Source: Romanomermis culicivorax (lineage: Eukaryota > Nematoda > Enoplea > Mermithida > Mermithidae). Taken from it: a stretch of 64,000 nucleotides of DNA. The notes under the pieces were generated by a model that worked only from the letters and a program-made list of their open reading frames with translations, had not been told where the DNA came from and searched no databases. Position numbers and translations under genes: made by a program. Location of the stretch: positions 1,177,634 through 1,241,633 of the forward strand of contig CAWUHX010000076.1 of assembly GCA_963922205.1 (NCBI GenBank), read 5' to 3'. Below, piece by piece: positions 1-64,000 of the stretch. Each line of letters begins with the position of its first letter. Positions within the stretch are counted from its first letter, which is position 1.

Positions 1-119
1 TAGAAAAATCAGAAACAAAGAAAAAAATCGCTTGTACGTCGATGCAAATAATTTAAGAAAAATATAAAAATTGTAAATAAAAAATTTCCGACTGTTTCCC
101 GAAAAAAATTCCTGCATTG

Positions 120-260
120 GCCACTGGGACAATAGAGTGCAGGACAATAACGCATAGGCGCAATAGAGGGCAAGGACATTAGAGCGCAGGATGATATAGC
201 ATGGACTGCAAAGACATTAGAGATTAGGACAATAGAGCACAGAAAAATTAGATCAGAGCA
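120..260. repeat. Degenerate minisatellite, left arm
   Basis: Short degenerate units reading 'gacaatagagtgcag' / 'gacattagagcgcag' are repeated several times. The reverse complement of the same units (ctctaatgtccctg / ctctattgtcctg) recurs at about 3395-3575, so the two arrays are the opposed outer arms of a roughly 3.5 kb inverted structure. The bases before (1-119) and just after hold nothing else I can identify. Confidence 0.7.
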
Positions 261-332
261 AACTAAAAAAGCTAAAAATAGAATTATGTGAAAAATAACT
301 ACATTTCACCTTAAAAATGCTTTCTGTAAACT

Positions 333-1224
333 TGTAACGTACATGCTAATGCAGTACTGTAAATATATAGAACACATTATGTGATATTCATTTATTAAAT
401 ATTATTTCATTTCGTAATTTATCGTCTCAAGGGTGTCTGGGATTCACACCCAAACATTCCTGTAAAATTATGTGAAGTACTTTATTTTGATCCGTCCACA
501 CCCCAGTAGCCGCTATTGACCCAATTAAGACGCCCCAATTAATTTGCACAACAGCAGCTGGTCCCCTAGAACCTATACTAAAATACACATTCCACGGCTA
601 CCATAATTCCTCATAAAAATCGTAAACAACACCTGCACACAGTAAAAAGTAAAATCCCAGCCAGACAGTAGTCTCAAGTGCAATGGTAGCGATGGTCCCA
701 CAAAACATGTGTACACAGAAGAAATAGATACTGAGGCATGGACAGAAGCACAGAGGTGTGGCTAAGCCCACCGTAGGAAGCAAGCATAGGGAAGACACGA
801 AAAGCATACAGTACTAGGAAAGCGTTGGAAGGCATGACCAAATTAGCAAGAATAACGAAGCAAGAAGCGGCGATTGGTGGAAGAAGATGGACAGAAGCAA
901 GACCTCCCGCGACGCCCAGGGAGTGGCCACAGAAGCCGTATTTAAAGAGAAGCAAAGCATGATTTAGTTAGTTCGTGCAGAATCTTAGATTTTCCGAGTC
1001 CGCGTTTCTTTCATTTGCAAGCGATATTTTATTCGAAAGCAGTTAAACCGAGTTTCATTATTTGCAAGCAAGCGTGTGCGTTTCTTTTTGTCCACAAATC
1101 AAGCGATCGTCGATCTCATAATTGTGTTACCGCGTTGCATCCTTAATTCGCCCGCCCGGTTTGTACATCGCCCCCGTTCATTCATTTAGGATCAAGTAAA
1201 GTATCTCTAGAACTGGTCGTTACA
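333..1224 (-). mobile_element. Solo LTR, family B (copy 1), TSD AACT
   Basis: The segment begins TGTAACG and ends CGTTACA, and is bounded on both sides by AACT (329-332 and 1225-1228), a perfect 4-bp target duplication. It aligns in reverse orientation with 13504-13850 plus 24758-25246 and with about 40679-41600. No internal coding region accompanies it, so it reads as a solo LTR left after recombination. The short ORFs inside it are not genes. TG...CA ends and a 4-bp duplication fit Ty3/gypsy-like LTR elements or retroviruses. The family was not identified further. Confidence 0.8.
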
Positions 1225-1748
1225 AACTTTTTCGAGTCTTTGAAGAAGTTCATCAGATCACAGCATTTTTCCACCATGGAGTATTATGTCAAAAGTTGCA
1301 AAAGACACAAAAAATTGTAAATACCATATTTATTTGAATAAATGCCGCCTTTAAATAAACGCCACCCTCGAATAAACGCTGCACTTTTGTGCGATAAAAG
1401 GAATAAACGCCGCCCTTAAATAAACGCCGTGGCATTTATTCGAGAATTATTAATAAAATAAATGCTGGGGCGCTCATCCGAGGATTTACTATCCTTAGTT
1501 TTAAGTGAAAAAATAAGCAACAGTTTGCAGCAGGTTGTATTTTGCGTGAATCATTCATTTTGTTATTGTTTTGCATCCTGTTGTTGTCGAAATAAATTTT
1601 TGCATTGTCATGGATAGAACGGAAAATTTCATTGGTGTAAAAAAGAAAAAATACAGCCATGATTATAAAATATCGGCGATTAATGAAGCTGAAAAAAAGG
1701 GAAATAGGAAAGATATAAATTGAAAAATGAGTATATTTGGATGAGTTA

Positions 1749-2900
1749 AGCCGGGTATATACTTACCCGTACGCACGTGCGGAGCAGTTTTGCGACCTGC
1801 CAATGTGCGGCCGAAATGCGGGTTGTCAAAATATACTTCAGCCAAAAAAGCGCATGCGGCCTCATTGCAGGCCGCATTTGAATATACTTAACCGTACGCG
1901 TACGGGTGTGAGGGAGGGCTGGAAAATCTAGTATAATCGTGCGCCATGAGCAAAAAACGATAGTTTACAAGTATGATATGCTAATGGCCGCGCCTGATAG
2001 AAAGTAGTTAAGATTATACCTATGACCGGCGCGAAGCGCCGGAAAATTCTGAGATTTTGACCCTTTTAAGTCCACCAAAACGTATCTTTCCGGTTTTGAA
2101 TTCCCCAAAATTTTTTCCACATTGAGAACCATACCCAAAATTTTTTTCCTCATTTCGAAATTTTTTCCTAAAAACACCCCATTTGAGGGAAAAACGGTGC
2201 CCCTCCCCCATACCTGTAAGACCTCCGACCAGTTGGGGGGGGGGGGGGGGTAGAAAAAAGTCGAAATTTTTCCCAAAAAAGGCCAAAAAACATACACTTT
2301 TTGAAAATTTTTTCAATTTTTTCCAAACTGGGGGGGGGGGGGGGGTTGGGGGAAAATGATTTTGGGTACAGGGTTGGCCAAGTTGGGGGGGGGGGGGGGG
2401 TCCCCCCAAGTACAGGTATGCCCTCCCCGGAACGTATAACATTGCCTTTTAAAACGCGCCAGGCACAGCAGCCATGTATTTTCCGCGCTAATATTTTTTG
2501 AATTTTCTACCGTGCATCTGAAAATGTTTTTCCCAAGTTGAGAAACAGTCCAAAGTTTCCCCCCCCCCCCCCGTTTCAGAAACAAGCTGAAAATATTCGC
2601 ATGCCATCGCATCGCGCCAACAGAGGGCTCGAAAATGAAGTTCAATCGTGCGCCATGGGTAAAAAACAATGCTTTACTGTACTGCGGCGGTGGTTCCTGA
2701 TCCGCATGAATTACAGATGTGCGAAAAAGTAGAAATGGTTTCTACTTGGCGGCACGCGCAACATTATTGGGTCCCGCAAATTTTTCGCCCGGCATCCGCA
2801 ATGCGGCGCACGATTGTGCGTTCAATTTCCGGGTCGCAAATTTCGGGGCCCGCTCAAAAATCGGCGGCGCACGTGCGTACGGGTAAGTATATACCCGGCT
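1749..2900. mobile_element. PIF/Harbinger-like MITE, TSD TTA
   Basis: The terminal inverted repeats begin AGCCGGGTATATACTTACCC and extend about 33 bp (1749-1781 against 2868-2900). TTA is present on both sides (1746-1748, 2901-2903); a 3-bp TWA duplication is the hallmark of PIF/Harbinger. The interior contains a GCGC-hairpin repeat (about 1975-2200), a G-tract MITE (2209-2420) and a stretch rich in GCGC/CCGG, but no transposase. The superfamily assignment rests on the TSD only. Confidence 0.65.
2209..2420. mobile_element. G-tract MITE (CATACCTGTA ends), copy 1
   Basis: A 212-bp unit starts CATACCTGTA and ends TACAGGTATG, giving 10-bp terminal inverted repeats. Inside are three uninterrupted G runs of roughly 15 or more, separated by A/T-rich spacers with 'aaaaaagtcgaaatttttccc' type sequence. 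Related copies lie at 26059-26265, about 26640-26791, 30330-30858 and 38791-39039. Apparent poly-Pro/poly-Gly ORFs here are translations of homopolymer runs and not genes. Confidence 0.75.
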
Positions 2901-3394
2901 TTAGAATTAAGTTCAGATGATGAAATTGTAACAGTTGAAATTCCCTAATTTATACCATTATCAGCTGCTTTTATAAAAATTTGTTAATAAGTAATACTAT
3001 GCATTTATCGTTGAAAAAGTAAAAATTTTATTAAAATTTGTGAAACTCAAAAATTAAATAAACGCCGCCCTTGAATAAACGCCACACCAAATGTACCATT
3101 GAAAAAATAAACACCGCGGCGTTTATTCAAATAAATACAGTATGTGACCTTTGAACCTTCGAATAAAATTAGTTCATTATGTTATTTTCGAATTCATATT
3201 GAATTTCTGCATCACATTCAGAATTACACAAGCAGTTTTTTGTCAGTTTTTGAAAACTTTATCAGCCTTTGAAATGAAGCTGCTTGCTTAGTGTTCTTAT
3301 ATCATGTTCAAAAACAATTTAATTCACATTCATTGCATATCACGGAACGTTGGTTAAATTTTTTTCAGACCAATAGATGCAATCTAATGCCCAT

Positions 3395-3575
3395 GCGCTG
3401 TATTGTCCTGCGCCCTAATTTCTCCGCCTTAATGTCGGCGCTCCAATGTCCGTGCTCTAATGTCTGTGCTCTATTGATCTGCATTCTAATGTCCCTGCCC
3501 TCTATTTTCCTGCATTCTAATGTCCCTGCGCTCTAATGTCCCTGCACTCTATTGTCCTGCCCTCTAATGTCACGG
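3395..3575. repeat. Degenerate minisatellite, right arm
   Basis: About ten degenerate copies of a 17-20 bp unit (ctctaatgtccctgcat / ctctattgtcctgc) lie in tandem, in reverse orientation to the array at 120-260. The 81-residue ORF across it is a by-product of the repeat. Confidence 0.75.
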
Positions 3576-5173
3576 TGATTAGAAAAAAAATGTAGAAATT
3601 CTTGTGGGTTGAAGAATCGAAATTCTTGGTTGATTTCCTCTAGTTTTTGAATTGTAGTCTGCCCGACCGAAAATTCATTGAATTCACTGGAAAATTAAAC
3701 CTACTGTCTTGGAAATAAAAGTTGAAAAGACTTTTTTCCAGCAATCTAGAATATCAAAATCCTTGTGTAGCTGGTGGCCGACTGTGCCATCTGACCGACT
3801 GTAGCGGCTGGCCGACCATAGCGGCTGGCCGACTGTACTGGGTGGCCGAATTCAATTTGAAATAGTTTATTTGTATAAGTCGAACCTTATGTAAAATATT
3901 TTTGCACGAAATGTGAATAAAATGTTGTTAAATATAGGTTTCAATGTACAAGATATCGTCAAAAAATGCAAAAACAACGCAAAAATATGCTAATTAGGTT
4001 GATTGATTCTGTAGACTTTTTCTAATATTTTTGTGGCAAAAAAACTATGAATAAAATATGTTAGAACTTGGCGAAAAATAGAATTTTCGAGGAAGATAGA
4101 ACAACAACAACGGAATTTCGTCTTTACTTCGGTAAATTATCTAAGGGTCATACTCTGGAATGTCTCCTGCTCATTACTTGTTTCGATATGTGGGTTTAGC
4201 TGTGGTAAAAGCCATGAAGCCCTTGTGGAATATTAGCATGGTGCTTTTATTTGAAAAGAATATTGGTGAATTATTTGCGTCTTCTGTTCATGAAAATTGA
4301 AAATAAGTACCGGGTGTATTGTTTGATTTTTATGGGTGCATCATGGTACATATCTGGGTGCATTGTTCGATTTTTATGCTTAACTCACTCTTTCTCTTCT
4401 TGCGTTTGACCGATTTAGAATTAAATTTTGAATTTTACATGATATCCTGCACATTTTATATTATTATTGCATGAAATTTCTTGATAAAATCAATGAAATT
4501 GGAACAAAAACAGTTGCACTTGAATTGGAAAAGTTTTGCTGCATGCTTCTTATCAACTAGTCATAAAAACAACGAGCTTTGCTCCTTTGTTCATATATCT
4601 GGAGCACGTGTCAATCAACCTGCGCCGCGCTATTATTCTCATGTATACTGTGCGTACCAATGGGTCGTCTTTAATTATTTTATTGCTTGTAGTCGGAAAA
4701 TATCGGCGAGCCCCCCCCCCCCCAAGATCGTCATAAGCCGCTAGAAACTGTTGGATTTCAACTAGTATCGCCGGAAAATCATCACCAACTGGCAGTAATG
4801 CCAAATTTCTAATCAAAACGTTTTTGGGCCTGGAAATATTTCGGTTCGAGCGAACCTAGAGGGGTAATCGAGGACGGGGTTCGGCACCATTGTTTAAACG
4901 ACCCCAGCAGATTCGAGAGACATTCCAGAGTACGATCGTTAGATAATTTACTCAAGTAAAGAAGAAATTCCGTTGTTGTTGTTCTATCTTTCTTAAAAAT
5001 TACATTTTTTGCCAAGTTCTAATATATTTTATTCATAGTTTTTTGCTACAAAAATATTAGAAAAAGTCTGTAGAATCAATCAATCTAGGCTTTTATAATA
5101 AATAAAAAAATTATGAAGGGCACATTTCTGCACTTAATTGGGGCCAAACCGTAAATCCTACTAGTGCATCTGA

Positions 5174-5412
5174 GAAAATGGGTGAATGTTCCAACCTATC
5201 AGGGTGAGTGGGGTGAACAAGCCATATACAATGGGTGAATGGGTGAACAGGGTGAACGGCTGAACGGGGTGAACAGGGTGAACAGGGTGAACGGGTGAAC
5301 GGCTGAACAGGGTGAACGGATGAACAGAATGAATGAGTGAACAGGGTGAACGCCCACTAAGTATTCTATCAGTGAGAAGAGACATCCATGGATGGATTGG
5401 GTGAATGGGGTG
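5174..5412. repeat. GGGTGAACAG minisatellite
   Basis: A tandem array of 8-10 bp units (gggtgaacag / gggtgaacgg) lies here. The inverse array (gttcaccctg) is at about 6160-6535, some 700 bp away, so the two can pair as a long hairpin. The Pro/Val/His-rich and Phe/Thr-rich translations of the array are repeat artefacts. Confidence 0.85.
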
Positions 5413-6159
5413 AACCGGTTTTGAAAAGCATTTGACGTTTGAAAATGGTACAAGATGATGAGGACAGATAAATTTTATTGATGCACTCTAATTTTAAATC
5501 ATCGTTCCTCGTTATCATTATAGTTTTGGGGACACAAAAATTATCATTATAGTTTTGGGGATACATACAAATAGTAAAAGCAAATAGTAAAAGACAAATG
5601 AGATACAAACAAACTAATTATGAAATAGACGATGAAGCAAAAATGGAGAAAATAGAAAAAAATATGCAATAAAGAATGTGCGTTGGTCATTATGAAGCAA
5701 ATACTTTGGGTTAATCTCATACCCACTGTGATAAACCATGCACCGCTGCTTTCTTTCATGGTCACAAAGTTGAGGCGAGGAGGAAATAGAGGAAATATAT
5801 CTTAGACGTTGAAGTTCAATAGCTGTGACCTTCAATATCGGACGGCGACTTCACATTTGCAGTACCATGGTAGTTTTTTCTTTCTAGATGTGTCGGTCAT
5901 ATGAAAAGATAGGAAAAACAGGGTGGTGTTTTCACAGTGACCTTTTGACTGATCATATGAGTAGCAACTGTTCGAATCGAAATTTTACCTTTGAAATACC
6001 CTCAAGCAGTGAGAGATCTAGCGAACAACTGGAATTTCTCCAGAAAAATCTTCATAGATTATTGGTTATCAAACCTCACAACATGTTTTTTGTCCCCATT
6101 TCACCTCCATTTACATAGTTCTCCTATTCCCAGCATTCACTCATGGCCTCTATTGACTC

Positions 6160-6535
6160 ATTCACCCTGTTAATAACATCCACCTATTAGTCCTGTTAAT
6201 CCATGTTCACTCTGTTCGTCCGTCCACTGTGTTCACCCATTCATTCTGTCCACCCATTCACCCTGTTCACCCCGTTCACCTTGTTCACCCCGTTCACCTT
6301 GTCCAACCCGCTCACCCTGTTCACCCTGTTCACCCCGTTCACCCCATTCACCTTGTTCACCCATTCACCTGTTCACCAGTTCACCCCTTCACCCTGTTCA
6401 CCTGTTCACCCATTCACCCGTTCACACTGTTCACTCTTTCACCCTGTTCACCCGTTCACCCTGTTCACCCGTTCACCCTGTTCACCCTTTCACCCTGTTC
6501 ACCCGTTCACCCTGTTCACCCGTTTTCCCATTCGC
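6160..6535. repeat. GTTCACCCTG minisatellite (inverse array)
   Basis: Roughly forty copies of gttcaccc-type units lie in tandem in the opposite orientation to 5174-5412. Two long overlapping frames run through it only because the unit has no stop codons; I do not call them genes. The spacer between the arrays (5413-6159) shows no recognisable gene. Confidence 0.85.
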
Positions 6536-9256
6536 CCTTTTCGCTGTCCCATCTCTTCCTATATTCTTATGTTTAGTGCAGTATATATCTTAAACTGTTA
6601 GTAGGATTTAGGGGTTGGTCCCTTAATTAGCATATTTTTGCATTGCTCTTGCATTTTTTGATGATGTCTTGTATATTGAAACCTACATTTAGCTATATTT
6701 TATTCACATTTGGTGCAAAAACATTTTATATAAGGTTCCACTTATACGTATAAACTATTTCAAATTGAAATCGTCCACCCGGTACAGTCGGCCTTGTGCT
6801 ACAGTCGGCCAGATGGCACTGTCGGCCACCCTGTCTACAATGGACCATATCCGCCATTCTTTCTACAACAGACCATATGCAGACCGCCCATTAGTCATAC
6901 CCTTTATCTTCTGCCGAAACACGGAAACCAAACATAACACGACGTTTTGTTTCTGTACTTATGTAGTTAAACTGTGTAGGGAACCCTATACATAGTATGT
7001 TTTTCTTGAAATGCTTCTAAATAATGAAAGCCGAAAGCAAGTAGTATTTGGGGTTTTCATGATTTGCTGATAAACAATATACCATATAGGACTGAGAATT
7101 TGAGAGCATACTGACCTAACCTTTAACATTATTTTCGAGTGAAGGATTTTACAGTAAGAGCTCTATGTAAACAACTTTTACGACAGTACTGATTTGTGTC
7201 ACTTTTCTATTTGGAAGCATTTTATAAAAAGCAGACTATAGTCGCATTTGGAGTATGACGTCAACGAAAAATTGTCACTTTTTCTGGATGGTATTAGCAA
7301 TTGTCTATCTCTGAAATTTTGAGTGTGGGGAGGTACAGGTAAGGCATAGCCCGAGCTTCTGTATTTTTTGTCCAATGGATCCTGAAAAATTGACCACTAA
7401 ACTTTTTCTTCATGTATTATTTATGTACAAATTCCACAGTTAACATTGGAGACGCACCAGAGGAATTTTAGAGGTGGAGAGTTGCCATCAGTCAGCAAAA
7501 AGATTTTTGAAGATTTTTTTTTTTACTTTTGCAGGTACACCTACCCATTTTTCTATAGCCGGAAAAACAGGCTTTACAGGATTATACGGTTGTCACGTGC
7601 CGACGCATTTTGCCCAGCGTCACTTGATTCATATCATATTTTTCCGTTATGTTTTTCGCCACATTTTGTTTTACAGTAACTCATGTTAATTTTACTTTGG
7701 GTTTTTATAATTTCTACATGCAATTTCTGTGTGTATTTTTTGTGTTTTGTTTCTGTTTTACTTTCGCACTTTCATTTCCCTTACGATTTGTTATGTTTCC
7801 GTTGTGCACGTAGACTACGGTATGTAACCCGCTAGTCAGAATTTCCATTGAAGATAAGCTCTCCGAGCTCATCGCTGTAATTGGAGCACAATGTGCACCT
7901 CTTATCAATAAAAACTAGTGACATTTCGCAATGTGAAACGCCTAGTTGGAAATTCTCACTAGATGACGTTCCTATGTTAAGCATGGAGAGTGAAAACTCG
8001 CCCCAATGCTTAAGGTAGTGAACTAGAAAATGTCTATGTGACCATAGACATCTTCTGCAGCAATTTCCACTGCAGAAGTTAGCTTGGGTGTGTCTTAGCT
8101 CTGCCCAAGGCATACTGTAGATTACAGGGCCCTTTAAAAGGGCTTGTTTCATTAATTTTGCACTCATTTTTGGGCCTAATCATCTTTTGCATTTTTACAG
8201 CCTGCGTTCCTGCGTTTGCCTGCTTCGTTTATATTTCAATTTGCATATTGTACCTGCGTCCGCCACCTTTCTAATAAATTTGCATATTCGCCTTCAGTCT
8301 CCCTTGCGTTGCCAGTTACCGTAACCCAACCTTAGGAGTTTACCCCGTCGCCTGTTGATCGAGAACCCCCATCACCTCCATGAGGAATGTTTTGATACCA
8401 TCGCCCGCTGACTCCCATTTGCTTACCCTCCACGCCGAATCGCTTTCGGATTATTGAACCCGTTTCCCCGCTGTCCGCAGGACCCACGTTTGACCCTTGA
8501 ACCCATCCCCCAGTGCCGAGTACTTTGAGAAGAGGATTTAGTGAGTCTTCTCAGGGGTTATTGTTGTTGAGGGTATATTTGTGGGAATCCTCCTTCAGTC
8601 AGTTTTCCCTTGAGAGTACCCTAAGTTGAGAAAACCCTTGAACCCTTAAGGTCAGGGCCAATTAGGGGATTTAGGTTGACAATTGGGTCCCCTACAGTAA
8701 GCCATTCCACGAATGGCACCGTCCCTCATTCTCAGTGAATGAGGACTAGGGATTGCCACCATTGACCCAGCCGCATTGTCCATTATTCTACAGCTGAACC
8801 CTAGGACAAGGCCGAGGTACACCATAGGTTTTCCTGTGGTAGTACCAGCTGGGTTAGGTTCCGGAAATGGATACATTAGCGAGCCACCCAATGGGGTCAC
8901 AGCATGTCACTTCCAGTGTCATGGCCATATTCCCTACGGAATATGGTATGGGTTTTCCCATCAATGTGACTGATCACCAATTCAGTTAATGTGACATGGC
9001 TCCTACTTCGTTTAATGTGACAGGGTCATATAAGTGCCCACCTTATATGAGAGGCGCTCTTCAGGTGCTTTTTACCGCCCAGTGGAGGCCACATTCCACA
9101 GGCTGGCATCTGTCTGACAAGCAGGACTTGTTCAGCTACCTACCTCATAAGTGAATAGGCCCACCTCCTCATTCACCGCACTATCCTCAACATGCTAAGT
9201 GGGCTGAGTGGACCCCAGCAAGCAGCGTTCCAAGCTCATGTACACAATTTATCTAC

Positions 9257-9884
9257 TGTAAGGTTTGTCAATTTTTAGGTCAATGGTAAATACAGGTTAC
9301 TGTAGCTGAATAACCTGCAGATCGGACTAATTACTGAAAACGTTCTTGAGTTATTCTATTTTCTTCAGAGATGTCAATGAAAACGTCAAAGGATGGATGG
9401 CAACGGCGATGATTAGGAAAACACCAAGGTAATTTAAAAGGAAAATCTTAGTCTCGCAACGAAATTATGTTTCTTCCAGCTTCCAATAGACGCAAAGGTG
9501 GATGGAAAGAACGACGTTTTATCCAACGACCCTACGACCATGGTGAAGAGCAGAAAAGAAAGCAGGTAAGCCAAATTTATTAATAAAGTAGTGAAGTGAT
9601 TTTTACATACAAAACAAGCGTTTATATATAAAGAAAAAGACATAAAAAAAGACGTAAAAACTAAGTATTGACGTCATAATGTCACATAATAGTAGATCAT
9701 AATCTTAATAAGCGTAGTCGTATAAAAGAGTTCCATGACGTAAGGCGAAGAATCTTGGCACAATGTCTACAGTAGGATCGGATAACGTAGGTTTGCCTGG
9801 TGTGTGTGTGATTGAGAGAGCATCGCCGTTTACTGTAGGTTACTCAACTGACATTATTATCGATTGGTTTATAGCGCTCCCACA
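9257..9884 (+). mobile_element. Solo LTR, family A (same family as 13851-24753), TSD CTAC
   Basis: The sequence starts TGTAAGG, ends GCTCCCACA and is flanked by CTAC on both sides (9253-9256, 9885-9888). It aligns along its length with the 619-bp LTRs at 13851-14469 and 24135-24753 but is clearly more diverged, so it is an older insertion of the same family reduced to a solo LTR. It lies inside the long-TIR element and is younger than it. Confidence 0.85.
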
Positions 9885-9943
9885 CTACCCCGAGAGGATG
9901 AAAGACTGTGCCTGCCTGGGCCAGCTACCATAAATTTAATTTC

Positions 9944-10017
9944 GGGTTACACCAGGAATCGAACCTGGTTCTTGAGACTAGCAGTCAGAGGTGATAACCA
10001 CTAGATCAAGACGGCCC
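9944..10017 (-). pseudogene. tRNA-like sequence (degenerate, anticodon region GCT)
   Basis: On the minus strand a 74-nt stretch has a perfect T arm (CCAGG-TTCGATT-CCTGG), a 4-bp D stem (TGAT/ATCA) with a GG-containing loop, and A- and B-box-like motifs. The anticodon loop would read CTGCTAG (GCT, Ser), but its stem has two mismatches. The acceptor stem pairs only at its first two or three positions. It therefore looks like a decayed tRNA or a tRNA-derived SINE head and not a working tRNA gene. Confidence 0.45.
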
Positions 10018-13000
10018 TTTTTGAAAAATTTATGATTTTTGACCCAAAAGTGCCACTTTTTCCAAAAAGCTACATGTATTATTTTTTGCCATTTTTCGGA
10101 TTTTGAAAAAGTACAGGGATGTTGGATCCACTTTTTTCCGAGGCCAGGGAGTATCCAGGGTCTCAGTTTGATTAAAATATCTGGGGGGACACCCCATACC
10201 CCCTACATGCATCTGTGGTCCAAAACCTATGTGGGTGGTATTTAATTACTCCGCTCTCCATCATGCTCACACTGATCTTTACTATGTTCATGCAATTAGC
10301 TGGGTATTGGTCCAAAAATATCTATAACTCTATCTTATTCTTATTTTTTTCCATTTCCCCTATTCCCTCCCATTTCCTTTCTTTTTGCGTTTCCATTCTT
10401 TTTTTTATTGAGTCATATTTCAATTTTATACTGTACATCTTTTCCCTTTTGCATTAATACTATTAAATGTTTTTCGTTCTGGTTTCAATGTCATCTTTTT
10501 TCTGCTCATTTCGCAGTTTCTTTTTCTGCCTTTTCATATTTTTGTTTTGTTTTATTTCTATCTTTTTTTATTCCTCACATTTTTCGCAGATACGTATCAC
10601 AAATATACATGCCTATGATGTTCTGTGGAGGTGTGCCCCCCAGCAGGTTTTGATTGACCTTCAACAGATTCTTGCTGACCCCCAGAAGATTTCGAGAAGC
10701 TGATGAAGAAAAATGAGAAAAAAATGAAGAAAAGGACTTCGTAAGAATGAAAATCATTGCTGTAGCCTACATTTGAGCAAGTAATATTAAAACTTTAACA
10801 AGAGCTGAAGATGAGAATAGTTTACACAACTATTTGGCCAATATAGATGGTAGAATATGCTGCTTAAAGAAAAAAATTCCATCCCACCCCCTCTCCTGGC
10901 TGACCCCTAACAGAATTTCCATGCAGTGCATTTATGATCACAACCCAAAGCTCTGGTGGAGTTTCATGCACAAGAGTCACAAATAATGTTTCAATGGATC
11001 CCCTAAACCAGTACAATAGTATTTTTTCATTTTTAATTTCCTTCCTCTCTTTATTTTTCTCTTCCATTAATTCCTCCTATTTTATGAAAAAAAAATTTGA
11101 AAAAAGTATGAAAATCTTACATCAGAGAAACACATGAAAGACAAAAAATCATTTTGTTAAGCCTTTTTCTTTATTTTCATTTTATGTATAACATTTTTTC
11201 ACTGTTTTCCTTTCATTCTTCCCTTTGTTTCAGTTTCTTCCTCCCTACTCTCATCATTTTGAGTCGCAGAATTCTATGTTCCACTGATTTTCTGTTACAT
11301 TTCCATATTGTGTTGTTTCTGCCTGTTTCTCCGTTTTTGCTCCTGTCACGTTAAACAAAAAGGCGAGCCATGTCACATTAAATGGGAAAGTGGAATCAAT
11401 GGAAAAACCATGCCATATTGATAGAAAAATATGGCCATGTCACAATGAGTGATGGGTGATTCCTTCATTTCGGCAACCTAACCCAGCTAGTACTGGCTAT
11501 AGGAGAAGCTATAGGTACTCTGGTGCTGTTCTGGGGTTACTACTGTAGAATAATGGACAACACAGCCACGTTAGGGGTGACAATCCCTGGTCCCATTCCG
11601 TATGAAAGATGGACGAGGTCATCTGAGAAATGACCCAATTCTTGGACCTGATTGTGAACCAAAAGATCCCCTTTTAGCCCTAACCGGAGTGGAACAAGAG
11701 CATTTTTAATTGAGGGAAAACCCAGGGGAAAACTGACTTAGAAAGGGTTCCCAAGAATACCCACAACAATAACTCAGTGAGAAGATTGACCTGGTCCAGC
11801 TTCAACAAAAACGATTTGAGGAAGGGCGACAAGGTCCCTGGGTTGACGGTTTGGTTGACAAACAGGTGGGGGCTGCTCTGACTCGATTCCCCAACTGGTA
11901 AAATACTGGAGGCTGAGGGTGACTCTTTTATTCCAAAGGTAAAGGAGCAACAACCTGGCACAAAGCGACGGGCAAACACATATGCAAATTAAGGGTGGCA
12001 GACGCGGTGTTGGATAATAAAATATGTAAATTAATATAAAAGAAGGTGATGGACGCGAGGGCTAAAAACAAGACAGAAAACTGGGTAAACCCAAAAATGA
12101 GCGAAAAACTAAAGAAACATGTCCTTTTAAGGACCTTGTCGACTCAGGGTACAGCCTGGGCAGAGCTCACAACACCCAAGCTAACTTCTGCAGAGGAAAG
12201 CGGTGCAGAAGATGCCTATGGTCACATAGACATTTTCCCAGCTCAAGTATGTTTAGCACTGAGGCCAACTTTAGTGCCTATGCTAAACATATGAGCGTCT
12301 TTAGAAAACTGATGCTAGTTTTAGTGATAAGAGGTGCGTGGAATGCACCATATATAGCCATGAGCTCTTAGAGCACGTTTGGCGGAAGTTTTTAATTAGA
12401 GGGGCATACTGCAGCCCGCATGCAAAAGAAATGAAATAAACAAAATACAATAAAACAGAACAGAAAAATGCATGTGCAAAATAAGAACCAAAACGAAATA
12501 AAAGTAAATGATGAAAAATCATGAAATAAAAATGGTGAACGATTAATAAAAATAAAATATCAGCATGATGAGAATCACGTGACGTTGGGATTTGATCTGC
12601 ACATGACACTCCTATACATTTATTTTCCGTATCATTTTATCCACTGTTTCCCTTATTATTTTATAGTTGTACTTCAGTTCTCATTTTGTTTTTCATTTGT
12701 CTGTCTTTATATTCTTTTTTCCTCTTCCTGTTCTCTTTTCTCTTCTCTTACTTTTGTTCAGTATTGTTTTATATTTTGATTTTCTTTTACTTGCTCATTT
12801 TCCTTTCTGTTAGTCCTCTCAAAATTTGCAAAATATTTGTTTCGTTTCCGTTCCTTGTTTCCACTTTCTCCTTACGTTTCAGTTTTCGTTTTTCTTTTTT
12901 TGCATTTCAGTTTTTGTTTTATACTTTTTTCTTTTTAAACAGTTTCTTTTCCTCCTCTGTCTTCCTTCCTATTCTCTTTTTTCATAAACTAGCACTTTTG

Positions 13001-13503
13001 GGGCCTGGTCGCTCGCATTACTGTTATATTTGTCTAACGCTCTGGTAATTTGTGAGCCATTTTCAATTTTGTTCCAAATCTTTATATTACATTACGAGCT
13101 ATGATGCGAAAATGATGCTACACTAACCAAAAATAAAAAATGTGCAAGTTACAATCCGTCTGTCACCATGAATTATTAGAACATTGCATCTCATGCAATG
13201 AAGTTGGCTACTAGTTGCCGGCTCTAGAAATTTGACTTTACATAAAAAACAGTAAATGAAAAAGTATTTATTTGTTTACTTTTTTTCGGAATAAAACTGG
13301 CTACAAAGACGCACATGGGGGGGGGGGGAACTCTCCGCACATATCCTGATTACCCTCCTGACCTACGAAAAAAGTCGATCCAACCCCCGCACTTTTTTGG
13401 AAATAGAAAGATTGGAAAAAACATTTTTGGGCAAAAACTGACGTTTTTTTGGACGAAGTGGGAAAAAACATGCATTTTTGTAAATTTGTTTCTATGTCTA
13501 CTG
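10018..13503. other. T-rich repeat DNA, no gene seen
   Basis: Apart from the right arm of the long-TIR element (about 11338-12385) this stretch is T/C-rich low-complexity sequence. It contains pieces related to the G-tract MITEs (about 10019-10240 and 13310-13480, the latter with a run of G). Frames here are Phe/Ser/Leu-rich and carry no recognisable domain. Confidence 0.6.
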
Positions 13504-13850
13504 TGTAACAACCAGTTTGAGAAACACTTTACTTGATCCAAAGGATAATGGTGCGACGGACAATTGGGACGGGGGGCACGAGTATAATGGTGGTCGGCTA
13601 AACGCGGACTCGACGATCGCTTGCTCATCGATATAAAATACAAAACTATTGCTTGCAAATAACACAACTCAGTTTAACTGGTTTCGAAAAATCTCGCTTT
13701 TATGGAGAATGCGTTTGCAAAATAAAACTAAAACCGCCACTTCTGATTAAATCATGCTTTGCTTCTTTTTAAATACAACTTCTGTGGCCACTCCTTTGAC
13801 ATTGCGGGAGGTCTTGTTTCCGTCGATCTTCTTCCACCAATCGCTGCCTC
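13504..13850 (+). mobile_element. Solo LTR, family B (copy 2), left part
   Basis: The sequence starts TGTAAC and is preceded by ACTG (13500-13503). The same LTR resumes after the nested retroelement at 24758 and ends at 25246 in GTTACA followed by ACTG (25247-25250). The interrupted LTR thus has a perfect 4-bp TSD. The last four bases here (CCTC, 13847-13850) are the target duplicated by the nested element. Confidence 0.8.
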
Positions 13851-14469
13851 TGTAAGGTTTGTCAATTTTTAGGTCAATGGAAAATACAGGTTACTGTAGC
13901 TGAATAACCTGCAGATCGGACTGAATACTAAAACGTTCTTAATTTATTCTTTCTTCTTCAGAATCGTCAACGAAAACGTCAAAGGATGGGCGGCAACGGC
14001 GACGATTTAGGAAAACGCCAAAGTAATTAAAAGGAAAATCTTAGTCTCGAAAGGAAAATATATTTCTTCCAGCTTCCAATAGTCGCAAAAGCCGGACGGA
14101 ACAATCGACGTTTTTCCAGCGACCCTACGACGATGGTAAAGAGCAGAGAAAGCAGTCAAGCCGAATTTATTGATAAAATGTTGAAGTGAAGTGAAGTGAT
14201 TTTAACATACAAAACAAGCGTTTATATATAAATAAAAAGACATAAAAACTAAGCATTGACGTCATAGTTTCACATAATCTTAGATTATAATCTTAATAAG
14301 CATAGTCGTACGAAAATAAAAAAAGTTGGATTGCGTAATCGAAGAGTCTTGACACGATGTCTGCAGCAAGATTGGATAACGTAGGTTCACCTGGTGTGTG
14401 TGTGGTAGTGAGGGCGTCACCGTTTACTGTAGGTTTCTTAATTATTGATTGATTTAGAGCGCTCTCACA
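13851..14469 (-). repeat. 3' LTR of the retroelement
   Basis: 619 bp, starting TGTAAGG and ending CTCTCACA on the + strand. It is identical to 24135-24753 except at four positions seen by eye. A TATATATA stretch inside is a possible TATA element. It sits downstream of pol on the minus strand. Confidence 0.95.
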
Positions 14470-14478
14470 TTCTTCCGG
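14470..14478 (-). other. Candidate polypurine tract
   Basis: Next to the 3' LTR the minus strand reads CCGGAAGAA, a short purine run in the position expected for plus-strand priming. It is short for a PPT, so support is positional only. Confidence 0.35.
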
Positions 14479-14816
14479 CGCTGATGAAAAGGCTGCCCCC
14501 AGCCTCGTTGGGCAAGATTTGGACGGCGAATCGGCGGGGGAATCGGGGGCTAAATCGAGGGCGGATTGTTCGGGTAAGTGTTTTTATGATGATGAGTAAA
14601 AATTTCTCTCCTGTCGTTTTCTCCAATCCTCAGATTTTCTCGTTATAATTTTCTTCGCTTTTTTTTTGTCTTCCATTTTCTCCAATTTTACGTTCGGGTT
14701 TTTCTTTATGATTTTTCCTGTTCTGTTTTATAACTTTCCCATTTCGCATAAATTTTAAATTTTACGAATCTGTGAATAACCAAAAATTAAGACGGTGTTT
14801 TCAGTTGTATTCCTTT

Positions 14817-15780
14817 TCATATATATGATGCAAAATGGACAAAAATCGAGGAAAATTCAACGAAAAAGATGACGGATACGACGAAATTGGCGACGATTTG
14901 ATGACGGGGCGACAAAAATTTGGAACAAAGCGACAACGACGAATTAATGGACGATAACAACGGTTTTGGGACGACAATTTGGGGACGAGGGCGACGAGCG
15001 ATGCGGCTCTCGTGAGTATATTGTAGAATTTTGACCATTAGGGCATCACTTTTGTTTGGGTAATAACCGGGGGTCACTTCGTAATTGGATTCGTAAATAA
15101 ATGCGTCCTTGGGCGTCATTTCGGTATGATACGGCGGCATATAGCAGGCAATGAAAGCGGCTATCGATTCCGTAAATGGCTCCCGGGGATAAATTGTAGA
15201 TTGAAATTGGGTTTGCGATGAAATGATTTTGGGCCCCTCGAGGTTGATTTTATCCGCAGATGATGTTGAGGGAACTTGGGAGGCAATCGTAGGGCAACCG
15301 CGGGAGTCGGTGCGACTTTGATTAAGCTATTATTAATTGAATCGGGAATATTCAACAATGGAGGCAATTTACCTTTGATGTTAGCTACCATTAAACTGGA
15401 GACGTTCAACCGTGCATTTTGGGTCGACGAGAATATAACTGATTGCAAGAAAGATTCAGGCGTTGAATTGATCAAATAGTGTTCATTCGTTGATACACGG
15501 GCATGAGGAGGAATCAGTGGGACATTACCTCCTGAGGCATTGCTCATTGATGGTGGCCGTTTTGGTTTGAAAATATTTGGCATTCTGGTTGTTATTTGGA
15601 CGAATTCTCGATTCTCTTCGGCAACAAATGGGGTGCTTGTTGCAAAGCATCACCTAATCGAGAAGTTTTTGAATGTTTTTGACCGGCGATCAATTTTTCT
15701 ATATGTTGTGTAGATTCGTGGGGTACGGGAGCGCAATTTCGCTTAAATTCTTCGTATAACGTTGGGTTCTTTAGATGCAA
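14817..15780 (-). other. Region 3' of pol with short ORFs of unknown role
   Basis: Between the pol stop and the 3' LTR there are about 1.5 kb. On the minus strand lie open frames of 62 codons (15780-15592), 140 codons (15583-15161) and 107 codons (15140-14817) in three different phases. They are Pro/Ser/Asn/Lys-rich, have no domain I recognise and no membrane segment except a hydrophobic end in the last one. They could be exons or frameshifted remains of one accessory gene, since this is where an env or accessory gene normally sits, or non-coding. No start or splice site decides it. Confidence 0.35.
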
Positions 15781-15972
15781 AAATTAGTTAATAACAAAGT
15801 ATAAAAATAACAATTTACCGAAAAAGCGTATATGAAAAATACTTTGATAAAAGAATATAAAAATGTTTAAGCGGCGGAGTACACAACTGAATAAAAGGAT
15901 AAAAATGAGCCTTCTCAATAAATAATATACGTTATATACAAGTATTTATCTATTTTTCCTCTTTTTCTTTCT

Positions 15973-18900
15973 TCACATGGACAAACATGTAGATAAGACT
16001 TCTGGAGACTGGTCTGATGGTACAATCGAAGTCTGAATCATGGACAAATGGTCGTCTGTTTTTTTCTTCTTCAACATATTGAAATGTATTTTTTCGTGCG
16101 GGCGGCTCGGATTTTCTTTCAATTGCAATAGATAAGTCGGATGCTTCTTTTCAATAATGACGTATGGCCCTGTCCAGGGAAAAGTAAATTTAGGTGAGTG
16201 TTTGGGCTTCACCACTGGACTATATTTAAAAACTTCTTCTCCTACTGCAAATTCTTCTCCATGTTCTTTTTTATCGTATGCAATTTTCTGAGCGTTCTGT
16301 GCAATTTTTATATTTTCTTTGGCAGATTGCCAAGCGTCGGACAAAAGACGTTGGATGTTGTCGCCGTAATCATCAACATCAATTCGATAAAAAGCCGGCG
16401 AGAAATGAAGAGCGGCGTCAATCGGCAAATTTGGATGGCGGCCAAAAAGAAGAAAAAACGGTGAGTACTTTGTTGACTTTTGTGTGGCCGTGTTATATGC
16501 AAAACACGCGTAGGGCAGATAAGAATCCCAATCATTGTGTTTTTTATTGATGTACATCGAGATAATTGTAGCCAACGTTTTATTGAATCTCTCCACTAGT
16601 CCATCTGTTTGTGGGTGGTAGGGACTCGTGTTTATTTTTCTCGTTGCACATATTTCACAAATGCGTAACATTAGATCAGATAAGAAATTCGCTCCTCTAT
16701 CTGAAAGTAATGTTAGTGGTGCGCCAAAACGTAGTACTATTTCCGTCATAAAAGCTTGGGCAACTTTTTCTGTCGTAGTTTCTGGTAGAGCTACTGCCGT
16801 CACATATTTCGTTAAATATTCGCTGAATACAATGACGTATTTATTTCCATTTTCGCTTATAGGCAAAGGACCTAAAATGTCCATAGCCACTCTGTCAAAT
16901 GGACCTGTGACTGGTATAGGCATAAGAGCGGCGCGATTTCTTTTTGTGGATGTTTTTCTCATACTGCAACTGATACAATTTAAACAATGTTCTCGTACGT
17001 CACAGTATACTGTAGGCCAATGGTAACGTAAGCGAATTTTTGCCAATGTTTTCGTAAAACCAAAGTGTCCAGAAAAAACGTCATCATGGCAAGCTTCTAA
17101 AATTTCTTCTTTCTTCGAAACTGGAACTTCTAATTTCAATTCGTTTTCGTCTGCATCGCCCAAATAATATAGAATTTCGTCTTTTATCGTAAATTGGGAT
17201 GCTAGTGAAACAATTTTCTTGGCTTGCTTAAGATCTTCAGGCAGGTAGTTAGACTGTAAATAAGCTAATAGTTGACTACAAAATTGATCACTTCTTCGTG
17301 CTTTACGAAAGTCGTTCATATTACTCGCGTTGAACTCGTTTTCTTCCTTTTCTGTGACTATAGTTCGAGTTTTCTCGGAAGTAGTTCTTTCTATAGTTGG
17401 AAGTTCTTCAAAATTCGCGTCTTCTTGAATCAGAAATAGGTTATCATGCGTTTTCGCTCGTGTAGTTTGAGTTTCATCTAGGCTAGTTCTTGCTATAGTC
17501 GATGTTTTCTCGGAACCTGCTTCTGCTATAACGGAAATTGAGTCTTTTGGCCTATTTCTACAGGTTTGTGAGCGGGTAATCGCGTTGATGTGAAATTTTA
17601 CGCCTTTCTTGTCGTTTTCTTCACATACTGGATTTCTTGAAAGAGCGTCGGCATTTTTGTCGACTTTTCCGGCGCGATGTTTGATGTTAAGTTCTTGAAA
17701 TTCTTGCAATGCTAGTCCCCATCTAGCTATACGACCAGAAGGGTTTGGTTTTGAAAAAACGCTCTGTAAGGCTGAATGATCCGTGAAAACAGTGACGCGC
17801 TGCTGATACAAATAGTGACGAAAATATTTTACTGCCCAAACTACGGCTAAAGCTTCCTGTTCTGTAATTGCATAATTTTTCTCCGCTTTCATCAAACTTC
17901 TGCTGGCATACGCGATAGGTTTTTCTCCATCTTCTGCTTTCTGAGATAGAACAGCACCTAATCCTTCATTAGAAGCGTCTGTATATAAGATAAAAGGTGC
18001 ATGAAAATTCGGATGAATCAAAAGTGGCGCAGTCGTTAATTTTTCTTTCAACGCGTCAAAAGCTTGTTGGCAGGCGTTCGTCCATTCATATTTCTGAGCT
18101 TTCTTTAATAGAAAATGTAAGGGATAGGCAATTTTCGCGAAATCTTGTATAAAACGTCTATAATAACTTGCTAAGCCCAAAAAGCTGCGTAATTGATCAA
18201 TATTCATTGGTGGTGTAAAGTTCTTCACGCTGCTAACTTTGTTTTCATCTGGTTTTATTCCTTGCGCTGAAATTTCATGTCCTAAGTAAGCAATTTTCGA
18301 TTTTAGAAAATGACATTTTTCCAGGTGAAGTTTTAAACCGGCGGCCTGCAAACGTTGAAAGACTTCGTCCAGCCGCGATTGGTGTTCGTCAAACGTTTGG
18401 CCGAAGATCAAAACATCGTCGAGATAAACAAGACAGGTCGACCACTGGAGCCCGCTCAAAACGAGGTCCATTAGTCGTTGAAAAGTCGCAGGGGCGTTGC
18501 AAAGACCAAAAGGGACAACGTCGAATTGGTAAAGACCATTGTAGATAATAAAGGCTGTTTTCTCTTTATCCTTTTGAGCAACTGGTATCTGCCAATAGCC
18601 CCAAGCTTGATCTAAAGTGGAGAATAGAGTAGCTCCTTGAACAGCATCAAAAATATCGTCAATTCTAGGTAATGGATAACTATCCTTTTTGGTAACAGCA
18701 TTCAGTTTCCTATAATCGACACAGAAACGAAATCCTCCCGTCTTCTTAGGCACTAAGACAACTGGGCTGGCCCATGGACTTTGGGATGGAGTGATAACTC
18801 CTTTGTCCAACATTTTCTGAACTTCTTCATTTATTTGTTCTTTCTGTTTATAAGGCGCTCGATACGGGATTTGTCGAATGGGGACATTGTCGCCGGTTTC

Positions 18901-19449
18901 AATTCGATGTTCGACCAAAGTGGTTCGTCCAAGATCGGTGTCGGTGGCGAACAAGGTCGAAAAGCGGGCCAGGAGACTGAAAAATTGGCGACGTTGGAGG
19001 TCAGTCAGGTGAGCTTCTGTTATATCACTCTGAAGTTCAAGATTTGCTAACAAAATCTCGGCTTTTTCTTCTTCATTCTTTTCGCAAAAATCTTGAGATA
19101 AACAAACTTTTTGATGGCAGGATGTTGGTTGATCAGAATACAAATTCTGATAGGCTCGAACTTTTCCAATTTTGATTCCTTGATAAAGGGTAATAGGGCT
19201 TTCCGTAGTGTTGAGAATGCTGACCGGAATAAGTCCATTGTCGGGTTTGACTAAACTAGAGGCAACTTGTAGGTGAAAATGGAGTACAAATTTTGACAAA
19301 GGTTCAAAAATCAACGAATTCAATCGGGTGTAAGGCATCTCTACCTGGGCATCCACAAAATTAATAGTTCGGGGTGGAATGACTACTGTCTCGGCCAGGA
19401 CCACTATTCCTCGGGTGGTGTCGGGTAGGAAAATTTTTGGATTCTTCAT
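15973..19449 (-). CDS. pol: Retroelement Pol: reverse transcriptase, RNase H, integrase
   Basis: The 1158-residue frame opens with the tail of the protease-linker region and then has an RT with the catalytic box YLDD ('VYLDDVLIFG') and 'PFGLCNAPATFQRLMD'. RNase H follows ('LYTDASNEGLGAVLSQ', 'ITEQEALAVVWAVKYFRHYL', 'FTDHSAL'). The integrase has an HHCC zinc module, then D...'LLSDRGANF'...'GLVERFNKTL' for the DDE triad. The order RT-RH-IN is that of Ty3/gypsy elements and retroviruses. There is no chromodomain at the end. The frame is the same as the upstream protease frame, from which it is separated only by a TAG at 19498-19500, with open sequence on both sides. The ATG at 19449 need not be a true start. 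Confidence 0.93.
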   Translation of the reverse strand: MKNPKIFLPDTTRGIVVLAETVVIPPRTINFVDAQVEMPYTRLNSLIFEPLSKFVLHFHLQVASSLVKPDNGLIPVSILNTTESPITLYQGIKIGKVRAYQNLYSDQPTSCHQKVCLSQDFCEKNEEEKAEILLANLELQSDITEAHLTDLQRRQFFSLLARFSTLFATDTDLGRTTLVEHRIETGDNVPIRQIPYRAPYKQKEQINEEVQKMLDKGVITPSQSPWASPVVLVPKKTGGFRFCVDYRKLNAVTKKDSYPLPRIDDIFDAVQGATLFSTLDQAWGYWQIPVAQKDKEKTAFIIYNGLYQFDVVPFGLCNAPATFQRLMDLVLSGLQWSTCLVYLDDVLIFGQTFDEHQSRLDEVFQRLQAAGLKLHLEKCHFLKSKIAYLGHEISAQGIKPDENKVSSVKNFTPPMNIDQLRSFLGLASYYRRFIQDFAKIAYPLHFLLKKAQKYEWTNACQQAFDALKEKLTTAPLLIHPNFHAPFILYTDASNEGLGAVLSQKAEDGEKPIAYASRSLMKAEKNYAITEQEALAVVWAVKYFRHYLYQQRVTVFTDHSALQSVFSKPNPSGRIARWGLALQEFQELNIKHRAGKVDKNADALSRNPVCEENDKKGVKFHINAITRSQTCRNRPKDSISVIAEAGSEKTSTIARTSLDETQTTRAKTHDNLFLIQEDANFEELPTIERTTSEKTRTIVTEKEENEFNASNMNDFRKARRSDQFCSQLLAYLQSNYLPEDLKQAKKIVSLASQFTIKDEILYYLGDADENELKLEVPVSKKEEILEACHDDVFSGHFGFTKTLAKIRLRYHWPTVYCDVREHCLNCISCSMRKTSTKRNRAALMPIPVTGPFDRVAMDILGPLPISENGNKYVIVFSEYLTKYVTAVALPETTTEKVAQAFMTEIVLRFGAPLTLLSDRGANFLSDLMLRICEICATRKINTSPYHPQTDGLVERFNKTLATIISMYINKKHNDWDSYLPYACFAYNTATQKSTKYSPFFLLFGRHPNLPIDAALHFSPAFYRIDVDDYGDNIQRLLSDAWQSAKENIKIAQNAQKIAYDKKEHGEEFAVGEEVFKYSPVVKPKHSPKFTFPWTGPYVIIEKKHPTYLLQLKENPSRPHEKIHFNMLKKKKTDDHLSMIQTSIVPSDQSPEVLSTCLSM

Positions 19450-19497
19450 AGGTACTGTGATTGAACCAAAATCGATACGGGCGGCTTTCCAATGTAA

Positions 19498-21552
19498 CTA
19501 GGTTTTTGCGAATCGTCGTAAGAAATCGGTTCCCAATAGTAAATCATAGGTGGAATTCTTGACCACATGTACTCGAAGAAATTCGGGCGGTGACGACAAA
19601 TTTTGCTCTACTGTAAGCGAGATTCTAACCCAACAAGAAGCCGTAACTTCTGCAGTTTGACAATTAAAAACCTTGTAACTTTTGATCATCGGGGGGAGTA
19701 TTTGAAATCCTCTTTTTATCGCTAAGTTGTAATCAATAAGGGAGATATCTGAACCACTGTCGACTAATGTAGTTATGGGTTCTTCTACGTTGTCATTCAA
19801 CCATACATCAATGGTGGGGCATCGATCTTGAGTCGGTTGGGTGCTGAGTCTTATACTGCAATTCGAAGTCGAAGATTCGTCTTTTGATGAAGTTTTGCGA
19901 CTTAGCCAAGGCGAAAAAGCTTTCTTCAACATGGTAGAATAAGCTACTTCAGATACTGTGGGATCTGCATGTTCGTTTCGCGTCTGTTCTTCATTTCCTC
20001 TTTCCGTTTCTTGCAAATCGGAAAATCGAACAATTGGTTCACGATCATCTTTTCGGCGGCCAAAACATTTCCCAATCCTTGCTTTAAGGTAATGACGAAA
20101 AACTAAATATCCTATCAAGAGTAAAATGATTAGGACTGCTAGGACAACGAGCATATTTAAAATGAGTTGTAGGGGGCCAGAAATCAAATAATCCATAGTA
20201 GTGACCAAATTCTTCACGCCTGTAGTACTGATATGTTCCAACGAGTTGGCGGCTCCTTCCGTATATTCTGCTACCATCTTCCCTGTACCAGCCAAAGTCT
20301 GATACACCACAGTCAGATCCAATGATAGTTCTGCTGTATATCGTGTGAGTCGGTTCAAAGCGCTCTCAAGGATCGAAATTTTGGAAAAATAGCTTCTCAT
20401 AAGGCCAAAAGTGTGTAAAACGCCAGCTTGTTGATCATGAAAATAGGAAGGGGTATTGAAAGTTTGCAATTTAGTTCTGCCTTGCCACTGGATACCGTAA
20501 GGGATCGTTGCAACGTGTACTGGGCCAGTAGATGTTCTCCATCCAGTTCCTGTTTCATGATAGATACCAACCACATGGTGATTGCAATCTACGACAGGCG
20601 ATGTTCCAATCACATCCTTCGTTCCGGGAACCACAAAAAGTGTGTGATTTTGGAATGAAAGTGGCAGATAGGCGTAGCAGGTTTGATTAACTTGATAATC
20701 CCAAAATATATGATCTGGTACGATTCTTTCACATTCCCAAACCATGAGAGCTTGACTGGCAAAGGAAGCGATAATATCATTTCGCATGAGTAAGGCTCTG
20801 GCTCCTAGAGTCGGATCGAGTTTCAAAAGTTGCCAAATCATCACTAAACGTTGTTTGGAAGAATGACATAATTCGGTCCAAATAGTTTGGAAAATTCGAC
20901 TTTCTTGCTCGATCATTTTGTCGTATAGAAACTGAAATTTCGAATTCATAGGATCTTTTTCGAGTGATCCAGGATTGATATTTGATGTGTCTCGATCGGC
21001 CAAGAGTTGATGAACATCTTCTTCGAACTGCAGAATAGGTCCTTGCTCAGTGGAATAAGCGTTTTGTAAATGACACGTAGAAATTGTTGCAGAGAGCTGA
21101 AAAGCTCCTTGAACTTCTTCCACTATCACATGATCTTGTAGGATGTGTCCTGTGAAATTTCCTACTAGAGCCAATGGACAATAATTTTCGAAGGTGGTGG
21201 CATTCCAAATGATCGTTCCTCCAGCGTTCAAACATTGTCCAGCAACGGGAGGGCAACCACCAGTGTCTCCAAGATCACTAATAGTTACTTTGTGATCAAC
21301 AGCTGCTATCGTCCCAACTTCCATGAGTAAATTCTGAACTGATCGACAAGTATCTTTGCAGCACCACTTGAATTCTACTTGCAACGTCTGATTCGTGGTC
21401 CAAATTCCAGGTTGAATTTCTGCTAAGTTGCGTCCCATATAGCTTTTATCAGACCAGACTTGTCTGCATAAACCTGGAGTAACAATGTTCTGCAAAGTGG
21501 TATCAGATACAATTCCTCGCGATCCAAAAACTCCTGTGTTCGTACAAACGGT
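19498..21552 (-). CDS. Env-like membrane glycoprotein joined to retroviral aspartic protease
   Basis: The frame is open from just after the gag stop (21553) to a TAG at 19498. The reader should not assume an ATG: the first good candidate codon at 21495 is TTG. From that codon, residues 1 to about 440 look like an ectodomain, with many cysteines (WCCKDTC), several N-x-S/T sites and a late helical stretch. A strong membrane helix follows (about 442-466), then a basic cytoplasmic tail. A retropepsin follows at about 570-665 with active site LVDSGSD (D near 579) and 'YDLLLGTDFLRRF' near the end. A putative signal segment lies in the last 80 residues of the gag frame. The ectodomain family was not identified. 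Unlike usual retroviruses the glycoprotein precedes protease and RT. Confidence 0.8.
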   Translation of the reverse strand, partial: TVCTNTGVFGSRGIVSDTTLQNIVTPGLCRQVWSDKSYMGRNLAEIQPGIWTTNQTLQVEFKWCCKDTCRSVQNLLMEVGTIAAVDHKVTISDLGDTGGCPPVAGQCLNAGGTIIWNATTFENYCPLALVGNFTGHILQDHVIVEEVQGAFQLSATISTCHLQNAYSTEQGPILQFEEDVHQLLADRDTSNINPGSLEKDPMNSKFQFLYDKMIEQESRIFQTIWTELCHSSKQRLVMIWQLLKLDPTLGARALLMRNDIIASFASQALMVWECERIVPDHIFWDYQVNQTCYAYLPLSFQNHTLFVVPGTKDVIGTSPVVDCNHHVVGIYHETGTGWRTSTGPVHVATIPYGIQWQGRTKLQTFNTPSYFHDQQAGVLHTFGLMRSYFSKISILESALNRLTRYTAELSLDLTVVYQTLAGTGKMVAEYTEGAANSLEHISTTGVKNLVTTMDYLISGPLQLILNMLVVLAVLIILLLIGYLVFRHYLKARIGKCFGRRKDDREPIVRFSDLQETERGNEEQTRNEHADPTVSEVAYSTMLKKAFSPWLSRKTSSKDESSTSNCSIRLSTQPTQDRCPTIDVWLNDNVEEPITTLVDSGSDISLIDYNLAIKRGFQILPPMIKSYKVFNCQTAEVTASCWVRISLTVEQNLSSPPEFLRVHVVKNSTYDLLLGTDFLRRFAKT

Positions 21553-23967
21553 TCAGTTTCGTAAAACGCAGCGAACGGCTATAATCTGATTCAAATGTCC
21601 ATTCGTGGACCAAATATGCAACTTTATTTCGTGTTTTTCAGCTTTGATCAGTGGCGGAGGGCGACATTGCGTCGTTTTCGGGACCATCAAGGCACGACCG
21701 CCTCGTGAAGCGCCACATTGGTAGAAAGGTTCGCCGAAGGAATAGCCCACAACAAAGAAAAGTAACAACACGGCGGCGAACAAAAAATAAGAAGAGGTAA
21801 GTGAGACGAAATTTCTAAGAATTTGTTGGAAATGGTGTTGAGGAACTCTTCTTCTGGCACATTTTCTGCTTCTTTGAACTGCTTCTGCTCTAAATTGAAA
21901 TTGTAAATCTTCTGGCCTTCCTGGATCCGTTCTTGAGTCAGTTTGAGCTGACTGATGTCGCATGGGATCTTCTGGGGAGGTGACTTCGGGCCTCTGAACA
22001 ATCCATGGTATCGACTTATTGATCCATCCTTCTGTCGTAAATTCCAGGGGTCCTTGTCTAGCGATCACTCTTCGTCGTGACTGGCTTACAAATTCGTGCA
22101 TATGCATAAAATTCAAAATATCACATAAATTACAAATACTGGCTGCAGCAGGCCCATCAAAAATAAAATAAACTTCACCCATGGGGCGGCTTCCAGAGGG
22201 ACGGTGGGAATTATGACCTCCAGTCTGAGCCGTATTCATGAAAACATTAACTGATTCGACTTGCCCAGAATTTCCAAATTGCTGACGGCGCCGTCTATCT
22301 TCATAATAGTCGAAATCAGAAGTTTCATCAAAATCACTTTCTAAATAACCATTTTCTAAATGTTCTGGGACTTCATAATAATTGCCAGTATACCCATGGG
22401 AGGCAATAGTGGGGTTATCGCTAATTTCTTCAGATCCTGTCCCACTACTCACCAATATGGAGTGTCCGGTTCCAAAATAAAATTCATTATATCGGGCCAT
22501 AAAAACATGTGCCTGAGGCCTCACATTGGAATTTCCATACAGATCGAAATCATCGCAATTCCAGGGATCGGACTGTTCTGCGATGGTGTCAGGATTAAAT
22601 TCTGACACGTTGGGCCCATTAGCCTCGGCAAGACAAAGCTGACTATTGACTCCTCGGGTTCCAGAAAGGGCATCTCCTGGACTCCTAGGGTTCGAAACGC
22701 CTCGGGTTGGCATCTGTACTCGGGGCGGTCCACCACGCCACGTGCTACGCGGGGAACTCGAAAATCTGGAATCTTGATTTCGTTCGAGCATGGGGCAAGT
22801 AGAAGAATAATGCCCACTTCTACCACATCTATAACAAGAAACGGTACCATCTGAGGACCTTCCTGATGAGCGGCCGCAGTTAAAGTTGGTATTTATCGCG
22901 CGATTTGGGCGACCTCCCATCCTGTTGGGCTCTTGGGGACCGTTCGATTGAATCTGAAAACCTCTCGCGTTGTTCCTAGGCCAAGAACGATATTCTTGCC
23001 GTGGCCACCTGTTGAAATTAGTATTTTGATTCGTCCTTTGTTCATATCTTCTTTCCAAATTCGAATTTCCGGCCAAGTTGACAGCACTCAACTGTTGCAC
23101 CAAATTGGTCAGCTGACTGACGGAATTCGCCAAAACTTGAAACGAAGGGTTATTTTCACCGTGATATTGTTTTTCTCGTAATTCTTGTTTTTCAGCTTCA
23201 GCAACGGCGGCCTCAAACGAATCCGGCTCAGCGTTTTGGACCCAACGACGAATATCAGGTATTAGTCGATTTATAAAATGATTTTTAACAATTATATCAG
23301 GTTCTCCAGCTCCATTCCAGGTTGGAAAAGCTCGTTTGGCTAGACAACGGACATCAGCGGCGAAAACGGCGACGGGTTCTCCCAACGATTGCATTCTGGC
23401 GACTAGTTGCTCGTACTTGACGTCGATTTGGCGATTATCGGGAAACTTGGCTAGGTAAGCACCAGTCCATGCATCCCAATCAGCCAAAGGAGGTTGTCTC
23501 GCTTCTAATTCTCCAAAATAATTGAGCGCGGCGCCTCGTAAATAATTTGCTAGCAGGGCCGTTTTTCTACTTAGGGCAGTAGCACCTGCCAAAATCGCTA
23601 ATCTTGAAAATTTTCTTTCCCATTCTGACCAATTTAAATCGTTCGGGTCGCCAGCAAATGGGGATAGATCGCCTAGACCGGTGGGAATCGTCGGGCGGGT
23701 TTCATACAGTTCTGTAACTCGAGCCACTGTATTTCGTAGCAAATCGTTGATTTGTTCCATGGCCATTTCGTCTCTATTTTCAACTAAAACTTGATCTTCT
23801 TGATTCGCCAAAACTTGTAAATTTTCTTCTTCTAAATTTTCTTCTTGTGGTGCACGTTCAAATAATGGTCGTCCACTTCTAGTTCGTCGGTGTTCTGTAG
23901 GATTCTGGCGAGCGCGGGTGATTACGTTATCAAAAATCGAAAAAAGTGAATTTTCTTCTTCAGCCAT
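21553..23967 (-). CDS. gag: Gag-like polyprotein with CCHC zinc knuckle and C-terminal membrane/signal segment
   Basis: 804 residues from ATG at 23967 to TGA at 21553-21555. Residues about 95-265 resemble the retrotransposon gag/capsid fold ('FAGDPNDLNWSEWERKFSRL', 'KTALLANYLRGAALNYF', an Arg/Phe-rich capsid C-terminal part). A nucleocapsid CCHC knuckle is at 378-391 (CYRCGRSGHYSSTC). Residues about 440-700 are acidic to polar and unassigned. A hydrophobic segment (about 725-742) is followed by a short Cys-containing stretch, which looks like a signal peptide and the start of the glycoprotein, not normal gag. The TGA stop is followed by open sequence in the same frame, so the stop falls within the glycoprotein unit. 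Confidence 0.88.
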   Translation of the reverse strand: MAEEENSLFSIFDNVITRARQNPTEHRRTRSGRPLFERAPQEENLEEENLQVLANQEDQVLVENRDEMAMEQINDLLRNTVARVTELYETRPTIPTGLGDLSPFAGDPNDLNWSEWERKFSRLAILAGATALSRKTALLANYLRGAALNYFGELEARQPPLADWDAWTGAYLAKFPDNRQIDVKYEQLVARMQSLGEPVAVFAADVRCLAKRAFPTWNGAGEPDIIVKNHFINRLIPDIRRWVQNAEPDSFEAAVAEAEKQELREKQYHGENNPSFQVLANSVSQLTNLVQQLSAVNLAGNSNLERRYEQRTNQNTNFNRWPRQEYRSWPRNNARGFQIQSNGPQEPNRMGGRPNRAINTNFNCGRSSGRSSDGTVSCYRCGRSGHYSSTCPMLERNQDSRFSSSPRSTWRGGPPRVQMPTRGVSNPRSPGDALSGTRGVNSQLCLAEANGPNVSEFNPDTIAEQSDPWNCDDFDLYGNSNVRPQAHVFMARYNEFYFGTGHSILVSSGTGSEEISDNPTIASHGYTGNYYEVPEHLENGYLESDFDETSDFDYYEDRRRRQQFGNSGQVESVNVFMNTAQTGGHNSHRPSGSRPMGEVYFIFDGPAAASICNLCDILNFMHMHEFVSQSRRRVIARQGPLEFTTEGWINKSIPWIVQRPEVTSPEDPMRHQSAQTDSRTDPGRPEDLQFQFRAEAVQRSRKCARRRVPQHHFQQILRNFVSLTSSYFLFAAVLLLFFVVGYSFGEPFYQCGASRGGRALMVPKTTQCRPPPLIKAEKHEIKLHIWSTNGHLNQIIAVRCVLRN

Positions 23968-24114
23968 TCTTCAAGAAAAAATCGTCAAGCTCGAAAAATT
24001 CGAAAAACGCCAGGTAAATCGCCAAATAAAATCGTCAGCCTTCGTGCTTCTTTATTTCTTCTTTATTTTCAGGCTTCTTCAACGTCAATTCGATCCGAAA
24101 ATTGCAGTCGACGG

Positions 24115-24132
24115 TCCTGCCACGAATCGCCA
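24115..24132 (-). other. Primer-binding site
   Basis: Two bases after the 5' LTR the minus strand reads TGGCGATTCGTGGCAGGA, complementary to a tRNA 3' end terminating in CGCCA. This is the expected place and form for tRNA priming of minus-strand DNA. The G discriminator base before CCA is compatible with a serine tRNA, but the tRNA was not identified. Confidence 0.7.
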
Positions 24133-24134
24133 CT

Positions 24135-24753
24135 TGTAAGGTTTGTCAATTTTTAGGTCAATGGAAAATACAGGTTACTGTAGCTGAATAACCTGCAGAT
24201 CGGACTGAATACTAAAACGTTCTTAATTTATTCTTTCTTCTTCAGAATCGTCAACGAAAACGTCAAAGGATGGGCGGCAACGGCGACGATTTAGGAAAAC
24301 GCCAAAGTAATTAAAAGGAAAATCTTAGTCTCGAAACGAAAATATATTTCTTCCAGCTTCCAATAGTCGCAAAAGCCGGACGGAACAATCGACGTTTTTC
24401 CAGCGACCCTACGACGATGGTAAAGAGCAGAGAAAGCAGTCAAGCCGAATTTATTGATAAAATGTTGAAGTGAAGTGAAGTGATTTTAACATACAAAACA
24501 AGCGTTTATATATAAATAAAAAGACATAAAAACTAAGCATTGACGTCATAGTTTCACATAATCTTAGATTATAATCTTAATAAGCGTAGTCGTACGAAAA
24601 TAAAAAAAGTTGGATTGCGTAATCGAAGAGTCTTGACACGATGTCTGCAGCAAGATTGGATAACGTAGGTTCGCCTGGTGTGTGTGTGGTAGTGAGGGCG
24701 TCGCCGTTTACTGTAGGTTTCTTAATTATTGATTGATTTAGAGCGCTCTCACA
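24135..24753 (-). repeat. 5' LTR of the retroelement
   Basis: 619 bp, TG...CA ends. It is the upstream LTR because gag lies immediately to its left on the minus strand and the PBS adjoins it. It differs from the 3' LTR at four positions by eye. Confidence 0.95.
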
Positions 24754-24757
24754 CCTC

Positions 24758-25246
24758 GCTTACCTGTTTCCACCTACTGTATGCTTCTTTCGCCACGCCT
24801 CTTGCTTTAATTTATTCTTAATTTCCACGCTCACATGCCTTTTAATCTACAGTATGCTTTGCCGCCTCTATGTTTTTTAGTTTTTCATGTATTTTTCGGT
24901 TTTCCATGCATTCCTCCTAAATCTTCTGTCTGGGTCAGGATTTCTGTACTTTCTACATGGGCAGGTGTGTTTACACGTTTGGAGGGAATTATTGTACCTA
25001 CAGAATGTGTATTCTCATTACGAGGGTCAGGTGCCAATGTGGAAATAATTATGTGTGTCTTTAATTGGGTCAATGGGGTGTGGGATGATCAAAATAAAGT
25101 GCTTCACATGAATTTATAAGAATGTTTGGGTGTGAATTCCAGACACCCTTGAGACGATAGATTAATAAATGAAATTATATCTAATAAATGAATATCACAT
25201 ACTGTACAATTTGTATTTACATTAATGCTTCAGCATGTACGTTACA
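24758..25246 (+). mobile_element. Solo LTR, family B (copy 2), right part
   Basis: Continuation of the LTR interrupted at 13850. It ends in GTACGTTACA and is followed by the ACTG target duplication. The 94-codon open frame at 24835 lies wholly inside the LTR and is not supported as a gene. Confidence 0.8.
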
Positions 25247-26058
25247 ACTGACTCCCACCTCGAAAATTCTTCCCGCGCAGTTTTTGCCAACTTGATAGGG
25301 GTTCCCAAACAGTGATAACTTTGTTTGCTGACGTCACTGCATATATGCGGCTACCGTTTTCTAACGCCGTGAAAAAAAACAAACAAAATGTTGAATTCTA
25401 TTTTGAGGCCAAATTATTCAATAATTCAATAGTGAAAACGAGTTTTATTTGTCCTGAAATTAATTTTCATTCAAAAAATTGTTGTGGGAACGGATAGTAC
25501 ACGTACAGATAGACGCAGTACACGCACATGTTTGCCGCTCACTGTCGAGAAAATTTTTTCAGCAGTTACAGTAATGAGCTTATAATTTTTGATATCTTGA
25601 AGTTTTTAATACGGAATCGCTGCATCCATCATTTCAAAGTCAACAGAGTATTGTTTTTTTCAGTGTTTGATGAGCGTTCCATGAGGAAAAAATTAATACC
25701 TCACAGAACTAGCTTTTTTTGTGATTCGCAAGATGCAAAAAAAATTTTATAACGTTCGTGAATGACTGACTTTTCATCCAATTATCGATTCCTCTGTTTT
25801 AGTTTGATCTGTGCACTGTTTCTGTTTGACTCATCGGCCTGTTCCTCAAATGGGGAAAGAGATCTAAATTTTTTCCCCATTGTCCCGAAGTCGTCTTTTT
25901 ACTTAAAAATGCTCATAGCCGCTTTATTTGAGTATTTTTAAAGCCGTTTCAAACCTGGTATTTTTAGAGCCGTTATTTCATTAAAATTGAGAAAAGAATT
26001 GAAAATATCGAATCTGAAGTCTAATTTACAGGCATTGTGGAACAAATTTTCCAGCAAA

Positions 26059-26265
26059 CATACCGTATTTGGGGGGGGGGACTCTCCCCCACTTGGCGGC
26101 CAACCATATACCCAACCCCCCCCCCAATTATAAAAAAATTGGCAAAAAAGTGTATGTTTTTTGGCCTTTTTTGGGAAAAATTTCGACTTTTTTCCACCCC
26201 CTACCACAAAATTTCGGATTTACCCCCCACCCCTCCAACAACCGGTCGGACCTCTTACAGGTATG
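26059..26265. mobile_element. G-tract MITE, copy 2
   Basis: Starts CATACC..., ends TTACAGGTATG. The order of blocks (tcccccactt ggcggccaac, the 'ttttttggccttttttggg' spacer, accggtcggacctcttac) matches copy 1 in reverse, with C runs instead of G runs on this strand. A shortened relative lies at about 26640-26791. Confidence 0.65.
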
Positions 26266-28009
26266 CCATCAAACTATCCAAGAGCATAATGACCCTGAAC
26301 TACATGAGAAATCGTCAGTTAAATCCTATTTGATGACACGTGAAAGCCCAAATAAGATGTTGATGTTTCCGGCGCCGAGACACTCTGCGACGCTGAAAAA
26401 TGAATCTTCCCGAACATTTATTTCAAGAATTAGATTTGAATTTTCTGTTCAAATGTCGTAATTTTTAGAATTTTATTATTTGTAAAATTTTGAAACCAGT
26501 AATTTATTCGTAAACTTTCATGGACTTGGCTGAAAAGATATTCGTAAGAAGAGTCAAAATTCCCGCAAACTACTTCTATGAAGCTTTTGAATCGGTTTTA
26601 CGTTAAGAAAGAAATAAATCGTTTAAAAAAGTTTAGAGGCGACCTTTGAGAGGTCCGAGCAGTTGGGGAGGGGGGGTCGAAAAAAGTCGAATTTTTTCCA
26701 AGAAAAGACACTTTTTTGTAAATTTTTTCAAGTCTGGGAGTTATGGTTGGCCAAGTTGGGGGTGGGGGCAATCCCCCCAATTACACGTATGGACTTGACG
26801 CTTTCTCGAATCTCGATAGATGTGTGAATGGAAAAATGCGGATCTTCATCAAATTACAAGAAAATATTGATCAAATTACAAGAAAATAAGATTATAATTA
26901 AAACATGCTATTATAACGTTTAACTGTTTGAGATGATGAAAACTATCACAGATCAAATAATAAGTGAAGGTTGACATGCTAAAAGCCGCGCCTGAGCTAA
27001 ATAGTACATAATAATGATTATTTAAGTTATAACCGGCGCCAAGCGCCGGGAAATCCTAAAAGGCATTTTTTCTGTATCCGATCCCCAAAACGTTCTTCCC
27101 TAAATGGGGAAAGAGCTTAAAATTTTTTCCTTAAAAGCACGATTTGGGGAAAAAATAACAGCGGTTCTGTGCCAGCGTTGTGAAGTTAGCCTCATTTTGG
27201 TCGGGTTTTACGCGGTTGGTAGGGCTTTTTTTCTTTTGATTTCCGATTTTTTTGAATAAATCACAAAATAGATTTTCGTTTTTTCGAAAACTCCGGTCAG
27301 GGAAAAACCGCTGTTTCCTCAAAGATTTTGTTCAACGTTGATAATCATCAGGGTTGGGAAAAAACCCATTTTCAAAATTTTGAATTTGGGTTTTTTGTGG
27401 GTTTAATCAGTTTTTTTTTATTTCAGAATTGTGGATCTGAATTAAGTATAAACCAAAAGCACAGGGTTGGCAAAAACCAAATTTTTGAAATTTCGACATT
27501 TTGGTTTTTCGGTTTTTAATGGTTTTTTGATTTTTCAATGGTTTTTTAGTGGTTTTTTCTGGTTTAATGCCTTAAAAGACTTGGTACATCAAAATAACTG
27601 CTGGAAACTCCCTGTATCATCTAAGACTAGTTAAGGCGCCTTATAATGGCAGTCAGAAGTATCATTCTTATCGGAAGTGCCATTATTTTATGCTATGAGA
27701 AATACCTATTATAACATTAGAAATACAGTAATTGCAGGCACATGAAAAAGAAACGATGAGTCAAGAACATAAGAAAAGTAAAAATGGAACAGAGCATGCG
27801 ATATGTAAGGGGAAAAAAGAAGAAAATTACAACTAAAGGTAAATAAACACTGGGCAATGCATCACGTATTACATAACGCACAGGAAAGCTGAAATGACAC
27901 AACTTTTAAGAATAACGTTTTCGATAAGAGGGTTTTAAATTGATAGATTATTACATATGTTATTAATATTAAAAACTGCAGTTGAAAGTCACGCTTAGAC
28001 ATTTTAGAT

Positions 28010-28290
28010 GTTTTCAAATTTTGGAGTTTTTACAGATGACGGTGGCCACGCACCGTTTTTTTTTCCTCAAATGGGGTGTTTTGAGGAAAAAAATTTCGAA
28101 ATGAGGAAAAAAATTTTGGGTATGGTTCTCATTGAGGAAAAAGTTTTGGGGAATTCAAAACCGAAAAGATGCGTTTTGGCGGACTTAAAAGGGTCAAAAT
28201 CTCAAAATTTTCCGGCGCTTCGCGCCGGTCATGGGTATAATCTTAACTATTTTCTATCAGGCGCGGCCATTAGCATATCTACTTCGACTT
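28010..28290. repeat. GCGC-hairpin repeat, copy matching 1975-2200 in reverse
   Basis: This block is a close reverse complement of 1975-2200. It shares the tggtgttttgaggaaaaaa-like and 'ggacttaaaagggtcaaaat' stretches, the hairpin CCGGCGCTTCGCGCCGG and the end 'caggcgcggccattagcata'. A more diverged relative lies at 26970-27060. No coding content. Confidence 0.65.
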
Positions 28291-30329
28291 ACTAATTAAT
28301 GCTCAACAGTTTCCATCAATCAAGTTAGCTCGCTTCATTTTCTAATCGTTAACAGTCCATTATGTCGCCCAAAATTGACATTTTTCATCAATTCTCTCAA
28401 TTTTTCTTCTCGATGCTTGGAAGTTTTTAAACGTTTGCAACCTGGACTTTTGCGTTTATTGAAGATGGAAATTGAAGACATCATTCTAGACTGCGATTTT
28501 AGAACTTCTATTCATAAATATCTGTTGGAAAGATTTATTTTCTAGCGTTTTAGAATATAAAAACCCGAAAATTTTTCCGGCGCTACGCGCCGGAATGGGG
28601 AACAAATTACAGTTCATCAGTTTGATTTTTATTTATTTCTCAACGTTGTGAAGGTTCATTTTCCAGCATTTTAGAAAGTGAAAATCCAAAAAAATTTTCG
28701 GCGCTTTGCGCCGGACCAAGAGCTAAATAAAATTAGATGATTCTAATCGGAACCACCAAAATGTCAATAGAGCGGATAAATTCCTGAGAACTCTATCGTT
28801 AACATGCTTCAACTGCTCCTGTAGAACACCAATATATTCTTCATGAGCTCATTTTTAACAAACATAACCAGAATTTTCTCAATTTTTTCCTCATCTTTGC
28901 AGGTTTCTGAATTCAAATACAACAAAATGCTTGGGTATGCTCTTAAAAATGCATAAAAAAGCATCCGTAGCCACATTATAAGCGTTTTTAAAAATGAGGA
29001 AAATTTTTTTGAAAATGAGGAAAAGAATTTTGGGTCCGGTTCTCATGTGGAAAAAATCTTCGAGGAAAAAAAAACGGTGTGGCCACGCCGAAATTGGTGG
29101 TGGCCACGCCGAAACATTTGGAAGAGGCTCTACAGCGCTGCGCCCTTCGGGCGCAGCTGCTGTACCCTAAGCCTAAGGAAAATTTTAAAGGTAGGGTAAA
29201 TTCGGTGGCCACCGTCATCTGCAGTTTACCCTAAATTTTTGTTTTTCAAACCTATCCGCTAGCTAACTACAGCAAATAGGCCTTGTATATACTGGTCTCG
29301 CTTGCACGATAGATTCATAGCCTATCGATTTATTTATATACATTTTGTGTAGGTTCAATTTTTTTGACGTCAAGTCTCATAAAAATGAGCAACTCAAAAG
29401 CGCTTCTCTTTCTCAGTATGCTTAACTGATCTGTATAAAATTTTATTATTGTTATCTCATTTATATTTTGGAATCTCGAGCTAAGAAAATTAAAAAGCTT
29501 ATAACAATAAATTAAAGATATTAAACTCAAACATATTTTATAAAATTTTGATGATATGGACCAATAGATGTCGCCCCGTATAGTCGGAGTACACTCTACG
29601 AAGATTTAGCGTCTAATTTTTTGTGAGCAAATTATAGCAAAATCGACTCATGTACTGAATGTGTGCTTGCAAGATGGATACAAAGAATATCGATTGATTT
29701 ATATCACATCTTTTGTGTACGAAATATATCATTAAAACACAATTTTTTCTACTTTGTAGTGAAGTCAATTTAACTAAATTAATTGTTTTGTTGATTTAGA
29801 TAGACACCAATACAGCCTAGTAGATCGACTAATGTGAAAAAACATTTCCCAATAATTTTGGAAAAAAACCAGAGATTTTCCAATTTTTTGGTTTTTTAAA
29901 AAACCAAAGCCTTGTCAACCCTGCAAAAGCAAATGCAACATCTCTTAAGTTTTATTCTTCATGAAGCAAAACATTTTTAGACCATTTTTCCTAATTTTAG
30001 GCAAAAATACACAGATTCCTTATCGTAACAAATAAAATCAAATATACTAATGCTCCTTCAAGATTTTTGGCATTGAATTTTATGAAGACTAGCTTTTCGA
30101 CCGACGAAGATGACAATCGATTATGCAACTTGGTGTGAACAAAATTTTTGCTGTGTAGACAACTGACAGCAGTAGTTATCTACACAGCAAGTCTAACCCG
30201 TTGATCTCAGATAGTTATCGTTCAGCAAACTCTGATCTAAGTCCCCCTGATCAAAGCCTTAGCTTTTTCACGCCATTTTTGGTAAAATTTTTCAAATTTA
30301 TGTTTCTTTTCCAACTTTTTTGTGAAAAC

Positions 30330-30858
30330 CATACCTGTAATTGGGGGGTGGGGGGACCCCCCAACTTGGCCAACCATATACCCAACCCCCCAGACTGGAA
30401 AGAATTAGAAAAAATGGACAAAAAAGTGGTAATTTTTACGGATAGCGGTGGCCACGCCGAAATTTCTCTGACGCCGGTGTTTGGGGGTTTTCATGATGTA
30501 GGGAAGAAAGAACAAGTGAAATTATGCATGGGAAAAGCGCCAAAATCTGGAAGAGCCTCAACAGCGCTGCGCCCTTCGGGCGCAGCTGCTGTACCCTAAG
30601 CCTAAGGAAAATTTTAAAGGAAAAATAAACTCAAATTAGATTTCCAAATTCGTTGACTTTCGACAATAAAGCGCGTCCCTAATCAGTGTTTTTTTTGTGT
30701 CAAAACATGGTTTTTGGCACAAAAAATTTGCGGCGGCCACCGCCATCCCTAATTTACCCAAAAAAGTGCCTTTTTGGGAAAAATTTTGGGTTTTCGACCC
30801 CCTCCCCTCTCGAGTTTACCCCCCCCCCCCCCAACTGGTCGGACCTCTTACAGGTATG
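30330..30858. mobile_element. G-tract MITE, copy 3, with internal insertion
   Basis: Ends are CATACCTGTA and TACAGGTATG. Between the two conserved halves, about 330 bp (about 30430-30760) of a 'ggtggccacgccgaaat' repeat containing the CTGCGCCCTTCGGGCGCAG hairpin is inserted. The same repeat occurs at about 29085-29215. Confidence 0.6.
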
Positions 30859-31240
30859 ATGAAAATCCTTCCAACCCAACTCTTCATTCGAAGTAGATCA
30901 CGAATTTTGACGTTTTCCGTCTAGAGTTATACAATTATTTGAGGGGAAGTTATTTTCTGGAACGGTTTTTATTGACAACGAAATCGAATGATTTTCAATA
31001 TTTTCTTATTTTTGATTGGTTCTAGCTCTCATTTAGGATATTATAGATCATTTCAAAGTGTTCGACAGTGCTTTCGATTAGAGTGCCACCTTACCTGTCA
31101 GAGAAATCCATCCAAAAATTCCAAAGGCTGAATGTTGAGAAAGGGCTTTTGTCCGTCTTAGTCAAGATGTCCACTCATCATTTATTTTTAGTGACGTACT
31201 TACGTTGAATCACATTTTTTTAACTCGATAGTCAGTTGTC

Positions 31241-34200
31241 ATGATGTCTAGCTCGATGGAAGAAGTTAAAGCGACATTAAATGGTGACAGTTCCGTTCCG
31301 CAAGCGAATGGAAGCGTAGCATCCAATGGGGGCCAATCGACAGCGGCTGGTGGAGTTATCTATCCCTATGACGACCTCGAAAACAAAGACTACTCTTACG
31401 ACGAAAATTATATTAAATTGGTCAATAACGGCATTAGTCCAATAATGGCAGCTGAATTGGTCGAAATGTTCAATGCTGGTAAGTTTTGATTTGGTTGATT
31501 TCATTTTTCACTGTTACTGTCTTATTTATGCTCCGGTATGTGATTCATTAAGCATTGCCGAGCGAGATCTATCATTAATTTGATTGGTTAAAAAAATCTA
31601 TCGATTTTTTCCTTTTTTTCTGACAAATTTTCTGGCTGGCTCAAACAGTAAACTACTTTTCTCCGACGAATTAAGTTGATGATACATTTTTTTGCGACCA
31701 ATCGAATTGATGACAGTTCTCGCTCGGTAATGCTTAGTATGTGATTCAGCAGCGGAAGAAAAATTCAAAATATTCATATCTGTTCTGCTGATAACATACA
31801 TGTAACGGGGCCCCGAGGTCTGTGGAGGTAGGGCGACATTTGTGGGCCGGGGGTCAATAATTCCCAAAATTTTAGGGGGGGCCTCAAGCGAAAAAGTTCG
31901 ATTATTTCCACGAAAAAAGTCCGAAAACTAGTTCAAAAAATAGTAATTTTTGTCTAAAAAGACTGGAAAAATGTATTCACGGTGCGAAGCGCCCAGAAAA
32001 TACACATTTTTGACCATTTTTTGTTCAAAAATCGACGTTTTTCATATAGGATTGGAAAATCCTGGGGGCGGTTCGCCTAATGGCTAGCCATATGGTCGAC
32101 GATTTCCTGGGGGGTTCCCATAGCACTTCCCTCCTAATTGTACATGTAACGGAGCCCTGAGGTCTGAGGGGGGTTGGGCCACGTTTTTGGGGCCGGGGGT
32201 CAGTAATTCCCAAAATTTTGGGGGGAGGGGTCTCTGAAGGAAAAAAGTCGATTTTTTTACGAAAAGAGTCAGAAAAATGGTTCAAAAAATAGTAATTTTT
32301 GTCTTAAAATGATAAAAAATGTATTTATGGCGCGAAGCGCCGAGATGATTGATGTTTTTGACCATTTTTGTTCAAAAATTGACCTTTTTCATAAAAAAAA
32401 ATTTTTCTGTATTTTTCCGGCCATAAGTATGGGGGTCATTATGGCTACCATATGGTTAGCCATAGCAGTTAAAATTCTGGGGGGCAGTCGCCCAATGGCT
32501 AGCCATATGGTCGACGATTTCTGGGGGGGGGGGGTTCCCATAGCACTTCCCCCTCCAATTACATGTATGCCCCCAATGTATGGCCGATAGCAAAGTGTCT
32601 TCGCTAAAACAAGATTTTTGGTGAAACAACAAATTCATGTAAAGCGAGATCAGTTTTATTTTGAGAGATTGAAATCAAGAAGGTGCGTTTTAAAATGCTC
32701 CAATACAGTGTTTTTTTTTTGTACTCGGTCCATTTGTACTGGTACAAACGACCTATCAAAAACCGTTTGTACTCCAAAATTTGCAAAAAATTGCTAAAAA
32801 GAGCATTCATTGTTATGAAATGCAACAAACATGCTGTGAAATACGTTGGCTATTTTCACGAGACACATGAAGGCTATGAATTCAGACACATAAAACACTT
32901 GATCATGAAACACAAAACATGCACTAGTGAAATACTCCACAAAAAGCTTTTATTATGCTATAGCCGCTAGTACGTTGTTATCGATGGGGACGCATAAAAA
33001 ACAAGTCCATTATTGATACTGATGGCTGTTAAGTGACAAAAAAATTTTTTGTCCTAAAAATTTTGTTTGTACCAGTACAAACGAAGCCAAAATTTTCGTT
33101 TGTACCAGTACAAACGAAGCCAAAATTTTCGTTTGTACTCTGGACCATTTCGTTTATGAAGTACAAATAAAAAAAAAACACTGCTCCAATACCTGCACTC
33201 AATCTATATAGATGATTAAATTCAATCGTCATACCGAAACTTCGAAAACATTTATGCAAGGTATAAAGTTGTATATATTTGATTTAGAAGGGATACACGT
33301 CCTATTTTTCTACCTGATAGTTCACTGTGCTGAGCGAAATTTGAATGATTGTTAGTTGTTCTTGAAAATATCCCAATTTTCCTTTATTTTTAATCACTCT
33401 GGTTTTCAAAACGTCATATTATTCGAATAAGCTCAGAAATGCATCAACTAAGACATCTGTCGGTCTTTCTGAGCCAGAGCATCAGCGGAAAAGTTTTTAA
33501 GCCCTTTCGTCGTAAATAATGGGATGGATATTTGCTATTATAATTACTTGCTTCCGGATCATTAGTTCAAAATTGTCTGCTCTGCTTTTTTTTATTTTCT
33601 CCCCCCCTCAACATCTTGCGTCTTTACATGTACATAGTATACATTAATTGTATAATCAAATCGCCTACTGTTTGCGCATATAGGCATCATGTCGTACGAT
33701 GCTTTGGACGAAAGAACGGTCGATTTCATCAAAAACATCCAACCAGAATACGGTAGATTCGTATTAAATCAATTTCGGAAATCAAATTTAATGGGCATTT
33801 CAAACCCTTCGTCATATCTCGGCTCTCTTATCAAAAATTACAAAGAGAGAGTAAAGCTTCTTGGCGTCCAAGTCGCACAAAGCACGCCGGTCGTATACGC
33901 GCCGCCAGCTGAAAAATTATTAGTGAGCTCATGTTGAAAAATTTGTTTCATGAGGAGAGAGGATCATTATTTTTTATTCTTAGTGGGTCGCTTCTGAAAA
34001 TTTTCAATTCTCCTGTGATTTCATTTTGATATTTTGGTTATCTTTATTTAAAATTTAGCCGATTTTGGAGAATAAGGGTTACTCATTAGAAGTCACTATC
34101 GGTCAAAGAAAGTACGGAGGACCTCCGCCGGGTTATGAAGGCGATGCGCCATCCGGTGGATGCGAGGTGAGCGTTGCTTGTTTTTATTACTTGATTTTTA

Positions 34201-37200
34201 AAGTTTTATGTTGCGCGTTTGCTCATTACACCGTACATGAATATGAACTTTCGATTGAAAAATTTATTTAATCATCACGGCATAGATACCTCTGCCAGTT
34301 ACTCAGCTCGAAGTGAGGCATATTCACAAGTGCATAATCGTATACAATTGGGGAAGGAGTCCCCCCCTCAAGAATCGTCGGCTCATGGTGTCCCTGGAAG
34401 AATAGAATCATTCTGTTATCATGACTAGAGTAAAATACTCGCACCCTTTGGACGCAGAAAGCATGAAAAATATCATTTTTGTACATAAATTTCTCGGTTT
34501 TTTTACCTTTGAGGCAAAAATTTCGGACTTGTTCGATTCTAGATGACCTATCTCCTCCTTGGTTTTGGAAAACCGGATCTAACCCATAAAGAGTGGTTGA
34601 GGGTTGGGGCACTCCGCAAATCCCAACCCGATCGGGCACAGTATCACAATGCGGCTGACATTCGCCTCCACTCCTTGGAGCAGAGGTCCCCAATTTCGAA
34701 AATTTAGGTAGGGGTAAAATCGTAAATTTTAAGGGTAGTGCTTGAAATATGCCGTGACCTTTTTTTTTTGCTCACGACTTTTTGCTAAGGAGCGGGGAAT
34801 TGTAGTTTCTCGAACTTACAAAAATGATTATTGCCCCTACTTTACGGTCGAAAACCATTTACTATTTCAACCACATTTTCAAGCTCCCAATCATGAAACT
34901 TGAATGTACTAATTATACGCAGAGAATAGTCAGACTTTGAACATTTTCGTGTCAACTGATTCCTGCACATCTCAAGAATCGGGCAGAGTGTACTTTTGGA
35001 AACATTATTTGAACCAGCATCTTCCGGAGTATGAGCTTATTACATCACTGATGAGGGTTCTAGCACTGCTTTCAATTGAAAGTGCTCATGCCCAATGTGG
35101 CTTTAGAATTAATCCTATTAGATTATGAACCATGAGGTTGGAACCAGGTACCACTCCTGATCCACATCAACAGACCTCACATGTCTCAACTCATAGCAGG
35201 AAAGTATGCCACAGCTTGGGTTATATGGTTATGGTGGTTGGTATCATATGGTTATATGGTATATGGTTATATGCGTACAGAAGTGGGGAAAAGGAAAGGA
35301 GAGCATGAAGAGGCAGAATTTTAAGAACATAATGTTTTTCCTCCCAAATGGCGATTTTTTGATTAATCACGTATACATAAGTCATTATTTCATCTCCCAA
35401 TTATATTTATAATGATTTACTACAAGTAGTATATATTGTGCTGATATCCTTTCCTAAAAATCGCTATATGGCACAGAAGTTGCATACTTTCCCATTATCA
35501 TTTGCTCAGTAAATGTGTCAAAAAGAGCAGTGAGTAATTCCTCAGAATCACACATTCTGCAATTTTTCTCAAATTAGTATAACCTACTGGGGAGAGGATG
35601 AAGTCTACCAAAATTTTTTGTCTAAAGTGAGCTGTTTTTATGGGGGTAGTAAATGAATTTCCAAATCTAAGACGGGGGTAATACCCCCCCATACCCCCCT
35701 CCATGGGGTGCTCTGCCTTGGAGGTACGTCACGTTTGTAAGCACTTTTTAGTTCAATTAAGATTTTCTCTCATTTCAGTTGTACATTGGCCGCATCCCCA
35801 AGGACGTGTACGAAGATGAATTAGTTCCCATTTTGGAAAAGTTTGGCAAATTGTACGATTTTCGGCTAATGATGGATCCCGTTAGTGGGACTAATAAAGG
35901 CTACGCTTTTGCCACCTACATGACCAAAGATGAAGCGACGGCGGCATCAAAAAACGTATTCATTTTAGCTCATTCCATCTGAAAATTGATTTTTTCTTAC
36001 AGGAATCAAACTGACAGTTGACAAAAATTGTTATATATGTAAAACAACACAAAAATCATTGTAAAAATTGTCGATACAGAAAATTGTCTATCCCCGCGAA
36101 AAATATCCGGAAAATTTGGTCACTACCATTTACTAATCCATGTATTTATGCATCTATAGTTGGAAGATTACGAAGTTAAACCGGGCAAAAAATTGCGTTG
36201 TAACGTTTCTATCGCCAACACTCGATTGTTTATTGGAAATATCCCAAAAGCAAAAAGCAAAGAGGAGATTTTGAAGGAGTTTTCTGATAACGCAGGTAAA
36301 AATTAGTGCCAAAATACAAATTTTGCGCATTGTGATTTATGGGTAAAATGTAAATTTTATTTTGAGCTTCCTCGTACTATGCATATTCTTTTTCATTCTA
36401 TCCTGATTTCAGCTAATTAGAAAATTATATTGGTTTCCTTGTTCTCTTGAAGTTTTCGAGTTATCGAATGCCTTTCTACTTCGATTTATCAGACGGTTCA
36501 ATATCCTTTGTTTTTTTTCCTCCGTCAGTTCCTTAATTTACAAATTCGGCGTGTACGTTTTTCAGTACCCCCGTACTGCTCTTCACTGACTTGCTTTTTT
36601 AGAATTCGAAAGCATCAGAGACGTAATCATTTATCCCGATCCCCTAGAGCCCCAACTCAAAAAGAATTGTGGTTATTGCTTCGTCGATTTTCACGATCAT
36701 AAATCGGCTTCGACGGCCAAACGACGGATAGTGGATGGTCACGTGAAGCCGTGGAATTTAAATGTTGTTTGCAATTGGGCTGAACCGCAATACGAACCTG
36801 ATGAATCGGTTATGCAAACAGTGAGTTGAATTTTCATCTCTTGATATATTTTTACACACGTGTTTGTGCACTAGTAGCTCAGGCTTTATTCTGGAATATC
36901 ACCTCTAACTCACGAGCAAATTATACATACAGCGTGTAATTGGGGGAGTGCTTTAGGACTCGTTAGAAGTCGTCGGCTATATGGCTAGTCCTTGAGTCAT
37001 ACCCCGCCCATAGGATTTGCCAATCCTATGGCTAACCATATGGTAGTCGTAGGTAGCCCCAAACTGAGGAATGTCAACTTTTTGATGAAACATGTCAATT
37101 TTTGAACTAAAATAGCAAAAAATTTTAATTTTCCGGATGCTTCGCACCATGAACACATTTTTACGATTTTTTAGTGAATTTTTCCTTTAAATGACCTTTT

Positions 37201-39544
37201 TCTTGAAATTTTTGGAGTTAACCTCGGCCTTAGAAAAGTCGCTTGACCCCTCCAAGACCTCGGGGCTCCGTTACATGTGTGCATACAGGCAACCTTTAAT
37301 CAAAATTCGGCGGCCTAGCGGTTCGCAATAGACGTATATTTCACATTTTCAATTCTTTAGGTTCGTACTGTATTTGTCAAGAATTTACGAGACGCGGCGA
37401 CCGAGGACGTCGTACGTAAAGCTTTCGGAGTTTTCGGCGAAGTTTATAAAGTCCGTCGTGTAAAAGATTATGCTTTTGTTTATTTCAGCGAAAGAGACTG
37501 CGCTCTACAAGTATAAAATCCATTCCTGATGTGGAAACTTACACTCAGTAATACTTTTCTTAAGGCTATTGAGAAAATGAATGGCCAGGACTTCCACGGT
37601 TCGAAAATCGATTGTTCATTGGCCAAACCCCAATCGGAACAAAGGAAGAAAGTCGTCCAGTCGCGAGCAATGAACAACATGGGTCCTTATGGGAGCCCAA
37701 TGGGAGATCCTTACTATCAAGGTAAGTATGATTTATACCATTTCATTTTTAAGATGAACGATTGAAGTTTTTAACATGAAGCGAATCGTTCTTCTTTTAG
37801 TTATACATATCTGATCAGGTTTCCATCCGTCTTGCGATTCTGGGCACGAGCATTCATTTTCGCGTTATGAGCCTCACAGTTGTTTTATCCGTCACAAAGT
37901 ATTTCATGTTCTCAAGATTAGAGAAGATTGTACATAGAAGCTTTTCGAGCCTCCCTTTTCCGAAATACTTCTTTTTAATTTTTCAAAAACTGATGAAAAA
38001 AAATCATATTTTACTGATAATGTAGGATATTACGGTGGTTACGGTTACGATGCATCGTCTTACGGCGGCGGCAACAGTAGCGGTTACGATTACGGATACG
38101 GAACGGGTGGCATTCAATACCCCATGCACGGTGGTACCGGCGCTTCAGCTAGTTATTCCGGTGGTGTTGGTCGCGGCGGCTTTGCTATGGGTGGTGGATC
38201 TATGCCCTACGGAACGCGCGGCGGCGGTACGGCCGGCGCTCCGCCACAACGACCGGCTATGCAACCGCGGATGCCGTCGATGCGCGCTCGAGCTAGCCCG
38301 GCGATGGCTGCACAATACAGGATGACTCGCGGCGGCGGAGTGAACGCCGGTCAGCCCGTCGGTATGAGTCCGATGGGCGGCGCGTACATGGGAATGGTGA
38401 GTAGTTTGTTATATTCTGTTTTTCTTGATCCTTGTAGATTCGGGAAGTTTTCAAGTTCGTAAGTTCCACGATTTTTAAAATTTCAATCATTATTCTGATT
38501 TTCCGTAATGTAAACAACATATTCGAAATAGTCTGCGGAACATATGTGATATTGTACTCTCGTTAGTTATGTGAACTTGGCGACTGTTCTGCACGGTCTG
38601 AAATATGGAAAAACTCCACCAATTGTCAGAGATTGTTCTTGACTAGTTCTATTGCTGAAATTGCGATGCGTTGCGCATCCCATAGAATTGCAGCTGATCA
38701 GGCAACCGCATAGGGAGAGTTATGAGGGGGTATTACCCCTGCCTAAAGTCCTAAAAATTTATCATTGGGCGCCTAATTTTGAGGCAAAACCATACCTGTA
38801 CTTGCGGTGGTTGGGGGACCCCCCCCCCAACTTGGCCAACCCTGTACCCAAAATCATTTCCCCCCAACCCCCCCCCCCCCCCCAGTTTGGAAAAAATTAA
38901 AAAAATTTTCAAAAAAGTGTATGTTTTTTGGGAAAAATTTCGACTTTTTTCTACCACCCCCCCCCCCCCCCCGCCCCCCCCCAAAAAAAATTTCGGATTT
39001 ACCCCCCCCCCCCAACTGGTCGGAGGTCTTACAGGTATGGGCAAAACGGAGTGTTTAGTAGACATTTAGCTACGCTACACCCGCAAATTTCAAAATTTAC
39101 CCCTACCTGAAAAATCAGACCTTGGGGACCCCTGCAGCTGATGTAATCAAAACATTTGAATTCCAAAGAAATATTTCGAATTTATGATAGTCATTCGGCT
39201 GGTGAAAAATCATCGTCGGTGAAAATGTTTCCATCTGTAAGGGAACATGAAATATCTGGGGGCCGGTTTCATCAGACTTGAGCTCCAGCTGAGTTGCAGC
39301 CTAAGCTATAGCTCAACTCTGTATGTTATAACATTGCCGTTAAGCTGCAGCTCAGCCAGTGCTCTCAAGAACTCTGAACCAGATACGAGTAGTCTCCCGT
39401 AAATTTTTTGTCACACGCTTGGAAACCTATCATGTTGTTTAAGTTTGTATTTTCTAGTCGCCGAGAGGCGGCCGCGGTGGCGTGCCCATGAAGCGTTCGG
39501 GAGAAGCGTCTTACGGGATGGGACCCAAAAGAATGCGATGGTAA
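31241..39544 (+). CDS. hnRNP R/Q (SYNCRIP)-like RNA-binding protein, ten coding exons
   Basis: Joined exons: 31241-31478, 33684-33922, 34059-34166, 35779-35955, 36160-36295, 36603-36820, 37361-37510, 37565-37721, 38026-38396, 39458-39544; all introns are GT-AG and phases agree, giving 626 residues. The start could also be the next codon (ATGATG). Residues about 20-190 match the acidic N-terminal domain of the hnRNP Q/R family. Three RRMs follow: about 194-270 (RNP2 LYIGRI, RNP1 KGYAFATY), 275-360 ([14 protein letters not shown]) and 373-445 ([14 protein letters not shown]). The tail (455-626) is Gly/Tyr-rich with SPRGGRGG near the end. This is the family's architecture and size; members bind mRNA in splicing, transport and translation. 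Introns 1, 6 and 9 carry MITEs. It is the only clear host gene here. Confidence 0.93.
31548..31736. mobile_element. MITE in intron 1, 12-bp TSD
   Basis: A 189-bp unit with inverted ends of about 40 bp (left TTAAGCATTGCCGAGCGAGA, right as its near reverse complement) is flanked by GTATGTGATTCA on both sides (31536-31547, 31737-31748). A duplication this long and perfect fits a Mutator-like (9-11 bp) or similar transposon. There is no coding sequence. Confidence 0.75.
31795..32569. mobile_element. Two adjacent CATACATGTA-type MITEs in intron 1
   Basis: Two diverged copies (about 31795-32150 and 32141-32569) share 'tgtaacgg.gcc..gaggtct', 'aattcccaaaattttggggg', a GCGAAGCGCC hairpin and 'ccatatggtcgacgattt'. 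The composite ends in ACATGTATG. A third copy lies at about 36926-37286 in intron 6. They resemble the G-tract MITEs in layout but are a separate family. Confidence 0.6.
32706..33183. mobile_element. hAT-like MITE in intron 1, TSD CTCCAATA
   Basis: Terminal inverted repeats start CAGTGTTTTTTTTTTGTAC. A perfect 8-bp duplication (32698-32705 and 33184-33191) marks hAT-type insertion. Inside the right end a 33-bp unit containing the palindrome GTTTGTACCAGTACAAAC is present twice. No transposase is encoded; the 95-codon open frame across the left end has no domain. Confidence 0.85.
36926..37286. mobile_element. CATACATGTA-type MITE in intron 6
   Basis: Reverse-orientation relative of 31795-32569, with 'tgtaattgggggagtgct', 'taaccatatggtagtcg', a cggatgcttcgcacc hairpin remnant and 'gacctcggggctccgttaca'. 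It lies wholly in the intron and spares both splice sites. Confidence 0.55.
38791..39039. mobile_element. G-tract MITE, copy 4, in intron 9
   Basis: Starts CATACCTGTA, ends TACAGGTATG. The block order matches copy 1 in reverse, so the hnRNP coding strand carries runs of C and the template strand runs of G. Sequence matching 34684-34720 ('ttaccccta' / 'taggggtaa' with 'cttggggacccctgca') follows directly. Confidence 0.75.
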
Positions 39545-39699
39545 TCTGACCGAAAAATTAATGATCAATTGAAATGATGATATCATCGGAACGTTTTTTT
39601 CTGTCTGTGCGTTTTAGATCAATTTTTCTCAGAAACTGAAAGTAAAATTGTTGCATGGTGTTTTATGTTGTATATATAAATATTTGCCGTCTCTGGATG

Positions 39700-39705
39700 A
39701 ATAAA
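39700..39705 (+). promoter_or_regulatory. Likely poly(A) signal of the hnRNP gene
   Basis: AATAAA lies about 155 bases after the stop codon in AT-rich 3' sequence. No competing signal is nearer. Confidence 0.6.
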
Positions 39706-39719
39706 TTCGTTATTCGCAC

Positions 39720-40678
39720 AAATTTGAGAATTAGAAGGCATCACTGAGAAGTCACTAATCCTCGGTGCTAGTGTGGATCAATTTGTAATGAAAGCGTCGT
39801 GTGTCATGTTGAACAAGATTCGGTACAAGTCTTATCTAAATGAGTAAAATTAGAAATGAGAATTTTCTAATTGGTTTCCTTGTACGTATATTGTATAGTC
39901 TGTCTTTTATAAAATGCTTGTGAAGTGAAAATTGGCAAAATAGGCCCCGTCGTGGAAATCGTTGACAAACTTTCGCGAATGAAATTTACTAATTTAGGAA
40001 TCTTTAAAATTTGGAATTGTACTTGCTTTCGATTCTTATTATTTGAAAGCATTTCATGAAAAACTGACTATAGTCATCATCAGTTTCCGAAATTCGATCG
40101 TTTGCTGTCATTCATTAGTATGATGACTTACATCATACTGAATTCACAAAACGGGTGACTCCCTAAAACCATTGTGTAACGATGCATGGTGGGTGCCATT
40201 TTGAATTTCCCTCTGAACCCGTAGACTTGATGTTTCGCATCCAGGTAATGGGCCCGAACCTAGGTTCTTGTCGCAGGCTCTGCTACGCTCGCAACAGCCA
40301 CAGCAGGGATGTGCAGTTGATAGTAGAGGACATATCGCGCAGTGTACCGGTGTGCTGTTCTCCAAGTGTGAATCGTTTACTTTTCTTTCTACACTTTTGT
40401 CTTATTCTTTACTGTTCGTTCCATTTTTTAATTTTTCTGCTCTTTATTGTTGTTCTTCCTTTCTGCTTATATTATCTCGCTAATCTATTTCTTGTTTTAT
40501 TGCATGATCTGTTTTTCTTATCCTGCAGTAACCAGAATGTCAGATTCTATCCTGATGAAAAGAGAAATGGTATAGAAACACACAACAGAAAAAAGAATAA
40601 AAAATATAGAAAATGAAATTAAGTATAGGAAAAAGAACAAAAAATACAAAAAGATACATTAATTGAAATCGTGGATAC
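39720..40678. other. Non-coding stretch
   Basis: I see no gene. A segment near 40038-40080 ('atttgaaagcattt...gactatagtc') resembles one near 7204-7245, indicating a dispersed repeat. Confidence 0.5.
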
Positions 40679-41600
40679 TGTAACGCCCAGATTCAACTAT
40701 ACTTTTCCTTGATCCTAACGCTTGCACTTTACACAGACGCAGCTACATTACCAGGCGAAACTAACCCTCAAAAATTCGCGTCCGGGACGCGTCCAGGTCG
40801 CGTCCGGAACGCGTCTTTTTCGGCAGCACAAAGAAAGCTTTCATCTTTCTTAGTAATTCACATTCATGCAATAACTGTCAATCATAGTTCTTTCATGATG
40901 TGTAGTGGATATGCAGTTTGTTTTGACCTACAGTATGAAAACAGTTGACCTTTCGTTTATATCTGGTAAATAATGTGTGCTTTCTATAGGGAGGTAAGAA
41001 GGAAGCCTCAACAAAATTCTTTGGCTTTGTGTGACACAAGCACATGGACTGTCAATTTTATTGTCGGTAGTGTGCTTTTCGCGTCCTGGGTGCGTCCCGG
41101 ACGTGTTCTGGACGCGTCTTGGACGCAACCAGCATGGACGGTTAGTTTCGCCTGGCAGTGTATACGAACGATGAAGATAAAATGACAAAATAATAAATGA
41201 ATGCTAGGTCGACGATTGCATTCCCGTTGACGATACAAATACAATAACCGCCTTTTGCTTCTAAACAAATCTTGCATACAAAAACACGCTTTCATAAATC
41301 TGACGGAATCACGTTTTTCTTCACTTTAAATACTGCTTCTCTTTGGCCACTCCCTTGGTTCGCGGGGGTTCTGTTTCCGAGAACTTCTTCCACCAATCAT
41401 TGCTTCTTGCTTCTTCCCCTTCTGTATACTGTATGCTTGTTCAGTCACGGTTTTAGGAGAGAACTAATATAGCTGTGGAATGTGTATTTTCATGTGGACT
41501 CTGGGGGCCAGGTGTCGATGTGCAAATTATTTAGAGCGTTTTTAATTGGGTCAATGATGGCTACTGGGGTGTGGGTCCCTAAAGAGAATACAGTGATGTT
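40679..41600 (+). mobile_element. Solo LTR, family B (copy 3), with nested MITE
   Basis: Starts TGTAACG and follows copy 2 in sequence from about 41280 ('ctttggccactccc', 'cttcttccaccaatca', 'tttttaattgggtcaatg', 'ggggtgtgggtcc'). The right end is not clear and no TSD was found, so the end coordinate is approximate. A 415-bp MITE interrupts it at 40746-41160. Confidence 0.6.
40746..41160. mobile_element. TA-flanked MITE with GCGTCC repeats
   Basis: Ends are inverted copies of CAYTRCCAGGCGAAACTAAC, with TA on each side (40744-40745, 41161-41162). Just inside each end are opposed short repeats of ggacgcgtcc-type units. No coding sequence. Confidence 0.7.
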
Positions 41601-44600
41601 TGATCCTCATTTAGAATATGAAAGTGACCTACTGAAAACAGATTCAAAATAAATAAAGCATTAATAAAATATGTGGAATAATAAAAAGAATGTGGGTACA
41701 CCACTAAATATTTATGTAAATTAAATACAAAGTTGCTGGATGAAGGTCTATTATTGGATGCCAGCACTTTGCCGAAAATATAATAACAACGTAATAATAG
41801 TGAAAGAATGATTTTCACTATCACTTCCTTCTTCTTTGTGGCGCTCCACTTCTATGCAAATGTCTGTGCCACTGGTCGTCCAATTTGTTGATTTGTATGT
41901 TGATTCCTCATCGCAACTTGCCAGCAACATGGTGCCTGACATAAAATCAAAAGATTCTAAGAGTAGGATCCAATGATCTAACAGTTTTACTCACTGGAAA
42001 AATGAGTAAAACCATTAAGATTCTAGAAGCAGGAGCATAGGATCTAACAACCCAATGATTGTACTCACAAAAATTTTGTAAAAACAAGTTAGATGTTAAG
42101 GGTCTGAGCATAAAATTCAACCATTTAACAGTTTTACTCATTTTTCAAGCGAGAAAACCCATTAGATCATTTGATTGTTAGATTTGAAGGATCCAAGCAT
42201 AGGATCTAAGGATCTAACAGATTTACTCACTGGAAAAGTAGTACCAATTGATTGCAAGAGTCTGAGCATAAAATCAAATGATCTAATGCATTTACTCACT
42301 GGAAAAAACAATAAAACCTTTAGATCATAAGAGTCTGAGCAAAATTTTAGATCATAAGAGTCTGAGCAAATCTAACGATTTTACTTGCGAAAATTTTGTA
42401 AAAACAACTTAGATTTTAATGGTCATGGCATAAAATCTAACAAGTTTACTGTGAGTAAACCCATTAGATCATCAGATTTTTGGGATCTGAGTATAAGATC
42501 TAATGATCTAATAGGTTTACTCACAGTAAAGCCCTTATATTGTAGGATTGTACTAACATTTTTTGATTGTACTAACATTTTTAGTTGCAACAATTTTGTA
42601 AAAACAACTCAGAATTTAACAGCCAGGATGTAAAATCTAAAAATCTAACAGTTTTACCATTTTCTGAAAAATGTCATACAATCTAATGATCTAACTGTTT
42701 TACTCATTCTTTAGGAAAAAATTTGTTTGGAAAAGAATTTTTAGGACATGTTCTTCAATGATTCCCTATTCTTAACCATTGTTTTGGGGACACATTTTTC
42801 ACTGTCTCAAGACATGATTTTGCATACATTTTGCAAAAAATTGTGTCCTGAAACAGTAAAAAATGTGTCCTAAAAACAATGGTCAAGTGTCGAAATGGAA
42901 TTTGGTTTTAACTAATAAAGAGAATGAAAGGACCTGATAAGCCACTTGCTAAATCATCTAATCAGGTTGAAACCTTAGGTATAAATAGTGTGCAACAGTT
43001 CAGTCTATCGCAATCTCAACAAATGATCAACTGCTTTTGTTCTAATGAACTGCAGATGATCTGATAACTCACTGAGCTTAGCTAAGTTCCAATCAATGGG
43101 TAATAACAGGAAGTCAAACTGAGAGTTGAGTTGTAAAAGTTGACTTGTATGCAGGGTGGTACTCCAGAAATCCGGGTCCTAACCTGTATTCCCTCCACTG
43201 TGAGAATACCAATAAATGTCCAGGTGAAGGACATTGTATTTTGCGAAGGCTCTCCGCAAATAAACAATTAATATAATATAATAATTGGCTGGTCCAGCTG
43301 CCAATTTTCTTCTTTATAAAACAATCAAACAAAGAATGATCAAAAACATAGATGCACAGGCCTTTTATGCGTGTCATCTATGCAAATTAGAGTTCGCCCA
43401 GTTGGCATCAACACTGACTAGTTTGCACAACCTGGAGATAGACTATGTCCATCCCCAACATAAGCATAGAGAATCATTGAAAAATGTGTCTCAAGTGTTT
43501 AAAAATAGTGTCCCAAACAAATTTTTTTGTAAAAAATGAGTAGAACCATTAGATCATTAGATTTTTAAGAATCACATTGAAACTGCCAGATTTAGGATCT
43601 AGTGATCTAACTGTTTTACTTTCTAAAATAGTACAAAAGTTTTATGAAAAATCAATATCATAGCTGTTGACTATAGTAGTTGGTTTGTCTTGCATTCTTG
43701 GAAAAATTTTAAAAAATGCATGAAGGTCATAGAATCTAACAATCTAATGGTCTTACTCAATTTTTGAATATAATTTTCACAAAAAATTTTGTTCCAAACA
43801 CAATTTTCACATATTTGGAGCATGTTTTTTGATGATTCCTATTCTTAAGCATTATTTTTGGGACAAATTTTTTACTGTTTCAGGGCTAAATTTCTTACAA
43901 AACACATGGAAAATTGTGTCTCGAAACAGTGAAAACAGTGTCCTAGAAACAATGCTTAAGCATAGGGAATCATTGAAAAATGTGTTCCATGTAAAAAAAT
44001 GTGTCCCGAACAAAATTTTTGGGAAAATTTTGTAAAAAATGAGTAAAACTGTTAAATTCTATGACCCTCTGGCGTTTTTTCAAATTTTTTGAGAGACATT
44101 GTGTCATTATTTTTAACTTCTCAGTTGATCAAAAAACATTGAGGTCGAATTTTACCCGTTGAAGCTTCGGGCATATGTTCTACATGAGTGGTACCTTGGG
44201 CCCCTTCAGGGTGCCACCCATGCATTTTCTAAAACCTTGATGTTTACTTTTCAGCTTGAATGCCTTGTGTTTCTTTGTGCACAAAAAACTAGTTCTTGTA
44301 TATAAAATTCACATAGACAAACTGATAAAGTATAGCCTCTACCTCTTGCCTTTTCTAAAAATAGATTTCTCAGAAAACTTGATATTTACTTTTCAGCTCG
44401 ACATTTTGTACTGGGTAGTTTGTTTTTCATCTGTAAACTAGTTCTTGTATATAAATCTCACATAGACAAATCAATGAAATATAGTCAACTCGCTTCTTCC
44501 CTTCCCAAACTTTCTTTATACACATAATAACTGGTTATTTGAAACAAAGTATTGATGCAGCTTTTTCCATCGAACTGAAAAACTGGTTCATATTTTCAAA

Positions 44601-44908
44601 CTTGATACATTTGGAAGGGAATGGTACAGAAATAACAATTTTACTTTTATCAGAAACTTACAGTAATGAATGTAAATTATGATCTGCAAGTGATCCTAAT
44701 TTTTCATGACTAAATATCATTGGACTGATTATTTTAGGGCCTAAAAGTCTTATCAACAAAGATTTTTCATTTATGCTCCTTTTTTCGAAATGCAGTTGTG
44801 TCTCGGCACTGATATTTATTTGCTGATATCAGCAAACAAAAACTATGTCAACTTTGGCTTACGAGATGCTTTATCGAGAACAATTAAGTCATACCCACAA
44901 AAAATGGC
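41600..44908. repeat. Degenerate palindromic repeat region
   Basis: From about 41940 to 42730 and 43540 to 44060 the units 'atctaacagttttactcac' and its reverse 'gagtaaaaccattagatca' alternate in many diverged copies. Two long hairpins are built from 'gtgtcc...ttttcactg' (about 42778-42886 and 43845-43960). Arms at about 42712-42770 and 43450-43545 are inverted copies of each other. At 44245-44490 a unit of about 150 bp ('aactagttcttgtatataaa...cacatagacaaa') occurs twice. No gene was recognised. Confidence 0.6.
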
Positions 44909-45686
44909 ATGAATTTAATTAATCGGCAATATAAGAAGCTTGTGCAAGTCTTGGAGGATTTACTTTCTAAAGCCAAAAAAGGAAGGCAGACCGAGTATGA
45001 TTTGCATTATAATTTGACTGTGCGAATGACACAGAATGCCAATACAGCATGGCCTCATAATATTTTAGTTTTTGACAATACATGTACTAAAAAGTCATTT
45101 ATGATTGCTTTTGAGCAATTTGAGGCTTGGACTTCAGTTGCAAAACAAATTGATTACATCATGGATGCCATTTGGAAAGTGTATGGAATTGGTGATCAAA
45201 GTGAAGGCAATGAAACCATGGATGAAAAGACACACTTGAAGAAATTGATCAAAATTCAGCAGCTATTTCTGATGTGTTCGGCACTAGTTGCGAGACAAAG
45301 AGTCAGCAATATCTATCCATGCTTTGGCTGCTTTTATAACCATGGATTTGTGCAGCCATATCATACATGTTTCAACGTTTTTGAGGAGCACAATTTACTA
45401 GACAAACTGAGTGATATTTTCTCTTCATTGAGCAAAGATTCTCTAGAGGTAAAACAAGCTTTCAAGAAAATGTGTACAAAGAAGTATACTGATTGTGAAG
45501 ATTACAGCGAGGACTTTGCCAAGGTTTTGGATGAAATTTTCCTCCGTACAAGTATCGGCCAAAAATGCATGTGACATTGTTTTTCAATGTATCAAAGAAC
45601 CGGAATGTGAAACAGCAAAGATGATGGATGATATTTTTCTGATATTGTATGTGTTGATATTGTCTAAATATCCTCATAAAAGATGA
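44909..45686 (+). pseudogene. PC4-like / Cys-His protein of an older Polinton, frameshifted
   Basis: The 221-codon frame (44909-45574) is a diverged homologue of the intact gene at 59479-58243. Shared features are the second PC4-like unit (EQFEAWTSVAKQI here, EQFWRWTNMIHEI there), a later 'LF..CAxLV' stretch and a CxxC...HxC cluster (here 'CFGC' and 'HTC'). The frame ends early at 45574. Similarity continues in another frame to about 45686 (DIVFQCIKEPE matching DTVACFIDEGY), so one frameshift near 45560 breaks it. The first PC4-like unit is missing. It lies tail to tail with the capsid pseudogene. Confidence 0.65.
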
Positions 45687-45742
45687 GAACGACACAACAT
45701 TGATTTTATTTATCAATCAAGACAACATACAAATGACATTTA

Positions 45743-46685
45743 TCAAACTGTGTAATCCATATAAGCTTGAGGAGTATGATCAATCATCAACAGAAAATTA
45801 ACCTCTGCATATAAAATACATTTAATTCCACCAGCAGGTAAATTTCTGCCAAATAACATTTCTAGAGTTGTTGTTCCTTCATGCACCAATTCCCATGTGG
45901 ATGAGTCAGAACCATCACTTCCTAGCTCAAAAATGAAGAAGCTAGACCCATTTCTGAAATGATTCATGCTAATCATGTTTCCTCTATCATCCCCAGCAAT
46001 GTTCAGGCCTTCAAACATCTGTGTGTAGGCTTTCACGAAGCTATTTTGTTCAAAATCCAATTTGTACGGAATGGATGGAACTACTGTAGTACCACAAGTA
46101 ATTTTGATTTCTGATAAACCAAAATCTTGAAAATTGAATGGATTAGTTTTATAAGTACTCCTTACAGCTTCAGCCAAAACTAGACTGATATCTAATCATC
46201 TGGGTAGAATACCATTAAATAGGGAGTTTAGAGGCGTAGATCGTCTATTCTCTGTAATTAACAATAACAAGCTCATTATTTGGGTTCTTCTAATGGGATA
46301 CTTTACGCTTGATTTCTGAAGCATTGATTCAATGGCCATGATGATACTTTCAGATACTTCTACTTTACGCACAAAAAGAGACATCTACTTAACTTGTATT
46401 TGATATTTAGGAGTGGTAATTTCATTTCCATTGTCAATAATGCAAAATGTGTCACTTATGCAGTGAAGCTCAACATGCAATTCACATTGATTAATTGAAA
46501 ACCAATCTTGCATAAACAAGTCAACATGTATTGGTGCCATAACTTCAACCCATGCACTGTTTTTGAAGATGTGCATTCATGTTGCCATATCATCCAAGTT
46601 GTTTTCAGGATCCTTATCTGCATAGTACATGCCGGCTTGCAGCTGGCTATGCCTTGCATCAGTACTAAAGTTTAGTTCTGTCAGT
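45743..46685 (-). pseudogene. Major capsid protein pseudogene of an older Polinton, cut by a younger insertion
   Basis: One reading phase on the minus strand aligns throughout with the intact capsid gene's second exon (50893-49921). Matching pieces include MFKNSAVVELMAPIH/IFKNSAWVEVMAPIH and KKVEVADNINLAIESMLQ/RKVEVSESIIMAIESMLQ. Three in-frame stops break it (at 46577-46579, 46385-46387 and about 46193-46195). Two are TGA codons aligning with arginine in the intact copy. Homology stops at about 46685, at the left end of the younger Polinton, inside the motif 'TELN'. The N-terminal part should lie beyond the far end of that element, outside the window. Confidence 0.85.
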
Positions 46686-46696
46686 AGTAAGGCCGG

Positions 46697-46912
46697 CCCG
46701 TATAGGTCGTATGCTTAAGGATACTCCTATCTTTTGTGTACGACCTATAATTTGTCACTTTTTGCCGATTTATAGGTCGTACAGTAAACATACACGTTTG
46801 GCTTTTGTCGGATTTACAGGTCGTACAGTAAACATATACGGTTAATTTCTTCGTCGATTTATAGGTCGTACAGTAAACATATAGGTCGATTTATAGGTCG
46901 TACGGTTAAAAA
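46697..46912. repeat. Iterated motif at the Polinton left end
   Basis: TATAGGTCGTACAGTAAACA or close variants occur three to four times in direct orientation about 43-65 bp apart, plus one inverted half copy (tgtacgacctata, about 46737). They lie just inside the terminus. Repeats of this kind in a terminal inverted repeat could bind the terminal protein/polymerase or integrase, but that is inference. Confidence 0.75.
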
Positions 46913-46999
46913 TGTATGTTCTAGAGTTACCGTAATAGTAGAATTACGGTAATTTTTCGATTATGGTAATAAATGTGTTACTGTGGGTTGAAAAGGAAA

Positions 47000-47960
47000 A
47001 TCAATGATGAACGCAAAAAGGAAAACTAAAATGAACAAAAAATGGAAAAGAAATAAAAAGAGATTGTGTGTAAAAACGGCTTCCCCTCTGGGAAGAGGAA
47101 GCCCACAAAAATTTGCACCCCGGACCCCCTTTGTCAAAAGGGTGCCACCTGCAGGTGTAAATATATTTCGGAGGTCCCATTTTCTGAACGATCGTTCAAG
47201 TCAACAAATGTCAGAACGGTCAATCTGGTCAGTAATGGTCTGTTTAATGAGTAAAATATCGGGAGAGTCATTACGCGATGAAACATTATCCTTACGGGTG
47301 CATGCGTATAAATTTTGATGTTCTGCCAAAAATGACCAAGAAGGTCTTTTATAAAAATGACCAGAGCGAGTTGGCCGTAAAAAGCATGTAGACAAAAAAG
47401 GTCTTTTATAGAAAGATGACCAAACGAGAAGGTCGTAAAAAGCGTGCGGAAAATTTGACGAGTTAAAAAATCTTTACGTATCAAAAATTTTTAATTCAAT
47501 GCAACATTCTATTTTATTATAAAACTTTTGAAACACTATTTTATTTTTGTTTATCACTAAAATATTGTAGTCTAAATACAAAAATAATAACGTGAACAAA
47601 AAATGGAAAACATAAAAGAAAGAATTCATTTATAAAATTGACCCCCTCCGCCCACGGAGGAAGTCCTTCAAAAAACGCGCCCTCGGGCTCCAAAATAAGA
47701 GGTGCGCCGTCTGCAGGTTCACAGAAAAGCTAATCGGAAGCCCTGCATACTGAACGATCGTCCAAATTAGAACGGTCTTTTAGATCAGAATGCTCAATTC
47801 CACATATAAAAACTCTAAGAGTCTATAAAACTTGAAACATTATTCCTACGGGTTTATACTTATAAAATCGTAAATGATCAAATTCTTTTATAGAAAAATG
47901 ACCCAAAAGAATGGGCATAAAGCGCATGTAGAAAAGTGAACAGTTGAGATGAAAAATATT
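47000..47960. repeat. Two diverged ~400-bp direct repeats in the Polinton
   Basis: About 47020-47470 and 47600-47960 share the order: small GC hairpin (cttcccctctgggaagaggaag / cccctccgcccacggaggaag), 'gcacc..ctgcaggt', 'tgaacgatcgt', 'agaacggtc', 'gaaacattatccttacgggt', 'tcttttatagaaa.atgacc'. No coding content was recognised. A purine microsatellite follows at 47998-48055 and a 40-bp duplication at 48272-48390. Confidence 0.6.
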
Positions 47961-48539
47961 CTAGATGTAAAAAGTAATTGATACCTCAAAAACATTTGAA
48001 GAAAAGAAAAGAAAAGAAAAAGAAAAAGAAAAGAAAAAGAAAAAAGAAAAGAACTAAATCATCAATACATGAACGTTATTCTACGTATCGGAAATTAATA
48101 CATTATATTGGATGATTTATGTAGGTAGATGCGGTTTTGTATACAGAGTGTTTCCCAGAGCAAACATAGAAAGGTTAGACAGCTGAAGCCATTTAGATCA
48201 TAAAACCAATTAGAAATGCTAGAAAAGGTCAAAGGTTCTATAAAACACGGTAGCAAGAGACGCTTTACCAAAATAATTAAGGTGGTGATTATTGTTATTT
48301 TGATAGTTTTCTAGAATAACCTAGAGCCTAAAACCTTTAAAGAGACGCAATACCAAAACAATTAAGGTGGTGATTATTGTTATTTTGATAGAACCTTCAA
48401 AGAAAAACCGAAAAGATTCAACCAAAAAGCAGAAAAAACCGGAAAAGGTTTAATGAGGGTAAAGAGGTATAAATAGAAAAAATAGAAGAAGAAGAACCAT
48501 TCTTATTTTTGTACTTGCGCGCGACACCCGAGACTACCA

Positions 48540-48965
48540 ATGGAAGCCGTTTTCGTTACGTTTATTTCGACGTTGAGAGCCGCCTACGAGGCTTACGGTA
48601 CATTGATTTTACAAATATTTTGAATTAAAAATTAATATGTATACTATTTTATTATTATTAATTTAGAGCCGTTTTTAACGACGGCCGACATTGACGCGTG
48701 GGCGTCCGTCTTCTGGGAGGAGGCCTCGACGGACTTCAAGAGCTGGTGGAAAAGCCAGCGAGGGGTTGAATATCCGGCTAGACAGAAACCCTTTTGGGGT
48801 TTCATGAAACGTCTACGCCGGATGTTTGAAAACCCTTCGCTGGTCGACGGCCACCTAGCCTCGCACCTGTGGAATATCCTCCCCCCAGGTGCGAGGGCTG
48901 AATGGGAAAACGCCCACGATCGCTACGTCGAGGAGAGGGTAAAACTAGCGCTGCCGCGTTTCTAG
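48540..48965 (+). CDS. Small GC-rich two-exon gene with an HMG-box-like C-terminal half
   Basis: ATG at 48540 in good context (CCAATGG). Exon 1 is 48540-48597, exon 2 48667-48965, intron GT-AG of 69 bp; the product is 118 residues. Residues about 59-112 follow the HMG-box pattern: KPFWGFMKRLRR, then ENPSL, an A..LW..L turn, then ARAEWENAHDRYVEER. It is a few residues shorter than a typical box. The family match is by eye. The stop TAG overlaps a strong donor (TAGTAAGT); splicing to 49347 would replace the last codon by four others before a TGA at 49357. The exons are about 60% G+C by eye in surroundings near 30%. An AATAAA lies at about 49502. It could instead be an unrelated helical protein. 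Confidence 0.6.
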
Positions 48966-49920
48966 TAAGTTCAGATGTTATAGTTAAAACACGTAGTAGA
49001 CATATAAATTTTATATTTAATGAGAGTAAAATTATTATAAGCTTTTACTACAATATTTCAAGATAAATATGCGTAGGTTAAAATGTGCTAACTGCAACAT
49101 GTTACAGATTTCTAATTCATGTATATTAATGTATGGTATATAGCTGAGTTGTCTAAAACTTAACAAAGAACATTTCTAGAATATTCTAGAAGCTTTCAAT
49201 TATTTACACGATTTATACGATAAAATTTTACGATAAAATAAAGGCTATTGATAGATCTTGTACCTATTACTTAACAGTTAAATGATATATTAGAGTAAAA
49301 ATTTTTGTTTAACTAAAATAGTTATTAAAATTTGTAAAAATTTTAGTGGATACGCGTGAAACCTCTAGCGTGGGGGTGCGACGGCGGCGGCGGCGGCGAA
49401 GGCGGATGTATATATGTATATTTTATTTTGTTTTTAAATTTTGTATATATGTATAATTTATTCTATTTTGTTTTAAATTTTGTATATATATATTTTGTTT
49501 CAAATAAATTAAATTGAATTAAAATTAATAAAATTTTTTATTTATTGCGTTTAATAGTAAAGGTAATTTCTTTAGAGTTCTACTATGAGTGTGTGTGTAT
49601 GTGTCAACTTCGGGAATATAAAAAAGGGTTTACTGTAGTCAGATATTTAGAGATGTACGAGTAAACGATATGTAGAGAATATGCACAAACAGGTCTTAGG
49701 GTAAAAAGAACGTACAAGATAATTACATAGTACTGTAGAATTAAAGGAGAAAATAAAGGAAAGAAGGAGTAATAAAAGGAAGTTCATTTATAATTAGGAA
49801 TAAATTAAAAGAATATTTCTAAACAATAGCTAAAGAGAAGGAGTGTATAAACAACAACAACTATAAGTGATTTTTTATTATAAAAAAATGAGATGAAATG
49901 TACATATAAATATAACGTAT

Positions 49921-51319
49921 TTAAATACTATAATCTGTAAAGGTTTCACGATTTTTATCAATCATTACGAGAGAGTCAAATTCTGCGTATATAAGTGCTT
50001 CAATACCGCCATCTGGTATATCCTCTCCAAAATTCATCTGTAAACTAGTGGTTCCTTCACGTACGAGTTCCCAAAAATTACCATCCATACCGCAAGGAGT
50101 CAAATCAAAAACAAAAATCGTGTTATGCGTTGTAAAAGAATTTCGAGTAATTTCATTACCCTTGTTATCTGTACCGATTCCTACACCCTCAAATAATTGT
50201 ACAAAAGTGCGCAAATATTTGTTTTCTTTAAAATTTAGCATATATGGTGTTGTAGGTAAGGTTGTAGTACCACTTGTTATTTTAATCTCGTTTAATCCGA
50301 AATGCTTAAAATTGAAGGGGCTTTGATTATAATCACCCCTAGCAGCCGAACCATCAACGAGCGCCACAACGAGACGACGAGGTAAAGGACCTGTGAACAA
50401 TGAGTTCAGAGGAGCTGAGCGACGACTAGTTGTTATGTATAGACTTGTAACATGACATCGACGAATAGGGTATTTTGCAGCTGTATTTTGTAACATGGAT
50501 TCAATAGCTAGATTGATATTATCCGCAACTTCAACTTTTTTAATAAATAGAGACATGCTTTTAACTTCGATTTTATAAGCTTCGTTGTCAGTAGATATAA
50601 ATTTTTGCAAGCAAAAATCATCTCTATGTCTGTATAAATCAATTTTCAAAGTACATTGATTCAATAGAAAACGTTCTTGCATAAATAGATCGGCGTGTAT
50701 AGGAGCCATTAATTCAACAACTGCACTGTTTTTGAACATCTGAACTCTTTCCAAAGCACCCTTGTTTTTCTTTATATCGAGAACATCGCCATTTTCAAAA
50801 GCATAACCAGCAGCTGCAACATGTGTCGACTTAGCATCACGACCATAGTTCAATTCCGTTTCCAAATAAGATCTGTAAGCGTATCTATCCCCACTGAAAT
50901 GTTAAAATGTTAAAATTAAAAAAAGGTAAACATACATTTAATTATAAAACTTACCTGTCAGATATTAATTTTCCATTTAAGTACATCTTGATCTGTTTAA
51001 AAAATGTTTTGCCGATCAAATTAATTGGTGCTACAACATTTCCAGTAAGGTTATTGTTGGCGTCTGCTGTTAAAGTGCAAGCAGCGCCATTAGCTTTCGT
51101 AATTCGAATAGTAAAATATATAAAATTTTTTGATAAGTCCAACATATATGAATCAGGTGAAATAACAAACTCGTAAGGTCCTTCATTAGTACAAGGATTT
51201 TGTAACTGAATTTCAGACCAAAAACTTCTACGAATAGCAACTTGTGTTGGAGGTACGGTAAATAAATCTAACTCCGTTTTACTACTAGGAGACGATGCAG
51301 CATCAATAAATTTACTCAT
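49921..51319 (-). CDS. Polinton major capsid protein (double jelly-roll), two exons
   Basis: Exon 1 51319-50955, 61-bp intron (GT at 50954, AG at 50894), exon 2 50893-49921; phase 2 joins to a Ser codon, giving 445 residues. The N-terminus ('SKFIDAASSPSSKTELDLF') and the later 'SEIQLQNP', 'YPIRR', 'RSAPLNSLFTGPLPRRLVVA', 'SPFNFKHFGLNEIKI', 'DGNFWELVREGTTSLQ' and C-terminal 'ALIYAEFDSLVMID' blocks are the pattern of Polinton capsid proteins, which form the hexameric shell of the particle. The start codon overlaps the stop of the upstream gene (ATGA). A broken homologue lies at 45743-46685. Confidence 0.88.
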
Positions 51320-51852
51320 TTTGAATAGATATCCTTGAAACCGACTACTCTACGTGGAGTCTTTTTTAAGAATGAGGAACGTCGTTTCAGGTGTTTACGT
51401 TTATGTTGTTTTTGATGTTGATGTTGTTGACGCTGACCATCATTTAACTTTTTATTGCTTTTTATATGTATCGTAGAATTTATATGTTTACGCTTCCCTA
51501 AACCTTTTCCTTTATGAATGCGCTCGCCCGTTTCGTGTAATAAGCTACCAGCTGCGTTTCGTCCATGCTCAGCAACACTTTCTTTAAAAGAACGACCTTC
51601 TACAACATCACCTGCAATTTTGGAACCTGCAGCAAGTGCATGCTTTCCTGCAGATTTTAACAAAGGCATAGCTAGACGCCACAAACTCTTAAAAAAATTA
51701 CCAACTCCAGCTCCTTGATGTCTATAATAATACGGGTATGCTGCTCGAAAACCTTCTAAACTACCACCTAATTGAAATTGATTATCTTGAATACTATGTT
51801 GATAAATTTTGATCCAGTAATCAACGGTTTCAGGAATAAATACGGTATGCAT
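51316..51852 (-). CDS. Basic pX-like virion core protein
   Basis: 178 residues. Near the N-terminus it has a 'GGSLEGFRAAYPYYYRHQGA' block, then 'GVGNFFKSLWRLAMPLLKSAG', small-residue-rich helices with 'HALAAGSKIAGDVVEG', and a very basic Lys/Arg/His/Gln tail. This resembles the adenovirus pX-like protein found in Polintons and adintoviruses, thought to be a membrane-active or DNA-associated core protein released by the viral protease. Gly-rich sites such as GKGLG are possible cleavage sites. It ends in an ATGA overlap with the capsid gene. Assignment is by pattern and position. Confidence 0.7.
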   Translation of the reverse strand: MHTVFIPETVDYWIKIYQHSIQDNQFQLGGSLEGFRAAYPYYYRHQGAGVGNFFKSLWRLAMPLLKSAGKHALAAGSKIAGDVVEGRSFKESVAEHGRNAAGSLLHETGERIHKGKGLGKRKHINSTIHIKSNKKLNDGQRQQHQHQKQHKRKHLKRRSSFLKKTPRRVVGFKDIYSK

Positions 51853-51986
51853 ATTTTGCTTTGAAAATTAAAAGGAACAACAACTAAATGAATTAATTAA
51901 TTAAGAGCGTTTGCGAAAATTCAACCTGACGACAACGTGTCCAAATGCAAATGAATGAATGAGTAAATAAAAATTTGATACTATGC

Positions 51987-52904
51987 TTATAGGAATAAAG
52001 GAGTACGTCGCCGAAAATGTAATTTAACTATAACATTCCCAAACTGAAAGGGTATAAGCTCATTCATACTGTTTTTTATATTAATCTCGAGTACTGTAAT
52101 TTCTTTCAATTGAATTGGTATATAGTGAGGTGTTTCATATAAACGACTCACATTATCTTTGTATTTTCCCTGAACATTTACTATACGTAAAAGCGGCGCT
52201 AAAGTATTTCCAACAATCTGATTTTCAATAATATTACAGTAAACATAAAAATTCTGTAAATCATTCAAATTTGGTGGTTGAATACCTAACATGTATAAAT
52301 GATTAGTTCCAGGCTCGGCAAGAAAAACAGCTTTGGATGGTGGAATATGTGTGTTAGAATTTTTTGGAGGTTTCTCTCCAACAGTATATAAGTTAATATT
52401 CACAGCTCTATTTAAAAAATCATCAGCAGTTGCATAGGCCTCAGTATTGGTAGAGCTAAATCCGAGAAGCTCCATTAACCGTTTGCTTATATCGATTTTA
52501 CGTAATATTGTACCACTTTTTATTTTCAAATTAACTAATCCTCTACTATGTTCATCGTATGAAAACATGATTTCCATGTTAGTTCCGGCAATAGCTGCTC
52601 CAATTTTTGCATTCAACTCTTCAATTAATTCAGATATGGTAAAGTAATGTTTTTCAAAAACTATTACTTTAATTTTTTTGACCTTATTTCCGACACCATC
52701 CGTAATTAACGTTATTACATTATCTCCACCATGATTGGTAAATGTAGCCCAACTATAGGGGTATATTATTTCACTTAGTCCTACCTCCCAGCTTCCATCT
52801 AGTTTTAAACGGTAAGGTAGATGGGCTGAAAAATCAGAGGGTTTGTTTCCATTTTTGCTATTACTAGGTAATGTGATATAAAATTGATCTTCAAAGGTTG
52901 TCAT
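51987..52904 (-). CDS. Polinton minor capsid (penton) protein
   Basis: 305 residues starting 'TTFEDQFYITLPSNSKNG' and 'SAHLPYRLKLDGSWEVGLSE', a hallmark N-terminus of Polinton penton proteins (single jelly-roll, at the capsid vertices). The C-terminus ends 'PFQFGNVIVKLHFRRR', again typical. Its start lies 14 bases inside the end of the preceding membrane-protein gene. Length is lower than in many elements, with no sign of truncation. Confidence 0.82.
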   Translation of the reverse strand: MTTFEDQFYITLPSNSKNGNKPSDFSAHLPYRLKLDGSWEVGLSEIIYPYSWATFTNHGGDNVITLITDGVGNKVKKIKVIVFEKHYFTISELIEELNAKIGAAIAGTNMEIMFSYDEHSRGLVNLKIKSGTILRKIDISKRLMELLGFSSTNTEAYATADDFLNRAVNINLYTVGEKPPKNSNTHIPPSKAVFLAEPGTNHLYMLGIQPPNLNDLQNFYVYCNIIENQIVGNTLAPLLRIVNVQGKYKDNVSRLYETPHYIPIQLKEITVLEINIKNSMNELIPFQFGNVIVKLHFRRRTPLFL

Positions 52905-53199
52905 TATTTATAATGTTGTTTGCTGTTGCTATAGGTACGGTCTTCAATGAATTAGATGACTGTAATACGGTCGGTACGGGGCTAGGTAATAAATATCCTA
53001 TACAAGCGCACAAAAGACCAACCCACAATTGTGTATTATTATTGTAGAGAGATAAATTTATTATAGCTGTAATGACTACAATGTATATTAGTATGACCTG
53101 ACTGAAGAAAACCACTTCGTTTCGAGGTAGACGTTTTCCAAAAAACTCCCAAACGCTAATGCGAGACGTTTCTGAATGCGTACTATTACTACTATCCAT
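52891..53199 (-). CDS. Conserved Polinton two-helix membrane protein
   Basis: 102 residues. After a Ser/Thr-rich start comes 'FGKRLPRNEVVFFSQVILIY', a hydrophobic helix (about 33-52), a short loop with LSLYNNNTQLW, and a second helix (about 58-75) ending GYLLPSP. Proteins with RLPR...EVVFF.Q and a GYLLPSP end recur between the penton and protease genes of many Polintons. Their role is unknown; a part in membrane interaction during assembly is inferred from the helices. Confidence 0.72.
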   Translation of the reverse strand: MDSSNSTHSETSRISVWEFFGKRLPRNEVVFFSQVILIYIVVITAIINLSLYNNNTQLWVGLLCACIGYLLPSPVPTVLQSSNSLKTVPIATANNIINNDNL

Positions 53200-53369
53200 T
53201 TCAAAATAAAAAATTTTTATTTAACAACTAAACACTCAGTTATAAATTTATAAAAAGGCGGAGCTACTAAAATAACCAATAAAATTATACAAAAATATAA
53301 AGGAGGCGGAGCTATCAAAGTGAAGTAAAATTTATATATATATAAATACATATAGAAGGAGTTAACTTT

Positions 53370-53861
53370 TTACAAACGTGTACATAATTTATTTCGCAAG
53401 TGACCTTTTACAGAAAATTTACAATGAAAAAACTTACAAATCAATTTATCATTATAAACAAAATTTGTGTTACTGAAACTTTTAAACATTTTATACATAG
53501 GAACATGTCGCACTTTATAATACAAAAAATATAAAGTATATATACCACAAACCCTACTATTAAAATTTTGTAAATGTTTCTTATTTGTATATATTATTAA
53601 AGCATTTTTGTTAATATAATTTATAAAAGCAGGAATAACTGGTGGTAAGCCATAAGAATCAAAATAATATACAGAGTTAGCATTATCAAAATACATAGCT
53701 ATCCAATGACTTCCTTTTTGAAAAGATGTATCGGTGTTTGCAATTAAAGCCGCGGGTCTTTTAACTATCTTCGGTAGAGTATCGCAAGCAAAAACTCCTA
53801 AAAAATTTTGTGATAATAGCTCATCTTGTTGAGCATAATATGTCAATTCAAAGTTGTTCAT
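53370..53861 (-). CDS. Adenovirus-type cysteine protease (maturation protease)
   Basis: The frame opens at 53879; I prefer the second methionine at 53861 ([11 protein letters not shown]), which leaves a 14-base overlap with the integrase end. Counted from 53879: His58 in [10 protein letters not shown], Asp74 in YYFDSYG, Gln104 and Cys111 in [12 protein letters not shown] form the expected His-Asp-Gln-Cys set of adenain-like C5 proteases. Polinton copies are thought to cut capsid and core proteins. Basic C-terminal tail. All key residues are present. Confidence 0.88.
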
Positions 53862-54960
53862 CGTAATCGTCGTCGTCATCGTCGTTTTGTATATCCTTTT
53901 CTAAAATCCAACTGTTGAATTTTTCAGGATAACCCCACCACTTCACAAGTACTCTATTCTGACCATCTGGTAATCGTTTAGTCTTCAAAACCTTTTCAAT
54001 TTTGTATTCTTTGATATTAGGATTAAAATCGATTTTCTGTAGTTCTTTTTCATAAAAACGTCCTTCTATATCTTCGCCTTCCAGATCTTGAATTGTATAA
54101 AGTATATGATTTCGGGTCTTCACAATATGTTTTACTTTGAAAACTTCTTCACTCCATTGAGGTAAATAACCTTTGTCAAATACACCTCTATGTTTACTAA
54201 TTCGCACGTAATCTCCTATATCAATCTTAGACTTTCTAGTGTATAATCTTTCAGGGTAGAGTCTTTGCCATATAATTTTTTCGTTAGAATAATCTACATT
54301 AATAGGTTTTTCCTTAATAGATCTATGAACAGAGTGATTGTAGTTGGAAACAACTGCGGGTAAAATATCAATCCATTTATAAGTGGTAAACTCTGTAAAA
54401 TATTTAAATAATTTAGTTTTTAAAGTTCTATTAAACCGTTCCACTATTGAACATTTAATGTCTTCGTTTTGAGAAGTAAAAAAATGTATATCGTTAGTTT
54501 TCAATAATTTTTGGAAATCTTTGTTGACAAATTCTTTTCCTTTATCGCTGCGCACTCTCCAAGGGATTCGACCTCTTTTTAAAATATTTTGAAAAGCATC
54601 GCAAACATTCTTTGAGTGTTTTGATTTTAAGGGTTCAACCCATGCGTATTTACTTAATACATCTATACATGTAAGCATAAATTTGTATCCATCGTTAAAA
54701 TCTGCTAAAGAAGACATATCTGCCAAATCAATTTCCCATTGTTGATCCATAGCTGTAACATAAATACGATTACGTGAAAATTTTTTGTTGACTTGTTTAT
54801 GTAGAGTATAACTATCTTGTTTTGAAAGCCAATCTTTAACATTTTTACGTGTAATTGTTTTACGGTGCTTTCTAGCTTCAGCATATAATTTTTCAATACT
54901 AGAAAAAGCTGAGGGATTTCCGTGTAAATTTTTGTATAATTTCGAAAGTAAGGTGTTCAT
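53848..54960 (-). CDS. Polinton integrase with C-terminal chromodomain
   Basis: The open frame runs from 55095, but the first 45 codons overlap the upstream gene and lack integrase features; [10 protein letters not shown] at 54960 is the likely start (370 residues). The DDE core is Asp78 (WEIDLADM), Asp139 (RSDKGKEF) and Glu174 ([11 protein letters not shown]). The C-terminal half holds an SH3-like part and a chromodomain at about 318-358 ([26 protein letters not shown]), followed by an acidic D-rich end. It would join the element's DNA ends to the target; the chromodomain may steer it to chromatin marks. The start follows the previous stop by only 4 bases. Confidence 0.92.
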
Positions 54961-54964
54961 CGCT

Positions 54965-55822
54965 CTAGTACAAAGGAGTATACCGTCTAAGTGCTCTAGC
55001 TTTGCGCCGTATCTTCTTTTCTGTCGAGTTTCCTTTATTAAAGAATGAATCGTCTTTGATATCTTCCTCGGCACCACTTGAAAATAAATCAACACCTTTC
55101 ACAAGTGGTTTATTCAACCGCTTGACACTACTAACTGCATGATCATCTGATTCTTCCGGAGGTGTATGGTAGGAGAGTTTCCGAGGTAAAGTGAATAACA
55201 TTTTACGTAATGGGTTTCCTATAGCCTCTAATGGTACATTATATTTTTTCAAAGCATTAACAAACTCATCTACTCCAAGCGTTTGCGTAATTTTTGAACG
55301 TTTACGAGACAAATCATGTAATAAATCAATAATATGTGATCCTTCAATTAATTTTCCATCAATTAATACTTCACCTTGCTTATTAACATTTATACTAGGG
55401 TTACGTCGCACATGCTCCAATAATAAGGATGCCGAGCGTTTAAACTGTTTAGGAATACCGCTAAGTAACTTTTCATCGTTCAACCAATTTTTTTCTTTTT
55501 GTTTCAAATCGTCACTATCCTTCTCATCTTCTTCGTTATCAATAACTTTTTGTTTTAAAATCACTGTAGTAGGTTGAGCCTTTTCATGTTCAAAAGTTAA
55601 ATATTGTGAAAATAGTTGCGAGTACATTTTGTATTGTTCTTCAGGTGTTAACGTATTATCTTTCAAAATGCGCTCTAGCTCGTTACGATACATGTCAACT
55701 TGCTTAGCTATACCTGTCTTTTCATTTGAACTCGTCGTCGTCGAAGAAGAAGAAACCTGAGAGTTATTCAGTTTATTCAGAACCTCCTGAGGTATAAGAG
55801 CAAATTTATTAGCAAATTTCAT
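54965..55822 (-). CDS. Conserved Polinton protein of unknown role (285 aa)
   Basis: From MKFANKFALIPQE at 55822 (the frame opens 8 codons earlier, but this ATG begins 1 base after the upstream stop). It has a Ser-rich stretch, a predicted helical part with MYRNELERIL, acidic EDEKDSDD, and a conserved-looking core with 'SASLLLEHVRRNPSINVNKQ', 'GSHIIDLLHDLSRKRSK' and 'YNVPLEAIGNP'. The block order is familiar from other animal Polintons, where its function is not known. The tail is basic (KKIRRKARALRRY). Only 4 bases separate it from the integrase start. Confidence 0.65.
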   Translation of the reverse strand: MKFANKFALIPQEVLNKLNNSQVSSSSTTTSSNEKTGIAKQVDMYRNELERILKDNTLTPEEQYKMYSQLFSQYLTFEHEKAQPTTVILKQKVIDNEEDEKDSDDLKQKEKNWLNDEKLLSGIPKQFKRSASLLLEHVRRNPSINVNKQGEVLIDGKLIEGSHIIDLLHDLSRKRSKITQTLGVDEFVNALKKYNVPLEAIGNPLRKMLFTLPRKLSYHTPPEESDDHAVSSVKRLNKPLVKGVDLFSSGAEEDIKDDSFFNKGNSTEKKIRRKARALRRYTPLY

Positions 55823-55823
55823 T

Positions 55824-56177
55824 CTATAATAATTTCTCTGTAACAAAACTTGCTAATGTAGATAATAAAACGGGTAGTACTAGAGGTAAAAATGCTCCAC
55901 CACTTTGAACAATTCTTACACGTTTATTATGTAAATCTTTTTTCTTGTTTTTTTCGTGTCTAGTAGCTAAACCTCTGAGCAATAATTTATGTTTGGCCAA
56001 TTTCTTTTTTAAGTTTGAATTAATAGGAATATTACCGTTCAAAATGTTCAAACAAATTTCACATATACAACAGATCAAATCGGGGGAAGAATGTTGAAGA
56101 AAAGCACGTCTTTGAACACGATTTGAATTTTTCAACACATTGAGCTCGTGAATATATTTCTTTAATCTAGAAGCCAT
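55824..56177 (-). CDS. Conserved small Polinton protein with QSGG and C-terminal hydrophobic end
   Basis: 117 residues. CCICEICLNILNGNIP, a Lys-rich central part with 'KLAKHKLLLRGLATR', then IVQSGGAFLPLVLPVLLSTL at the end. The same order (C..C..N.LNG..P, K-rich, QSGG-hydrophobic) is common to small Polinton proteins. The hydrophobic end may be a membrane or capsid-associated helix. Function unknown. Near-continuous with the next gene (1 base). Confidence 0.65.
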   Translation of the reverse strand: MASRLKKYIHELNVLKNSNRVQRRAFLQHSSPDLICCICEICLNILNGNIPINSNLKKKLAKHKLLLRGLATRHEKNKKKDLHNKRVRIVQSGGAFLPLVLPVLLSTLASFVTEKLL

Positions 56178-56259
56178 ACAAAACAGACCGTACAGTACAA
56201 AAAAATTTTACAATAATGACCAAATGATGAGTAAACATTGAAATATTTATTGTATTACA

Positions 56260-56721
56260 TTAAGATAGTAATGAAGCTTCATTTTGTATGACGATATTCA
56301 ACTCTTCGCGTCTAGAAAAAGCACACAAGTTATTCATATTCATAAAAAATAGTTTATGAGCTGTATCTAGTTTTAAAAAAAGATCTTCTACAAAAATAGC
56401 GCGAGTTTCGACCATATCCAACTCCGTCAGTAATAGTCTAGCAAAACACCAAAATTGTGTAACTTTTTTACGTCCCATAGGTAAACCAACTTCACGCCGT
56501 AAATGGTTGCACGCCTTAGCTATGTCTTTGTAAAAAATCTTGGCTTCGGGTGAGAAACGAGTCCAAAACAAATCAGCTATTTCGCATTTCTGTTTGTTGT
56601 TTAGTATTTTACCTTAAATAAAAATACTATAGTTTAATAAATAGTTAAAGAAGAGATATAAATTTTTACCTTTTACTTTATTTTGCACCATTCTGACAAA
56701 AACTTCAAATGCAGCTGACAT
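56260..56721 (-). CDS. Unknown Polinton protein (134 aa), two exons
   Basis: Start MSAAFEVFVRMV at 56721. Exon 1 is 56721-56670, intron 56669-56613 (57 bp, GT-AG), exon 2 56612-56260; phase 1 is preserved. Helix-rich sequence with 'EIADLFWTRFSPEAKIF', 'NHLRREVGLPMGRKKV' and a leucine-rich tail. I do not recognise the family. It lies between the membrane protein gene and the QSGG gene, in the late-gene row. Confidence 0.6.
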
Positions 56722-56781
56722 CGTAATTGTCACAAAACAAACGAATTATAGAAAAACGACCAACCTCTTCAAAATTCTCGA

Positions 56782-57216
56782 CTAGACTGATGAAGGGTAT
56801 AATATTTTTTTCTGATTATGTAATAAAGCTATCGTATCAATATATCGTAATCTACTTCCATTGATGTACAAGTTTTGAAATTTACTGCTTCGACTACAAC
56901 AAGAAAATACGACAGGATTGAAAATATATATTTTGAAACACGCTCGTAATTGCATAAATTGTCCGTCATTCTGAGGACAATGTAAAATTTTTTCTACATA
57001 ACGTAGTAAGGGTATTATATGTAATTTATAATTTTCCCGTAATAATAATTTCTGATCTGTAACATTTTTTGTGTTTGGTATCGTAAAATCTGTAACATTT
57101 ACAGGTTCTTCTTCATTTTCATAAAATTGAAAAGGGTATTGTACCCATACAATAAAAACAGCTATGAAAAGGATCACAGCGAGAGTGTTTAAAAAAATGT
57201 GTTTACTGTATATCAT
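56782..57216 (-). CDS. Unknown Polinton membrane-anchored protein (144 aa)
   Basis: A single N-terminal hydrophobic helix (about 8-26, FLNTLAVILFIAVFIVWV) is followed by a short acidic stretch with two N-x-S/T sites and a Cys-containing domain with FSCCSRSSKFQN. It could be a signal-anchored type II protein with a lumenal domain, or a secreted one. I do not recognise the family. Placed next to the ATPase. Confidence 0.5.
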   Translation of the reverse strand: MIYSKHIFLNTLAVILFIAVFIVWVQYPFQFYENEEEPVNVTDFTIPNTKNVTDQKLLLRENYKLHIIPLLRYVEKILHCPQNDGQFMQLRACFKIYIFNPVVFSCCSRSSKFQNLYINGSRLRYIDTIALLHNQKKILYPSSV

Positions 57217-57274
57217 ATCGCTAAAATAATAGGATCCGACTAACCTGTATAAAGTTTTTTGTAAAAATGATGAA

Positions 57275-57961
57275 TCATTTAGGTGTATACAAAATCATAT
57301 GATCATTGTCGGGGAATATATTAGATCTAAGTCGATATTTTTCAGGACATGTCTGTGTAAGATCTATTAATAAATAACCGTATGGTTTACTAGTAGCATC
57401 CTCATACGCCTCTATGAAATAATTTGAGGTAGTTGGAAAAATCTGTCGAGCCAGTGTGCGGACTTGTAATCTATCGCTTGGGTTTTTTAAAAGAATTAAA
57501 TATTGAGCGTTTATCCTACTCGTACGCATTCCATCAAAAAAGGCATTCTGAACTATATGTATAATTGATATATTCCAATGATGCGATCCTTTAGTAAAAA
57601 GTTGAGTTAAACTTTGATCATTCTTCATCTCTTGCATCATATCATCCATAATTAATAATTTAGGTGTATCTTTACTTTTCTGAAGTTCATTCAAATCAGG
57701 CGAACCTTGAATAAATTCTACATAAGAACATTTCTGAACTAATTCATCGTAAGCTTCTTGCCATTCCGAATAACACCAATAAATTTTCACAGGAGCAGGG
57801 TGAAGCATTTCTTTAGCAAAAATTACAAGTTTTTTAACAAATTGTGTTTTTCCTGATTTTGTTGGAGCAGAAACTATACAGTTAAATGGATGTTTCCATA
57901 TATAAAACTTTTCATCATCATCATTTGACATCTCTTTTTGACAACAACAAAAACCAACCAC
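57275..57961 (-). CDS. A32-like DNA-packaging ATPase
   Basis: 228 residues (a second possible start is MSNDDDEKF at 57931). Walker A is at about 32-39 (APTKSGKT), a Walker B-like KLLIMDDMM at about 101-109, and a 'GSHHWNISIIHIVQNAFF' motif further on (sensor-like region). This matches the FtsK/HerA-type A32 packaging ATPases encoded by Polintons, virophages and large DNA viruses, which pump the genome into the capsid. An asparagine/glutamine pair near 134-142 is in the usual place. Confidence 0.87.
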   Translation of the reverse strand: MVGFCCCQKEMSNDDDEKFYIWKHPFNCIVSAPTKSGKTQFVKKLVIFAKEMLHPAPVKIYWCYSEWQEAYDELVQKCSYVEFIQGSPDLNELQKSKDTPKLLIMDDMMQEMKNDQSLTQLFTKGSHHWNISIIHIVQNAFFDGMRTSRINAQYLILLKNPSDRLQVRTLARQIFPTTSNYFIEAYEDATSKPYGYLLIDLTQTCPEKYRLRSNIFPDNDHMILYTPK

Positions 57962-58242
57962 CTTTTTACTTGAACAATTTTTAAAATGATTTTTTATTAT
58001 TATTTAAAACAAAATGTTACATAATTATCAAAATTACAATATAAAACAGTGCACATGTAAAACATAAAGATAGATGATTATATAAAATAGAATAGCATTA
58101 CTGTATGCAAAATATACGCGCAATGTATGTATGAAATTATATATAACAAGCAAATACGTAAGCAATTACATAAGCAATCAAAATATAGCTAATTAAAACA
58201 TACAAGCTGTAATGAATGAATGAATGAATGTAAGCAAAACTT

Positions 58243-59120
58243 TTACAATTTACTGTTAATAAAATCGCGTAGTGTTTTGATAACAACAGCATCATCAAAA
58301 TCATAATGATAACCTTCATCAATAAAACAAGCTACAGTATCCTTAAGAATTTTACGGCCAGTACTTGTAAGTGGTATACATCTAAATATGTCAATCATCT
58401 GTTTAAAAGCGCGAAGACTGTAATAACCTTGAACTTCACCTATAACATATTCAAAACAGTTAATGATAAGTCCCATCTTTTCATATAAACGATTAACTGT
58501 TGGTGTAATTGCGATATTATATATGGAATTACGAGCTGGACACTGATGATCCTCAACAATTCCTACCTCTTTCGCGCAATAACAATCAAAAATACACCCA
58601 TTAAAGATGTCTTGTATAACTAACTCAGCACATATAATTATAAATAATTTTTCACCTTTTACTACTTGCTCATCAAAAAACCATGGAATATCTAAACCCG
58701 GAACACGTAACTCACAAATACGTCTGGTTTCGGCGTCCAACGAATTGGTATCCGACGTTAAATCGTAGTCTGGATCATTGAAACAATTGATGAAGAGATC
58801 ATTAATAAACGACGTTTGAACGCTAGCTTCCTTTTGATCTTCACGAGCATTGCTTTGTTCTCCGGCGAATTTTGTAGCATGAATCCCTTCTTCTTCTTTT
58901 ATAATTTTCTTATCTGCACCGACTTCTTCTTCTTCTTTAACGATTTTCGGGGTAGAACCATTTTTTCCAGCTACGTCGTCGTTTTCGTTTGTTTTGCGTT
59001 TTATCGCTAGCTGGAAATTTGCTGCTAAAGCGTTGTACTCGTTTGAAATAGCTGGAGCTATCTCATGTATCATATTGGTCCAGCGCCAAAATTGCTAAAG
59101 AATAAAACATTATATTTTAA

Positions 59121-59160
<40 letters not shown>

Positions 59161-59479
59161 ATTCATATCAACTCACTTCTTTAGATAAACACCATGTCGT
59201 TCCATTAAACAAATTGTTAAATCGTACTGTAACCCCGTCGCTCTCGACCAGCATTTTATAACCAAGGTTGATGCCGCATCGACCTCCATGTGAAAATGTC
59301 TTTTCAATAATATTGACATTGCGACCTAGTATACCGTATTGTGGTAAAATGAGCTTGAATCCGCGACCGTACGCCTCTTTTGTTTTAGGGTCGACGTTAC
59401 GAAAATAGATTGACACGTATCTACCTTCAACCACTACAAATAATGCCATGTTTTCGTCTAACATAAACTGGTGTTCCAT
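58243..59479 (-). CDS. Tandem PC4-like ssDNA-binding protein with C-terminal Cys/His domain
   Basis: Exon 1 59479-59177 (start MEHQFMLDEN chosen over the upstream TTG/ATG frame), exon 2 59094-58243; phase 0, intron 82 bp holding a (GAAA)n tract; product 384 residues. Residues about 12-60 (ALFVVVEGRYVSIYFRNVDP, then GFKLILPQYGILGRNV) and about 70-120 (CLSKEQFWRWTNMI) look like two PC4 (p15) units, each with strands then an amphipathic helix. Residues about 130-190 are acidic low-complexity. A cluster C268-C272-C274-H284-C286 then follows. PC4-type proteins bind single-stranded DNA, useful for strand-displacement replication. The family call is by pattern. It faces PolB across about 810 bp. Confidence 0.6.
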
Positions 59480-60288
59480 TTTTGAAAATTCTTGAAGAAA
59501 TATTAAAGAGAGAGAGAGAAGAAGCGAGTAGTTTTTGTAGCAACAAAACAGATAAATGTATAAAGTGTTCAAAATTTTTGAGTAAAAGGAGGTTATAGTT
59601 ATAATAAAATAACCAAGATATATAGCTTATAGCTGTAAGAGGAGGAGTTATAAGCATAATAAATATTCAAGACATATATCCTACAGTATTCTACTATTCT
59701 GAGGAGTATATGAGAGGAGGAGCTATGTTCTACAAAAATAAAATAAAATGTGTTTATGTGGTACGGTAACCTTTGAGATCAAAGCTAGAAAAATATATGT
59801 GTTTTATGTGTTATAGTAATTATCAAGGTCAAAGCTATAGAAGCAATATAGCCACGTGCGCATGAGTTATAAGGGTCTTTAAAGCTTTTCCACATAAAAA
59901 GAAAAGATGGTGCAACAGGGTTATAAGCAGCTATTACAGTTATTTTATAGCTTCAAGAATCAAAACAAAAATACTAGGGTTGTACAGTAAAACAGGTTTT
60001 CAACTGGTTTTAACTGGTTATATGCTAATAAAATAAGCTAAAGAAATGATATGGGCACGTGTTCATGAGTTATAGAGGTCTTTAAAGCTTTCCCATCATA
60101 AAAAAGAAAAGTACTACATTAACCTCGTAAACAATAATTAAATCTCTACCATAAAATTAATAGTTTTTGCTGATTTATAAAAATTTTCTATTATTATTAT
60201 TATTACTGTATAAGTTTTTGATGAATAGGTTGTTTTCTATTTTTCTAGTTTATAGTTTTTATATTTTCTAGTTTAGATAATTTTTATA
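59480..60288. promoter_or_regulatory. Divergent intergenic region between PC4-like gene and PolB
   Basis: About 810 bp with no gene. A roughly 50-bp block, 'catgagttataagggtcttt' followed by 'aaagctttt..cat.ataaaaa', occurs at about 59862-59910 and again at 60058-60110, each preceded by a CACGTG-like core (cacgtg at 59852 and 60053). Such a repeated block between divergent early genes may control both. Confidence 0.5.
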
Positions 60289-63200
60289 ATGAAACCTATT
60301 TATGAGGATATTACTTCGGACGAAGACGACATGCCTATGGAAATTTTAGAAGATATTACTTCTGATGAAGACGATGAAACAATAGTGAATGAGTCTTCAG
60401 AGAATATTACCTCTGAGAAAGAAGAAGAAGAAGAAGAAACACTCGATAATAATAATAATATTTTGGAAGAAGAAGAAGAAGGAACTGTTTTAGATTATGA
60501 TGATGATGAAGATGATCAATACAAAAGTTATACGCCTTACAGTTCTGATGAGGAAGAAATTTACGAAACAGCTCAAATTGGTGGTGGCGGTGGGGGTAGT
60601 GGAGGTGTAACGAATGCATCTTTTGTTGCGGATGATTTTTTCGAACTAGGTCAACCCAGTTCTGTAAATATTAGGCGTTTTAATACCGAAGGTCGCGAGT
60701 ACTCTGTGAACTTTCGTAATACTGAACATATGGATGATTTAAATGCTCAAATAGTGCCAACATTTCAACGTATAGTAGAGCGAATTTCTGAGAATGTCGC
60801 TGATAATGCGTTTATAGGGTTTTCCTTTGACCATCCAGATTTGACAAAAGGTCGTGTTTTGATACCTTTTAGACCGAAACATGCTTTAACTGGAGAGTTG
60901 ATTGTAAACACTCTTAACGCTGTTCTTCAATCAAACGAGCAAATACAAATTGATAGTCGTCAGTCTACAATTCGTACCATTGTTGTAACACCGCCTGCGG
61001 GTAGCGGTAAGCTGATTAAAATTACTTATGTAAGATTTTTATTTATTTATTTATTTAAGGTATTCACAATGCTCATCAATATTTAAAACATAATGATTTT
61101 CTAAAAGATAAACGCTGTATTATTCAAATCAGCAACACGGATGATTTATGTTTTGCTAGAGCTCTAGTTGTTGCTAGAGCTTACATTCATAAAAAAGATA
61201 AGAATGCTGAGCACAAATGGGAAAGTATTCGAAAGTCTGACAAGTCACATCTGCTGCAAACAAAGGTTGCTAAAGAACTGATGACCTTAGCAGGCTTAGC
61301 TAATCATCAAGGAGCTTGCGGTTTTCATCAGTGGGAACAATTGCAAACTGTTTTATTACCCGATTATCAAATCAAAGTTTTTAGCAGAGAACGCTTTAAA
61401 GATTTAATATTTAGAGGTTAGAGTTTTTTATTTTTCAGTTATTGTGTACGTATTTAGAGTTTTAAGGACCTGAAGCAACGCATGTTTTAAATATTTACCA
61501 CCATGATAACCATTACTCCGTCATTACAAAGATGCCTGGATTTTTTGACCGCAGCTACTTTTGTCCTCATTGCGATCTGGCCTACAACAACAAAATGGAA
61601 CACAGATGCAGAAACGTTTGTCCTCTGTGTTACAATACACCCCCATGTAATCAATTTAATGCTCGAAAATGCAAAGATTGTCTGCGATATTTTAAAAACG
61701 ATAAGTGTTTTGCTCGACACAAGCTTGTTTTTACTCAAAGAGGTCAATCCAAACGTCAAAAAACAGGTTTATCTATTTGCGATCGTTTCAAAGTGTGCGA
61801 ACAATGTGATACACTGGTTCGACGAGCACATTCTAATCCTCATAATTGCGGTTATTTTGAATGTAAAACATGCAAGAAAAGCGTACCTAAAAAAGGTATT
61901 AGATATGGTGTAATTATTTTATTTTATTTTATTTTATATGAAAATTTTTATTTTAGATCATTTATGTTTTATGCAACCTGTTGGTAGCGAGCAAATTGAA
62001 GAGGAAGAAGATATATTTGAAACAAATGTTGATGAGGATGAGTGTCTAGATGATAATGAAACAGGAATTACCGATAAATGTCCTGTTAATCAAAAATTTG
62101 TTTTTTATGATTTTGAGACTACACAGGAAAAAATTCTACGACAAAGCGAATTAGGGGATGTGTTCGAACATGAACCAAATTTATGTGTTGTCCATACTGT
62201 ATGCGATCAGTGTCATCAAAAAGAGGGAAATTTTTGCTGCAATACATGCGGTCAACGCGAACGTATTTTCAAAGGATCTACATGTCTAAATGATTTCTGC
62301 GAATACCTTTTTGCAAAAGGTATGAAAAACATTACTGCAATAGCGCATAATTCTCGAGGATTCGATGGACAATTTATAATGCAGTTTTTGTATCGTAATG
62401 GACATCATAAACTACATATCATTAATAAGGGTGAATTAGTAAATTGTTTATAGTTTTTCATTTTCATCTATTTATTTATTTTTAGGTTTAGAGTTGATGT
62501 GTATCAAAGTAGGGTCGATAAAAATTATTGATTCTCTGAACTTTCTTCCGATGCCTTTGGCGGCTTTACCGAAAACATTTGGAATAAGTGAAATATGTAA
62601 AGGATATTTCCCTCATTTCTTTAACAGAAAAGAAAATTACGGATATATTGGCTCATATCCATCACCCAATATGTACGGTTACAATGCTATGAAACCTGCG
62701 GCTCGTGCCACGTTTCTGGAGTGGTATAATCGAAAGCTTGAAGCAGTAAGTTTGCAAAAGTATAAAGTTTTGCATTTAAATGCATCATTGTTTAGGGTTG
62801 TCAATTTAATTTTGATAATGAGTTAATTGACTACTGTCGTAGCGATGTGCAAGTTTTACGACAATGTTGTATGAAATTTCGCGATATTTTTATGGAAGAA
62901 ACAAATGTCGATCCTTTTGAAAATTCAATAACCATTGCTAGTGCTTGCAACTTAGTTTTCCGACGTTTATTTTTGAAGCCAGATACTATTGGTGTAATAC
63001 CATACAAAGGTTATGGTAAAGAAGAAAGACAATCTGTTATAGCCTTAAAATGGTTGAAGTGGTTAGTCCATAAAAATGAAAACCTGTATATTCGACATAA
63101 ACTTAATGGTGGCGAAGTTCAAATTGGAAGATACAGAGTTGATGGTTTATCAGGTAATTTTGTTCAAATTTTTGAAATTTTAATATCTATATGTTTGCTC

Positions 63201-64000
63201 ATTAAGACACCACAATTTATGAATTTCACGGTTGTTATTGGCATGGTTGCCCTAAATGTATGAAAAATAGATATCAATTAACAGCCGATAATAATACAAA
63301 AGCAGTCGATGCATATGAGCGCACTTTTAACCGTGTTATGGAACTTCAATCACTCGGTTATAGCGTAGTGGAAATGTGGGAGTGCGAACTTTTACAACAA
63401 CTTCACTCAGATCCCGAAATGAAAACATTTTTTGATACAGTCAAAATACCGGAACCTATAAATCCTCGAGAAGGTAAAATCTTGAATTGTTCTTTTTTAT
63501 TTTGTCAAAAGTTTTCTTGTTTTAGCTTTCTTTGGTGGTCGCACTAATGCTGTAAAACTGTATCATAAAATTAAGTACAATGAAGATGGTACACCTGCAG
63601 AAAAGATCAATTATGTAGATGTATGCAGTTTATACCCATTTGTCAACAAATATGGGAAATACCCTACAGGTCATCCAAAAATCTTTACTGAAGATTTTGA
63701 AGAGGTCAGTTCAACGTCACAACCTTATGAGGGGTTAATCAAGTGTAAGGTTTTACCACCTCCCAAACTCTTACATCCTGTTTTACCGTATCGACATGGT
63801 GGTAAATTATTGTTTCCTTTATGCAAAACTTGCACGCATGATTCACAAAAGACCGCATGCGTGCATAACGACCAAGACAGAGCATTAGACGGTACATGGG
63901 TTACGATAGAATTATGTAAAGCCTTAGAGAAGGGATATAAGGTATATTGTTACGGTAATGGTTCTTTTTCTATGTATATTATTTTTGTTTCAGATCCTCA
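60289..64000 (+). CDS. Protein-primed family B DNA polymerase, at least nine exons, 3' end outside window
   Basis: Exons 60289-61006, 61060-61416, 61467-61895, 61957-62430, 62486-62745, 62796-63153, 63207-63473, 63526-63954, 63994-beyond 64000; all GT-AG, all phases consistent, introns 39-61 bp. The acidic N-terminus (EDITSDEDD repeated) and Gly run are followed by an N-terminal domain seen in Polinton polymerases ('IIQISNTDDLCFARALVVAR') and a Cys/His zinc region at the third exon. Exonuclease motifs are DFETTQE, then HNSRGFDGQF, then YCRSDVQVL; FFGGRTNAVKL is the linker motif. Palm motif A is DVCSLYPFVNKYG. Motifs B and C should lie beyond the window. It would copy the element using a terminal protein as primer. 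Confidence 0.93.

What the first reader, a model, noticed from the sequence alone, without database searches (positions are those of the whole stretch)
19498..23967. Envelope-like glycoprotein placed between gag and protease
In known retroviruses and most env-bearing gypsy elements, env follows pol. Here a hydrophobic segment at the end of the gag frame, a Cys-rich N-glycosylation-rich ectodomain, a strong membrane helix (about 442-466 of the second frame) and a cytoplasmic tail precede the aspartic protease, in the same reading frame. If real, the glycoprotein would be made as part of Gag-Env-Pro-Pol or from a spliced message. I found no family for the ectodomain. The basis is frame, order and composition in this sequence; the claim of novelty is inference.
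Basis: partly seen in the sequence, partly recalled or inferred. Interest (0 to 1): 0.88.

Follow-up and report, generated by a model that had tools for sequence, protein, structure and literature searches.

The report
Fusion glycoprotein inside nematode retroelement polyprotein
A many-copy retrovirus-like element in a worm genome carries its captured membrane-fusion protein between its shell protein and its protease, in one continuous reading frame, instead of at the end of its genome as in known retroviruses.

Summary
On the minus strand lies a Ty3/gypsy-type LTR element (LTRs 615/619 identical, 4-bp GAGG target duplication) ordered gag - signal segment - glycoprotein - membrane helix - tail - protease - RT-RNase H-integrase, all in one frame. 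The ectodomain does have a family: Pfam Monjiviricetes_fusion (E 9e-16), with herpesvirus gB as solved relatives, so it is probably a class III fusogen. The window's genome (359 Mb, probably Romanomermis or a close mermithid nematode) holds at least 40 copies. Of 39 others read in part, 36 keep order and strand (28 with the capsid piece complete). This copy's TGA and TAG were seen in no other copy, so the family layout is one Gag-Env-Pro-Pol frame. The glycoprotein is under purifying selection (dN/dS 0.12, like protease and RT). Five diverged copies read in pieces agree with the order, the furthest at 31% identity for env and protease. Glycoprotein capture is known; this position I found in none of the open papers searched. 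How it is expressed, and whether it infects, is untested.

The parts
24135..24753 (-). 5' LTR (619 bp, TG...CA ends)
   Evidence: 615 of 619 identical to the other LTR
13851..14469 (-). 3' LTR
24754..24757 (-). target-site duplication GAGG, before the 5' LTR
   Evidence: read
13847..13850 (-). target-site duplication GAGG, after the 3' LTR
   Evidence: read
21556..23970 (-). ORF1: Gag, linker, signal-like segment and first ~60 aa of the glycoprotein ectodomain
   Evidence: first 400 aa match 18 of 120 gypsy-type relatives
22792..22839 (-). CCHC zinc knuckle (nucleocapsid)
   Evidence: Pfam zf-CCHC E 4e-4; coordinates
21730..21807 (-). hydrophobic signal-like segment opening the glycoprotein
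   Evidence: kept in 38 of 38 testable copies
21553..21555 (-). in-frame TGA inside the ectodomain, seen in this copy only
   Evidence: 38 of 39 other copies have a sense codon here; the 39th, L047, has a different stop and lacks the matching sequence
20188..21552 (-). glycoprotein ectodomain (main part), Monjiviricetes fusion / gB-like
   Evidence: PF24664 E 9.3e-16, PF00606 E 3e-4; PDB gB hits; dN/dS 0.12
20080..20190 (-). transmembrane helix (aa ~455-491 of ORF2)
   Evidence: kept in 38 of 38 testable copies
19810..20079 (-). cytoplasmic tail / linker to protease
   Evidence: frame and position; dN/dS of the TM-tail segment 0.27
19501..19809 (-). aspartic protease (VDSGS motif; LLGTDFL near its end)
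   Evidence: PF13975 E 0.003, below cut-off; Ty3 Gag-Pol match E 0.36; dN/dS 0.08
19498..19500 (-). in-frame TAG between protease and RT, seen in this copy only
   Evidence: 38 of 38 aligned other copies have a sense codon, 1 gap
15976..19497 (-). Pol: RT, RNase H, integrase
   Evidence: RVT_1 8e-36, RT_RNaseH_2 3e-40, Integrase_H2C2 4e-18, rve 8e-9
14470..15972 (-). region between pol and 3' LTR (usual env place); no long ORF
   Evidence: longest ORFs wholly inside are 169 and 162 aa; no Pfam match for the three ORFs tested

Best explanation
This is one slightly decayed copy of a family of Ty3/gypsy-type LTR retroelements of a mermithid nematode. Its ancestor captured a class III fusion glycoprotein of the Monjiviricetes (chuvirus/bornavirus) - herpesvirus gB type and placed it, in frame, between the zinc knuckle of Gag and the protease. 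Shown here: the order, the single frame, the family membership of the ectodomain, many copies, selection on the glycoprotein, and the same order in diverged families. Inferred mechanism: the genomic RNA is translated as one Gag-Env-Pro-Pol polyprotein. The internal hydrophobic segment is read by the ER as a signal, so the ectodomain is threaded into the lumen while Gag (before it) and tail-protease-Pol (after the membrane helix) stay in the cytosol. Signal peptidase and the element's own protease then separate Gag, Env and Pol at the membrane where particles bud. The glycoprotein would serve as envelope fusogen for cell-to-cell or germline infection.
For: LTR element with TSD and RT/RH/IN domains. 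One frame from gag to pol by coding potential (best frame in 74 of 78 windows, the 4 exceptions lying in the nucleocapsid region; the model was trained on ORF2 and Pol, so only the gag windows are an independent test) and by stop count. Ectodomain PF24664 E 9.3e-16; a profile of 6 sequences matches 38 distinct PDB sequences at E<=1, 37 named glycoprotein B and one ORF8, best E 1.2e-6 with 7 sequences. 36 of 39 other copies in order on one strand. TGA and TAG seen in no other copy. dN/dS env ectodomain 0.12 (0.09-0.15), PR 0.08, RT 0.14, Gag CA 0.15. 7 copies in the cut listing lie in open frames of at least 2500 codons with no stop in any listed matched piece. Diverged families agree with the order; all 13 ectodomain Cys kept in one 78%-identical family. 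Env matches 0 of the 120 listed Pol relatives, whose zinc knuckle-protease gap is 34-398 aa, median 104, in the 57 measurable, against about 1023 codons here.
Against: No RNA or protein data. The AlphaFold model is too poor to test the class III fold (pLDDT 38.9), and PF00606 (gB) itself scores below its cut-off. Protease Pfam scores are below the curated cut-offs. Only 3 of 32 end-to-end copies are free of stops over the stretch read, so most copies read are decayed. In 8 of the 39 copies the capsid piece is only 16% covered. The NC-env linker evolves almost freely (dN/dS 0.73). A spliced env message cannot be excluded: an acceptor-like site at 21979 precedes an in-frame ATG at 21963 and is kept in 29 of 37 copies, though shuffles give about 1.3 such sites in that stretch.
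Confidence: 0.82

Rival explanations
1. Same element, but Env is made from a spliced sub-genomic message (or the env region is removed as an intron to make Gag-Pro-Pol), and the fused frame only stores the genes compactly.
For: Env-bearing insect elements use spliced env messages (PMC12992720 passages) and Cer1 splices its extra gene (PMC10309623 passages). An acceptor-like site at 21979 lies 16 bases before an in-frame ATG and is kept in 29 of 37 copies; donor-like sites at 22526 and 22454 are kept in 37 of 37 and 33 of 38, one at 22091 in 16 of 37.
Against: No donor of the consensus scanned in 23600-24134. Site conservation is partly plain sequence similarity. The frame is shared from gag through PR.
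Confidence: 0.35
2. The glycoprotein is no longer a fusogen but a co-opted membrane domain that anchors Gag-Pol or acts inside the cell.
For: Extracellular infection is not shown, and an internal signal segment would also tether Gag to membranes (inference; no call).
Against: All 13 ectodomain cysteines are kept in a diverged family and the signal and helix in 38 of 38 testable copies; dN/dS is 0.12, as expected of a working ectodomain.
Confidence: 0.12
3. Accident: a glycoprotein EVE or another element nested by chance inside one gypsy copy.
Against: 36 of 39 other copies and several diverged families share the order, with purifying selection.
Confidence: 0.01

Closest known systems
Anakin (BEL-Pao element with chuvirus glycoprotein, mosquitoes; PMC7642597)
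   Same: LTR retroelement that captured a chuvirus-type glycoprotein
   Different: BEL-Pao, not Ty3/gypsy. That paper describes envelope-like proteins of other BEL-Pao elements (Roo, Tas, Cer-7) as downstream of the polyprotein (passage); Anakin's own gene order I did not see stated. Here the gene is between gag and protease.
Atlas virus (hookworm belpaovirus; PMC9094657)
   Same: Nematode element encoding one polyprotein that includes the envelope (2828-residue Gag-Pol-Env; passage)
   Different: Class II phlebovirus-like Gc at the C-terminus, after Pol; belpaovirus
Cer1 (C. elegans Ty3/gypsy element; PMC10309623)
   Same: Nematode Ty3/gypsy element, no stop between gag and pol
Errantivirus / insect ERVs (gypsy, ZAM; PMC12992720)
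   Same: Ty3/gypsy elements with envelope
   Different: F-type envelope, third ORF, spliced message (passages); placement after pol is recalled
Jingchuvirales glycoprotein EVEs (PMC10084718)
   Same: Same glycoprotein group, two EVEs in Nematoda; fragments of Gypsy elements flank some insect EVEs
   Different: Authors report no clear evidence of capture by Gypsy elements (passages)

Membership tests
Ty3/gypsy (Metaviridae) LTR element | LTRs, short TSD, Pol order PR-RT-RH-IN | tested here: met
   PR supported by motif, position and weak profile matches only
Ty3/gypsy (Metaviridae) LTR element | Pol most similar to gypsy-type Pol proteins | tested here: met
   best named hits are K02A2.6-like polyproteins; no tree built; that these are Ty3/gypsy is recalled
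Retrovirus/errantivirus gene order | env after pol | tested here: not met
   env between CCHC and PR in the window and in 36 of 39 copies; no Pfam match in the three ORFs tested after pol
Monjiviricetes_fusion (PF24664) | profile score above curated cut-off | tested here: met
   57.4 bits against 27; 57 bits in a diverged family
Class III fusogen (gB fold) | sequence match to gB core | tested here: met
   PF00606 itself below its cut-off (20.7 against 43 bits)
Class III fusogen (gB fold) | three-dimensional fold | tested here: inconclusive
   model pLDDT 38.9; no fold search run
Anakin-type BEL-Pao hybrid | BEL-Pao Pol | tested here: not met
   best named Pol hits are K02A2.6-like, taken from recall as gypsy-type; no tree built
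Infectious retrovirus | enveloped particles, infection | not testable with these tools

The most novel reading that the evidence does not exclude
A lineage of nematode gypsy-type retroviruses that makes its fusogen from inside a membrane-threaded Gag-Env-Pro-Pol polyprotein: the internal signal sequence, not a separate message, sends Env to the ER, and Gag and Pol are delivered to the same membrane already coupled to it. The arrangement has persisted across families as different as 31% identity in env and protease.
Probability: 0.5. Interest if true: 0.9.

Novelty: new variant of a known kind. Interest (0 to 1): 0.8.

Why it matters
Gag-Pro-Pol-Env order is treated as a fixed feature of retroviruses and env-bearing LTR elements (recalled). 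A many-copy, selected lineage with Env between Gag and protease shows the order is not required, and poses a clear topological question: how one polyprotein crosses the ER membrane twice and still delivers Gag and Pol in useful ratios. It also appears to be a Ty3/gypsy capture of this glycoprotein group, of which a 2023 survey found no clear evidence (PMC10084718, passages). The many copies make the question testable with existing RNA and proteome methods.

Tried and rejected
Scans that found nothing: viral contigs with env (58 pattern matches, none confirmed) and with Pol (1, none confirmed), genome contigs with env (148, none confirmed), PHROGs, NCBIfam on both ORFs. Gag by PDB sequence search found no Gag. 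AlphaFold on 6 sequences gave a poor model, so no fold search was run. Programmed read-through at the two stops was considered and rejected: about 1.3 nonsense changes are expected from LTR divergence (P of two or more 0.37) and neither stop was seen in another copy. An overlapping 125-aa frame (21690-22064) was considered as the true env start; no Pfam match, and the main frame scores higher over it, but by small margins. Chance nesting is rejected by the shared order. Literature searches (open-access PMC only); I saw no gag-env-pro-pol element in their listings. Papers were seen as passages only; the rest as search listings. One search failed on a term.

Full report
What is there. On the minus strand of the window, between 24753 and 13851, lies an LTR element: two 619-bp LTRs identical at 615 positions without gaps, TG...CA ends, and the 4-bp repeat GAGG on both sides (read). 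One search gave 98.3% because its alignment ran past the LTR ends. Pol (15976-19497) has RT, RNase H and integrase domains at strong scores. ORF1 (21556-23970) has a zinc knuckle, and its first 400 aa match 18 of 120 gypsy-type relatives. ORF2 (19501-21552) starts in an ectodomain, passes a strong membrane helix and a tail, and ends in an aspartic protease with VDSGS and LLGTDFL. The protease profile scores are below Pfam's cut-offs; a match to the Ty3 Gag-Pol chain has E 0.36.

Frame. Gag, glycoprotein, protease and Pol share one frame: 2 stops in 2665 codons against 134-150 in each of the other five, and a codon model prefers this frame in 74 of 78 windows from before gag to the start of RT. 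The four exceptions lie in the Gly/Arg/Asn-rich nucleocapsid region. The model was trained on ORF2 and Pol, so only its gag windows are an independent test.

The glycoprotein. Pfam Monjiviricetes_fusion matches ORF2 at E 9.3e-16, above its cut-off; herpesvirus gB matches at E 3e-4, below its cut-off. Protein searches found five relatives: three fragments annotated from Romanomermis culicivorax (59-73% identity) and two from short metagenome or MAG contigs (about 40%); only the 7999 candidates sharing most words were scored. A profile of these with the window's protein matches 38 distinct solved sequences at E<=1, 37 named glycoprotein B and one ORF8; with a seventh sequence the best E is 1.2e-6. 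The AlphaFold model was poor (pLDDT 38.9), so the class III fold is inferred, not shown. The signal-like segment is in ORF1, and about 60 aa of ectodomain follow it before the TGA. P0005 reads across that position without a stop and is similar on both sides, as more weakly is P0001; both are annotated proteins, whose gene models I could not check.

Related copies. The window lies in contig C76 of a 359-Mb assembly of 595 contigs; the env DNA piece has 117 candidate copies, 40 of them scored (this one included), the others 93-98% identical. I fetched partial stretches (capsid part to RT start) of the 39 others. In 36 of 39, all six test pieces are present, in order and on one strand. L040 lacks the RT piece, and L045 and L047 lack the gag side. 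In 8 of the 36 the capsid piece is only 16% covered, so 28 have it complete or nearly so. At the TGA of this copy 38 of 39 others have a sense codon; the remaining one, L047, has a different stop, is the least similar copy (83%) and has no blastn match to that part, so its codon is probably misaligned. At the TAG 38 of 38 have a sense codon, with 1 gap. From the 4 LTR differences about 26 substitutions and 1.3 nonsense changes are expected in the coding part of this copy, so two stops of its own need no special cause.

Selection. Among copies aligned over more than 80% of each segment, dN/dS is 0.15 (Gag CA, 29 copies), 0.73 (NC-linker, 37; bootstrap 0.54-1.03), 0.35 (signal and N-terminal ectodomain, 38), 0.12 (main ectodomain, 39), 0.27 (helix and tail, 39), 0.08 (PR, 38) and 0.14 (RT start, 38). 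Stop codons and gapped codons were left out. Copies are related and include neutral decay, so these are family averages, with bootstrap over codons only. The signal-like segment and the helix are kept in 38 of 38 testable copies. Most copies read are decayed: 3 of 32 end-to-end stretches have no in-frame stop.

Diverged families. A search of the genome with P0005 gave 206 matches, listed in part, many at 47-62% identity; 7 copies in that listing lie in open frames of at least 2500 codons with no stop in any listed matched piece. An eighth of such length has a TGA inside one matched piece, and one value (24354 codons, with a TGA) is not credible; the tool's figure reads through stops inside matches, as its value for this window shows. 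Pieces of five diverged copies were read further: L052/L060 (env 78%, CA 69%, PR 83%, RT 71%: CA-NC-linker-signal-env-tail-PR-RT in one frame), L049/L061 (linker-signal-env-tail-PR-RT, env 59%, PR 47-57%, frame broken), L063/L062 (CA-NC-linker, then PR-RT, with env between), L065 (PR-RT after env) and L064 (env 31%, PR 31%, RT 25%, in that order, frame broken). L048 and L051 show linker-signal-env, L051 with NC before it. Whether any family in this genome has env after pol was not tested, since that search did not complete.

Outside relatives. None of the 120 listed Pol relatives (of 7826 at E<=1e-60 among 8000 scored) carries PF24664 in its listed domains; 0 of 120 match env, its tail or the linker, 5 of 120 match PR. 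In the 57 with both motifs the gap from zinc knuckle to protease is 34-398 aa, median 104; 52 lack the knuckle and 11 lack a protease motif after it. Here the gap is about 1023 codons. 4 of 120 have one hydrophobic segment before RT, none a signal-plus-helix pair. That search covers proteins of about 645-2054 aa only, so a fused 2665-aa protein could not appear.

Mechanism. Inference: translation of the genomic RNA gives Gag, then an internal signal that opens the ER translocon, the ectodomain in the lumen, the helix, and tail-protease-Pol back in the cytosol. Signal peptidase frees the ectodomain's start, and the protease cuts its own flanks and the tail. Gag and Pol would then be made at the membrane in equal numbers unless splicing or degradation changes the ratio. 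Splicing remains possible: an acceptor-like site at 21979 is kept in 29 of 37 copies and precedes an in-frame ATG, but about 1.3 such sites are expected by chance and no donor of the scanned consensus was seen in 23600-24134.

Known systems. Anakin (BEL-Pao with chuvirus G), Atlas (Gag-Pol-Env single polyprotein with class II Gc at the end), Cer1 (extra gene after pol) and insect ERVs with spliced F-type env were compared from passages. A survey of Jingchuvirales glycoproteins found Gypsy fragments beside some insect EVEs but no clear evidence of capture by Gypsy elements. Searches for env between gag and pol or pro listed no such element that I could see, in open-access papers only. The element therefore works like an env-bearing retroelement, but fails the env-after-pol feature.

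Host. Romanomermis or a close mermithid is inferred: P0005, from R. culicivorax, matches this genome at up to 92%, not 100%. The genome's name is not given.

Noticed in passing
window 49924-58003 (-): Polinton/Maverick-like gene set: integrase with chromodomain (53851-55098) and poxvirus A32-like packaging ATPase (57278-58003, just below the Pfam cut-off) among unassigned ORFs. The name is recalled.
   Followed up: partly
window 9257-9885: A single LTR-like copy, about 82% identical to the element's LTRs, possibly a solo LTR of a related family.
   Followed up: no
L009, L010, L016, L017, L020, L024, L025, L031: Eight copies have only 16% of the capsid test piece but keep env, PR and RT pieces at full length: perhaps a sub-family with a deleted or replaced capsid region that spreads with help.
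   Followed up: no
window 21690-22064 (-): A 125-aa overlapping frame just before and over the signal segment, with a charged helix-like sequence; no Pfam match.
   Followed up: partly
G000:C57:319076-320125 and C2:1087144-1088190: P0005-like env copies in open frames of only about 435 codons in the listing (one with a TGA inside the match); the C2 copy continues into PR and RT with broken frames, the C57 copy was not read further.
   Followed up: partly
[quoted passage not shown] the two largest ORFs have no Pfam match.
   Followed up: partly
window 13610-13851 and 863-1113: Sequence next to the 3' LTR recurs inverted near the window start (75% identity), a dispersed repeat beside the element.
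   Followed up: no
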